From Artemia franciscana (taxonomy: Eukaryota > Arthropoda > Branchiopoda > Anostraca > Artemiidae), in the NCBI RefSeq assembly GCF_032884065.1, contig NC_088883.1, forward strand, positions 30,063,310 through 30,127,309: 64,000 nucleotides of DNA. Reading direction: 5' to 3'. The translations under genes were made by a program, and so were the position numbers. The notes beneath the pieces were generated by a model that made no database searches, was not told the origin of the DNA, and was given only the letters and a program-made list of their open reading frames with translations. Of the stretch, positions 1 to 64,000 are shown piece by piece (within the stretch, counting starts at the first letter, position 1; the number at the start of each line of letters is the position of its first letter).

Positions 1-1
1 A

Positions 2-2851
2 CGGTTTGAACTGGATTTATTAGGAGTTTCAGAAACTCATATCCCAGGGGTAGGAAGCATGAAATTAGGTGACATAGAATTTGTTTACTCAGGAAGGAAG
101 GATGGGGTACATAGACAGGGAGTAGGGCTCATGATGAATAAGGAAGCTGCTAAGTCTTGTTTAGGCTGGGAAGGTATTAATAATAGAATACTAATTGCTC
201 ATTTTATGACTAAAAAGTTTAGGGTATCAGTTATAGTAGTATATGCCCCCATTGAACCAACTGATGGAGATACTAGTGACTCAGATGAATTTTACTTACA
301 GTTACAGGAGCAAATAGACAGGGTACCAGGTAGAAATATGGTGTTTTTGCTAGGAGATTTTAATGCCCAGGTTGGTAGAAATAGGGATAGATGGTATCCT
401 AGCCTAGGTAATTTTGGTGTAGGAAAAGAAAACAGTAATGGCTATAGGCTTTTGCAATTTTGTAGGTATAACAACCTAGTTATAACCAATACGGTGTTTG
501 GTCACAAAATGGCCCATAAGTTGACATGGTATTCACGTGATGGTAAGACAGCAAACCTTATTGATTATGTTATTGTAAACAGAAGACTAGCAGGATCAAT
601 ACAAGATACTAGGGTGTATAGGAGTGCCGTTATTGATGTTAAAAGTAAAGATCACCATCTAGTAGTGTCTAAGGTTAATTTAAAGCTGAAATTTCGGAAG
701 AGTAACTCCCTCCCGGAAAGTTATGATGTTGGTAGACTTCAGGATGAAAATTTGAGAAAAAAATTCCAGGAACAGTTGAGTACTAAACTTGAGGGTTTAA
801 AATTTGACAATGTGGAAGATGGATGGAATAATTTCAGAAAAACAATTTGTGAAGTTGCTGATGGTGTCCTAGGGAAGAGTGCTAAGACAGCAACTAGGAA
901 TATTAGTGAAAAAGCTTTAGGTTTAATAGAGAGTAGAAGGGGTTTGTATAAGAATTATCTGAGCGATAGGTCGTATGAAAACAAAAGGAATGTAAAGAAA
1001 GTGGAGAAAGCATTAAAATATGAACTAAGGAGATGTGAAATGGAGGCGATGGATAAAATTGCTGAGGATCTGGAAGATGCGGCTAGACGGCATAATAGTA
1101 AAATATTATACTGGCATGTTAATAAATTGAAAGGGAGTAGCCGATCCGGACTAGTCCCAGTTAAAGATAGAAATGGGGTCACAATTAGTGATAAGGAAAA
1201 AGTTAAAGAAAGATGGGTGGAACATTTTGAGAATGTGCTAAACCGAGATACAGTTGCAGGAAAAGATATAGATGAAAATGAAAAAGTTTGTGATACCTTG
1301 GATGTGAAGGAAGATTTGTTTAGTGAGGAAGAATTAGCGACAGTACTAGAAGGATTAAAAAATAATAAGGCCCCAGGTGCTGATAGTATGATTAATGAGT
1401 TCCTTAAATATGGTGGCTCTGAGGTTAGGAATAAGCTACTGAAGATTATGAACATGATTTTTGAAAAAGGGGAAGTACCCAATGATTTTAGGAAAACCTT
1501 AATTAAACCACTGTATAAGAAAGGTGACAAGAGTGAATGTCGGAATTATCGAGCCATTAGTCTGGTCTCTGTAGGTAGCAAATTACTGAGTAATATGATA
1601 CTTTTTAGACTGAGACATGCTGTAGACAAAGTTTTAAGGGAAGAACAATGCGGTTTTAGAAAAGGTAGAGGATGTGTCGACCATGTTTTCACTCTTAGGT
1701 TAATAATTGAGAAGTCCCTTCGTTGTCAAACACCTTTGGTCCTTAGTTTTATCGATTATGAGCAAGCTTTCGATTCTGTTGATAGAACAGCGTTAACAAA
1801 GGTCTTATCGTTATATGGTATACCAGAAAAATACATTAAAGTGATTTGCGCTATGTACGAGAATAATACTGCTGCGGTTAAGGTAGGAAATGAGGTTAGC
1901 AACTGGTTTTGTATTAAATCAGGAGTTAAGCAGGGTTGTGTTCTATCCCCCTTTATATGGATCATTTTGATGGACTTCGTCTTAAGGAGCACAGGAAAGG
2001 CAATTGGAGACCATGGAATCAAATGGGGAGGAAGAACGCTCCTGGACTTAGATTATGCTTATGATTTAAGCATATTAGATGAAAGTGTGAGCAAAATGAA
2101 TGAATTTTTAGAGGTTTTACGAGTTCAGGGTGCTAAAATAGGCTTGAAAATTAATGTTAAGAAGACTAAGTCACTAAGGTTAGGAATAAGTGAAGATGAA
2201 CAGGTGACCTTAGGTAACGAAAAGATTGATCAGGTTGGGAGCTTCAGTTACCTTGGTAGTATTATTAGTAAAGATGGTGGGAGCAGTGAAGATGTTAAAA
2301 GTAGAATAGCTAAAGCTCAGGGTGTTTTTTCACAGTTAAAAAAAGTTTGGAAGAATAGAAAGATAAGCCTACAAACCAAGATTAGAATATTGGAAGCTAC
2401 AGTGATGACAGTGGTCAAATATGGCTCTGAAGCATGGACACTCCGAAAAGCAGATGAAAATTTACTAGATGTTTTCCAGAGAAATTGCCTACGGATTGTT
2501 CTGGGTACCCGGCTGACTGACCGTATTCCAAACAGTAGGTTGTACGAAAAGTGTGGTTCAATCCCGCTTTCTGGGGCTATAATGAAAGAAAGGTTGAGAT
2601 GGCTAGGCCACGTTCTACGGATGAAGGATGACAGATTACCGAAGATTGTCCTTTTTGGCCAACCGTCTGGGGCTACACGGAAAGCAGGTCGTCCTTGTCT
2701 GGGTTGGGAGGATGTCATAAATAAGGATTTAAAGGAAATGGGAACTTCCTGGGAGGGTGTAAAGAGGGAGGCTTTAAATAGATTAGGTTGGAGGAGGAGC
2801 GTGCGTAGCTGTGTTGGCCTCAGGCGGCTTGGTGCTGCAGTGAGTTATTAG
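2..2851 (+). CDS. RTE-like LINE ORF2 polyprotein (endonuclease + reverse transcriptase), 5' partial
   Basis: Encodes the retrotransposition enzyme of a non-LTR element: it nicks target DNA and copies element RNA at the nick. The frame is open from base 2, upstream of the first ATG at 59, and reads LLGVSETHIPG there, the Glu motif of AP-type endonucleases, so the true start lies outside the window. Numbering from the ATG at 59: GDFN at about 99-102, DHH at about 198 (C-terminal endonuclease motif), RT region from about 430, YKKGDKSECRNYR near 487, motif A IDYEQAFDSVD near 565, motif B KQGCVLSP near 624, and C-terminal RLRWLGHVLRM near 845. No stop or frameshift over about 950 codons. The RT metal-binding motif reads DYAYD instead of DYADD (Tyr at residue 668, codon at 2060), so activity is doubtful. 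RTE/BovB-type assignment rests on domain order, lack of RNase H and the simple-repeat tail; it is inference. Confidence 0.9.
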   Translation, partial: RFELDLLGVSETHIPGVGSMKLGDIEFVYSGRKDGVHRQGVGLMMNKEAAKSCLGWEGINNRILIAHFMTKKFRVSVIVVYAPIEPTDGDTSDSDEFYLQLQEQIDRVPGRNMVFLLGDFNAQVGRNRDRWYPSLGNFGVGKENSNGYRLLQFCRYNNLVITNTVFGHKMAHKLTWYSRDGKTANLIDYVIVNRRLAGSIQDTRVYRSAVIDVKSKDHHLVVSKVNLKLKFRKSNSLPESYDVGRLQDENLRKKFQEQLSTKLEGLKFDNVEDGWNNFRKTICEVADGVLGKSAKTATRNISEKALGLIESRRGLYKNYLSDRSYENKRNVKKVEKALKYELRRCEMEAMDKIAEDLEDAARRHNSKILYWHVNKLKGSSRSGLVPVKDRNGVTISDKEKVKERWVEHFENVLNRDTVAGKDIDENEKVCDTLDVKEDLFSEEELATVLEGLKNNKAPGADSMINEFLKYGGSEVRNKLLKIMNMIFEKGEVPNDFRKTLIKPLYKKGDKSECRNYRAISLVSVGSKLLSNMILFRLRHAVDKVLREEQCGFRKGRGCVDHVFTLRLIIEKSLRCQTPLVLSFIDYEQAFDSVDRTALTKVLSLYGIPEKYIKVICAMYENNTAAVKVGNEVSNWFCIKSGVKQGCVLSPFIWIILMDFVLRSTGKAIGDHGIKWGGRTLLDLDYAYDLSILDESVSKMNEFLEVLRVQGAKIGLKINVKKTKSLRLGISEDEQVTLGNEKIDQVGSFSYLGSIISKDGGSSEDVKSRIAKAQGVFSQLKKVWKNRKISLQTKIRILEATVMTVVKYGSEAWTLRKADENLLDVFQRNCLRIVLGTRLTDRIPNSRLYEKCGSIPLSGAIMKERLRWLGHVLRMKDDRLPKIVLFGQPSGATRKAGRPCLGWEDVINKDLKEMGTSWEGVKREALNRLGWRRSVRSCVGLRRLGAAVSY

Positions 2852-2864
2852 TAGTAGTAGTAGT
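2849..2864 (+). repeat. 3' (TAG)n tail of RTE copy 1
   Basis: The stop codon runs straight into TAGTAGTAGTAGTA. The same tail follows the same coding end in the other copies (38291-38318, 41729-41742, 56128 onward), so it is the shared 3' terminus of this family. RTE-type elements characteristically end in short tandem repeats rather than poly(A). Confidence 0.8.
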
Positions 2865-4810
2865 ATATTGACAATTGACATATTGACAATATTGACATAA
2901 ATGTCAATAATTAAATGACAACAACAATTTTAGTTGACAGCTATAAATTATAATAACGAGCTAAATATAATTTGGAGTAACACCAATTCAATTCAGCGGG
3001 AAGAAATAGTTAATTATCCCAGCATCTTAACAACACGCCTTAGTAGTAATAGCATTTGTAGTGCTTAGTAGTAGCAGAAGTAGTAGTAAGTCACGCTCAG
3101 AACTTTCTACGTTAAATGGTCTCGTCTGAGTCTTGAACGCCAAAAAAAAAAGAAAAAAAAAGGAAAACAAACTTTATACGAAAATGCAACTGGGCAGCAA
3201 AATAACATTTTACTCTTACAATGCATGATGCAAGAGCTGAAATACGGTCCATAGCATATCCCAGCAATTTTCATTTTAGCCGGCAAGTAAGTGAAGTTCC
3301 AACAAAGAATAATATACTTCAAGTCATAAAATAAATTCCACTGGAATTTTCATAAATAGCTGATTTGAGTTATGTAAGACTACTTATATGCCAAAGCATC
3401 GTTCACAAGCAGGCAAAAACGGAATTTCGTTTTTAAACAGAAGTTGTCTCGATAGCCATGAGTCTATATGTGTAATGTTGTGTGTAACATATGTGTAATG
3501 TTGCATGCATCTGAGCACCACGCAGGCAATTAAATATTTATTTACTTTTTTATTATTTATTTATTTATTATTATTTTAATTATTTATTATTTTATTATAT
3601 TTCTATCATATCATACTTATTATAATTATATTACATATGATATCCTATTGTTATATTACATAGATATTTTATTATAACATATAACTTTATTTTTATCATT
3701 ACTATTGTTTTTATAATTACCATTTATTATTTTATTGCTAATATAATTGATTATTATAATTATTAATTGGCTAATTGGTCTACAATTCTGTGTATACTAA
3801 TGGTTATACCCGTATTATAATCGAGACTCAAAAAGTTTCCGAAGCTTCTATGACCCCCCTTTCAATACGAAGCGGCTGAGTTGAAATAAAATAATTTGTA
3901 GTTCAAAAGAATTTTGAATAAAATAATCAATAATAATTGAAGGTATTTGACTCTTCATTTGGTCCTGGCTCCTATATTCCCGCTCCTTATTTATAAGACC
4001 AATCATGATAATCTTTTGATTTTTCTACTCTATAATTTAAAATATTTTCACAATTCCCAGCTTCGTCTGAAAATTTACTAATGATTTTAGAGACAATTTT
4101 AAATTTTTGGAAAACCTTATTAATTCATTCCAAGGAAAAATAAACTACAAACAGCTAATGCCTAACCTTAATTTTAGAGGCGTTTTATTTCGGAGGGGGA
4201 GATAGGGCACTTTCCCTGGATGCAAGAACTTTATGGCTTCAAAGTTTAAAATAAACAATCTAACGGTTATAATAATTTTGCAATTCTTAAATGTTATTTT
4301 TATAAAAATAAAGTAGAAGGCACCATTGGCAGTAAGTATCAGCAAATTGAATTGGTAATTTTCATTTTTTCCAATATTTCATCATTCCTTGAAAATAAAA
4401 GATTGCACACAGAAATTTAATAAATTTTAATAAAATTTTGTATTCAAGGTTCGTTAATAAATGAAAACTTTTGTTAAAATTTGGCCTAAAGCTTCTAAGG
4501 GGCAGGGGAGGGGTACTAATCAAAATTTTGCCCCGGGCACAAGAGGCGACCCGCTACTGCTTACTTCCTTGTCACATTCTTTATAGTATTTTCAAATACT
4601 TACAATCATCAAGAGAATCATCATCTTTTGGACTTTTTCTTCTCCTTCCAGTCAGCATTTCTCACTTTCCAACAAGCAGCAGAGCAGCGGGCAGCAAGAC
4701 AGTTGTTCCACGTTGGCGAAAGGTTCTCAGGCGCACTTAGGTGTAAGATAGTAGCCTGTAATGACTTTCATTTATTTACAAGCAACTTATACAAATTAAA
4801 TAAAAAGGTA
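2865..4810. other. No gene seen; AT-rich intergenic DNA
   Basis: No recognisable coding sequence. 3530-3790 is low-complexity DNA dominated by TATTTATTA-type runs. Scattered TAGTAG motifs at 3040-3090 may be decay of the RTE tail. Short open frames here show no recognisable domain. Confidence 0.6.
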
Positions 4811-4940
4811 TTTTAACTGAAAGTAGGGAGCGACATTAAAACTTGCTATACGAGCAGAAATTATTTCGTATATTAAAGGGGTTGTGGCCTCCTCAATGCC
4901 CCGCTCTTTACACTAAATTTTTATTGTTTTAAAAAGCGGA
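4811..4940 (+). repeat. Solo left arm of hairpin module A (composite element)
   Basis: Begins AACTGAAAGTAGGGAGCGAC and proceeds to CCCCGCTCTTTACACTAAA, the left arm of the hairpin that ends full composite copies. The right arm is absent. It lies about 25 bp before the next composite copy, so it is probably the leftover of an adjacent older copy. Confidence 0.7.
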
Positions 4941-4962
4941 CTTGTGACAAGGATTCAAACTT

Positions 4963-6695
4963 TCAAACAGTTCGTGGTAACGAACTGTAGTAAGGAGCGA
5001 CCTGGCTCAATAGTAAACGAAACTCTAAAAAACGGAATTTTGATGCTAAAATATACATAAAAAAAAATCAGATTTTCATGCTGATTTTAAATATAAAAGT
5101 TTCATCAAATTTAGTCTTTGTCATCAAAAGTTACGAGCCTGAAAAAATTTGCCTTATTTTAGAAAATAGAGGAAAACACCCCCTAAAAGTCACAGAATCT
5201 TAACGAAAGTCATACCATCGCATTCGGCGCATCAGAGAACCCTATAGCAAAATTTTCAAGCTCCTATCTACAAAAATGTGGAATTTCATATTTTTTGCCA
5301 GAAGACAAATCACGGGTGTGTGTTTATTTGTTTGTTTGTTGTTTTTTTTTTCCTTTTCCCATGTGTCATCGTATCGACCAAGTGGTCCTAGAATGTCGCA
5401 AAAGGGCTCATTCTAACGGAAATGCAAAGTTATAGTGCCCTTTTTAAGTGACCAAAAAATTGGAGGGCACCCAGGCCCCCCCCCCCACGCTCATTTTTCC
5501 TCCAAAGTCAACAGATCAAAATTTTGAGATAGCCATTTTGTTCCGCATAGACAAAAACTATAATAACTATGTATTTGGGAATGACTTACTCCCCCACAGT
5601 CCCTGGGGGAGGGCCTGCAAGTTACAAACTTTGACCAATGTTTACATACAGTAATGGTTATTGGGAAGTGTACCGACGTTTTCAGGGGATTTTTTTGGTT
5701 TGGGTGTGGGGTTGAGGGGAGGGGGCTGAGTGGGAGGATCTTTCCTTGGAGGAATATTTCATGGAGGAAGACAAAATCAATGAAAAGGGCGCAGGATTTT
5801 CTAGCATTACTATTTAAAAAAAAAATGAAAATAAAAACATGAAAAAGTTTTTTGAAAATATAAACATGAAAATATAAACATGAAAAACATGAAAAAGTAA
5901 GGAGTAGCACTTTCTGATTCAGGAAGAATTGGGAGAATTTCAAAATTTCTTCCTGAAATTCTTCTTCCTGAATTCTTCTTCTTCTTCCTTGAAGTTCTTC
6001 CTGAAATTCAGGAAGAATTTCATTCTTAAAGAATTGGGACAAAACTTAAGATTTAGTGTGAAGAACGAGGTATTAACGAGGGGACAAACCCCCCTCTTAT
6101 ATATAATCAAAAATATAAGAAAATAAAAGTTTGTTACGTAAGTTAATTTTTAGTTAAGGTTTATTTTTACTAATTAAAAAGTTTGTTAAAAATTAAAAGC
6201 TCTAGTTGCCTGTTTAAGTAACCGAAAAATTGGAGGGCAACTAGGCCTCCTTCCCCACCCCTTATTTCTCAAAACCGTCCGATCAAAACTAAGAGAAAGC
6301 CATTTAGCAAAAAAAGAATTAATATGCAAATTTCATTTTAATAATTTATGTACGGAGAGCCAAAATCAAACATGCATCAATTCAAAAACGTTCAGAAATT
6401 AAATAAAAAAAAACTAGTTTTTTTAACTGAAAGTAAGGAGCGACATTAAAACTTAAAACGAACAGAAATTACTCCGTATATGAAATGGGTTGTCCCCTCC
6501 GCAATCCCTCGCTCTTTACGCTAAAGTTTGACTCTGCCACAATTCTACTTTTTAAAACAATTAAAACTTCAGCGTAAAGAGCGAGGGATTGCGGAGGGGA
6601 CAACCCATTTCATATACGGAGTAATTTCTGTTAGTTTTAAGCTTTAGTGTCGCTCCTTACTTTCAGTTAAAAAAAAACTAGTTTTTTTTATTTAA
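4963..6695 (+). mobile_element. Composite double-hairpin element, copy 1 (full length)
   Basis: Starts TCAAACAGTTCGTGGTAACG, whose CAGTTCGT/ACGAACTG halves form a terminal palindrome. It then runs through unit 1 (with CCCCCACAGTCC and GGTTATTGGGAAGTGTA), a degraded hairpin B (about 5835-6120), unit 2 (GGAGGGCAACTAGGCC, GGAGAGCCAAAATCAAA) and hairpin A. The hairpin B zone is disturbed by a local TTCTTCCTGAAATTC repeat (5921-6022). No conserved ORF is found, so it is non-autonomous. Family unknown. Confidence 0.8.
6411..6690. repeat. Hairpin module A of composite copy 1
   Basis: Near-perfect palindrome with arms of about 115 bp (6411-6530 and 6570-6690) around a ~40 bp loop. The left arm has GGTTGTCCCCTCCGCAATCC; the right arm carries its exact complement. 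Relative to the element, the loop is in the opposite orientation to that in copies at 50.6 and 58.6 kb. Confidence 0.85.
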
Positions 6696-7385
6696 TAGCG
6701 TAAAGAACGAGGCGTCGAGAAGGACGCCCGCTGAAGTAGATACTAACGCTTGGTGACTAAGGACCTAAGAGAGTCGAGGATAGATATGAAAACACAAACC
6801 CCAAAGTAAGTGGGATACATGAGATCTATAGGCAAAATTCATCATTTTCAGTCGCAACTAGAAGGGTACATGTTCTTCAGCAGGAGGTGGAGGCCGCCTA
6901 TTTTAGTTTTGGCCAGTATCACTGTTTGTCCTCAAATACATCAAAAATATAAAATAAATTAGTATGAATACGATCCAGTGTCCAAGACAAGCAAGAAGCC
7001 AGTGAATGGGCCCAATTTCAAGCCTTTAAAGCTCACATGATGTCAAATTACCCTTAGGGATCTCCTTGATGATTGAGTCAAGATTGACAGAAAATTATAA
7101 AATCAATAGACCACGAGTATTTGACTAGTCAAAACCTGGATAAGCAAAAAAATCAATATAAATTGAATTAATGCAAAGCATCAAGTACAATACTTTCACC
7201 CTAGGTTACTCCTTTAAAGTAGGCATACAACTTAAATTTTATGCAATAAGACTGAAATAAAGGAAAAAAGACAAGGAGGAGGTAAAAATTTAACGACCAC
7301 CTTATTTAAACAGTACAAACAAGATACCCATACAATAACACCCAGCAATAAAATAGCAAACCTTGATGATATTACATAAAAAGAC
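6696..7385. other. No gene seen between two opposed composite copies
   Basis: About 690 bp of AT-rich sequence separates the hairpin ends of copies 1 and 2, which face each other in a tail-to-tail arrangement. No domain, RNA gene or repeat unit was recognised. Confidence 0.5.
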
Positions 7386-9032
7386 GTTTTTTTTTAACTG
7401 AAAGTAAGGAGCGACATTAAAAATCAAAACTAACAGAAATTACGCCGTATATGAAAGGGGCTATTCCCTCTTCAACGCCTCGCTCTTTGCGCTAAAGTGA
7501 ATCTTTGTCTCAACTCTACTTCTTAAAACAGCAAAAACTTTAGCTTAAAGAGCAGGGCATTGAAGATGGAACAGCCCCTTTCATATAAGGGGTAATTTAT
7601 CTTTGTTTTAATTTTTAAAGTCGCTCCTTACCTTCAGTTAAAAAAAAAACTTGTTTTTTTTTATATTTAAATTCTGAACGTTTTTTAGTTAATCCATGTG
7701 ATTTCGGCTCTCCGCAGATGAATAATTAAAGCAAAATTTGCATATTTATTTATTTGGCTAAATGGCTTTCCCATAATTTTGATCGAATGATTTTGAGAAT
7801 AAAGGAGGGGGGAGGAGGACCAGTTGCCCTCCAATTCCTTGGATACTTAAGAGGCAAGTAGAACTTTTAGTTTTTTACGAAAGTTTTCATTAGTAAAAGA
7901 TATACGTAACTTAAGAATTAGCTTACGTAACAAACTTCTATATTCGTATGTTTTTATTACGTATATAAGAGGGTTCGCCCACTCGTCAATAACTCGCTCT
8001 TTACACTAAAGCTTAGATTCTGTCCCCTGAATCATAAAGGCCGTAGAATACATAGTTGAAATTACTAAAAATACTTTAGCGTAAAGTGCAAGGTATTAGG
8101 AGGTGAACCCCTTATCTGCGTAATATTTTCTCTTCGTTTTAAGTTTTAATGCTACTCCTTACTTCCAGTTGAAAAAAATTTCATATTTATTTTTTCATTG
8201 TTTTTTAAATAATGCTAGAAAATACTGCGCCCCCTCCATGGAAATCTTCTTCCCCCATGACAAATTTCTCCACGGAAAGTTTCCCTCACATAATCCCTTC
8301 TTCTCAACCCCTCCTTCCAACTAACAAATCCCCCTGAAAACGTCTGTACACTTCCCAATAACCATTGCTATATGCAAACAATGGTCAAAGTTTGTAACTT
8401 GCAGCCCATCCCATGGGGACTGTGGGGGAGTAAGTCGTCCCCAAAGGCATAGTTATATGGTTTTTCGACTATGCTGAATAAGACGGCAATCTCAGACTTT
8501 TGATCCGACGACTTTGGGAAAAAATGAGCGTGGGAGGGGGCCTAAATGCCCTTCAGTTTTTTTGGTCACTTATAAAGGGCACTAGAACTTTTCATTATCG
8601 TTCAAATGAGCCCTCTCGCAAAATTCTAGGACCACTGGGTCGATACGATCACCCCTGGAAGAAAACAAAAAAAAAAACACGCAACCGTGATTTGTCTTCG
8701 GGCAAAAAATACAAATTCCACATTTTTGTAGATTTTTGTAGGAACTTGTGCAGTAGGGTTTTCTGATACGCTGAATCTGATGATGTGATTTTTGTTATGA
8801 TTATATGATTTGGGAGGGGGTGTTTCCCCCTATTTTCTAAAATAGAACAAATTTTCTCAGGCTCGTAACTTATGATGGGTAAGACTAAACTTGATGAGTT
8901 ATATATTTAAAAGCAGCATTAAAATGCAATTCTTTTGACGTAACTAGTGGTATCAAAGTCCGATTTTTAGAGTTTTGGTTAGTGTTGAGCCGGGTCGCTC
9001 CTTGCTACAGTTCGTTACCACGAACTGTTTGA
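7386..9032 (-). mobile_element. Composite double-hairpin element, copy 2 (full length, reverse)
   Basis: Same parts as copy 1 in reverse order: hairpin A (7386-7665), unit 2, hairpin B (about 7960-8180), unit 1 and the terminal palindrome, ending CACGAACTGTTTGA. Hairpin A here has its own base pairs (left GGGGCTATTCCCTCTTCAAC, right largely complementary). No coding capacity recognised. Confidence 0.8.
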
Positions 9033-9839
9033 AAAATCCTTCTTAAAAAAAACAAAAAAACAACAACTCACAAAGAGTGACAATAGGGCCAAATACACTA
9101 TACATCCAAAGATATTTTACACATTGTAATACAATGTATCCTTTTAGTAGCTTAAAAGATCACTATTTATAACTATAAAGTGAAAGAGAAATCACGTAAC
9201 CAGTCTGAAGAAAAAAAGGAGAAACGCTTATCCCTAAGGCCATCAATGGCAATAATTTTAAATGTCACGAGAAGGGCTGTGTTAGTTAATTATAAGATGA
9301 AAAGCACAGCTAGTGACAGAAAGTGAAAGTTAGTTATTTGAATTAGTTTAAAATAAAGAAAGGCCTATCATGAAAAAGAATATCCTAAGACAAATCCTCT
9401 TAACTATGGCCTATACTATAGAATTCTAGATTTACTAATTTAACTCTACATATATTAAATTTAATACTGCAATGGGAAGATCCTTGAACAACCCAATCAA
9501 TAATTGTTGATACAAGTAATGAAAAACAGAACAAATGCATACTTTATTCACCCTACTGTAATATGTATTTCCAATGTTATACTTTAGATGGTTATTCCTT
9601 ATCAATTCATCCTAATATTCAAAGAAAAATGTCATTAAAATTAAAAGAAATAATTTCCAAGAAATTATCTATAAAACAGCAATTTTAGAAAAAAAGTTAA
9701 AAAAAACATAGGTCACTGTGAGACCTTAAAAAAGCTATATTGATATTTCAAATTAAAAAAAAAATATATCTGCCCAAACCCTTAATAGAATAAAACATAT
9801 TTTCAAGAATAGAACCAACTATTAAAACATGTTGGCAAG

Positions 9840-9877
<38 letters not shown>

Positions 9878-10344
9878 AAAGCAAAAAATTTCAATAATAA
9901 CTATGTTAATATTTGACATCTGAGATTTACACCTTTTGATATAATTGATATCTTATATGGGTTTAAACTTATAATGTACTAGACCAACAAAATGAGAGCT
10001 TTATGAAGACAGGAATATGGAGGTAATTTTGTAATGATACTTAACTCTCAAAAGAGGCCAAATTTGTTTTTTCTCTTGCCTGGCATGCCTGCTATAGTAC
10101 ATTTTTCGGTTATTATCAGATATATGATAGACATTATAAAATTTCGACACAAGAACTTGGTCAAGTAACTTCTTTATGCTGTCAATTTAGATGGCAAATA
10201 TCAGATGGGATAATAACCGGTTAATTTGCTTTGACTAGTAACAAAAAATACTATCTCACCATGGATATTCAAGTTAAGATTTGGCATTTGCCAAAGACCG
10301 AAGAACAGGCAATTATATTTCTCCAAAATAAGGGGTTGTTCCTC
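9033..10344. other. No gene seen; includes a long poly(A) run
   Basis: AT-rich unique-looking DNA. 9839-9875 is an uninterrupted A-run, possibly the decayed tail of a retroposed sequence, but nothing recognisable precedes it. Confidence 0.5.
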
Positions 10345-10409
10345 AAAAGCATAGCATATATTAAATACAGCAATGGTTAGTTTACGCATTTAATATATGC
10401 TATGCTTTT
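10345..10409. repeat. Perfect 22-bp-stem hairpin
   Basis: Left stem 10345-10366 (AAAAGCATAGCATATATTAA plus AT) pairs without mismatch with 10388-10409, with a 21-nt loop. A sister hairpin lies at 10728-10792. Confidence 0.8.
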
Positions 10410-10460
10410 CTCCACCCCCCTAAAGTGCAAATATATAGCCCAAATTTGTTTCTAAACTAG

Positions 10461-10928
10461 GTCAATGTTGATATTACCTGAACAATTGTTTAGGGTCATG
10501 AAACTATTGTTAATAGATGCATTTTGACTTTTTGGAACATCTTTTCTCTCTTGCAAAACTACCGAAAACTTACCGTTATGGAGTTATTCCGACCCAAATA
10601 TTCTTGTATTTATACATATAGAATTGCAATCATTTCCGTTTTTGTTGATCGGATATTTGAAATCGCGAATCTGTAATAGTTTTGACACATATTTGGGCTA
10701 TACATTCGCACATTAGAGGGGTGGGGGTAAAGCATAGCATATATTAAATACGTAAACTAACCATTGCTGCATTTAATATATGCTATGGTTTATCCCCCCC
10801 CCAATAATATGCAAATATATAATAACTCCATAACGGTGAATTTGCTGTAGTTTTGCAAAGTCAAAATGTATCTATTAACAATAGTTTCATGACCCTAAAC
10901 AATTGTTCAGGTAATATCAACATTGACC
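10461..10928. repeat. Inverted repeat arms (10461-10588 / 10821-10928)
   Basis: The sequence from GGTCAATGTTGATATTACCT to GTTATGGAGTTATT recurs inverted at 10821-10928. Arm 1 has about 20 extra bases (near 10534-10553). A hairpin with one mismatch in its 22-bp stem (10728-10749 / 10771-10792) sits between the arms. It looks like a foldback/MITE-type element; no coding sequence. Confidence 0.75.
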
Positions 10929-11469
10929 CTAAGCTATTATATATTCATCATATTTTGTTTCATTTCATTAGCATTAATCAAAATTCACTTCTCAAGTGTC
11001 TATTACATAACCGATAAGTACCCAATTTTCTTTTACCCGTCAGATTATGAAAACTTAAACTTGGTTTAAACTTAAACTTAAGTCAAGTCAAGGTTAATAT
11101 TTATATAATTTCAAACTAAATACTGGCTGAAACTTGGAACAAATATTGTATTAAAGAATAAACCAGAAAGCAGGTAGGAACTAATAAGCAACTCAACAAA
11201 CAGAAATTATCAATTATCACTTAAAACCATAACGCCATATTTAAATCTAATGATTGAAATCAAATATAGTTCTGGCTAGCAAGGAAATTGTTGTTTTTTT
11301 TTTACCTCCCAATGCCTGCAAAAATAAAAGTACCCACATATACATATATATTTTCCTAGTATATTAAGTTTCATGTTGTGCAGGCTTAATATTGATAAAT
11401 TACCAAGAAAGCTCTTGCGAGCACTGAAACAGGCTACCAGAGACTGCTCTATCCCTAGTAATAAGAAAA
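10929..11469. other. No gene seen
   Basis: AT-rich sequence without recognisable coding potential or repeat units. Confidence 0.5.
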
Positions 11470-12530
11470 AAACAAGTTTTTTAACTTTAAGTAAGCAGCG
11501 AGATTAAAACTTAAAACGAACAAAAATTACTCCGTATATGAAAGGGGCTGTTCCCTCCTCAACGCCCCACTCCTGAAGCTAAAGTTTGACTCTTTCTCTC
11601 AACTCTACTTTTTAAAACAGTAAAAAAAAAATTTACTTTAGCGTAAAATTTTAGTACTTTAGCGTAAACAGCGAGGTATTAGGAGGTGAACCCCTTATAT
11701 ACGTAATATTTTCTGTTCGTTTTAATTTTTAATGCTGCTCCTTACTTTCAGTTGAAAAAAAAAACTGTTTCATATTTATTTTTTCATTGTTCTTTAAAAA
11801 AATGCTAAAAAATCCTGCGCCCCCTTCATGGAAAATTTCTTCCCCTATGACAAATCCACCATGGAAAATTATCCCCGCATAACCCCCTCCCCTCAACACC
11901 TCCCCCAATCAAAAAATCCTCCTTAAAGCGTCTGTATACTTCCCAATAACCATTACTATGTGTAAACACCGGTCAAAGTTTGTAACTTGCAGCCCCTCCC
12001 ACGGGGACTGTGGGGGAGTAAGGGGTTCCAAAAACATACATTTTGGCTTATCGACTATTTTAAAAAAAAATGGCTATCTCAGCATTTTGATTCGGTGACT
12101 TTGGGAAAACATGAGCGTGGGAGGGGGCCTAAATGCCCTCCAATTTTTTGGTCACTTTAAAAGAGCACTAGAACTTCTAATTTCCGTTAGAATGGACCCT
12201 CACACGAAATTCTTGGACCACTGGATCTATACGATCACCCCTGAAAAAACAAACAAAAAAAAAACAACAACAAATAAACACGCTCCGTGATCTGTCTTGT
12301 GGCAAAAAATACAAAATTCCACATTTTTGTAGATAGGAGTTTGAAACTCCTATTGTAGGGTTCTCTATTACGCTGAATCTGATGGTGTGATTTTCGTGAA
12401 GATTCTATGACTTTTAAGGGGTGTTTTCCCCTATTTTCTAAAATAAGGCAAATTTTCTCAGGCTCATAACTTTTGGTGGGTAAGTTTAAATTTAATGAAA
12501 CTTATATATTTAAATTCAGCATTAAATGCT
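11470..12530 (-). mobile_element. Composite element copy 3, internally deleted and head-truncated (reverse)
   Basis: The left arm of hairpin A (from 11480) passes through the A loop, then switches at a duplicated CTTTAGCGTAAA into the right arm of hairpin B (AGCGAGGTATTAGGAGGTG). The A right arm, unit 2 and the B left arm are missing. Unit 1 follows to about 12530, where the copy stops without the CAGTTCG palindrome. Confidence 0.75.
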
Positions 12531-12902
12531 AAAAATAATTATTAATATTATACTTGCCAATTTCACATAAGCCTACGAAATTAATAACTATAAGTTCAAA
12601 GATAACCAATACATAAAATGACAAACAAAATATATTAATTGCAACAACAACAATGTTTCTTTTTCACAAACAAAAAAAGATGACAAAGCGTTAGCAAAAC
12701 TAGAATTAATATTAATATGTAATATTAATATGTAATATTAAATATTGCATATAATTAATATTAATATGTAATTATTAATATGTAGAACAGTGTATAGGTC
12801 ACAATTATCATTGACATTCTTACTAAAGCTACCTTACTGTATTACTAAAACTTACTTACTTACTAATACTGCCTTATTAACTACTAGCCTAATTGTATAA
12901 TT
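12531..12902. other. No gene seen; AT-rich with local ATTAATATGTAAT repeats
   Basis: 12705-12785 holds several near copies of ATTAATATGTAATATTAAT. Otherwise nothing recognised. Confidence 0.5.
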
Positions 12903-14554
12903 AAATAAAAAAACTAGTTTTTTTAACTGAAAGTAAGGAGCGACATTAAAACTTAAAACGAACAGAAATTACTCCGTGTATGAAAGGGACTGTTCCCTTC
13001 TCAACGCCCCGCTCTTTACGCTAAAGTTTTTTTAACTGTTTAATAAAGTAGAATTGAGAGAAAGAATCAAACTTTAGTGTAAAGAGCGGGGCGTTGAAAA
13101 GGGAACAGTTCTTTTCATACACGGAGTAATTTCTGTTTATTTAAAGTTTTAATGTCGCTCCTTACTTTCGGTTGAAAAACTATTTTTTTTAATTTAATTT
13201 CTGAACATTTTTTAATTAATGCATGTTTGATTTTGGCTCTCCGCACATAAAGTATTCAAATGATATTTGCATATTAATTCTTTTTTTTGGCTAAATAGCT
13301 TTCTCTTAGTTTTGATCATATGATTTTGAGAAATAAGGGATGGGGAAGAAGGCCTAGTTGCCCTCCAATTTTCCGATTACTTAAAAAGGCAACTAGAACT
13401 TTTAATTTTTAACGAACGTTTTTATTAGTAAAAAATAAACGTAACTTAAGAATTAACTTACATAACAAACTTCTATATTCTTATATTTTTATTATGTATA
13501 TTAGGGGGTTTGTCCCCTCCTTAATACCTCGCTCTTTATACTAAAGCTAAAGTTTTGTCCCAATTCTTTAAGAATGACACCTGAATCAGAAAGGCCGTAG
13601 AATAAATAGTTGTAATTACTAAAAGCACTTTAGCATAAAAAGTGAGGTATTTAGGAGGAGAAGAACCTCTCATATGCGTAATAATCTCTGTTTGTTTAAA
13701 GTTTTAATGCTATTCCTTACTTTCAATTGAAATAACTTTTTCATGTTTATTTTTATAGTAATGGTAGAAAATCCTGTCCCCTTTTCATTGAATTTCTCTT
13801 CCCCCATGGCATATTCCTACAAGGAAAGATCCTCCCATATAGCCCTCTCCCCTCAATCCCCCCCCAAAAAAAAACCCTCCTGAAAACGTCAGTACACTTC
13901 CCAATAACCATTACTGTATGTAAACACTGGTCAAAGTTTTTAACGTGCAGAACCTCCCCCGAGGACTGTGGGGGAGTAAGTCATCCCCAAAGACATAGTT
14001 ATTATGATTTTCGACTATGCTGAACAAAATGGATATCTCAAAACTTTGATCCGTTGACCTTGGCGAAAAAATGAGCGTGGGAGGAGGCCTAGGTGCCTTC
14101 CAATGTTTTTAGTCACTTAAAAAGGGCACTAGAACTTTTCATTTCTGTTAGAATGAGCCCTTTTGCGACATTCTAGGACCACTTGGTCGATACGATGATC
14201 CCTGGGAAAACAAAACAAATAAGCACGTACCTGTGATCTGTGTTTTGGCACAAAATGCGAAAATTTAGATAGGAGCTTGAAATTTTCGCAAAAGGGTTCT
14301 CTGATACGCTGAATGCTATGGTGTGATTTTCGGTAGGCTGTTTCCCGTTATTTTCCGAAATAAGACAAATTTTCTCAGGCTCGTAACTTTTGATGACAGA
14401 GACTAAATTTGATGAAACTTATAAATTTAAAATTAGCATGAAAATCTGATTCGTTTGATGTATCTTTTAGTATCAAAATTCCGTTTTTTTAGAGTTTCGT
14501 TTACTATTGAGCCGGGTCGCTCCTTACTACAGTTCGTTACCACGAACTGTTTGA
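12903..14554 (-). mobile_element. Composite double-hairpin element, copy 4 (full length, reverse)
   Basis: Complete: hairpin A (12905-13195), unit 2, hairpin B (about 13495-13740), unit 1, and the terminal palindrome ending CACGAACTGTTTGA. The A loop (AGTAGAATTGAGAGAAAG) reads in the opposite orientation to other reverse copies, i.e. it is flipped. The outer A stem carries CGTGTA/TACACG where others have CGTATA/TATACG. Confidence 0.8.
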
Positions 14555-16689
14555 TTTGCCAATGGAATTGCAATTTTTGTATCCGGTCCAACGGCTGAAG
14601 AATGTTTCTTGAAATTTGAAATGATTAAGAGTCGGGGCTGATGGACGGTTTATCATTTTTGTGCAGTTTATATCCCTCCAGAGTCGAGCCCGTACAGGGA
14701 GGTGGATGCATGGTGTATACTACCTTAAATTACCTTAAATCGCAGCTTGGAGCGATATAAGGATTAGGGTGAAAGAAGAGGGTGAAAGTAGAGGGTGAAA
14801 AAAGTAAAATTTCTATTCAGTTTCCTTCTGATTCGTTTTGCCTTAGGGGGACTTTAATGGTTATGTTGGGGTTACTCCAGTAGTTTTGACGTCACCTCAT
14901 ACCTGTACTGCAACATATAGGCCAGCACCCCCCCCTCCTTCATAAAATTCATACCCCCTTGGAAATTCTTAAATTCAGGACTAAATTTCTCATTCAAACC
15001 CCATTGGATTTCAAATTTTTTTTTTCTCGACAATACATCCTAATTATGGATAAGATTTGATTGGCTTAGGAAAAAAGAAAGCGGAGCTCTGGCGGTGACT
15101 ATTGGACATTGAGAAAAAAAAGACGGAACTCTAGACTATTGCTGTTACTATAGCGCGTTATAAAAATAAAATAATTTTTTTTTCGTTAATTTTAAAAGTA
15201 CCAAATACATTTAACAAAATAAAAACCTCTTACCTTGTGCAAAATCTACATAGATTCATAGAAAGATCAAAACTTTGAGCACACTCCACAGTAACTAGGA
15301 TTGGTAAGCATTTTGTTCATGAAATATACTTATATACCACGCTTAGATAAACAAACTATGGTGTTTCCAACTTAATGACCGAACAAGGAATGGAAAAGAA
15401 AAGGCTTTCAGAACGACGACAAATCCCAAACAAGATGAACCCTTAAGATTAAGGTCAACATCTTGTTGTCTTATCCTATTAAGAAATTGCATATAACTGT
15501 TTACAATGTAATACATTGTCCTTGATTTTCAGTCCAAAAACAATAAAAGGACATCTTGTTATGTTCCCCCCTATCTAGATAGGGGGATCCTTACCCTATC
15601 GGTAAGGGAGATTGAATTTTTTCAGGAGGGAAGGATTTTTGACCAGTCCCCATAAAAGAGCATGTGCTATGGTTTTTCTTTTTTTATGCCAGCCGTACGA
15701 TAGGCTCTTTGAATAGTTGAAATAATAATGAATAAGTACAGTCTTTCAAGGATCTTAAATTTCGCCTTTGAGATACAAGATGATCGGAGTTCAAAATCTC
15801 ACTAGATATGATCCCATCTTGTTATAAAACTTTCAATAATAAGGATCTGAAGAGTCAAGAGAAACGTACTAATGAGCATAATGACAAGTCGTAACCTTGG
15901 GTATAATAAACCTTTGTAATGTTTATTCAATCAGGTTGAAAATAACACACTTACCTATTTCCTGACTAACCTAAAGGTTTTATATAAGGAAAAACTTAAT
16001 AGGAAAAACATTTAAAGAACCGCATAAAAATGCGCCATATTGCGCTGTGCTATGTCCCGTAAAAGGGAAAACTTAACTAAGATTAAAATGTGCCGCTATG
16101 CGCTGCGCTACGTGCCGCATAGAACTAAAATTAGGTGTGCTGCATAAAAAAATAAAATAAGATTCTTAATAAGTTTGTGTTTACCAAACTACACTATGCG
16201 CTGAAAAACTGTATATATATTAATAAAGTAATTTAATTTCCTTTTAACCTAAACAAATTAATACTATAGCAAAAGTCTTATTGAAGAAAGCATGACTTGT
16301 GATTAGAAGTTAAACCGACGTAAAACTTGTATATGCTTATAATTTAGCTAATTTATATGCTATTTCAAAAAATACATTTTTTTTCACTTAAAAATAAATA
16401 GCCTAAAGAACTTAATTCTCCTTAAGATTATAGGTCAAAATTGTTTATAGGAAATCAATTAATTGTTAATTAATATATAAACCATCCCCTTGGTGTTATA
16501 TTAATCCCTTAACCAACTCAGTTGGTTAAAAATTAAAAGAATTTTTAATTAAACATAAATGCTATTATTTTAAACTGTAGGCTATATTAAACAACATGCT
16601 TAATACATATGTGCGTATGTGTATAAATTTAAATATAATAATTTTCCTTCCCCTAAAATATTTTACAAAACAGGGTAGTTTAAATAGCT
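14555..16689. other. No gene seen
   Basis: AT-rich. 16020-16210 has repeated GC-rich motifs such as ATGCGCTGCGCTACGTGCCG that differ from the surroundings. 15565-15615 has small inverted repeats (CTATCTAGATAG, CCTTACCCTATCGGTAAGG). No ORF with a recognisable domain. Confidence 0.5.
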
Positions 16690-17158
16690 CTTTGTCTGAA
16701 ATTAATTCGTACATGAAAGAGGCTGCTTCCTCATCAACGCCCCGCTCTTTACGCTAAAGTTTGACTCTTTCTCTCAATTCTTCTTTTTAAAACAGTAAAA
16801 AACTTTAGCGTAAAGAGCGGGGCGTTGATGAGGAAGCAGCCTCTTTCATATACGAAGTAATTTCTGGTCGTTTTAAGTTTTAATGTCGCTCCTTACTTTC
16901 AGTTAAAAAAACTTGTTTTTTTATTTAATTTCTGGACGTTTTTGAATCAATGCATGTTTTGATTTTGGCTCTCCGCAGAGGAATAATTAAAACAAAATTT
17001 GCATTTTTTTTTTTTTGGCTAAATGGCTATCCCATAATTTTGATCGAATGATTTTGAGAAAAAAAGAGCGGGGGAGGAAGCCTAGTTGCCCTCCATTCTT
17101 TTGGTTAATTAAAAAGGCAACTAGAATTTTTAATTTTTTACGAATATTTTTATTAGTA
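16690..17158 (-). mobile_element. Composite element copy 5 (reverse), cut by the assembly gap
   Basis: Hairpin A with a shortened outer left arm (16700-16915; the inner stem GAGGCTGCTTCCTCATCAAC matches both arms), then unit 2 up to the Ns. The rest is lost in, or collapsed into, the gap. Confidence 0.75.
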
Positions 17159-17258
17159 NNNNNNNNNNNNNNNNNNNNNNNNNNNNNNNNNNNNNNNNNN
17201 NNNNNNNNNNNNNNNNNNNNNNNNNNNNNNNNNNNNNNNNNNNNNNNNNNNNNNNNNN
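17159..17258. other. Assembly gap of exactly 100 N
   Basis: Placeholder of exactly 100 Ns, so the true gap size is unknown. It falls inside a palindromic repeat copy, a typical place for assembly failure. Open frames spanning the Ns are meaningless. Confidence 0.95.
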
Positions 17259-17263
17259 AATGT

Positions 17264-17735
17264 ATCACTCTTGATGACACCCTTCTGGCATATATTATCA
17301 CACCTAAGGATTTTTCAAGCTTTTTCCCTCAAAACTAAATTTATAAACTAAAATTACCAGTAATTTTTATTTGGACAACGGAAACTTGTTGTTTTATTAC
17401 AAGAGAGCGATGATCAATGACAACTCCCAGCCCCGGGCACTCAATTGCTGACACACGGCATCCTCAAGCCAGCAATATCACATATATGACAAATTTCGAG
17501 CATTTTCCTGTAAAAACATTCATTTACATTAGAACCTATCATTTAAACTTAAAGAAAAATCCCCATTAGCGTCTCTTCTGATAACTCCTATTAATTTTGG
17601 CCATCGTAGCAAAATGTACCAGCCCCCCACCGATGACACTCTTCTTGCGCACATTTTAACATCTAACGGTTTTTCAACCTTTTTCTATCAAAATAAATTT
17701 ATTAACTGAAAATAACCGTCGTTTTTATTTAAACT
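17264..17735 (+). repeat. Degenerate ~110 bp direct repeat (17264-17390 and 17625-17735)
   Basis: Both copies share GATGACACNCTTCT, CTTTTTC, TCAAAA and the following TAAATTTATNAACT, about 361 bp apart. No protein domain recognised between them. Confidence 0.55.
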
Positions 17736-18915
17736 TGTTGCGTGCTTATTTTTGTTCGGGAAAGTTGTTGCATGTCGATTTTCCTCTCCGTGAAACTGAT
17801 TTTGTTCGTGGAACTTTTTGTGTGCTTCTTCTGTTCATGGAACTTGTTCTTTGTTGATTTTGTTCGTGAAGCTTGTTGAGTGCTGATTTTTTTTTGTTCG
17901 TGAAACTTGTTGCATGTTGATTTTTTCTTCGTGAAACTTGTATATTGATTTTTTTCATCTTGAAACTGATGTTGTTCATAGAACTTACTGCGTACTGATT
18001 TTGTTTGTGGGAAACTGTTGCTTGCTGATTTTTGTTCCTGAAACTTTTTTGCATGTAGAGTTTTCTCCTCGTGAAGCTGATTTTTTTCATGGAGCTTGTT
18101 GCATGTTGATTTTCTGTTCATGGAACTTGTTGCCTGATCATTTTTGTCGTTGCATGTTGATTTTTCTCTTTGTGAAACTTGAACATTGATTTTTCTCATA
18201 ACGAAACTTATTTTGTTCATGGAACTTGTTGCGCACTGATTTTTCTTTGTGAGACTTGTTCCATATTGATTTACTTTTCGCAAAACTTGTACATTGATTT
18301 TTCTCCTCGTGAAAAAGATGTTGTTCATGGAACTTGTTGCGTGCTGATTTCGTTCTTGGAATTTGTTGCTTTCCGATTTTTGTCCGTGTAACGTATTGCA
18401 TGTTCATTTTTCTCTTTGTGAAACTTGTACATTGATTTTTCTCAGCGTGAAAACTGTTGTTGTTCATGGAACTTTTTTCTTGCTAATTTTGTTCGTAGAA
18501 CTTGCTGCGAGCCAAGTTTTGTCCGTGAAACTTGTTATGAGTTGATATTTTTCGTTCGCGAAACTTGTTGCATATTGATTTTTCTCTCCGTGAATTTTGT
18601 ACATTGATTTTACTCCTCGTGAAACTGAATTTTTTATGGAACCTGTTGCATGTTGATTTTCTGTTGATGGAACTTGTTGCGTGATTATTTTTGTCCATGA
18701 AAGTTGTTGCATGTTGTTTTTTCTCTTCGTAAAGCTTGTACATTGATTTTTCTTATCAGTAAACTTGTTTTGTTCATGAAACTTATTACGTGCTGATTTT
18801 TGTTCGTGAAACTTGTTCCATATTTATTTTCTCTTCGTGACACTTGTAAATTGATTTCTCTCCTCATAAAACTGATTTTGCTCAACAAACTTGCTACGTA
18901 CTGATTTTAGCTGTC
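17736..18915 (-). repeat. Left arm of foldback satellite (T-rich strand up)
   Basis: Tandem monomers of about 20-30 bp built around TTCGTGAAACTTGTTGCATG and TTGATTTTTCTC. Read on the minus strand the order is AGTTTCACGAGGAG, AATGTACAAGTTTCACGAAG, AACATGCAACAAGTTTCACG and CACGCAACAAGTTCCATG, a composite period near 110-140 bp. Because most monomers are near a multiple of 3, long minus-strand frames arise (one of 199 codons); I regard them as by-products. Confidence 0.8.
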
Positions 18916-19067
18916 ACAGATGTTAGCTGTTTGACGGCATCTCGTTAGTGCTGTGATATACCGTGGCGCTGAAAAATTTGGAATTGAATTTGGATTATAT
19001 TTTTTTCGGGGGGTTTCTTTAGCCCCCCTTGCGAGTAAGTCTTCATTTTTTGCCTTTGATAGTAAGG

Positions 19068-19786
19068 ATGTCGACTGAAATCGTTACTGATGAGCTGCTT
19101 AGCTTTTCTATCACCTGGATAGACTCTGAGACTCCTAAGGATCTCCTAATTAAGCTTTGTGCAGACATTTACTCGGTGGAGGAAATCAACAGAGCAAAAA
19201 TAAAAACCTAGTTGAATACGTTCCCAGTGGAGTGATCCCGTATTCCTTCTGGAAGGAATTTCCAGACTTTTCAAAAACCCGATTGGGCCAATCTACGAAA
19301 AGCCCTGTACTTTGTGAATTTTTTTCTATCCTCTTACAAGTTGATAGAAAATTACTTCCGACTTTTGTGGCGCAGCTGCGACTCCCATCTTTGTCACTCT
19401 CGCATTTTGATCTTGCGAGTATTATGAGCTCACATAGTTCTTTGAAATCCGAGTTAGAGCATCTTAAATTGTTTTTTCAGAATATTGCGTCATCGGAAGT
19501 GTCAAGCTTAAAACCTGAACTTGATGCGATCAAATCTACACTTCATGCAATTGTTGCTAAGCAACAGATGACGCCCGCAACTAATTTATCGCAGTCATCT
19601 GAGGTTCCCAGCCTGGTGCAACCCAAAGAGGCTGTTTTGACGGATAGTGCTAATGAGTATGCGCCTGTTCCTATTAATAGAGACAGTAGTGGCTCCGTGA
19701 CTCTTTTTTCTAGGCCAGTGACTGGTACCAGGAATCAAACTGAAGCTGGAACCTATGCCAGTGCTACAGCAAAACAAAGTTGCTAA
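19068..19786 (+). pseudogene. LINE ORF1-like protein, frameshifted
   Basis: Starts MSTEIVTDELLSF at 19068. Reading moves to another frame near 19160-19210 and continues NLVEYVPSGVIPYSFWKEF to 19786. The middle (about 19420-19560) is rich in Leu/Ser/Glu with spacing suggestive of a coiled coil (SSLKSELEHLKLFFQ). It precedes the RT region on the same strand with LINE-like spacing, so I infer the RNA-binding/chaperone ORF1. No zinc knuckle or RRM was recognised, so the role is from position only. Confidence 0.5.
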
Positions 19787-20099
19787 TTTTGTTTCAAAGA
19801 AGCTGAAGTGTCCGGTATCTTGCTCAAAAATTGTGACGACCGGTCTCAACAGTGCTTAGCCCGTTGTGTCGGCTGCGCTACGTGCGAAAGTGGTTTCACC
19901 TCAGTTCTGGCCTTCCGGTATCCTTGTTATGACTTATTATGAACCTAAGCCTAAAGTACCCATTAGTGAGCCCACGCCTTCTGAAGAAACTACTATTTAC
20001 CATTGTACTCTACCTTACTATACTAATCCTTCTCATACTAATGGGTTAGGGGTTCTTTATTATACACTGATTTCGAATCTTAATGTTAGTGCATGTCAT

Positions 20100-21917
20100 A
20101 CTCTAAATCTTCGTCCGGGTAATACTAACAGGAAAAGGATGGGGCTGAATGTCATTCCTGGTAGGAATACTCACGTTCGCCCTCATTATGTAGCTGCAAC
20201 AAATGCCTTGCTTTTGTGGGTTGCTAATGGCAGACCTCTTGGAGGTGGACTCAATTCTGCGAGGAGAATTCTTCACGGTAGGTTTCAGAGTGCCTTTTGG
20301 TGGTACAAAAAGAATATGGAAAGTTCGAGGACTTTGGCTCTAACCAGTAGTTTGGGTTCACTTAATCTCCTTGCTTTTTGGAAAAAAGTTGCTAGTTCTA
20401 AGAGTGCTGGTCCCCAAAAAATGTCAAACAGAGTCGGTTCAGCGACTGGTCCCAAAGACATTGCTGAGTTATGGAGCGGTCATTACAGTGTTGTTTTCTC
20501 GTCAGTGGCTTCGGATCCCAAAGCAGCAAGGGCAAGGTTTTTCTTCAAACCTTGGACTGATCCTGTTAAGCAGCTGATAACGGCAGAGTCTGTGGCGCTG
20601 TCGTTGTCTGGGCTTTCGGGCAGCAAGTCCGGTGGACTTGATGGAGTGACGGCAAATCACATTAAGTATGGTGGCCAATCCCTGATTTGTTTGTTGACAC
20701 TGCTCATCAATGGTTTTCTTAACCATTGCTAAGTCCCAGATTCCATTACCGAGGTTTGCCTGGTTCCTATTCCGAAGCCGAATGTCGATGATATGGCATC
20801 TTTAAGCAATTACAGACCGATTCCTCTAGCGGTTAACATCACAAAACTTTTTGAAAAATGTCTATACTCTTTGATATCACCACAGATTGATTCATCGCAT
20901 TATCGATTTGGGTTCAAAGAAGGATCTTCGACGGAGTTCTGTGTGTTCATCCTTAAATCTGTAGTGCAGCACTTTTGGCTTTTTTCTAGTCATGTTTTTG
21001 CATGCTTCGTTGATGCAAAGGCGGCTTTCGACCGAGTGAACCTTGAGAAGATCCTTGACCAAATAGACACTAAAGGAGTTGACCGTCGTATCATTGGAAC
21101 TCTTCAATACTGGTTTGAAGTTGAGCGTTACAAAATCAAATGGAGTGGTTATTTCAGTGAGTCTTTCCCTGTTTTGAATGGTGTGCGGCAAGGTGGGGTC
21201 CTCTAGCCGTTGCTGCATAATATTTAAGTGGATGATCTTAACCTGCGTTTGGCACAAACTGGGGTTGGCTGTTTTATTCGTGGTGTTTGCTTCAATAACC
21301 TGAGTTATGCCGATGTCCTGGTTATTTTAGCTCCTACAGTGGCTGCACTGAACCATTTACTTTGAATATGTGATGAGTTTACGTCAGCCACTGATATCGT
21401 GTTCAACACGGCTAAGACCCAGTGTATGGCGTTTATTCCCTGGGGAACTCCTTTGAAACATATCCCTATGGCTTGGCTTTCTGGAGTGTCATTATGTTTT
21501 GATGGATGCTAAAAATATCTTGGATTCACGGTGGCTCCAACTCTGAGTGATGAGCTTCATGTTAAGGCACTCTCATGTTCGCTGTGCTTCAGGGCTAACT
21601 TACTCATTCGTAAGTTCGGGAGTTGCAACCCTTCTGTAAGATGCTTTCTTTTCAGAGCTTACTGCACTCCATTGTACGGTCTAGCTTTTGTACAATCTCT
21701 ATCTGTTAGGTGTGAGAATTCTCTTCGGGTTCTTTATATCAGGTTCATATTCGGTTTTATATTTCCTGAGCTGCGTAGAAAATCTTCTCTTTCTATCCAG
21801 ACAAGGATACTTGCTTCGGATAATCCCCTCATTTTGGTGCTTTCTGAACCGCTTTTTCGCCACTCTCTGCCGCTTTGGCTGACTTGGTCAAGTGTGACTT
21901 ACGCAAAACAATTTTGA
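20100..21917 (+). pseudogene. LINE ORF2-like reverse transcriptase, several in-frame stops, no endonuclease seen
   Basis: One frame holds throughout: linker WWYKKN (about 20300), GSKSGGLDGVTANHIKYGG, NYRPIPLAVNITKLFEK, the motif A region FVDAKAAFDRVN, motif B NGVRQGGVL and the motif C region SYADVLVIL, where YADD is degraded. Stops interrupt it at 20730 (TAA), 21204 (TAG), just after PLLHNI (TAA), 21363 (TGA) and 21510 (TAA), yet no frameshift is needed. The ~220-residue endonuclease expected upstream of the linker is absent: only about 300 bp separate the ORF1-like end from the linker. CR1/L2-type affinity is a guess from motif style. Confidence 0.75.
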
Positions 21918-22074
21918 CATGTTTAAATCTACGATTGTTATTTGAATGAACTGTTTTTTTTGTTACTGATTTCTTTTTGTGTGTTATTGATATATCTGTT
22001 TTTGTTCTATTTCTTTTTTTTCTTTTTTTTTGTAAGTGGCCCTAGTTGGTCTTAAGTTTAATAAATAAAATTTT

Positions 22075-22422
22075 TGCTCGTGAAACTTGTTGTAGCTAAT
22101 TTTTCTTTTCGTGGAAGCTGCACATTGATTTTTTTTTCCTCGTGAAACTGATTTGGTTCATGAAAGTTGTTGCATGCTGATTTTTGTTCATGGGACTTGC
22201 TGCGTGTTATTTTTTTCTTTGTGAAACTTTTGCATTGAGTTTTCTCCTCGTGAACCTATTTTGTTTATGGAATTTGTTGCATGTTGATTTTTATTCTTTG
22301 AACTTGTTTTTAGGCTGATTTTTGTTCGTAAAACTTGTTGCATATTGATTTTTCTCTTCGTAAAACTCGTACATTGATCTTTCTTCTCGTAAAACTGATT
22401 TTTTTTTTCATAGAACTTGTAA
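22075..22422 (-). repeat. Continuation of left satellite arm after the LINE
   Basis: Same T-rich monomers as 17736-18915 (CTCGTGAAACTGATTTGGTT, TTCATGGGACTTGCTGCGTG), ending at the palindromic centre. Confidence 0.8.
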
Positions 22423-22555
22423 CAGGTTAGGCTAGGTTTGGGGGACTGTAACAATCGTGGTGGAGCCTAAACCTAACCTGCACATGGTAGGTTAGGTTAA
22501 GTTAGGTTGGATGACTTGCCATCTAACGTAACTCAGCATACAATGAGCATGCAAC
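22423..22555. repeat. Palindromic centre between opposed satellite arms
   Basis: CAGGTTAGGCTAGG (22423-22436) is opposed by CCTAAACCTAACCTG (22466-22480), followed by GTAGGTTAGGTTAAGTTAGG. Monomers are T-rich to the left and A-rich to the right, so the array switches orientation here. Confidence 0.7.
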
Positions 22556-24450
22556 AAGTTTCATGAGCAAAAATCAGTTTCAAGAGGAGAAAAGTACATG
22601 TAAAAGTTTCACGATGAGAAGAATCAACGCGCAACGCGTTTCACGAAAAAATCAGCACGCAGAAAGTTCCACAAACGAAAATTCGCACGTAACAAGTTTC
22701 ATGAACAAAATCAGTTTCACGAGATGAAAAATCAATGTACAGCTTTCACGGAAAGAAAAATCAACATGCGACAAATTTCACTGAAAAAAGATCAGCACGC
22801 AGCATCTTCCATGAAAAAAAAATGGCAGACAGCAAGTTTCAGGAACAACATCAGTTTCACTAGGAGAAAAATCAATGTACGGGTTTCACGAAGATAAAAA
22901 TCAACAAGTTTCATTAACAAAAATCAGCATGCAGCAAGTTCCACGAACAAAAATAAGTACATGATATGTTCAATGAACAGAATCATTTTCACGAGGAGAA
23001 AAATAAATGTAGAGGTTTCACGAAGAGAAAAAGCAGCATGCAAAAAGTCTCACGAACAAAAAAAAGCACGCAGTAAGTTTCACGAACAAAAAACAGCAAG
23101 TGAAAAGTTTCCTTTGAACAAAATCAGTTTCACGATGACTAAAATCAATTTTCAAGTTTATTCAGGAGAAAAATCTCCAGTGAAATGTTAAAAAGAAAAA
23201 TCATCATACAAAAATTTCACGAACAAAAAAAATCAGCAAGGAAAAAGTTACAAGAACAACAATCAGAACATAACAAGTTCCAAGAACAAAATTAGTTTCA
23301 CAACGAGAAAATATCAATTAAAAGTTTCAGGAAGAGAAAAATCAACATGCAACAAGTTTGATGAACAAAAATAAGCCAACAAGTTCCACGGACAACAATC
23401 AGCACGAAACAAGTTCCAAGAACAAAATCAGTTTCACGAGAAGAAAAATCAATGTACACGTTTCATGAAGCGAAAAATCAAGAAGCCACTGGTTTCGAAA
23501 ACAAAAATCAGCACGCAACAACTTCCATGAACAAAATCGGTTTTGCGAGGAGAAAAATCAATGTACACGTTTCACGAAGAGAAAAATCAACATGCAAGAA
23601 GTTTAACGAACAAAAATTAGCACGATCACGTTTCATGAACAAAACCAACACATAAAAAGTTCCATGAACAAAATCAGTTTCATGAGGAGACAAAAACAAT
23701 GTACAAGTCTCATGACGAGACAAATCAACATGCAACAAGTTTCACGAATAAAAATCAGCACGCAACAGGTTCCACGACAAAAATCAGCATACAACAAGTT
23801 GCATGAATAAAATCAGTTTCACAAGGAAAAAAACCAATTTATATGTTTCAGGAAGAGAAAAATCAACATACAAAAAGTTTCATCAACAAGAATCAGTGCA
23901 CAGCAAGTCCCTTGAACAATTAAAAATCAACACACAATGAATTCCATGAACATAGTCAGTTTCACGAGGAGAAAAATCAATGTACAAGTTTCACGAAGAG
24001 AGGAATCACCGTGCAACAAGTTTCACGAGCGAAAATCAGGACGCAGCAAGTTCCAGGATCAAAAATCAGCATGGAACAAGTTCCAAAGACAAAATCATTT
24101 TAATTAGGAGAAAAATTAACGCCTAAGTTTCACGAAGAAAAAAAATCAACATGCAATAAGTTTCATGAAGAAAAATCAGCATGCTACAAGTTTCACGAAC
24201 CAAAATCAGCAAGCAAAAAGTTTCAGGAACAAATATGAGCATGCAACAAGTTCCATGAACAAAATCAGTTTCACGAGGGGGAAAATCCACGTACAAGTTT
24301 CACGAAGAGAAAAACCCTTATGCAACAAGTTTCACAACAAAAATCAGCACGCAACAAAGTCTACGAGCAAAATCAGTTTCACTATGAGAAAAATCAATAT
24401 GCGAGACATTTCACGAACCAAAAAAAAAATTAGCACACAAGAACACAATT
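22556..24450 (+). repeat. Right arm of foldback satellite (A-rich strand up)
   Basis: At least a dozen cycles of CAGTTTCACGAGGAGAAAAA, CAATGTACAAGTTTCACGAA, CAACATGCAACAAGTTTCAC and CAGCACGCAACAAGTTCCAT with AAAAATCA links. Individual monomers are about 21, 29, 30 and 29 bp. Copies diverge by scattered substitutions and small indels. Open frames of up to 95 codons are repeat by-products. Confidence 0.85.
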
Positions 24451-25530
24451 GATAGTAACGGAAGGTTGTTGAGATGAACCGTAGACGAGAAGCTCAGTTT
24501 CAAAGGAGGCGACTTGAAGCCCAATCTCATTGAAACCAGAGCAAACTGTATGAACTGTATTTTGGAGAACCTGAAGATCATCTGATATTAGAAAATATTA
24601 TGTACGTAACGAATGTGGCTGACATCAATATGGGGCTCCACTGGAAAAGGAAGAATATTTTTAGTAACGGTTCTAATGACATTATTGAAAAAAGCTGGAC
24701 TAAGTATAGAGCCTTGTTTCTCACCTTTCTGAACAGTGACGGATTTGCTAAGCTGGCTACCTAGCTACACCCGTATGGACGCATTACCATACCAATTCCA
24801 TAATAGACGGCAGAAAAAATGGTTTATTCCACTTCTTAATAGAGAAAAAATGACATGGGAACGGATAATGGAATCGAATGCCTTTGAAATGTCGATTGCA
24901 CGCACATACAGGGTTTTTTTTCAGCATCCTGTAGCGGTCTAAAACAGCCAAAAAAGTTGAATATGCGTTTTGCTCACCCATGCTTTCGCGAAATCCAAAC
25001 TGGTTGTCCATATGGTCGCGCCTTTCCTTTATTTTTTGTAGATCAAATCTTTAGAAAGCTTACCAATTGTGGAGCAAATTGTAATTGGTCTGTACGATTG
25101 ACAAACCTTCGGATTTTTGCCCTTCTTTAAGGCACAGGCAACAAGACCTTCCGAAAGAGCCGTTGGAAAACATTCCTGAGAAATAAAAGCCGAAAATAAT
25201 AGTGACTAATACTGTATAAGAAATGGGGTAGCGTATAGGAGGTGTTCAGTTTACACCCCATCGTATCCTGGGGCTTCATCAGGTTTCATTAGACGAGTTT
25301 GGGTCTGGACAGATGAAGGTGTAACAATGAGAAAGTTCCTCCGATGGTCAGGTTTTGACATATGGTGGAGGAGGGCATGTTTAGAGATAGCTTCAAGCAG
25401 AAGAAGGTCATCGGAAAAAAATGAAGAAAAATGTCTTTTCCACGAAGCGACATCAATAGAATTAAATTGCAAGGAAAACCAAGAGAATAAGTTGTTAAAT
25501 TTTTGATATTTTGTCAATGAGATTTGGTAA
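24451..25530 (-). pseudogene. LINE reverse transcriptase relic
   Basis: Read on the minus strand: KPDEAPGYDGV (near 25255), CFPTALSEGLVACALKKG then SYRPITICSTIGKLSK (about 25050-25170), NQFGFRESMGEQNAYSTF (near 24980), RAIDISKAFDS (near 24895, RT motif A), EKQGSILSPAFF (near 24720, motif B) and YVHNILIS (near 24620), where YADD has decayed. Several stops and frameshifts. The motifs resemble the LINE at 43.4 kb. It lies directly against the satellite arm, so its 3' part may have been removed by the array. Confidence 0.75.
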
Positions 25531-25559
25531 TGAAATTGTTAATGAAATTTGACATTTTT

Positions 25560-27660
25560 ATGGCACTTTGTATTAACCAAGTGACATATAGCAATCGCAA
25601 ATTCTGTCGGTCTGTCTGTCGGTCCTGGTTTTGCTACTTTAGGCACTTCCAGGTAAGCTAGGACGGTGAAATTTGGCAGGCTTATCAGGGACCGGACAAA
25701 ATTAAATTAGACATAGTCGTTGTCCCGATTTGACACTCTGGGGGGGGGGAGTGAGGGGCCGGTTAATTCGGAAAAAATGAAGTATTTTTTAACTTACGAA
25801 CGGTTGATCAGATCTTAATGAAGTTTGATGTTTCGAAGGATATCGTGTCTCAGAGCTGTTATTTTAAATCCTGACCGGATCTGGTAACACTGGGAGGGGG
25901 GGGGGGGCGGGGAAACCTAAAATCTTGGAAAACACTTAGAGTGGAGGGATCGGGATGAAACTTGGTGGGAAAAAAGCACAAGTCCTTGATACATGATTGA
26001 CAAAACCGGAACGGATCCGCTCTTTTTGGGGTAGTAGGGGGGGGGGGCGTTAATTCTGAAAAATTAGAAAAAATGAGGTATTTTTAACTTACGAACGGGT
26101 GATCGGATCTTAATGAAATTTGATATTTAGAAGGATATCGTGTCTCAAAGCTCTTAATTTCATATCCAGACCGGATCTGGTGAGATTGGGGGGAGTTTGG
26201 GGGGGACCTAAAATCATGGAAAAACGCTTAGATTGGAGGGGTATGGATGAAACTTGGTGGGAAAAATAAGCAGAAGTATTAGATACGTGATTGACATAAT
26301 TGGAATGGATCCGCTCTCTGGGGGGGGGGGGGGTTAATTCTGAAAAATTAGAAAAAATGACGTATTTTTAACTTACGAAGGAGTGATCGGATCTTCATGA
26401 AACTTCATATTTAGAACGACCACGTAACTCAGACCTCTTATTTTAAATCTCAACCGCATCCAGCGTCATTGGGGGGGGTAGTTGGGGGGACCGGAAATCT
26501 TAGAAAATACTTGAAGCGGAGAAATCAGGATGAAACTGGATGAAAAGAATAAAGACCTGTCTATGATACGTGACTGACATAACCGGACCGGATCTACTCT
26601 CTTTGGTGGAGTTGGGGGGGGGGGGGGTAATTCGGAAAAATGAGGTATTTGTAGCTGACGAACGGGTGACCAGATCTTAATGAAATTTGATATTTAGAAG
26701 GATCTTGTGATTTAAAGCTCTAATCTTAAATTTCGACCAGATCCTGTGACACTGAGGGGAGTTGGAGGGGGAAACTGGAATTCTTTGAAAACGTGAAAAT
26801 TGGGGTATTTTTATATTACGAATAGGTGATCGGATCTTAATGAAACTTGATGTATATAGAAGGATCTTATGTCTCAGGTGCTCCATTTTCGACTCGAATT
26901 GGATCCGGGGACATAGGGGGTTGGAGGAGGGAAACAGAAATCTTGGAAAACACTTAGAGTGGAGAGATCGGGATAAAACTTGATGGGAAGAATAAGCGCA
27001 AGTTCTAGATACATGGCTGACATAATTGGAACGGATCCGTTCTCTTTGGAGGAGCTGGGGGGTGTTAATTTGGAAAAATTACAAACTAATTTATTTAGTT
27101 TCTAATTTTAACATTTAACTTAAGAACGGGTGACCGGATCTTAATGAAATTTGATATTTAGAAGGATCTCATGTCTCAAAGCTATAATTTCAAATCCCAA
27201 CCAGATCTGTTGACATTGGGGGGAGTTGGAGGGGGAAATCCGATGGAAAACGCTTGGAGTGGAGGAATCGGGATTAAGCTTGGTGAATAGAATAAGCAAA
27301 TGTCCTTGATACGTGATTGACATAACCGTACTGGATTCGCTCTCTTTGGGGGAGTTGGGGGGAAGGGTTCAGTGATTTGGCGAGTTTGGTGCTTCTGGAG
27401 GTGCTAAGACGATGAAAATTGGTAGGCGTGTCAGGGAGCTGCAAAAATTGAATTGATAAAGTCGTTTTCCCAGATTCGACCATCTGGAAGGGGGCTAAAG
27501 GGAGAGGAAAATTAGAAAAAATGAGGTATTCATAACTTACGAGTGGGTGATCGGATCTTAATGAATTTTGATATTTAGAAGGATATCGCGACTCAGAGCT
27601 CTTATTTTAAATCCTGACCGGCATTAAGCCTCTGATCTTCCTTTTAAATAAATTTACTGA
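25560..27660 (+). repeat. ~290 bp tandem array with G-run in each unit
   Basis: The marker GGTGATCGGATCTTAATGAA and variants recur near 25806, 26098, 26385, 26668, 26827, 27129 and 27548, giving steps of about 290, 287, 283, 159, 302 and 419 bp; the odd steps are deletions or insertions. Units also share CTTGGAAAACACTTAGAGTG, GATACGTGATTGACATAA and a run of 7-13 G before TTAATTC. It begins beside a TCTGTCGGTCTGTCTGTCGG stretch. Confidence 0.8.
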
Positions 27661-28322
27661 TTCTTCGAATTTTGTTAGAGCTCATACCATATGAGCTCTT
27701 GGCTCTTAGCTCTTCTTGCCTCGTCACAAGTGCCATATGAGCTCTTAGCTCTTGTTAGAGTTAGGAGTTTAGACACTGGGGTCTTTGGGCATTCTGAACT
27801 TAATGGTAAAATTATCCTCGAGATTGGAAAGGATTTCTTCAAGGTCGGATGTTTTTCCTTCTTCTGAAATTATGAAAATTTAGTAATGCCAATAACTTTT
27901 GATGGGTAGTCTTAATCTTTAAAGATTTGTAGAATTAGTATAAAATTTGGACTATTTTGATGTATGTATTGTTTCCTAAGTTAGAAAATTTCGTCTGTTT
28001 AGAAACTTTTTATTACCATTGGTAAAGTCGGTTTTGGTTTTTGGTGGCACTACGAACTGTGGATGTTTTCTTTTTCAGTCTGCAATGATTTTCATTTTTT
28101 TTTTTTATCAAGGGATATATGGTCTCGGGGAACATTGAAATGAAACACCCAAATTTCAAACATACTGTGTTACTTTTGCATATTGAGAATTGCACATAGC
28201 ACAACAGCCGGTATAGAAAAATTAATCAAGTAAGAAGTTGTTAAACTATTACATAATTTCATTCAGTTTGTCTAAAAATAAAGTAATAGCCAAAGGGTCT
28301 GTGGGATTAAATAAGAAGAAAT
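27661..28322. other. No gene seen; short GAGCTCTTAGCTCTT repeats at 27680-27765
   Basis: Two copies of CCATATGAGCTCTT are followed by repeated AGCTCTT. The remainder has no recognisable feature. Confidence 0.5.
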
Positions 28323-28439
28323 CAGTGGTGGATTTAGGTGGGGAGTGCTTGCTCCCCCCATCATTCGCTTTTAGGTTTATTAGTCAATCATAATGATAAA
28401 CTTTTGCGATCGTGCAACTGGGAGGAGCAATCCCCCTCC

Positions 28440-28578
28440 TCAGGGAAATAAAAAAACTAAAGACAGACTGACTGGACACGCCATTATATATGTTCACCGA
28501 AATACTGAGGTAGACCTCGACCGTGTAATAAATAAATGGGTTGGGAATAGAAAGCGAAAAATAGACTTTGTCTTATAA
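28440..28578 (+). pseudogene. hAT transposase C-terminal fragment
   Basis: RLTGHAIIYVHRNTEVDLD followed by RVINKWVGNRKRKIDFVL and a stop. The pattern L-G-A-hydrophobic-x-I/V-H-R-[DN] ... V-I ... F/W ... R-K-[IL]-D-F-V resembles the segment just after the hAT dimerisation domain in zf-MYM/hAT-type transposases. Only about 40 residues survive, too few for activity. Sixty-odd bases from the left TIR is an unexpected place for a transposase C-terminus reading inward, so most of the element must be deleted or rearranged. Assignment is by resemblance only. Confidence 0.45.
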
Positions 28579-29335
28579 AATTGTGAATTCTGTAGTTTAA
28601 GCAAATTATATCGGAATTTGAATATTGGAATGGTAGCCTACATATGTATTATGCCGCCAGCACTCAGGTTTACGCCGGGTAAAACTCGAAGAAAACCGGC
28701 TTATCTGTTCTTATTAAGAAACAATTAGCTTACGTTCAGTGGAAAACAAGTGGTGGGTGACAGAACACATTGTAATTATATAATTTGGGTTATAAATTTG
28801 CATATTAAGGGAGGTGGGATTAGGTTAGGTTGCCCCTCCCCTGATGTGCAGATATATAGTTCAAATATGTTTCAGAAGTATTGTATATTCATCATATTTT
28901 TCACTAGGATTAACCTAACTTTACTTCTTGCGAGTTGGCGATATAATAGGCCTACATAAGTATCAGTGGAAATATTCGCTAAATTGTTATGAAAAGTGAA
29001 ATTTTGATTAGTAAATTTCTGACTTATCGTCACAGTTGACACTGTTGATTAAAATACAATTTTTTTAAATAAATAGTGACTAGCTTTTGTTCTATTTCGT
29101 TGCTTCATCCCTAAGCGAATTATTATTTAATGTTTAGTGCATCTCTTACGCATGTACGAGTTGTATCTTAATCCTCATTTCCTACCCTCCATTACCATCG
29201 TAATTACTAAGCGATGCCATATAGCTAGGCGACATGATAATTGATTTGACCTATACAAATAGTAACAAAGAATGCATGATTCCAAAAGATGGTTCAAGAC
29301 CAATTTTGGTTTTGACAATGCAAAGGTAAACTCAC

Positions 29336-29393
29336 TCGCTATAGTGGCCACAAGTGCAAAGACAAAAAATTTGCTGAAAATATTAAACATCAT
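29336..29393 (-). CDS. Possible first coding exon of a secreted peptide (tentative)
   Basis: The minus-strand ATG at 29393 reads MMFNIFSKFFVFALVATIA, a hydrophobic stretch like a signal peptide, followed directly by a consensus splice donor GTGAGT at 29335-29330. First exons that end inside the signal peptide are common in arthropod cuticle and secreted proteins. No second exon was recognised, and it sits inside the hAT-like remnant, which argues against it. The unspliced frame reaches 29175 without a recognisable domain. Confidence 0.2.
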
Positions 29394-29683
29394 GTTTGTT
29401 TGTAGAGGGTGAAGAGCTTTTTATTTTTTTTGAAAGGGTGATTTTTATAACTTACTATTTTCTTTGTATCAATATTTTTACATCAATTTAATTTCAACAG
29501 ATTTATAACAACTTTAAACCTCACCATATTTTAATTTAAATTTACAACCATTTTCACTGCCTACCTACGACATATAATTGTTGATGTTCCCTTTAAATTG
29601 CTGGTATTTCTTTGTTTGCAACTGTATTTGAGCAGCCTATTATGCACCTCCCCCCACTAAAAAAAATCCTGGATCTGCCCCTG

Positions 29684-30134
29684 GGGAAATAGATCACTAC
29701 CCCTTCGAAAGCCCAACTCCCTATGAACCCTTGCCAGCAACTCAGAATCCGTTTGATCATGCAGCTCATAAAGCGTCGTGACCTAGATTAAATTTATCGA
29801 ATTTTTCATAAATAAGATTTAGTTTGATGTTGTTGGTTTTTTTTTTCCAGAGGAGCTCTTTCGTTTTTCTTGGTGAAGGCATGAACGAAGCCCAAGGAAT
29901 CTCTCTACATTAAGAGAGAAGACCATAAAATAAGTGTCCCTTTTTTAAGGAAACTTCTCAGTTTGACGCATATTTAATGAAGTTTTGCTTCATAAGAAGA
30001 GACTTACGGCATTCGCACTGATGAGTAGCCAAAAGCAGGATAAGCTGGGCCTATATTACCCTTTTGAAGAGAGTAAGAGATCAAAGGAACAAACTTCCAT
30101 AGCCTTCAACAACATATACCCTTTTTTCAAACTT
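29684..30134. other. No gene seen
   Basis: AT-rich DNA; short open frames only, no domain recognised. Confidence 0.5.
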
Positions 30135-30290
30135 GGCTTACCCCATTGGAAGTATTTTTGTAGACTAGGCCCGCCCTTCACAGAAAATTTCTGCAAAAAC
30201 AAAGTTCCGACTTACCCCCTTGGAAATATCTTTGTAGACTGGCCCCACCCTTCAAGGAAAATTATGTGAAAGCAAGGTTCCGGTTCTGTC
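30135..30290 (+). repeat. Tandem duplication, period ~77 bp
   Basis: CTTACCCCATTGGAAGTATT ... AAAGTTCCG is followed by a diverged copy CTTACCCCCTTGGAAATATC ... AAGGTTCCG. Confidence 0.7.
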
Positions 30291-31799
30291 CCAAATGCTA
30301 TTCCCGATTGATTACATACTTATAGCAAGGGCTACTACCTTTTAATTAACTCTTATTACTTCGTTTTCTTACTTGCTGGTTCGTCTGTCTGTTGCACAAG
30401 TTTACGAGCAACTTTTCGATCACTTCCGAACATTCAGTTATTTCAAAATTTTATCAGTATATGCACTTTCAGTGACAGTACAAGAACCAAGTAAAAAAAA
30501 TTACTCATCTTGTAAGTTTTTAAACAAAACTGAGTTTTTTACTCATTTTTCATTATTTTAAATTGCTCTAATCATTTGGTTTTGATCCTGCTAATCATCT
30601 CGAGCCCTCCAGCTGATGTTTCACGTCTATTATCTCTGCTTTGATCCGTTCTTACTCGGATAACGCATCCTCAGATACGGCTGGATAACTAATTCTTTGG
30701 CTGGTGAAGGGAGGGACTAAGCCGTCTGTAAGACATGGCTTGGGCTGGTTGACCTTTGTCCAGAAAACTTAAAAATACATTGAGCTATTTTTTAATTGCT
30801 GTCAGTGAAATATTATGATCTTATCAAATACATAGTAGGATAAGAGCCACGGATAAGTAAGATAAGAGCCACGGCTGACCAAAAAAAGATTGAAGGTAGG
30901 TGCTCACTCTTTTAAAGCAAGAATTTAAAGTTACGCTAATTTTGTCCAGGATAATTCTCAGCTATGGAAATGAGGGTGATTGAAGACTATAAATTCAAAT
31001 ATCTGTCTCTAAAGTCGGTCATGGCAGCCTTCTTCCTAGGGCGTCTGGTCTAACGTTTGTGGAAAGAATCAAATATTCTGCACGGTGAGATAAGATATAA
31101 GAATCAAATGATGGGATCTTGTACGGCGCCGATTTTACGACATCTATGACTCGACGCAAAGTCGCCTTATAAAACTCATGGAGTTCCTCGTCTTTCATTT
31201 TTGAATATTTTAAGCAATAAAAGCACAGTAAATAGCTGTCTTACCTGATATTTAATGTTTTGATGGAATTTATGTCCTCTTGATTGAAAAACACCGAATG
31301 ATGGTTTAATTTTGAAACATGTATAAAAAAAAGCGGCGTGTCTGCCATTGGTCCTAGCCTGAGGGGCTTGTCTAGCTTAGGCTCAAACGAAAAATTTTGT
31401 TAAAAAGTTGAAATCAATGGAAGAAGATGCAAAAATAGATAGATCAAGCAAAATGCAACACAAAGAAAATAAAAACCAATTTGGAAAAACCATTTTGCAA
31501 AATGAATTTAGAAAAAAAAATTGTAAAAAGAAGTTATTTAAAGGAAAGTAAATAAAAAATCTAAAGTCCAACTGTCCAGTCATTACAAACAAAGAAATGA
31601 ATCTGCAAATGACAAACGGGTCTTTGGCCCGTTTAAAGGAAACGAAGAGAAAGAAATAAGACTAATATCTCACTCGTATAATATATTTGAGCTATTAAAA
31701 AATGTATTTTAGTTAGTCTGTTTCAGTTTTATGTGCATTTTTGTTTATAATATTAACTTTTGATTATTTTTTTTTACACCAAAATAATCTTTTTTTTTG
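30291..31799. other. No gene seen
   Basis: No ORF, RNA or repeat that I can name. Confidence 0.5.
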
Positions 31800-32965
31800 T
31801 GCCGATTTCAAATATATAAGTTTCATCAAGTTTAGGTTTACTCATCAAAAGTTACGAGCCTTAGAATATTTACCTTATTTTCGAAAAAACGGGGAAACAC
31901 CGCTTAAAAGTCATAGAATCACACCATCAGATTCAGCGCATCAGAGATGCGCTGAATCAGAGAGATCAGCGCATCAGAGAATCCTACTATTTATGTTTCA
32001 AGCTCCTATCTGCAAAATTGTGAAATTTTGTATTTTTTGCTAGAAGAAATATCATGGATGCATCTTTATTTATTTTTTTCCAGGGGATGATCGTGTTGAC
32101 CCAGTGGTCCTAGAATATCGCGAGAGGGCTCATTCGAATGGAGATTAAAACTTCTAGTTAACTTTTTAAGTGATCAAAAAGATTGGCGGGCAACTAGGCC
32201 CATCCCAAGCTCATTTTTTTCAAAATCATCCGATCATTATGTTGAGATAGCCATTTTGTTCAACATAGTCAAAAAATCTAATAGCTTTATCATTGAGGGT
32301 GATTTGCTCCCCCACAGTCCTCGGGGGAAGGGCTGCAATTTTGAACTCTGGCCATTATTTACATATAGTATTGGTTACTGGGAAGTATACGGACGTTTTC
32401 AGGGGGGGGGGGGATTTTTTCTGGTGTGGGGGTTGGGGGACAAGGTAACGTGGGAGAATTTTTCCATGGAAAAATTTTTCAAGGGGGGATTTTGAATTAA
32501 AATCAAGTAGTTGGGGGCATCAATCCATGGCTAATTGCAGAAAAAGCCAAGACAAATAGTCCGAATGAGTCAGAGGCAAATGTGGCATAAGCCCTTTTTA
32601 GGATTGTATAAAAATGATTTCATTTCACTTGTTGATTCCATCATCCAGCATTATTTTAAAAACGATCAGAAAAAAATTCAAGTGGAAGTAAGGAGCAACA
32701 TTAAAATTTAAAACAAACAGAAACTATTACATATATGCTCTTTTTGCTAAAGTTTTTTTAGTAATTTCTTAAGATCTTCTTATTCTTATTAAACTTTTAT
32801 CTATTCAGGGGGTCATTCTTAAAGAATTGGAACAAAATTTGAACTTTAGCATAAAGAGCAAAGTATTAACGAGGGGGCGAACCCCATCATATACGTAATA
32901 AAAATATGCGAATATAGCAGCTCTTTGCGTAAGTTAGTTTCCAAGTTATGTTTATTTGTTCCATC
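31800..32965 (+). mobile_element. Composite element copy 6, truncated at both ends
   Basis: Starts inside unit 1 (AAATATATAAGTTTCATCAA), with CCCCCACAGTCCTCGGGGGA near 32310, then foreign or rearranged sequence at 32500-32680. Hairpin B follows (32683-32910: GTAAGGAGCAACATTAAAAT ... TATTAACGAGGGGGCGAACC), then a few bases of unit 2. The head palindrome and hairpin A are absent. At 31915-31985 GCGCATCAGAGA is locally triplicated with an inverted middle. Confidence 0.75.
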
Positions 32966-34734
32966 CTCGAATGCTAGAACAGAAGAAAATAATATCCCAC
33001 GTTGAATATAAAATTCAATTCTTGCACCATTAGAATTCATTCCCTTTTGACAGGTAGTCATTACCAAGTGACTGTCATCGATTCCCAGTTCGGCAGGTGT
33101 TAAGTAATAAATAACTTAAATCAATGTTCTTACTACAAAAGCAATGTTTGGGGCGCAAATTTATAGCATCATGAAACCGAGTATTGTCTGTCTTTCAAAC
33201 ATGCGCTTGGCGCCTGCCGTCCTATCTATGTATCTTGATCGGATCGTCTCGCGACAAAGCTAAAAATTTCAAATTCCTTTAGGTTCTTACATTAATTAAA
33301 TATAAGTATTTATATTTGGTTCCCTGATTAATCACATACTTTCGCTAATTCTGGGTAGAAAATGTTAGGAGAAAGGGTTGTTTTTCTAACTCATACTTTA
33401 CGTTATTATAAAAAGGTGTTTAAGCTCACTCGCAGCCAAGGCCATCCCCAGAATGTACATGATATAAACCCCCATTATATGACGCGACAAAAGCACATAT
33501 CAACAAGTTTTAATTTGATTTAAAAAAAATCTTTTACCCTCCCCCCCCCCCAAAAAAAAACAAACAATCATAATCCTGAATACGCCCACAGTATATGTGG
33601 GCGAAATAGCCACACTTTTAATCTGTTTTTACAGAATGTCCATTTAATGTCTATTAAATGGATCCCCATTTTAACGTTTATACAATAAACCAATAAAAAA
33701 ACTATGTCAAATAAAAACGAACAGGAAATTGCCAAATTTTTTTCCACAATAGCTTTCCAAAGAAAAGTAAAGAGATACATAAGGCCTAAGACGAGCAGAA
33801 ATAAAGTCAAATTCTAATTCATGCGTAAAACGAACATAAATATCATCAAAAAATGAAACTCAAAACGAACAGAAATTGCAATAAATAATCAAGTCAAACT
33901 TAGGAAAAACCGAAAATATCACAAGCAGTAGTAGGGCTAACGTCACCTATGCCTTCTATAGACCAGAACGTCATTTGCGCTTTATTAAGAACAAAATTCA
34001 TTTTAAATGTTGTCTCTCTTATAACGTTGATAAATTTAAAACTGCTGAGACTTTCAGGAATAAGTATCAATATATATTAAAATGTCAATGCATTTCATCG
34101 GTTCTTTTCAGCAATCTTGGGTAGGCTATTATGACGATTTCCTTTCTTTCTTTTTCTTTCGTTGTTGATATTACGACAATTAAAACACTCAGCTCGAAAC
34201 AAAAATTGCTTTCACTAAATCACAAATGGCGTTCTGGTCTCTAGACAAGAGCAAGGTCTAGATTTTGTCAAATTTTCCAAAATGGTTTTCTGTCAAATTT
34301 TCCAAAATTGTCATTTTTCCACTACAAAATGACAGAAAAAAAACAAATTGCTTCGACACAATCTTTTTTGCCACTTAATAACAGCTTTCCTGATATTGCA
34401 GGATCTCTGGTATATTGCAGTAGTTTGTTTTCCTTATTTCATGGATTTTTTTCGTTACTTTACTTTATCCCCCCCCCCCTAATGTGCAAATTTTTAATTT
34501 AAATAATATATTTTCCACGTGTTTTAATTCCCATAAATTGAAGTAGCGCTGTCAAAGTTAGGAAACGGAAAAATGAATGGAAAAATTTAAGTTTCAGTAC
34601 ACGGGCTATTCACATATTGGGGGGGGGGGGGGGTAAAGTAAAGTGAAGCGCTTTTAGAAACAATTAACTACAATTTTTCTGAAGTAAGAACTGATTTCTT
34701 AATATATTACAGACTTAATTGTACACAAACAAGA
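32966..34734. other. No gene seen
   Basis: AT-rich with C/G homopolymers (33540-33550, 34470-34480, 34619-34634). No coding or RNA feature recognised. Confidence 0.5.
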
Positions 34735-35735
34735 AACTTTACAAGATCTTTACAACTTTACAAGAAAACCGAACTACTAAAACCTAAAATCGAAACTACT
34801 AGTATCGAAACTTTAAGTATCGAAACTTTACAAGATCAGTGCGGCTACGAAAAAATCATGATTGAATACTTAGAACTTTACAAGATCGAAACTTTAGTAT
34901 CGAAACTTTACAAGTGTATCGAAACTTTACAAGTCTAGTATCGAAACTTTACAAGATCGAAACTACTAGTATCGAAACTTTAAGTATCGAAACTTTACAA
35001 GATCAGTGCGGCTACGAAAAAATCATGATTGAATACTTAGAACTTTACAAGATTGAAACTTTAGTATCGAAACTTTACAAGTGTATCGAAACTTTAGTAT
35101 CGAAACTTTACATGTCTAGTATCGAAACTTTACAAGATCGAAACTACTAGTATCGAAACTTTAAGTATCGAAACTTTACAAGATCAGTGCGGCTACGAAA
35201 AAATCATGATTGAATACTTAGAACTTTACAAGATCGAAACTTTAGTATCGAAACTTTACAAGTGTATCGAAACTTTACAAGTCTAGTATCGAAACTTTAC
35301 AAGATCGAAACTACTAGTATCGAAACTTTAAGTATCGAAACTTTACAAGATCAGTGCGGCAACGAAAAAATCATGATTGAATACTTAGAACTTTACAAGA
35401 TTGAAACTTTAGTATCGAAACTTTACAAGTGTATCGAAACTTTAGTATCGAAACTTTACATGTCTAGTATCGAAACTTTACAAGATCGAAACTACTAGTA
35501 TCGAAACTTTAAGTATCGAAACTTTACAAGATCAGTGCGGCTACGAAAAAATCATGATTGAATACTTAGAACTTTACAAGATCGAAACTTTAGTATCGAA
35601 ACTTTACAAGTGTATCGAAACTTTACAAGTCTAGTATCGAAACTTTACAAGATCGAAACTACTAGTATCGAAACTTTAAGTATCGAAACTTTCAGTGCGG
35701 CTACGAAAAAATCATGATTGAATACTTAGAAAAAA
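34735..35735 (+). repeat. Satellite with ~17 bp subrepeat and 348 bp higher-order period
   Basis: The subunit TATCGAAACTTTACAAG recurs throughout. The marker GTGCGGCTACG occurs at 34839, 35006, 35187, 35354 (one base changed), 35535 and 35695: steps of 167, 181, 167, 181 and 160 bp, so pairs repeat every 348 bp. Near-identical 78-codon frames at 34914 and 35262 reflect this period and need not be genes. Confidence 0.9.
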
Positions 35736-35879
35736 TGCATGTAATAATAACCTACGGTTGGACGCAAAAACGGAAAAAAACATAATACTGTTTATAACAT
35801 GAAAACCACAAAAATATTTGGATGTAATTCTGCGCCACATCCATTATCAACTACTGTCATAGTTTTCTACCTAACAATT

Positions 35880-35965
35880 CATTACATAACATAACATATA
35901 CATAACATATAACATAACATAACATAATATTACATTACATAACATAACATAACATACATAACAAT
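35880..35965. repeat. ACATA/ACATAAC microsatellite
   Basis: Irregular run of CATAACATAACATA units. Confidence 0.85.
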
Positions 35966-36024
35966 TCAATAGAGAAAATCCTTGTATTAGAGAGTGATCA
36001 GAACCAATAATTTCTGGATATTTC

Positions 36025-36115
36025 GTTCTAGACCCATTTCTGGTCCCATAGTGGTCTAGACCTATTTCCGGCTAGACCCATTTCCGACTACACCTTTGGG
36101 TTTAGACCCATTTTG
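36025..36115 (+). repeat. Short degenerate repeat TAGACCCATTTC
   Basis: Four to five variants of (T)AGACCCATTTCNGG in a row. Confidence 0.6.
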
Positions 36116-36870
36116 CCAGTATGTATCCACTCTAAACAGGATTTATTTCTCTCCGAAAGTAAGAAATTCCAGACGTATTTCCCTTCAGCAGCTAGAAACT
36201 TCCCAGGAGTTCAGCTAAAAGAGAGGGGTAAAATTGCAGCTTAGCGGCTCTTCAAAAAAAATTAATTAGGACACAAAAAGAGTAGTATGATGAGAGTCTT
36301 TGTTTTATGCTCTTTATAAATGTCATGGTCATTTTTCTGAAAATCCACCCCCCCCCCCCCCTGATGGTCCTAGATATAGCCTTAAAAATATATTATTACA
36401 TTGTTTTGCATCTAGTGATATATCATATCTTATTTGTTAACCAGTTTCCTCGCATTCTTGAACCGATGAAATACCGTTTTGCCTGAGTGACTGAGGGGAA
36501 TATTGGATAAAACTATTATTAAAAATGATCAAGGGTGTATCCTGGATTTTGTTCTAAAAACGCATCAGAATTTGTTTATATGCGTTTTTCTTGAGTTTTT
36601 GACTAAGAATCGGGGGAAGTTAAAACCAGGTTACCCCTCCCCTCCTTGAAACGACCTTACAAATAATTAGACAATGGAAGGAAACATGATAATCCGAATG
36701 ACGGAAAAATACTGCATCTTATAAAGCAAGAGTTTCATAATTTTAATGTTGTTTTTTTTAATTTTAGGGCTAAATCAGGAATGATGAAGGGGGGAGAGGA
36801 GTAGAGTGATTTGTCAGAAAAACGAAAATGATATTAGGAAAAAGCATATAAAAGGAATCTAATGACACCG
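36116..36870. other. No gene seen
   Basis: Nothing recognised apart from a C-run near 36348-36361. Confidence 0.5.
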
Positions 36871-37062
36871 GTAGATCCAGAGGGCCCTCAAGATTTCTGG
36901 CGCGTTCTTTCCCTGTTTTTTTTCACTCTTTTTTTCGAATTAATTTGTCAGTTTGGTCAGTTATTGACACCTTTGTCACATTATTCCCTATAAGATATAT
37001 CTCATTGGCGCCCGTCATATTGCTCCCCCCCCCCCCAAGATTTTGCTCTAGATCCGCCCCTG
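36871..37062 (-). mobile_element. Small MITE-like element, copy 1
   Basis: Ends ATTTTGCTCTAGATCCGCCC, with CTCAAGATTTCTGG near the other end and TGACACCTTTGTCACATTAT inside. The same layout is inverted at 51031-51186. The GATCYNGCCCCTG-like end recalls hAT TIRs. No coding sequence. Confidence 0.6.
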
Positions 37063-38290
37063 TCTAGCGGTACTACTTTCTTCTTCAGAAGAGCCGTTCA
37101 ACTGCAATTTTACCCCGAAAGGTCCTGACAACTTTGAAAAATAGCCCATAGTTAGATGTAAACAAACAACAAAATGATTCAAAGCGTGACTAGTGCCAAA
37201 ATATTTGATAGTAATTCTGCACCACATGCATAGTAAAAACAATGATACTACCAACCTGTACATAGGACAATTAGCAAATCTGAGTAAGGTCGATTGGATG
37301 CAAATCCGGGTCTGAAACGTGCGATCCCAACATAATCAATACCAGACTAAATGGTAATTTACACTGCAGTTAAACGGTAGTCAATGCGGACGATAGAAAT
37401 ATATTAATCGAAATACTTATTTAAATCGTGCACTTTGAACATTTAGCTCAAACTGAGATCCGTGTTAGAACTTATTGTTTAGTTAATTGCCTTGGATAAT
37501 TACAGACAATTTTTTTCATAGACTTCATAGGTGGTATATTGTAATGGAAGGGAGTATTCCGGGTTCATATCCATCATCATTGGCCCAGAATCAATACACA
37601 TTGGGTGAATAATTTCTTTGACAATATTACAAGTGCTTTTCTATTTTTAATTAAAAGAAATGACAATATTTCGTTATTTTCGGGTTATTATTTTATGCGT
37701 CAATGTTTTATCCATGGACCAACAAGGCTTTTGTTGCAATAAATACATATGAAAAGTATCCGTATTAGATGACGATAAAAAAGTTTCAATCGTATCTTGT
37801 GCATTCCTTCACCCTTGACAATTCTAAAACGATATCCTCTTTGTATTAACATTATTCTTTGCAAATCATTCAAAAATAAATATTAATTTTTTGGAATACC
37901 TAACATGCAATTATCTTCATTATCATTACCTACAATATTTTGGAAAACTGAAAGAAACAAAAGAGAATCACACTCAAATTAATTTTACCTTAATGATGAA
38001 ATTCCACTATTTCCTCTATCCATTATCAAATATTGCCACCACGTCAAGGACAAACATATCGCGCCCCACCAAACAAACAAAAGCCCCAGCAAACAAACGA
38101 AAGAAAAAAGGTAACACAAATGGGAACAATTATGAAAAGAAAAGAAAAATGTCTTCATTCCAGGTTGATTTCTTTTAATACTGCTAATCGGAAAGACTTT
38201 TTTGGGGGTTCAAATAATCAAACAAAAACAAAAAAATAAGTAAATATAGAAAAATAATTAAGAATTTAGAAGAAGGCATATTAACAATAA
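37063..38290. other. No gene seen
   Basis: AT-rich; no domain, RNA gene or repeat recognised. Confidence 0.5.
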
Positions 38291-40001
38291 ATACTACTAC
38301 TACTACTACTACTAATAACTCACTGCAGCACCAAGCCACCTGAGGCCAACACAGCCACGCACGCTCCTCCTCCAACCTAATCTATTTAAAGCCTCCCTCT
38401 TTACACCCTCCCAGGAAGTTCCCATTTCCTTCAAATCTTTATTTATTATATCCTCCCAATCCAGACAAGGACGACCAGCTTTCCGTGTAGCCCCAGACGG
38501 TTGGCCAGAAAGGACAATCTTCGGCAATCTGTCATCCTTCATCCGTAGAACGTGGCCAAGCCATCTCAACCTTTCTTTCATTATAGCCCCAGAAAGCGGG
38601 ATTGAACCACACTTTTCGTACAACCTACTGTTTGAAATACGGTCAGTCAGCCGGGTACCCAGAACAATCCGTAGGCAATTTCTCTGGAAAACATCTAGTA
38701 AATTTTCATCTGCTTTTCGGAGTGCCCATGCTTCAGAGCCATATTTGACCACTGTCATCACTGTAGCTTCCAATATTCTAATCTTGGTTTGTAGACTTAT
38801 CTTTCTATTCTTCCAAACTTTTTTTAACTGTGAAAAAACACCCTGAGCTTTAGCTATTCTACTTTTAACATCTTCACTGCTCCCAGCATCTTTACTAATA
38901 ATACTACCAAGGTAACTGAAGCTCCCAACCTGATCAATCTTTTCGTTACCTAATGTCACCTGTTCATCTTCACTTATTCCTAGCCTTAGTGACTTAGTCT
39001 TCTTAACATTAATTTTCAAGCCTATTTTAGCACCCTGAACTCGTAAAACCTCTAAAAATTCATTCATTTCGCTCACACTCTCATCTAATATGCTTAAATC
39101 ATCAGCATAATCAAGTCCAGGAGCGCTCTTCCTCCCCATTTGATTCCATGGTCTCCAATTGCCTTTCCTGTGCTCCTTAAGACGAAGTCCATGAAAATGA
39201 TCCATATAAAGGGGGATAGAACACAACCCTGCTTAACTCCTGATTTAATACAACACCAGTTGCTAACCTCATTTCCTACCTTAACCGCAGCAGTATTATT
39301 CTCGTACATAGCGCAAATCACTTTAATGTATTTTTCTGGTATACCATATAACGATAAGACCTTTGTTAACGCTGTTCTATCAACAGAATCGAATTCTTGC
39401 TCATAATCGATAAAACTAAGGACCAAAGGTGTTTGACAACGAAGGGGCTTCTCAATTATTAACCTAAGAGTGAAAACATGGTCGACACATCCTCTACCTT
39501 TTCTAAAACCGCATTGTTCTTCCCTTAAAACTTTGTCTACAGCATGTCTCAGTCTAAAAAGCATCATATTACTCAGTAATTTGCTACCTACAGAGACCAG
39601 ACTAATGCCTCGATAATTACGACACTCACTCTTGTCACCTTTCTTATACAGTGGTTTAATTAAGGTTTTCCTAAAATCATTGGGTACTTCCCCTTTTTCA
39701 AAAATCATGTTCATAATCTTCAGTAGCTTATTCCTAACCTCAGAGCCACCATATTTAAGAAACTCATTAATCATACTATCAACACCTGGGGCCTTATTAT
39801 TTTTTAATCCTTTTAGTACTGTCGCTAATTCTTCCTCACTAAACAAATCTTCCTTCACATCCAATGTATCACAAACTTTTTCATTTTCATCTATATCTTT
39901 TCCTGCAACAGTATCTCGGTTTAGCACATTCTCAAAATTTTCCACCCATCTTTCTTTAACTTTTTCCTTATAACTAATTGTGGCCCCATTTCTATAGATA
40001 C
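38291..40001 (-). pseudogene. RTE-like LINE copy 2: RT and C-terminal region, 5' truncated, one frameshift
   Basis: Second copy of the element at 1-2.9 kb, very similar at the protein level. The 3' tail is (TAG)n on the minus strand (38291-38318) and the coding stop is at 38312. Two overlapping frames, 39945-39094 and 39226-38312, are the same gene split by a single-base deletion near 39113, where copy 1 has CTTAGATTATG and this copy CTTGATTATG. The active-site codons DYADD (39112-39098) are intact, unlike copy 1. Motif A reads IDYEQEFDSVD. The endonuclease is absent because homology stops near 40001, matching copy 1 position about 1165. Confidence 0.9.
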
Positions 40002-40269
40002 AAACATGCTAAGTCAAACAAGATTGAACATTACATACTTATATGAATTAAATAATAACAACAGAGCACTTCAACTATCATATGTACTAATTTTATGCCA
40101 GAGATAACCACTCATAAACTTTGATGTGCTTCTCCTCGGACTCTCGAAAAGTCGTCGATCTCTGGTATAAAATCACTAAATGAGTATTCAGTAGTCAAAC
40201 CATCAGGTCTTTTCACAAACATATATGCCTCAATACCCTTGGATAACCATACATCATATCTGTGAAATT

Positions 40270-40650
40270 TTCGTAATTCCACATTTCACCAATAACAGCT
40301 TAAGTATTTTACAAATTTCGGCTGGAACATCATCACTATTCCAATTGTTTCCGTGGTATGTCTTACCCATAAGCTTGCTAGCGTTTTTTATCATAGCTAA
40401 CTTATCATCTCTTTTATTCAGTGTCACCTTAAAAAATTAACGATTTCTATCATACTATGCGATCATGAAATTTACCTTCGGCATTTCTAATCCAAGGCGA
40501 ACTATCTCTTTGAATATAACTCTAGCGTTATCATTGTCCTCACAGACAGCATTCCATACAATAACATTATTTTCTAATTTAGCAGCTTCCATTTTCATAA
40601 TCATCATTCTTTGAACAATTCAATTCTCCACCACAATCTCTGTGAATTAG
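40270..40650 (-). pseudogene. LINE ORF1-like fragment (tentative)
   Basis: Minus-strand reading gives MKMEAAKLENNVIVWNAVCE, then NARVIFKEIVRLGLEMPKV, and after a stop and shift VTLNKRDDKLAMIKNASKLM followed by DDVPAEICKILK. The pattern (N-N-hydrophobic ... D-N ... LGL ... P-V ... K-V-T-L ... D-K ... I-K-N-A-x-x-L ... N-D-D) resembles the RNA-binding ORF1 of several animal LINEs. It sits just upstream of RTE copy 2 on the same strand but beyond its truncation point, so it may belong to an older element that copy 2 hit. Identified by eye only. Confidence 0.35.
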
Positions 40651-40786
40651 ATAGGAGTTCGATATCTTTGATGAAGGTAGGATTTCTAAGATTGGGAAAT
40701 GGCTTTTAGAAACAACCTTGATGGTGACTTCATCATGCCACTTGAAATAGCAATCCCCTTAAAAGTAGGTCAGTTTTACCAAGAAA

Positions 40787-41244
40787 CAGGGCTGTCAGGA
40801 AGGATCCCCCTCCTAATGTTTTTTGGACACTCAATATAAAAATGAGATTGTATAATTGTGGCGTGAAGCGCCACTATTTTCCTGATGCTGCCAAAATTTT
40901 CTGTTCGGTTACATAAAGACCATGAGAATACTGACATGTCATCTACAAACACATCAAGCTTGGTCAGTTAACACAGCAGTTTTATTAACTCCTGTTGTGA
41001 TTTTACAGATGATGCCATAATTTTCTATTTGGTGACATAAAGAGCATGAAAATAGTGACATGGCATATACCAAAATCTCAATCATGGTTGGTAAATGTAG
41101 CAGTTCTACCGACTCGTGCAATGATTTTACGCATCATATTCCCAACAGACAATATGCTAGCTATTAATAAAAAACAGTCGATAAAATTGACAAGCCAGCT
41201 GGTAAAATCCCTTCCTCCCCAGAATTTGGAAAGTAACAACCCTG
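40787..41244 (+). mobile_element. CAGGG-ended MITE-like element, copy 1
   Basis: Begins CAGGGCTGTCA and ends AACAACCCTG, giving short terminal inverted repeats. Inside, an ~124 bp segment is duplicated (ATTTTCTGTTCGGTTACATA at about 40898 and ATTTTCTATTTGGTGACATA at about 41022). Second copy at 51448-51937. hAT-like ends by appearance; no coding sequence. Confidence 0.6.
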
Positions 41245-41668
41245 CCAATGACCATAGGGGCATTAATTACTAGTAAATTAAGGCACTAAATAATTTTATT
41301 AGGAGTAAATTTAACCTAGTGTTCACACCTCAGGTAAAGCCATGTTTTAGTTTTTTTTGCACTATGATTGTCAATAGTCATCTGTGCCTGAGATTTCCAC
41401 TTTGGAAAATGGCTTTTCACACAATATATGTATTTTACAACCAAATAAATAGCCCCAGTCATGCTTCCAAGCAAAATTGAATATTCAACTGCAAGTCCCA
41501 CCCTCTCAAGACAATCATCATTATCAGATAACAATTAGGGACTTTTACAGTTCAGGACTAGATGTAGTTTAAAATGCTAACACCTTTCTCCTTTTGCTTA
41601 CTTCTTGCTGTTGAGGGATAATTCCAATTCAAAAAATTCAGATGATTTCTTTTTACTTTACAGTCTCT
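41245..41668. other. No gene seen
   Basis: Unrecognised sequence between a MITE and an RTE scrap. Confidence 0.5.
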
Positions 41669-41742
41669 TGGAGGAGGAGCGTGTGTAGCTTTGTTTGCCT
41701 TAGGCGGCTGGGTACTGCATTTAGTAGCTAGTAGTAGTAGTA
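41669..41742 (+). mobile_element. RTE 3'-terminal scrap (~74 bp)
   Basis: TGGAGGAGGAGCGTGTGTAG ... TTAGGCGGCTGGGTACTGCA followed by TAGTAGTAGTAGTA matches the last ~60 coding bases and tail of the RTE element at 2786-2862. It is an extreme 5' truncation, consistent with target-primed reverse transcription that stopped early. Confidence 0.8.
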
Positions 41743-43432
41743 ATATTATCCAATGTACAGATATATCAATAACCAGTGTAAAAATACAAATCACGATCAA
41801 TAATCAGAAAAAAGGCATCATGAATAAAATCATGGGAGTACAGAATTCTGGGCAAAAACAAGTAACAAACTAAGATTGTTTGTTTGAAAATCTTCTTTAC
41901 ATAATTCAAGGCTCTTTTGGACAACAGGGGGGGGGGTGACTGAAAGGAATCTAAAGGAAATTTGGACCTTATGAGATGTGGTAAAGAGTTTTTATTGTCG
42001 AAAATAAAAGAATAAGAAAGAAAACTAGTAATATTGTAGACACACAAAGCAGAATAAAGAAAGCCAGAGATGGCAGTCAAATTGTAAGTCAATGTAAATG
42101 ACATTGACTGACTTTGAATTTTTGAGTAAGAAGGGATGCGGGTGGCTCAAATGTGCTAGGTAAGAGTCAAAATCTTCCTAAAAGCAACGCAAGCTTCAAT
42201 TTATAATGGATGTTCCAGTAGGTATGACCTTCAAGAAAATACAAAGAACCAACAACAGTAATGATCATGTTGCCAAGTGTGAAATACTTTGGCAACCAGC
42301 CTGTACGTGTTGGATACAGTGGTGGTAAGGAAGTCAATGGAAAGTAAAGCAGTCTGGATGGTACAGAGTAAATTATGACAATAGTACTTTAAATTTGATT
42401 CCCAGGGTTCAGTAAACCTCTTGGTGGAACTATGGGGTTTGTGTACTCAGTTAGACATAAATAGGCACCTGATTAACCAGGGATTCAGGAGAGGATGTTA
42501 AAACATAGAAAGAATATTTCCTCATTATGGAGCACATTTTTCCAAAAAGACACTCCCACTTAGATTCTGCTCTCCTTCCCCAGCCTGCTCCTACCTTGTC
42601 GCCTATTTGCTGATATGCCTCCAGACATGAAAAAAACTTTGTCTCAAACATTATAGAAAAAATAACCAAAATGCACCAATAGTTTCTCTCTTGTTTTTAC
42701 TTGGTACAGGCACTGCCATTTTTTTGTCAAAATAGGGTCTTCTTCCAATTTATTTATTGTTATTTTTCTAACAAATAAAAATTAATCAGCTTATGTAATT
42801 ACATTGAATGGCTTGATACAAGATAAAATTTAAAAAAAAATCATTTTTGAAGTGAAAGTAATGTGCAATAGTTGAACTTAAAATAAATATAAATTACCCT
42901 AAGTATGAGAGGAAGGGTTACAATTTGCCTCAGCTATGATTTTTACTGGCAACTTGAACAAAGAATTGTCATTAATAATTATCAATTAGTTTTTGTAGCA
43001 ACTTGAAACAAAATTAAGAGGGAAACATTAATAGCTTTTTAGCACAAAATTCAAAAAAAAAAAAACTCCAGTCAATTTTAATGACTAATATATACAGATT
43101 TGTAAATAGAAAAACAGCATTACAACTTTGGGTGGAAAAGATGTCATAATTACTGTGAATGTAATGCTACTAGATTAAAAAATTACACTTTTGTCTTCAA
43201 TCAAGTAAAGATCAAAGCTAAAAACAACACAAACTACTGTAAATATTATGGAAGTGACCACCCCACTTAGTGTCCTACTTTTCTACGACAAAGTTTAACT
43301 TAAACTCTAATCAAAATAGTAAATACTATTAATGAGTCAAACACTTTATTTCAACCATGGAGAAGAAAATATTGCAAGCACTACTAAGGGTCCAGGTTTG
43401 TATTATTCTTATTTTTTATTAACTTTATTCTG
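41743..43432. other. No gene seen; possible diverged composite arm at 42843-42925
   Basis: 42843-42925 (GAAGTGAAAGTAATGTGCAA ... AACTTAAAATAAATATAAAT) resembles a hairpin arm of the composite element, but weakly. The rest of the stretch shows nothing recognisable. Confidence 0.45.
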
Positions 43433-44533
43433 AGAAACTTGCAATACCCTATTGGGTTTTCAGCTGGGGTAGGTTGCCAGCAGACTCATCGAGTTTTGGC
43501 TAATGTTCTTACTGAGGCTACTAAAAAGGGATTCGAGTTACATTTATGTGCTTTGGATCTCTCCAAAGCCTTTGACACTGTTACGCATTCCCAAGCTATC
43601 TTTTCCCTTTTTAGTCATGGTATCAACATATCGGTAATTTTTCTTCTTAGATATTGGTATTCAAATTCCTTTTTGCGGATTTAAACGGATATGAGGGTTT
43701 CAGATAGTAGAATTCCAATACGACGTGGGGTCTGGCAAGGTGCTGTCCTCTCCCCCTCTATTTTCAAACTTTGTATATCATCTGTCCTTTCCTCTATCCC
43801 ACCTACTAGCATCCTCAATTCTGTAAATATTTCTTATCTTGCCTATGCGGATGATATTCTTTTGATCAGTAGGACTAAAAAAGGGTTCTCTTTGTCTGCT
43901 TCAACAGTAGCATCTAAACTTCATGCGATTGGACTTTCTCTTAATCTTTCAAAGTGTGAATATATTTCATTTAATAGCAATATCACTACTCCTCTAATCT
44001 GTGGATCTTTTTCTATCCTGTTGGTTTCTTCATTTCGGTGGCTGGGAATTAACGTTAGTAAAACTCTAAAATCCTTACGGAATCTCACTGTTGCTGATTG
44101 CAAGAAGAAAATCCAATTAAGTTACTCTAAAATTGTTGCTAACCGAGGTAGATACAATAGAAAGTCTCTTGCTAAATTATACTCGGTTTTTACAGATCAT
44201 TCAGTTTTGTTTCTTTCTGGTATTTACCCTATTTTTCATAAAAAAGATATCAGTTCAATTCGTTCTTATTATTTCCGTTTTCTATTGTATCTGCCTCCAT
44301 GGTATAGGAATAGGAGCCTCATATCTATTTATAGTTTCCCGGATATTGGGTCGAAGCTCACAGAGCTTGCTGGCAAAATACCCCAGTCTACTTATAAGTA
44401 TCTGCCCGCCCACGGAGGCCTTACTCGTTTGCTTTAGTTTCTTGTTTTTTCTGTTTTGTGTAGTGTTTGTTTTGTTTCTTTTATTGATACTCTGCTTTGA
44501 TTTTTTGTAGCGCGTCAAAAATAAATTATTATT
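43433..44533 (+). pseudogene. LINE reverse transcriptase, 5' truncated, one in-frame stop
   Basis: Reads GFSAGVGCQQTHRVLANVL, CALDLSKAFDTVTHSQAIF (motif A), then a TAA at 43682, then in the same frame RRGVWQGAVLSPSIFKLCI (motif B) and YLAYADDILLISRTKKG (motif C, YADD intact), continuing to a stop at 44435. The first RT motifs and the endonuclease are missing. The 3' UTR ends AAAAATAAATTATTATTAAT, an ATT-type tail. A second copy of this 3' end is at 44868-45003. Clade uncertain (CR1/L2-like motifs). Confidence 0.85.
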
Positions 44534-44867
44534 AATACTTCTTAAAAGAAGAATCAGTACCCAATCTTTTGGCAAATACTGCAAATGGAATACAAAATCT
44601 TCCTTGTGTCCTCAAAGAGGATAAAAAAAACTTTGGAATTTGAGCAAGAACTTTAAAATGAGATTGAAAGTAATCCATACCTTTTGCATAGTCTTTACAG
44701 GTGACAAAAGTTTCATATATAACTAATCTTAGAAAATACTTGAGTGGGCAAAACAAGTTTAAAAAAGATAAGCTTTTCTAAACTTTTTTTATTAAAACTT
44801 TCAGGAACAGACACATAGTGCACACAAGGCAAGAAGAAAGTGTTTTAAGCCTCATAGCTTAAAAGTA
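44534..44867. other. No gene seen
   Basis: Spacer between two copies of the same LINE 3' end; nothing recognised. Confidence 0.5.
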
Positions 44868-45003
44868 TTTGCCCACTCACAGAGGCCTTACTCGTTTGCT
44901 TTAGTTTCTTGTTTTTTCTGTTTTGTGTAGTGTTTGTTTTGTTTCTTTTATTGATACTCCACTTTGATTTTTTGTAGCGGGTCAAAAATAAATTATTATT
45001 ATA
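44868..45003 (+). mobile_element. 3'-terminal scrap of the same LINE
   Basis: AGTATTTGCCCACTCACAGA onward matches 44396-44530 with few changes, through TTTGTAGCGGGTCAAAAATA and an ATTATTAT tail. It is a 5'-truncated insertion of about 136 bp. Confidence 0.85.
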
Positions 45004-45765
45004 GCTCTACTAAATCCTTATTTACAAGGATTTAAAGAATTTTGGGGTATTACTTATGCATAAGAAAATCCTGATGTGGCCTAAAGACCTAGGTTATGCT
45101 ACTTGCATCATTAAAATCTGGAGACAAAAAAATGGGCAGTTCTAGCCTAGGCATCTTATGTAGGTAGTTAAAATACAGAGAGAAAAATACAGGCCCTAAT
45201 TTCCAAAGCTAAGACAGGTACAGACATGTCTTTTATATAATTTTCTAAGAGTAAAATTGAAAAAAAGTAGAGATAGGAGCTTGAAAATACCACCTCATAG
45301 CAAAACTTGGGCTCTGAATTCATTCCTGGAAGTTCTAATCTCTTAATGCAACCACTTTCCCCAATAGTGAAAAGTCCCTCAACCAGAATTCTACTGGAAG
45401 GATCCTTGAACAAAGAACCAACTGATATATTTTTTTTGTTCCTAACAGAATTCTGTCCTTGGCATATAATAGATATAGGCTATACCTTTTCCAAAATTAC
45501 TAATTTGGATTACAAGGATAATAACAGTTCATTAGCCAACAAAAACAGCAAGTTTTTATATAGTCTGGGGCAAGATTGTGGCATTTAGAAGGGGGGCCAG
45601 GATTCAATTGTTATGTTAGTAAATATTATAGTTTAAGTCTACTTAGGAAAAGTATTAAAAGGGAAATCAAATGGTATTATTGTTATTTTAGTAAGATTAT
45701 CTAAGAAATCTTGCACCAATGTAACAGTAGTGATAATTACAAAATAGCCAACAACAAAAAACCAA
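45004..45765. other. No gene seen
   Basis: Open frames of 80-90 codons on both strands at 45168-45588 have no recognisable domain and overlap each other. Confidence 0.5.
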
Positions 45766-46456
45766 CAACAAAATGTTGTTGGTGTAATTGAATGGAGCTT
45801 CCAGAATTTGCTCTCTATGCTCCAGGATCCTTTTTCTTTAACCTAGGAAAACCAAAAAAACCAACAACAAAATGTTGTTGGTGTAATTGAATGGAGCTTC
45901 CAGAATTTGCTCTCTATGCTCCAGGATCCTTTTTCTTTAACCTAGGAAAACCAAAAAAAAACAACAACAAAATGTTGTTGGTGTAATTGAATGGAGCTTC
46001 CAGAATTTGCTCTCTATGCTCCAGGATCCTTTTTCTTTAACCTAGGAAAACCAAAAAAACCAACAACAAAATGTTGTTGGTGTAATTGAATGGAGCTTCC
46101 AGAATTTGCTCTCTATGCTCCAGGATCCTTTTTCTTTAACCTAGGAAAACCAAAAAAACCAACAACAAAATGTTGTTGGTGTAATTGAATGGAGCTTCCA
46201 GAATTTGCTCTCTATGCTCCAGGATCCTTTTTCTTTAACCTAGGAAAACCAAAAAAACCAACAACAAAATGTTGTTGGTGTAATTGAATGGAGCTTCCAG
46301 AATTTGCTCTCTATGCTCCAGGATCCTTTTTCTTTAACCTAGGAAAACCAAAAAAACCAACAACAAAATGTTGTTGGTGTAATTGAATGGAGCTTCCAGA
46401 ATTTGCTCTCTATGCTCCAGGATCCTTTTTCTTTAACCTAGGAAAACCAAAAAAAC
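45766..46456 (+). repeat. 99 bp tandem satellite, 7 nearly identical units
   Basis: The marker GGTGTAATTG occurs at 45781, 45880, 45980, 46079, 46178, 46277 and 46376: steps of 99, 100, 99, 99, 99 and 99. Each unit holds the palindrome CCAACAACA-AAA-TGTTGTTGG. Units look identical except for one C/A change and a 1-base length change, so expansion is recent. Confidence 0.95.
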
Positions 46457-46499
46457 ACAACTAAAGATAAAACAAAAGGATATATATGGAAGAGTTGTC

Positions 46500-46628
46500 A
46501 GGCCTAGATTTACCAATAGGCCCACTAGGCCAGTATTTAACAGTAGGCTCACTAGGCTAGGATTTACTATTAGACCCACTAGGCCAGGATTTACCACTAG
46601 GCCAAGATTTCCCAATAGGCCCAGCCTA
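46500..46628 (+). repeat. ~26 bp degenerate tandem repeat
   Basis: Variants of GATTTACCAATAGGCCCACT plus AGGCCA repeated about five times. Produces a Leu/Gly/Asn-rich minus-strand frame that is probably meaningless. Confidence 0.75.
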
Positions 46629-46954
46629 GGGGTGAAATGAATTATGACTGAGCAAATTTTCTTCTTAACAAAAATTGGACAGATGTGACTTATCATCAAA
46701 ATGCTATTTATACTCTACTGCTACAAAAGTACCACCTCAGAAATCACAAGCCATGCAAGCAAGTTATGGAGCTTTTATGACAATTTTTAGCCTATGGCTG
46801 TTAGGCTTACTTTGAAACAAGGCTTGTTTAGGCTTGTTTGATGCAAAATACTGATAAAGAACAAAAAAAAAACAAGACTAACTGACATTAGCAAAGTTTT
46901 GTATCATTTTGATGCAATTGACATCTATCCAAGCATTGACATTGTCTTAACAAT

Positions 46955-47571
46955 GGTTCTTAGTGTACTTCTTGATATCTCAAAAAGGGGCTAGGTTAGG
47001 AAAATGGAACTTTCAGAAATGGGTCTACGGGCTAAAGTATGTCCCAGAAAGGTATTTTGAAGTACCAACCTCCACTCCCTCCCCCTCTAGAGGGTCCTGA
47101 CCTTTGATGATCTTTAAAGGTATGTGTGTTATAAAAGTGAAACCTTACAAAATAGATCATCTGAAAGAATGAAGTACAACAAAAATGTTTTCAGCTTCAC
47201 AACTTTGCTCAATCCCAATTTATAAAGTTTCAAAGGTGTGCAAATACATCTCCTATACTTTGAAAAAAAAAACATTGATATGGCTAAGAATTCTACTCAA
47301 ATAACAGAAATTGCATTTTCAGAACTAAAGGCAGAGAAAAAGCAACTGGTAACTGAAAATTAAGGTAAAATGTTGTTTTATCAAAATTTCAAAAAGTATA
47401 TGTCATGTAGGCAAATTTCAGGGTCCTCTAGAGGAAGAAGGAGTGGAGATGGGTACTTTAAAATACCTTCCCATGATATACTATAGCCTGTAGATCCATC
47501 CCTGAAAGTTTCATTTTCCTAACCTAACCCCTTTCTGAGATAGCAAGAAGTCACTATACTAGAATGTTACT
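46955..47571 (+). mobile_element. TIR element, copy 1 (~600 bp)
   Basis: CTTGATATCTCAAAAAGGGG with CTAGGTTAGGAAAATGGAAC at one end is opposed by CCTAACCTAACCCCTTTCTG with AGATAGCAAG at the other, giving imperfect terminal inverted repeats of 70 bp or more. No coding sequence. Superfamily not assigned. Confidence 0.7.
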
Positions 47572-48136
47572 GTGGTAAAATTCTTGCTATCTCAGAAAGG
47601 GTTTAGGTTAGGAAAATGGAACTTTCAGGGATGAATCTACAGACTGAAGTATGTTCCAGGAAGGTATTTTGAAGCAACTACCTCTACTCCTTCTCCCTCT
47701 AGAGGGCCCTGACCTTTATAAATATGTGTGTATATAAAAGTGAAACCTTGCAAAATAGATCTTCTGCTTAAACGAAGCACAACAAAATTCTTTTCAGCTT
47801 CATAACTTTGCTCAATTCCATTTTATAAGGTTTTAAAGATATGCAAATTCATTTCCTAAATTTTGAAAAAAAAAAACAACATTGATATGGCTCAAAATTC
47901 TACTCAAATAACAGGAATTGCATTTCTCAGAACTAGAGACAGGAAAAAGCAACTAGTAACTGAAGATTAAGGTAAAGTGTTGTTTTGTCAAAATTTCAAT
48001 AGTAGTCACAACCTAACCTGTCATGTAGTCAAATTTCAGGGCACTCTAGAGCCTGTAGACCCATCCCTGAAAGTTTCATTTTCTCAACCTAAACCCTTTC
48101 TGAGATAACAAGAAGTCAATTAACTAGAAGTTTACT
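47572..48136 (+). mobile_element. TIR element, copy 2 (~560 bp), tandem to copy 1
   Basis: CTTGCTATCTCAGAAAGGGT to CCCTTTCTGAGATAACAAG, with the same interior as copy 1 (CTCTAGAGGGCCCTGACCTT, GAACTAGAGACAGG) in the same orientation and about 10 bp away. Interior is slightly shorter. Confidence 0.7.
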
Positions 48137-49065
48137 GATGTTGTTTTTGATTTTCTTAATACTCTCAATACATAAAAATTTGATCTTCAAATAATTATCA
48201 CCACTTATATTATTTTGTGACAAAATAAAAATTCTTATAATAAGAATTATTTTCTTAGCAAGAACTGACTCTCTCTTCTATAGTATGAATATGGAGTGTC
48301 ATTTGGGTCTAGAAGCATCTAAGCTTTAAATCTGGCCCTAAGAGTAGGATATCTACTTTTTTGGCATTCCAGTAAAATCCAGATGGGTTTTTGGACTGAC
48401 TATATTTTGCTATACCATGATGAAATGTGAAGGTAGGATAGTGACGAGACCCCACCCTTTTATTTACCTTTTTGTTGACAAGATGTGAGGGTATGAATTT
48501 AACAAAATTTTGCTTAGTTCCAATTCAGTAGCTAATGCATTCGTATTTTAAATTATTTGCGAAATCTGAACCATCTGTAACAATATTGATATAGAGGGCC
48601 AAAAAAAACTCGACCCCTCCTTCAAGAGGTATAAATAGGCAAAGGACTTTAACGGTTGTCTTTGGTTCTTGGACTTAGATGAGCTATCGTCAAATTATCA
48701 TAAATTGGATTTAATGAGGTCAAATAAAGTAAATATCACCTCACCTAAGAGCTATGACCTCTGTCCACGTAATATGTCAGATAAATCTAATGAACCGGAA
48801 CCGAGAAGGTCAAAGATTTGCTTATGAAAAGACAGACGGACAAAAAGACACCCTATGTATTGATAGGACCTATTCATAGGATACGAGGGGTTGGCAACTT
48901 CTTCTGGCTGCAGTTGTAAAGAAGAAAAGCGTAGTGGCGGCTATGGGAGGGCTCGGAAATAGAGACCGATTACTACTGAACTAAAGTGAAATTCATTGGG
49001 ATAATTACGATCATAATACAGAACAAGAACACTCCTGGATAAACTTAGGGTTAAAGTTAGGATTA
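48137..49065. other. No gene seen
   Basis: A TATAAATA motif at 48631 looks like a TATA box but no coding sequence follows. Confidence 0.45.
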
Positions 49066-50756
49066 TCAAACAGATCGTGGTAACGAACTGTAGTAAGGAG
49101 CGACCCAGCTCAGTAGTAACCAAAACTCTAAAAAATGGAATTTTGATATCATTAGCTACATCAAAAGAATTGCATTTTAATACTGATTTTAAATATAAAA
49201 GTTTCATCAAGTTTAGTCTTACCCATCAAAAGTTACGAGCCTGCGAAAATTTGCGTTATTTTAGAAAATAGGGGGAAACACCTAAAAGTCATAGAATCTT
49301 AACAAAAATCACACCATTAGATTCAGCGTATCAGAGAACCCTACTGTAGAAGTTTCAACCTCCTATCTAAAAAAATGTGGAATTTTGTATTTTTTGCCAG
49401 AAGGCAGATCACGGATGCGTGTTTATTTGTTTGTTTGTTTGTTTTTTTCCCAGGGGCGATCATATCGACCCAGTTGTCCTAGAATGTTGCGAGAGGGCTC
49501 ATTCCAACGGAAATGAAAAGTTATAGTGCCCTTTTTAAGTGACTAAAAAATTGGAGGGCACCTAGGCACCCTCCCACGCTAATTATTTTCCCAAAGTCAA
49601 CGGATCAAAATTCTGAGATAGCCATTTTATTTAGCGTAGTCCAAAAACATTATAACTATGTCTTTGGGGACAACTTACTCCCCCACAGTCCCAGTGGGAG
49701 GGGAAACAAGTTACAAACTTTGACCAGTGCTCACATATAGTAATGGTTATTGGGAAGTGTATAGGCATTTTCAGGAGGATTTTTGGTTGGTGGGAGGGGT
49801 TGAGAGGAGTGGGGTATTCTGGGGGAACTTTTCATCGAGGAATTTGTCATGGGAGAAGAAAATTTCCATGAAGGGAGCGTAGGATTTACTAGCATTATTA
49901 AAAAAAAAAAACAATGAAAAAATAAATATGAAAAAGTTTTTTTCAGCGGGAAGTAAGGAGCAGCATTAAAACTCAAAACAAACAGAAATTATTACCCATA
50001 TGAGAGGCTCACCTCCTCCTAATACCTCGTTCTTTACGCTAAAGTATTTTTAGTAATTTCAACTATTTATTCTACGGCTTTTGTGATTCAGAGGTCATTC
50101 TTAATGAATTGGGACAAAATTTAAGCTTTAATGTAAAGAGCGAGGTACTGACGAGGGGGCGAACCCCTTAATATATGTAATAAAAACATGAGATTACAAA
50201 ATTTCTTTACGTAAGCTAATTTATGAGTTACGTATATCTTTTACTAATAAAAAGATTCATAAAATATTAAAAGTTCTAGTTGCCTTTTAAGTAACCAAAA
50301 AATCGGAGGGCAACTAGGCTTCCTCTCCCGCTCTTTTTTTCGCAAAATCATTCAATCAAAATTATGAGAAAGCCATTTAGCCAAAAAAAAATGTAAATTT
50401 CGTTTTAATTATTCCTCTGCGGAGAGCCAAAATCAAAACATGCATTGATTCAAAACGTTCAGAAATTAAATAAAAAAAACAAGTTTTTTTAACGGGAAGT
50501 AAGGGGCGACATTAAAAGTTAAAACGAACAGAAATTATTTCATATGTGAAAGGGCTGCTTCCTCATCAACGCCCCGCTCTTTACGCTAAAGTTTTTTACT
50601 GTTTTAAAAGTAGAAATAAGAGGAAGAGTCAAACTTTAGCGTAAAGAGCGGGGTGTTGATGAGAAAGCAGCCCTTTCATATACGAAGTAATTTCTGTTCG
50701 TTTTAAGTTTTAATGTCGCTCCTTACTTCCCGTTAAAAAAAACTTGTTTTTTTTTA
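49066..50756 (+). mobile_element. Composite double-hairpin element, copy 7 (full length)
   Basis: TCAAACAGATCGTGGTAACG (one change in the palindrome), unit 1 (49090-49930), hairpin B (49935-50195), unit 2 (50200-50460) and hairpin A (50465-50756, inner stem GGGCTGCTTCCTCATCAACG with two mismatches). Closely related to the copy at 57.1 kb. No coding capacity. Confidence 0.85.
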
Positions 50757-51030
50757 TTAATGAACTTAGATCCAGACACTGCCGGAAGGCTTCGAGATCA
50801 TTTTGTTGTAGATGTCTATCACCTCTGCTTTGTATTGGTAAGAATAGTTTAGCGTTATCTGCACAAATCTTTGTGGAACACTGAATAATCAAGGGTAAAA
50901 TCATTCATAAGAAATAAAATAGCACAATATGATATCTGGTACTAAAAATCACTAAAAATAAGCTAAAATCATTTTCATAAGGTATCATCTCTTGAGTTTA
51001 CCTATATATGGTATCAGTGATGGATTATAA

Positions 51031-51186
51031 GGGCAGATCTAGAGCAAAATATTGGGGGAGGGGCAAATATAACAAGGACACCAATAATTGACCAAATTGA
51101 CATGATTTTTTAAAAAAGAGCCAAAACAGAAACAAGACCAGTCAGAAAAATTTCTAGGGGTTCCATGCACCCTCCACCCCTGGATC
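51031..51186 (+). mobile_element. Small MITE-like element, copy 2
   Basis: GGGCAGATCTAGAGCAAAAT ... CCACCCCTGGATCC, the inverse of 36871-37062, shortened inside. Confidence 0.55.
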
Positions 51187-51447
51187 CTTCATTGATCCTT
51201 CAATGATCATTGATCTTCATTGGATCCTTTCATTCAATTAGTGATTTTTTTCTTCATTGTAAGGAGTATTTTTCTTTTCTTTTTTTTACTAACAGAAGTA
51301 TTGACACCTTATTAAAAGAACTTGAGAAGTCATTACCCCGTCTATAAGGAAGCGAAAGGTAGAATCGCCAGAAATCTGAGATAGACTCAAAACTTGGGAA
51401 TTACAAGATCTTTGCTTTGCTTGTGCATTTTAGACTATTTCTTTCAA

Positions 51448-51937
51448 CAGGGCTGTCAATTAATGCAGAGGGACGGGGAACCCCCCCCCCCCCCTCCCGA
51501 CTTTTTGGTCATTTGGTAAAAAAAAAATCTGTAAAATTGTGAAGCGAAGCGTCATGATTTTTCCGACGCCACTAAAATTCTTTGTTCGGTTAAACGAAGA
51601 CCACGAAAATACAGACATATGATGTGCAGAAAGTTCGAACCTGGTTGGTAAGCGCAGCAGTTTCTGACTCCTGCCGTGAGTTTGCAGAAGGTGCCACAAT
51701 TTTCCATTTGGTTAAATAAAGAACGTTAAAATAGTGACATTGTATGTACTGAAATCTGAATCTCGGTCGGTAAATACAGCGGTTCTATCGACCCGTGCAG
51801 TGACTTTAAGCATTGTATTCGAAACGGACATTATGCTAATTATTGACAAAAACCAGTCGGAAAAAATTATCAGTCAGTCAGTAAAATCCCTTGCCTCCCC
51901 CTCCCCCAGTTTTTTTGCTAGTAACAACACTACCTGT
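51448..51937 (+). mobile_element. CAGGG-ended MITE-like element, copy 2
   Basis: CAGGGCTGTCA ... AACAACACTACCTG, matching 40787-41244 across its length, including the internal duplication (CTTTGTTCGGTTAAACGAAG, CCATTTGGTTAAATAAAG). Confidence 0.6.
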
Positions 51938-51969
51938 CAAAATACTTTGAGATTATTGACAAAAGGTGC

Positions 51970-52625
51970 TGTAGAACATACTGATTTTGTATCAGTATGT
52001 TCAATATGTTTAGCGTGTATCAGTCAGTTTGTATAGCTGTACATACGTGCAGCTATTGTAGAACATTCTGATTTTGTATCAGTATGTTCAGTATGTTTAG
52101 TGTGTATCGATCAGTTTGTAGAGCAGTGCATACATGCAGCTATTGTAGAACATACTGATTTTGTATCACTATGTTCAGTATGTTTAGCATGTATCAGTCA
52201 GTTTTTATAGCGGCACATACATGCATATATTACTGATTATATATCAGTATGTTCAGTAAGTTTAACATGTATTAGTCAGTTTGTATTGCTATACATACAT
52301 GCAGCTATTACAGAACACACTGATTTTTTATCAGTATGTTCAGTATGTTTAGTCCGGGTCAGTATGCTCAATATGATTATCATGTAGCAATCACTTTGTA
52401 TAGCTGTACATACATGCAGCTATTGTAGAACATCCTGATTTTGTATCAGTATGTTCAGTATGTTTAGTTTGTATCAGTCAGTTTGTAGAGCTGTAAATAC
52501 ACGCAGCTATTGTAGAACATACTGATTTTGTATCAGTATGTTTAGCATGTTCAGTATGATTAGCATGTATCGCTCAGTTTGAATAGCTGTACGTACGTGT
52601 AGCTATTGCAGAACATACTGATTTT
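51970..52625 (+). repeat. ~87 bp tandem repeat, about 8 units
   Basis: GTAGAACATACTGATTTTGT recurs at 51971, 52058, 52145, about 52310, 52425, 52512 and 52608 (most steps 87 bp), with GTTCAGTATGTTTAGCGTGT and GTACATACATGCAGCTATTG between. Confidence 0.85.
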
Positions 52626-53935
52626 GTTTCACAAATTTCGAATACCTTTGAAATTTTCGTTGTTTTACTGAAGGAGCATAGTTCATTATTCTCTAGACTT
52701 TGAAAATATTAGGAAATCTTTAATACGATAATGTGAGTGCTATTATTCAAAAATTTATTTCAAGAGCATTCAACTTAATTAAAAAGGAAGATTAGTTTGA
52801 ATGTTCAAGCACATCCTAGCTAAATTTTGTAAAGATTTGTGCTTCTTATTTAAAAAAACAAGATGGAAAAAAGGAATAATTTGTAAAAAGGTTATTTACT
52901 GGTAGAGCGCAAGCACCGATGTACACTACGTAAGTTAAAATCATCCAAAATATTTTTTGGTTTCCTTGGGGGAGTCACCCCTATTGATTTCCATGGAGAT
53001 AATTCTTGTAAATCAGGTTTGTTTGAAGAATTTACCTTTAAAACAATGGTAATGATAACCCTACAACCCAAACCCTCCTAACAAACATTCAAGGAGCATA
53101 TGTTTTTCAGGGATATATGTCATTCCCGACAATTTGTTCAATTAAACTTCAATGTAAGAAATCAGAACTGAAATAGGGAGTAGTAACCTTCATTCACATT
53201 TAAGAGAGCCTTTGGTAATGCAGCTTCTAGTAACAAACTATGAGTAAAGAGCAACCTTTGTCCATAGAAACTCTAACTCTAAAATATTCGAATCCAGCAT
53301 GGGCAAAAAAAGAAATTGTTCATGCTTATTTAGAATATGCAATGTGTATCAAAATCAAAGTTATTCACTGTAAGCATATAGACATTTGAATAGTTTTAGA
53401 AATATAAATTATACCTCCCGAAAAATTTGGTGTCATCATGAATAAAACTATGCGATAAAATCCCACATGCAGGAGGAATCTTAAAGCGCTATCTGAAAGA
53501 TATGGAGTTTCCCTTTTCTTATGTCGACGTTCACCGTTGAATGTCCGAAATGCCTTTTTTTCTCCTTGAATTTAGTCAGCGTTGCCAGTCAACTATTCCA
53601 GTTTAATTCAATGTTTGATGATAACAGATTAGGTTAGTTAGGCTTGGTGTTTAATCATTTCTGATATTTAAAACCTAATTTAATCTAACCTAACCTAAAT
53701 TAACATAATCTAACTTTAACTTTTATCAGCATAGCTTGCGTAAGGGTGAAAAAGCTGACTCACAAAATTAATTGAACCCAAACAGAAAAAAAGCTGGATT
53801 TCAGACATTCACCGGTCAATGTTGACATTAACCAGATTTGTATATATATATATATATATATATCCCTCCTCGCATTTAGGGATTTAGGGTAGTCCTAGGC
53901 ATATTGTGAAAAAAAGAACAGAAAAAAAGCTTTCT
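52626..53935. other. No gene seen
   Basis: 53630-53710 has repeated AACCTAA/TTAGGTTA motifs and 53838-53862 is (TA)n. No coding sequence recognised. Confidence 0.5.
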
Positions 53936-54200
53936 CAAATTTAAGCAGAGAGCGATGTTAAAACTTAAAACGAATTGAATAATTCCATATAATAGAGAGG
54001 CTACTCCTCCTCACCTCCGCTCTTTACGCTAGTCTTATAATGCTGCTTATTCCAATTCCAAGGCCCCTGTATTTTAGTAGTTGTTCTTAAGCAACTGGGA
54101 CAAAATGTAGAACTTTAGTGTAAAGGGCTGGGTCAAGGAGGGGGCAGTCCCCCTCATATACACAATGATTTGTGTTCGTGTAAGCTTAATATAGCTCTTT
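53936..54200 (+). repeat. Diverged solo hairpin of the composite family
   Basis: AAACTTAAAACGAATTGAAT, CTCCGCTCTTTACGCTAG, then ACTTTAGTGTAAAGGGCTGG and CTCATATACACAATGATTTG: recognisable left and right arms without units 1 or 2. Confidence 0.6.
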
Positions 54201-54254
54201 GATTTCATTCGTATTTTTCCCGTTTAATATTGAAGATTATATATAAAAAAATAC

Positions 54255-54370
54255 AGAAGAGCATGTTATACAGAAGAGTATCATACATACGTCACTATAC
54301 AGAGACTATACATCACTATATCACTATACATCATAGAGTATCACTATACAGAGAGCACATAGAAGAGCAT
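54255..54370 (+). repeat. Local ATCACTATACA repeats
   Basis: Repeated CATCACTATACAGAGA-type words. Confidence 0.6.
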
Positions 54371-54573
54371 CTATGGACTGAAACATCATGGACAGAACCT
54401 GTTGAAGTGATTGAAAAAAACTTTAATTTTATACTTAAGTGAAGCATACCCTGACAATTCTGAAGATGCTGAATCTTTAATCTTCTGATATTTTATATCC
54501 TATATGTCGATACAGAATAATCTACTAAAAGCTCTCATACTATTTTATAGTAAAAACAGGGACAAGTCCTTAG

Positions 54574-56335
<1,762 letters not shown>

Positions 56336-56338
56336 AAA

Positions 56339-56341
<3 letters not shown>

Positions 56342-56420
<79 letters not shown>
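56342..56420. repeat. (TA)n microsatellite
   Basis: About 39 perfect TA units directly after the (TAG)n tract. Confidence 0.95.
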
Positions 56421-56421
<1 letters not shown>

Positions 56422-56439
56422 ATCTATATTTACAGGTGG

Positions 56440-56600
56440 GACACAGGGACACAACTACAATGGCGCGTAACCAATATGGCGCGTAACGACTTATGCGCGC
56501 GAGGGGGGGCTTGGGGGTGGGGGCGCGAATCGCCCCCACAAACTAGGTATTGGGGTGGCGCGAAGCGCCTCCACCAACTAGGTATTGGGGTGGCGAAAAA
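56440..56600. repeat. GC-rich island with small hairpins and a 2-unit repeat
   Basis: GGGGGCGCGAATCGCCCCC and GGCGCGAAGCGCC are perfect or near-perfect hairpins, each followed by CAACTAGGTATTGGGGTGG or near variants. AATGGCGCGTAACCAATATG also repeats GGCGCGTAAC. Composition is unlike the surrounding DNA. Confidence 0.7.
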
Positions 56601-56848
56601 TATTGATATTTTGTCTGTCCGGTATGTATTATATTCCTTCAATATATAAGAAAATGAAATGATGCATTTTCCCTTTAAAACGTATTATTTTAATTCTTAT
56701 TTAAAAAAAATCATTTTTATTCCACGGTATTTGTTTTTAAAACAGTGTTTCGAATTAATTACCTTCCATTCCTAAAAAATACTGAATTGTAATTTCTGTA
56801 TCCAATAAAATTTCTAGAAATTCATGGACTACTCAAATTTCAAAAGAA

Positions 56849-59129
56849 GATCATTCATCTATTTTATGACCAGAAATTTGACAAAACATTTCAAGAAAAA
56901 ATATGTGACGTCAACCACGTTTTTAGATCTGAATCATTATTGCATGGTGAAACTCCTGTGTAAATATTATTGTTTTATAAGAGTACTGGAATGCGCAAGG
57001 ATTGATATAATTCCTCAGTGTCTGGTGTTTTGTACCCTCCCCTCTCCCCAAAAAAGGCTTGAGTTATTCAAAAACATTTTTGTTTTATAGCTTGGACTTA
57101 CGCCAATCAAACAGTTCGTGGTAACGAACTGTAGTAAGGAGCGACCCGGCTCAATAGTAACCAAAACTCTAAAAATGGAATTTTGATACCAAGAGCTACA
57201 TCAAAAGAATCGCATTTTAATGCTGATTTTAAATATATAAGTCTAATCAAGTTTAGTCTTACCCATCAAAAGTTACGAGCATGAGAAAATTTGCGTTATT
57301 TTGGAAAATAGGGGGAAACGCCCCCTAGAAGTCATAGAATCTTAACGAAAATCACACCATCAGATTCAGCGTATTAGAGGACCCTATCGTAGAAGTTTCA
57401 AGCTCCTATCTACAAAAATGTGGAATTTTGTATTTTTTGCCAGAAGACAGATCACGGATGCGTGTTTATTTGTTTGTTTTTTCCCCAGGGGTGATCCTAT
57501 CGACCCAGTTGTCCTAGAACGTTCCGAGAGGGCTCATTCTAATGGAAATGAAAAGTTCTAGTGCCCTTTTTAAGTGACCAAAAAATTTGGAGGGCACCTA
57601 GGCCCCGTCCCACGCCAATTATTTTTCCAAGGTCAACGGATCAAAATTCTGATATAGCCATTTTATTCAGCGTAGTCGAAAAACTTTATAACTATGTCTT
57701 TGGGGATGACTTACTCCCCCACAGTCCCCATGGGAGGGGCTACAAGTTACAAACTTTGAACAGTGCTCACATATAGTAATGGTTATTGGGAAGTGTACAG
57801 GCGTTTTCAGGAGGATTTTTGGTTGGGGGAAGGGGTGAGAAGAGGGGGATATGCTGGGGGAACTCTTCATCGAGGAATTTGTCATGGGGAAAGAAAATTT
57901 CCATAAAGGAGCGCAGGATTTACTAGCGTTATTTAAAAAAAACAATGAAAAAATAAACATGAAAAAGTTTTTTCAGCTGGAAGTAAGGAGCAGCATTAAA
58001 ACTTAAAACGAACAGAAATTATTACCCATATAAGGGGCTCACCTCCTCCTAATACCTTGCTCTTTACGCTAAAGTATATTTAGTAATGCCAACTATTTAT
58101 TCTACGGCTTTTGTGATTCAGGGGTCATTCTTAATGAATTGGGACAAAATTTAAGATTTAGAGTAAAGAGAGAGGTACTGACGAGGGGTGAACCCTCTCA
58201 TATGTGTAATAAAAACATGAGAATAAAAAGTTCTTTACGTAAGCTAATTTATAAGTTACGTATATCTTTTACTAATATAAAGATTCGTAAAAAATTAAAA
58301 GTTCTAGTTGCCTTTTTAATTAACCAAAAATTGGAGGGCAATTAGGCTTCCTCCCCCGCTCTTTTTTCCCAAAATCATTCGATCAAAATTATGAGAAAGC
58401 CATTTAGCCAAAAAAAAAAAAAAAAATATGCAAATTTCGTTTTAATTATTCCTCTGCGGAGAGCCAAAATCAAAACATGCATTGATTCAAAAACGTTCAG
58501 AAATTATATAAAAAACAAGTTTTTACAACTGAAAGTAAGGAGCGACATTAAAACTTAAAACGAAGAGAATTTACTTCGTATATGAAAGGGGCTGCTTCCT
58601 CATCAACGCCCCGCTCTTTACGCTAAAGTTTTTTTTAAAGTTTAAAAAGGAGAGTTGAGAGAAAGAGTCAAACTTTAGCGTAAAGAGCGGGGCGTTGATG
58701 AGGAAGCAGCCCCTTTCATATATGAAGTAATTTCTGTTCGTTTTAAGTTTTAATGTCGATCCTTACTTTCAGTTGAAAAAACTTGTTTTTTTTATTATAT
58801 AATAATGTTAAAAAGACACAGGAAATAGGGAAACTCATTGGAGAAAATGGAAGAAGAAAAACTTCTAAGTGAACATTGAATTACATAGTAAGGACAAATG
58901 TTTCCATATTTAAATTAAAAAGTTAAATAAAATTAGTAATTACTTAAATCAAATTAACGAGCGCTTTCTTTTAAGAGCATTCCAATACTTTCATAAAACA
59001 ATAATATTTACACCGGAGTTTCGCCATGCAATAATGATTCAGATCTAAAAATGTGGTTGACGTCACATGTTTTTTCTTGAAATGTTTTGCCAAATTTCTG
59101 GTCTAAATTTGGTGCGATGATAAATAATC
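56849..59129. repeat. Inverted repeat arms (56849-56994 / 58977-59129) enclosing a composite copy
   Basis: GACCAGAAATTTGACAAAAC through ATATGTGACGTCAACCACGT to GAGTACTGGAATGC on the left recurs inverted on the right (GCATTCCAATACTTTCATAA ... GTGGTTGACGTCACATG). Arms are about 145 bp with a ~2 kb interior that includes composite copy 8. Confidence 0.8.
57107..58797 (+). mobile_element. Composite double-hairpin element, copy 8 (best full-length copy)
   Basis: Reference copy. TC at 57107, palindrome CAGTTCGT-GGTA-ACGAACTG at 57112-57131, unit 1 to about 57960, hairpin B 57961-58226, unit 2 to about 58505, hairpin A 58510-58797. Units 1 and 2 share a diverged module: GCCCTTTTTAAGTGACCAAA ... GATATAGCCATTTT versus GCCTTTTTAATTAACCAAAA ... 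GAGAAAGCCATTTAG. Hairpin A stem is essentially perfect through GGGGCTGCTTCCTCATCAAC. No ORF conserved among copies. Confidence 0.85.
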
Positions 59130-59267
59130 TAGAAAAATCTCAAGCTTTGCAATCCAGTTCCGATAAATATACGTGTATCTTGATTAAGAGTATGAGTTGA
59201 TACGAAGGAGTGAATCAAGCAACTTCGAACTAAGGAGTAGAAAGGTTTCTAAGCATTCTAGTAAGTT

Positions 59268-59274
<7 letters not shown>

Positions 59275-59345
<71 letters not shown>
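59275..59345. repeat. (TA)n microsatellite
   Basis: Perfect AT dinucleotide run. Confidence 0.95.
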
Positions 59346-59351
<6 letters not shown>

Positions 59352-60758
59352 TTCTTTTCAATATCCACTGCAACTCCCTGGTTTCAGTTTCTTTTTTTCT
59401 CAAACTTTCGTTTTTCTAGAATTTTGTACTTCTGATCTAAATACACAGTGGAATTTGGAAAGCTAAGTTACAGAAATTTGTCTCTTCCAAAACTTTTTCC
59501 TACATGAATTTGGAATTTAACACCCTTTACGTACAGATCTCTATTTTAAGGTATTTCCACTATCTCAGAAAGCTACTGAGCTAAATAGTAAGAAAGCTAC
59601 TATACTAAGTAGTAGTATCACGAGTTAGGGCCCAAAAAGGTGTGTTGTCCAGTGCCCTCCTTTATCCTTTCTCGGTCACTAAATTTTTACCAGCTTAATT
59701 TTTTTTTTCACTAAGTTAATATAATCTTTAGAAATGTATCTACCGACCAAATATTATCCTGGGGAAAATCTTTTCAACCTCATACTTCTAGTCTTTCAAG
59801 ACGTGAAATATTCAAGAGTTTGTTTAAAAATTAAAGTTAGTTTTTGAAATCCAGCTCAAAAAGTGGGAACTATCTTGCCAATAAAAAAGTTCCAGAGAAA
59901 GCACACTTGAAACCAGGTTTGATTTTTTCTTAAGGCCTTACAAGTAGGGAAGATATGAAAGTAAGAGCTTAGAGAAGCCACTCTAGGCTCTAATTTGGGT
60001 TAAAAATCTTTTTACTAATCTTGATTAAAATATCACGATCATGAAGTTTAAATAAAGTTTTCAATAATTCATGAAGTTTTGCTTATTTATATCATAAATA
60101 CTTCTTTAATACTATAATGGTATAATGTGAAATGTCATTTTCGCTTTCAAACCCTTCTTTGTGTAGTTATGGTTTTCACTTTATGTTTTTTTTTGTTTAT
60201 TCAGGGTTGTAGCCGGATTTTCATTCAAAAAACACCCAACCCGTTTTGATAAGGAATATCTGCCATTAAAAAAGGGAATATAAACATTCAATTTTACCAA
60301 TTGGAGAGGAGGGATGGGTTCATACCGTTGGCTGCACTAGTACTATTAGCACAACTGCTTACCGAAATTTTGAAAATAAGACAGTAAGAGTTTAAAAATC
60401 ACAATTTATAAGTCTCACCCCCCTCTCCCTTTTAACTGAAAAACCGTCATTTAAGACCCCCTTTGTGTTCCAACCGTCCCACGCCATCGGCTCAAAATTT
60501 CAAGAGGCAAATTCTCAAGTAAAAAGAATTATTTCTCCTGGAAAATACCATCTGTGCCAGTGCTCTGGGACGAGGGAGCTCGAACTGTTCAAAAATTTTT
60601 TTAGGACAGAGGGTTCAGAGACTACATTTTGGGTTAAGAATCTGGAGAAATTTCACCTGAACAAAATTAGAATCATGGAAACATTTTTAGTCATTGTTAT
60701 TGGAGGACCCGATAGAGACCAAGAATTCTGATGCAGCAGAATTACAATGTAAACATTA
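59346..60758. other. No gene seen
   Basis: An 88-codon frame at 60465-60731 has no recognisable domain. No heat-shock element clusters noticed in this stretch. Confidence 0.45.
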
Positions 60759-60968
60759 CAATCAAACGGTTCGTGGTAACGAACTGTAGTAAGGAGTGAC
60801 CCGGCTTAATAGTAACCGAAACTCTAAAAAATGGAATTTTGATACCAATAGTTACATCAAAAGCATCGCATTTTGACGCTGATTCTAAATATATAAGTTT
60901 TATCAAGTTTAGTTTCACTCATCAAAAGTTACGCTAAAGTTTCTATTGTTTAAAAAGTAAAGTTGAGG
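60759..60968 (+). mobile_element. Composite element copy 9, internally deleted
   Basis: Head (TCAAACGGTTCGTGGTAACG ... CTCATCAAAAGTTACG) is fused to a hairpin loop (TTACGCTAAAGTTTCTATTG ... AAAGTAAAGTTGAG). The join falls on the shared TTACG near 60929-60933, so about 1.4 kb is missing. It lies just upstream of the small heat shock exon. Confidence 0.75.
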
Positions 60969-60971
60969 CAT

Positions 60972-61000
60972 TTTAATTAACTGATCAGTTCACATTTTAG
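60972..61000 (+). promoter_or_regulatory. Possible 3' splice acceptor before the small heat shock ATG
   Basis: TTAACTGATCAGTTCACATTTTAG offers a branch-like TTAAC/CTGAT and an AG at 60999-61000, 10 bases before the ATG at 61011. If used, the ATG exon is preceded by a 5'-UTR intron. Sequence resemblance only. Confidence 0.3.
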
Positions 61001-61010
61001 AATTAGCGCA

Positions 61011-61239
61011 ATGGCACTTATTGAGCAGTCAAGATTTCCTACTCATAGTAGATGGTTTGAAGATATTGAAAAACACATGCAAAATATCCAGCAGTCATTT
61101 TTCAAGAGATCATACAGCGACTGTGGCCTCGAGATGCCACTTCAGCTTGCCACTGGAGAAACAAATACTACTTGGAAACTTCTTGATGACATAAGTCCAT
61201 TTAAACCAGAGGATGTTCAAGTGAAAATTGATGGTGATG
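61011..61239 (+). CDS. Small heat shock protein (alpha-crystallin/HSP20), first coding exon
   Basis: Encodes about 76 residues: an N-terminal arm (MALIEQSRFPTHSRWFED onward) and the start of an alpha-crystallin domain, ISPFKPEDVQVKIDGD (about 61-76), matching the beta-strand signature F-x-P-E-[ED]-[IV]-x-V-K of HSP20 chaperones, which hold unfolding proteins in oligomers. The exon stops at a consensus donor GTAAGT (61240-61245) in phase 1; reading through gives a stop 17 bases later, so splicing is required for a working domain. The rest of the alpha-crystallin domain and C-terminal extension were not found to 64000 and probably lie outside. ATG context GCGCAATGG is reasonable. The transcription start was not identified. 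An arthropod small HSP is likely. Confidence 0.75.
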
Positions 61240-61259
61240 GTAAGTTTTTTGATTTATAG

Positions 61260-62116
61260 TTTGTGTACTAGCTAAATGGTCTTTCAGACGAAAAAGAAAA
61301 TGAAAAATTTCTTTTCATAGAAAAAAAAGACACAGAGGAAAAATAGTTTGTCCTCTTACCCCATAAGTCCCTTTCCTCTACAAAAAATATTCCTGAGGAT
61401 TACAACTCCTTCTTCGAGTCATAAGACAAAACAGGGGTTTTTCAGGTTCAATATGGGTTCAATTTCAAAACAAAGATATAATAATACATTTAAAACAATT
61501 CATCGGGTATTTATGCACGTTTGATCCTTTAGATAATACATGCCCTAAATATACAGTGCGACCTCCTGTCTCCTCAAAGTGCCATCCCTAACTGTCATCA
61601 ATCACCAATAAATTTAATACGACTCTTCCTCCGCTCACACCCCTTGAAGTATCAAACAAAAGTATATTAATTATAGTATCAAAATATTCAAAAAAAGAAT
61701 AATAAAATAAGTATAAGAAATAAACATTTAACCCTTTAGATATTTTTTTTAACTTTCTTTTTAAAGGAGCTAAGAGACCTATATGATTTCCGCTCTTTCG
61801 GAATTGCATTCCTCTTCCTAGCAGACGCAATTCTAGGAGAAAACTCTGACCTTACTGTCGGTGTCAGGGGTATGTATTAATCGAACTACATGTAAAAGTC
61901 GCTATCTGTTGATAAAACCTACCGACTGCATGCAATATCTACGAGGTAGCATTGAGCCATGCTATGATTTTGTAATGCAAATGCAGGTCCATAAACAGGG
62001 CCTTTGGGATCATACCTCAGAAATATTATTGTTTTTGCTACTATTTCTTATATTTCCCATGCAGCTCGCCAATTTTCGTTTTTTCCAAGTTGTTTCTCCT
62101 CCGTCAAAAAAAAAGA
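61260..62116. other. No gene seen; likely intron of the small heat shock gene
   Basis: AT-rich. No second alpha-crystallin exon recognised in any frame. Confidence 0.45.
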
Positions 62117-62474
62117 AAATCGTCATTACCTCCCCGTGCTGGGTGTGGGTAATTTGCGCACCTGCTACCTTCCTAGGATCTGGTAGCCGTTTCTCGGGCT
62201 CTCCAGAATCGAACCCCAATTCCCCGTTACCCGTTGCAACCATGGTAGGTGCATAGCCTAACATCGAATTTGATAAAGCAGACATTTGAAAGACACGTTA
62301 CCGGACCGTGCAATCGGCTTATTCAGAGTCACCAAGAGACGAGCTGAAGCCCGATTTGTCTTGATCTAATAAAAACACTCCTTTCGTGAAGTCGGGGCTA
62401 TTGTGCATGTATTAGCCCTAGAGTTACTGCAGTTATCGAAGCAGGATATACTACGATCTAAGGAACCATAACTG
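62117..62474 (-). rRNA. Small-subunit (18S) rRNA fragment, diverged and incomplete
   Basis: The minus strand reads from CAGTTATGGTTCCTTAGATC through GCTAATACATGCA, TTTTATTAGATCAA, TTGGTGACTCTGAATAA, TTTCAAATGTCTGC, CTACCATGGTTGCAACGGGT, AACGGGGAATTGGGGTTCGA, GAGAAACGGCTACCA and GCGCAAATTACCCAC to CACGGGGAGGTAATGACGA. These are the conserved words of the first ~450 nt of eukaryotic 18S, in order. Changes in normally invariant places (GATCCTAGGAAGGTAGCAGG, CACCCAGCACGG) and missing flanking 18S on both sides mark it as a non-functional fragment or relic. No 5.8S, 28S or ITS seen. Confidence 0.85.
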
Positions 62475-63131
62475 GAAATGTCGGACCCTCTTTCAATAAA
62501 GCCTGGTTATGTGCCTGCATTAATATAGTTCATGTCTAGAAATTTTCTGCTATTTATAACCGATCAGTTTCTGATCAATTTAACACGTCAATAACTGATT
62601 AATTTATAGCAGATCAATTCTCTGCTATTTTGTCTCCTCTTTCTTCGATTTTAAGCGTCAGAATTGTTAAGAGATCGCAATAAGAGAAATGCAACTTGAA
62701 AAGGCTTTCTACTGTGTTGACCTCAGACAGCTTTGTACTAAAACGAGTTTTTTGTAATAATATCAAATTTAATAGGGGAACCACCTTTTCAAAGTAAAAA
62801 ATACGAATTAAGCAACTTCTATGTGAAAATAGCATTAATTCTATGGACCCTTGTTTTCAACCTGAGTGCCCCATAGCCCAAGGGCTAAGCAGTAGGCCTC
62901 TAGTGATAGATAATAATATCACCTTTCTACATTTTTCCGTCGTGATTGTTCAATAATTGTGTAGGAAGGTCAGTGGATCTTTCTAAGTTTAAGGCGAGGG
63001 GTGCCTGACACCTGAAAAGTGGATTTTGGCCCAAATTTTCTAAGTTTCAGATAAATATGAAACAAGGAGGGAAATACCCATTAGCTTGTCTTCACTCTGG
63101 GAAATTTTTTGAACCAAGTTTGCAAAATGTG
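62475..63131. other. No gene seen
   Basis: Unrecognised AT-rich sequence between the rRNA fragment and the duplicated segment. Confidence 0.5.
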
Positions 63132-63239
63132 TGTCAGGGGTTTGACAGCTTTCCTTTTATTGCAGAAATATTTTAAGTGGAACATAAAAGACCATTTTTG
63201 CATGCTAAAATGAGCGGAAAGGCGTGTGGGAGGGTAAGC
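63132..63239 (+). repeat. 108 bp exact direct repeat, copy 1 (exon-like)
   Basis: Contains a strong acceptor-like tract (CTTTCCTTTTATTGCAG, ending 63165), a body of about 68 bases, and a donor-like GGTAAGC at its end. All three frames of the body hold stops, except an ATG near its end reading MSGKACGR into the donor. Could be a 5'-UTR/first coding exon or a coincidence. Confidence 0.7.
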
Positions 63240-63892
63240 AAGTCGCTCAATAGTATCTCCATAAAAACGATTAATTGTAAAAAATTCCTTGAGAATGATC
63301 ACCTTCAACACGTTTTTAATTCTTGGAGATCCCTTCAGCCCGAAAAATTCTCCAAGGGATGCGTTATCTCATGGATAATTGTAATCATTCTCGATGTAAA
63401 GTTATGAAATCATAGAATAAAACGTAAACAGTGAGGGGCCTAAAGGGAAAGGAGACTAGCATCTTACCTATGGCTTAAGAAAGCCCTTTTTGAAATGGTT
63501 CGCAGGAAAACTGTGAGTAAAGAGTGACTCCTATCAACAGAAATCAAAAATACAAAAAATAAAATTATCACAATATACCCATCAATAGAATCTATTTTTC
63601 CAAAATTAATTGATTTTGAATTTATTCATAAAAATTATTAGCAGAAATGTTTATGGTTAGTTCAGAAAAAGAGGTTCAGACTCCCACTTCCCCTTAAATA
63701 AATCCTTCGTACGTATCTGAACCGAATCCTCCATCCAAAGTCCTTCCGAGAAGATTCTACGCCAGAAACGGTACCAAAACAATATTAAAACGCCTTTCTT
63801 AAAAATACTGATTGTAAAGATATCTGACCCGTCCCACCAACTCCTCCTCATAGAACCAGTTCTTTAGTATTATTTTTTTTTTAATATAATCT
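63240..63892. other. No gene seen between the exact repeats
   Basis: No recognisable domain. Spacer of 653 bp. Confidence 0.5.
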
Positions 63893-64000
63893 TGTCAGGG
63901 GTTTGACAGCTTTCCTTTTATTGCAGAAATATTTTAAGTGGAACATAAAAGACCATTTTTGCATGCTAAAATGAGCGGAAAGGCGTGTGGGAGGGTAAGC
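63893..64000 (+). repeat. 108 bp exact direct repeat, copy 2 (runs to window end)
   Basis: Identical base for base to 63132-63239, offset 761 bp. It continues to the last base, so the true repeat may be longer. Confidence 0.9.

Follow-up and report, generated by a model that had tools for sequence, protein, structure and literature searches.

A repeated element with a terminal foldback in the 64-kb window

The stretch of DNA analysed here, called the window throughout, comprises 64,000 nucleotides of Artemia franciscana (C21:30063310-30127309) and carries many copies of an element whose reference copy we describe below (Table 1). BLASTN of 57107-58797, the interval delimited by an earlier note on this DNA, against the window gave 55 matches in both orientations and showed homology at all nine sites where that note had placed copies of one architecture. 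Both ends are present in five of the nine, while the other four are fragments, so that the claim of a single architecture stands for the five only. Comparison with pre-insertion sites of other copies moved the 3’ end of the reference copy from 58797 to 58802. Given that the ends are exact across copies, the sequence behaves as a mobile element rather than as a segmental duplication, as the earlier note had assumed. An internal insertion in the copy at 4963 was considered and rejected, as BLASTN shows a diverged stretch of similar length.

Table 1. Positions of the element, its parts, its copies in the window and the canonical Helitron copies
Feature	Position	Strand	Basis or remark
Full element copy (reference)	57107..58802	+	Host T follows at 58803; boundary from pre-insertion sites of other copies
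5’ terminal hairpin, 9-bp stem and 4-nt loop, directly 3’ of the TCAA start	57111..57132	+	Shuffle test
5’ subterminal inverted repeat, 26 nt inside the 5’ end	57133..57145	+	13-mer search
Unit 1 stretch, duplicated in unit 2	57546..57663	+	77% identity to 58292-58405
Hairpin B, internal foldback, older and decayed, approximate limits	57947..58206	+	BLASTN
Unit 2 stretch, duplicate of 57546-57663	58292..58405	+	BLASTN
Hairpin A, terminal foldback, arms about 125 nt	58510..58791	+	Folding; arm analysis; 41-copy alignment
3’ subterminal inverted repeat, one mismatch, about 35 nt inside the 3’ end	58755..58767	-	13-mer search; other copies too
3’ terminus: short A-run/T-run palindrome, then ATATAA in the reference copy	58776..58802	+	
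Full copy, 90% identical	49066..50760	+	3’ end exact to within a few bases
Copy with both ends, diverged stretch near 5854-6019	4963..6695	+	Sits inside hairpin A of an older copy
Full copy, 83%	7372..9032	-	
Full copy, 80%	12901..14554	-	Hairpin A loop inverted relative to the 57107 copy
Copy without 5’ end	11459..12526	-	
3’ fragment	16698..17158	-	
Diverged body fragment without ends, 71-75% identical	31775..32955	+	
5’ head fragment, 172 nt, head only	60762..60933	+	
Further piece, 69%	53907..54125		BLASTN
Further piece, part of a hairpin A	4794..4929		BLASTN
Autonomous canonical Helitron copy	L065 2063-7721		
Autonomous canonical Helitron copy	L066 2013-7670		

The element begins TCAAACAG, has the head TCAAACAGTTCGTGG and starts with TCAA in 46 of 46 heads; how the T residues at its edges are to be divided between element and host is ambiguous. 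Its tail has the form GTCGCTCC...TTATTTAA, and the commonest tail reads GTCGCTCCTTACTTTCAGTT(A/G)AAAAAACTTGTTTTTTTTATTTAA. Among the 49 tails parsed with a search pattern that allowed few, AT-rich end forms, 38 end in ATTTAA, the others being variants such as ATATAA and ATTTAT, and none ends in CTRR, a count to be read with the AT-rich pattern in mind; unfiltered tails were also inspected. The head palindrome and the two hairpins that the earlier note had described are real. The head hairpin has a z score of -3.6 (1 of 200 shuffles as good) and hairpin A a folding energy of -138 kcal/mol versus -26.9 for shuffles (z -31; 0 of 200 as good), and the left arm of the decayed hairpin B shares 77-81% identity with the hairpin A arms. 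An A-run/T-run palindrome lies a few nucleotides from the 3’ end in many copies and is weak in the reference copy (z -0.76; 43 of 200 shuffles as good); canonical Helitrons carry a hairpin of 16-20 nt placed 10-12 nt before their 3’ end.

Terminal inverted repeats are absent from the extreme ends, which read TCAAACAG and ATTTAA, and both foldback arms lie at the 3’ end. The earlier statement that there is no classical pair of terminal inverted repeats is therefore right for the very ends, but a 13-nt subterminal inverted repeat is common to both: the sequence AGTAAGGAGCGAC near the head recurs inverted, with one mismatch, near the tail. Allowing at most one mismatch, we found 19 matches to it in the window versus 0.02 expected, and it is visible in the fetched copies as well. 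Its length falls within the 12-15 bp of the asymmetric subterminal repeats of Helitron2, Helentron and HINE elements.

Examination of coding potential revealed no transposase, in agreement with the earlier note: the reference copy holds no stop-to-stop frame of 150 amino acids. Twelve frames of that size occur in the window, of which 10 were scanned; four encode reverse transcriptase, all outside element copies, and the one scanned frame that lies inside a copy (5494-6045) had no match. ARAGORN with the bacterial code found no tRNA in the window, no Rfam family was detected in the element, and the SINE traits looked for (an RNA gene head, target duplication) were not found in it.

The resemblance of the hairpin B arm to the hairpin A arms, the partial repetition of unit 1 in unit 2 and the existence of shorter versions suggest that an older head-unit-hairpin monomer gave rise to the present form as its dimer. 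In the shorter versions, the sequence passes from about position 500 to 1186 (locus L095), from 925 to 1316 (L070) or from 926 to 1141 (L079).

The element is present in thousands of copies

Searching the genome for further copies, as the earlier note had proposed, revealed 12,962 occurrences of the exact 51-nt head (6,431 and 6,531) in 1,270,528,402 bases on 6,468 contigs, while a reversed-pattern control gave 0. A genome-wide similarity search returned 22,534 candidates, of which 40 were scored. We also drew a sample by head only, taking 20 of the first 21 listed head positions, all on C1, with one skipped (the C1 sample). Element sequence follows the head in 20 of these 20, and in 17 the sequence fetched also aligns to the 3’ terminal part of the query, at or past position 1686, the exceptions being L076, L080 and L086. 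The Artemia franciscana genome paper reports an assembly of 1.27 Gb with a GC content of 34.71% and 21 chromosome-scale scaffolds and gives 8.81% for Helitrons, and the part of it available to us describes no Helitron families (PMC11492255). A search of viral contigs with short exact strings gave 0 matches, and the Helitron Rep domain was detected in these contigs at one weak locus. DNA strings of the element were not found in literature text, and our literature search found no work on non-autonomous Helitrons of Artemia.

Insertion next to T and upstream of an AAG motif

To define the insertion site we joined the flanks of individual copies and compared them with uninterrupted relatives among the fetched sequences. 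The search for empty sites that the earlier note had suggested yielded such relatives for 6 of 26 joined flank pairs (L061, L017, L019, L020, L022 and W_4962, the last being the window copy at 4963, which is inserted in hairpin A of an older copy). In each of the six pairs the joined flanks are about one base shorter than the relative. The joined flanks of L061 (three relatives) and L017 (one relative) lack a T, as do those of W_4962 when set against most of its relatives. In L022 the missing base is C and in L019 G or A, deviations that we put down to divergence of the relatives; L020, which lies in a diverged family member, is too noisy to read. None of these six sites, one of them noisy, shows a target duplication of two or more bases, in keeping with the earlier note, which had seen no obvious one; a one-base duplication of T is indistinguishable from none. 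The base 5’ of the element is A in 29, T in 14 and G in 2 of 45 copies (25 non-composite sites and 20 sites of the C1 sample, heads without a parsed tail being left out). Thus, T lies 3’ of the element, yet A is commoner than T on its 5’ side. Canonical Helitrons insert between A and T, and Helitron2, Helentron and HINE elements in TT or T-rich sequence, in both cases with no target duplication; the element agrees with the canonical rule as a preference. Together, the data show insertion after A or T and before T, with any duplication limited to a single base. The region C4:46806000-46806500 was considered as a further pre-insertion site and rejected, its left side being unrelated. As a separate observation, the L061 insertion lies in a repeat that is also present three times in the window.

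The same sites bear on whether the long hairpin could be the functional inverted repeat of a foldback or MITE-type cut-and-paste element. A long terminal foldback and inverted repeats are indeed present; however, both foldback arms sit at one end and the other end is different, and the pre-insertion sites lack a target duplication of two or more bases, so that we regard this alternative as very improbable.

Inspection of the 3’ flanks revealed a motif downstream of the junction. With the host T taken as +1, AAG occurs within +5 to +16 in 39 of 49 distinct 3’ flanks versus 20.4% of controls, namely 1,677 A/T|T positions that lie farther from the junction within these flanks (P about 1e-18 in a binomial test, a post hoc value, the motif having first been spotted by eye in the first batch). 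These 49 sites include three window copies and L063, a duplicate of the 57107 locus, and 10 of 59 sites had been removed beforehand as internal pseudo-ends (hairpin B ends or similar). AAAG is present in the same zone in 25 of 49 flanks versus 7.2%, and matches of the A(A/C)AG type place their G at +9 to +14 in 36 of 49, with none found in 10. In the C1 sample, which was fetched later, AAG was found in 11 of 14 flanks versus 21.4% (P 8e-6), the misses being L071, L077 and L088. AAG is already there in sequences without the insertion, for instance in the relatives of L061, indicating that the motif is a property of the target and is not brought in by the element.

A truncated and a full copy move as one unit

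Analysis of the sequences upstream of the head revealed the same 400 nt left of the head in eight loci (L045, L049, L050, L053 and L055-L058) of the 31 in which a script found the head, out of 36 fetched, while the right flanks of these eight are all different. In L002, L006 and L007, for which a longer left flank is available, homology starts exactly at an upstream head and extends over a 3’-truncated copy (positions 1-811), an intervening stretch of other sequence about 340 nt long and then a full copy, at whose 3’ end it stops. The 3’-truncated copy and the full copy were thus mobilised as one unit. Homology that begins with the first 5’ end and ceases at the first functional 3’ end is the outcome expected of 3’ read-through. 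In the sections of the literature available to us, 3’ read-through is described as capturing flanks in Helraiser (PMC4778049), and Helitron tandem copies with 3’-truncated inner members are on record (PMC7492417). Such read-through is typical of rolling-circle transposition, but a compound cut-and-paste element could also produce a composite of this kind.

The arms of hairpin A are more alike within copies than between them

To characterize hairpin A we compared its inner and terminal arms within and between copies. An arm pair was present in 55 of 61 stretches examined, and 54 of these could be oriented (L019 was dropped). The two arms of the same copy are 96.4% identical (n=54), whereas between copies identity is 92.8% for inner with inner arms, 92.7% for terminal with terminal arms and 92.7% for inner with terminal arms; none of 10,000 permutations reached the within-copy value. 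An arm is closer to its own partner than to most other copies’ partner arms in 46 of 54 copies, the opposite holding in 8. Leaving out nine copies that stem from duplications and the composite gave 96.5% versus 92.3% (n=45; 0 of 10,000), and the C1 sample alone gave 96.0% within versus 90.7% between copies (n=16; 0 of 10,000). A single split of the arms followed by drift would not leave them closer within than between copies.

The internal direct duplication served as a control, an imperfect one given that its two parts were less similar than the arms from the outset. It showed 81.4% identity within versus 81.9% between copies, with 4,993 of 5,000 permutations at or above the within-copy value (n=49), and comparison between copies gave 94.5% for unit 1 with unit 1 and 92.6% for unit 2 with unit 2 (n=49). 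This is the pattern of no exchange. Arm divergence rises with mean body divergence (Spearman 0.51, n=55; the P of 6e-5 is too small because copies are related by descent), as expected if the arms were equalised around insertion and then drifted. An inverted loop between the arms marks a single clade of 10 of the 54 copies and requires one change on the body tree; the loop has therefore turned over at least once, but rarely, and a flip-flop of the loop at every transposition was rejected on the same grounds.

The arms look as if they had been made identical around the time of the jump. One way in which this might come about is that hairpin A folds on a displaced single strand and its mismatches are repaired, so that new insertions start with perfectly matching arms; we put this forward tentatively and think it rather less probable than its opposite. 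A reading to which we give nearly an even chance is that within-copy identity reflects ordinary chromosomal gene conversion or assembly polishing and is silent on transposition. Inverted arms with a spacing of about 36 nt lend themselves well to gene conversion, and the inverted-loop clade is the outcome expected of recombination between arms. Pilon polishing was used for the assembly, according to the part of the genome paper available to us (PMC11492255); it could draw arms together, and the direct duplicates of our control, only 81% alike, would not be affected likewise. Against conversion, arm divergence grows with body divergence, so that old copies are not kept identical, and the single change needed for the loop inversion makes crossing-over between arms look rare.

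Rolling-circle proteins in the genome and the ends of their elements

The search for an autonomous relative that shares both ends, also proposed in the earlier note, found none, bearing in mind that the Helentron sequence compared stops short of the Helentron’s own ends. Searching with the PF14214 profile gave 7,436 candidates, of which 150 were scored, all at 197-205 bits, and many have open frames of more than 1,500 amino acids. The 20 matches whose DNA was compared align as one canonical Helitron family. Two copies of this family, L065 and L066, are 99.9% identical over 5.66 kb and carry a 1688-aa frame whose protein matches Helraiser (PDB 7lcc) at 3.4e-266. The 3’ end of this Helitron, the one of its two ends that could be delimited, consists of a GC-rich hairpin and AACAGCTAG (CTAG) before T.

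The abundance of this canonical, Helraiser-like Helitron with its long intact frames, together with the TC start and the A|T preference that our element has in common with Helraiser, could mean that the element is a non-autonomous derivative cross-mobilised by it. The ends speak against this: the CTAG and GC-rich hairpin have nothing in common with the element tail, neither the head nor the tail of the element is present in L065 or L066, and no element head within five mismatches occurs in the 1.5 kb on either side of the 20 Rep matches. We therefore consider cross-mobilisation unlikely.

Among five PF08646 candidates there was one match, which we take to be the host RPA gene, and this search showed no RPA-bearing Helentron. 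PF20209 gave 47 matches, including a Helentron-type Rep with an RGSPH motif and RVEFQQRGSPHIHMFI in a 2,446-aa open frame with UCH, DUF6570 and Helitron_like_N domains; RVEFQQRGSPHIHMFI fits the diagnostic S given in the part of PMC4067079 available to us. A reversed copy of the element lies 1 kb upstream of this ORF (L095) and is common to four Helentron copies. It was considered as a Helentron terminus and rejected: homology in the four Helentron copies continues past its tail, which marks it as a nested passenger. No recognisable end is present in the final 285 nt of contig C4112.

A Helentron such as the one encoding the RGSPH-type Rep might nevertheless move the element, which would then be a strict HINE or DINE-1. 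The 13-nt subterminal inverted repeat, the 5’ hairpin, the absence of duplication beyond one base and the T at the 3’ side fit this assignment, as does the presence in the genome of a Rep with DUF6570 and Helitron_like_N domains. On the other hand, the 5’ subterminal repeat lies 26 nt inside the element, whereas in mite HINEs it is found 2-4 nt from the 5’ end (PMC4067079, from the text available), and the base 5’ of the element is more often A than T. On balance, we hold a strict HINE to be possible, at somewhat less than even odds.

A Helitron-like element and how it may move

Taken together, we consider the sequence a non-autonomous rolling-circle transposon of Artemia franciscana that is Helitron-like and closest to Helitron2/HINE, with a probability of about 0.82. 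The earlier note could place the element in no superfamily; its ends, its insertion and its mobilisation as a composite now place it with the rolling-circle elements. The placement rests on the TC start, the 5’ hairpin, the subterminal repeat, insertion before T and the mobilised tandem with a 3’-truncated member. The element thus appears to work like a Helitron2-type rolling-circle element and not to be a strict Helitron2 or HINE, since it lacks the CTRR end of canonical Helitrons, carries its 5’ repeat 26 nt inside and has no autonomous partner that we found. Several points weigh against the rolling-circle reading: there is no autonomous relative with these ends, and the abundant Helitron with the 1688-aa frame ends in CTAG without them; the 3’ end is TTAA instead of CTRR and the small 3’ palindrome is weak; and the homogenisation of the arms is possibly gene conversion or in part an artefact of short-read polishing with Pilon.

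If the element moves as a rolling-circle transposon, a Rep-helicase supplied in trans would nick at the 5’ TC end, and one strand would be peeled off and copied until the 3’ terminator (subterminal repeat, palindrome and TTAA), presumably through a single-stranded intermediate. This strand would be integrated at an A|T or T|T site with AAG shortly downstream. Hairpin A may fold on the displaced strand and have its mismatches repaired, which would give a new copy with identical arms.

The family has at least 12,962 heads in Artemia franciscana, and we now know its ends, its target rule and its capture behaviour closely enough to put them to the test. If the arms are indeed reset at each jump, they would date every insertion much as LTR pairs do, and thousands of dated copies would preserve in the genome a trace of the single-stranded intermediate postulated for Helitrons. 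The downstream AAG is a testable target rule that is not described in the available text of the Helitron papers cited. The terminal foldback with arms of about 125 bp, the arm identity within copies and the downstream AAG target motif look unusual. Neither this element nor arm homogenisation nor an AAG target downstream of the insertion is described in the parts available to us of PMC11492255, PMC4067079, PMC7492417, PMC5148889, PMC4778049 and PMC6544945.

Comparison with known systems

The comparisons that follow draw on those portions of the cited papers that were accessible. Helitron2 elements carry a hairpin at each end, and their inverted repeat is asymmetric, with its 3’ partner about 20-40 bp from the end (PMC5148889). 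FoHeli1/2, the Helitron2 elements of Fusarium oxysporum, resemble the Artemia element in their TC start and 5’ hairpin, in an inverted repeat of about 12 bp with its 3’ partner tens of bases inside, and in an AT-rich 3’ end, insertion beside T and no target duplication. Unlike it, they encode a Rep-helicase, are 5-6 kb long and carry the 5’ repeat within the terminal hairpin, and neither a 125-bp foldback nor a downstream AAG motif is described for them in the text available (PMC5148889).

HINE/DINE-1 elements are likewise non-coding and of high copy number, with subterminal inverted repeats and palindromes, no target duplication and T at the 3’ side, whereas the Artemia element has internal foldbacks in place of a satellite array and A more often than T on its 5’ side (PMC4067079, PMC7492417). 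Helraiser shares with it the 5’-TC, insertion at A|T with TT among the alternatives, the absence of target duplication and 3’ read-through capture, and differs in its 3’ CTAG with a 19-bp palindrome; its flanks are AT-rich, most strongly at the 3’ side, and the accessible sections describe no AAG motif there (PMC4778049). The canonical Helitron of the same host (L065/L066) has a rolling-circle Rep-helicase and no termini in common with the element.

Genomic setting of the element and a possible mosaic copy

The copy at 57107 is flanked by inverted repeats (56863-56994 and 58977-59107) that are 93% identical, suggesting that it may be nested within another foldback-like element. A second copy of this locus (L063) lies on the same contig, C21, about 106 kb away. 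The hairpin arms of one copy, L022, are similar to those of the loop-inverted group of L070, L073 and L079, while its body and loop orientation assign it to the other group; L022 is possibly a mosaic copy of the element. Other features of the window are listed in the table; the reverse transcriptase pieces probably come from LINE-like elements, and the arrays with units of ~30 bp look related to each other.

Other features in the window
Feature	Position	Strand	Details
Eukaryotic small-subunit rRNA fragment	62123-62527	-	168 bits
Reverse transcriptase (RVT_1) piece	20733-21203
Reverse transcriptase (RVT_1) piece	38315-40008
Reverse transcriptase (RVT_1) piece	43685-44434
Satellite-like array	45756-46461		99-bp unit, 7.1 copies, 99% match
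Satellite-like higher-order array	34789-35731		348-bp
Long satellite-like array	17796-18908		unit ~30 bp
Long satellite-like array	22070-24376		unit ~30 bp

Helentron-type gene and canonical Helitron in the same genome

Contig C4112 (loci L095/L090) carries a Helentron-type gene. Its single open frame has a ubiquitin-hydrolase (UCH) domain at the N terminus; it also contains a charged repeat region, a DUF6570 domain and a Helitron_like_N domain with the Rep motif RGSPH. A Helraiser-like canonical Helitron is very abundant in the genome (L065, 2063-7721; L066, 2013-7670; L025-L044), and frames of >1,500 aa are intact in many of its copies. Given that L065 and L066 are 99.9% identical across 5.66 kb, this Helitron was probably active recently. 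Within the window, tandem GGCGCGAAGCGCC sequence at 56522-56595 resembles the 3' hairpin of the canonical Helitron.
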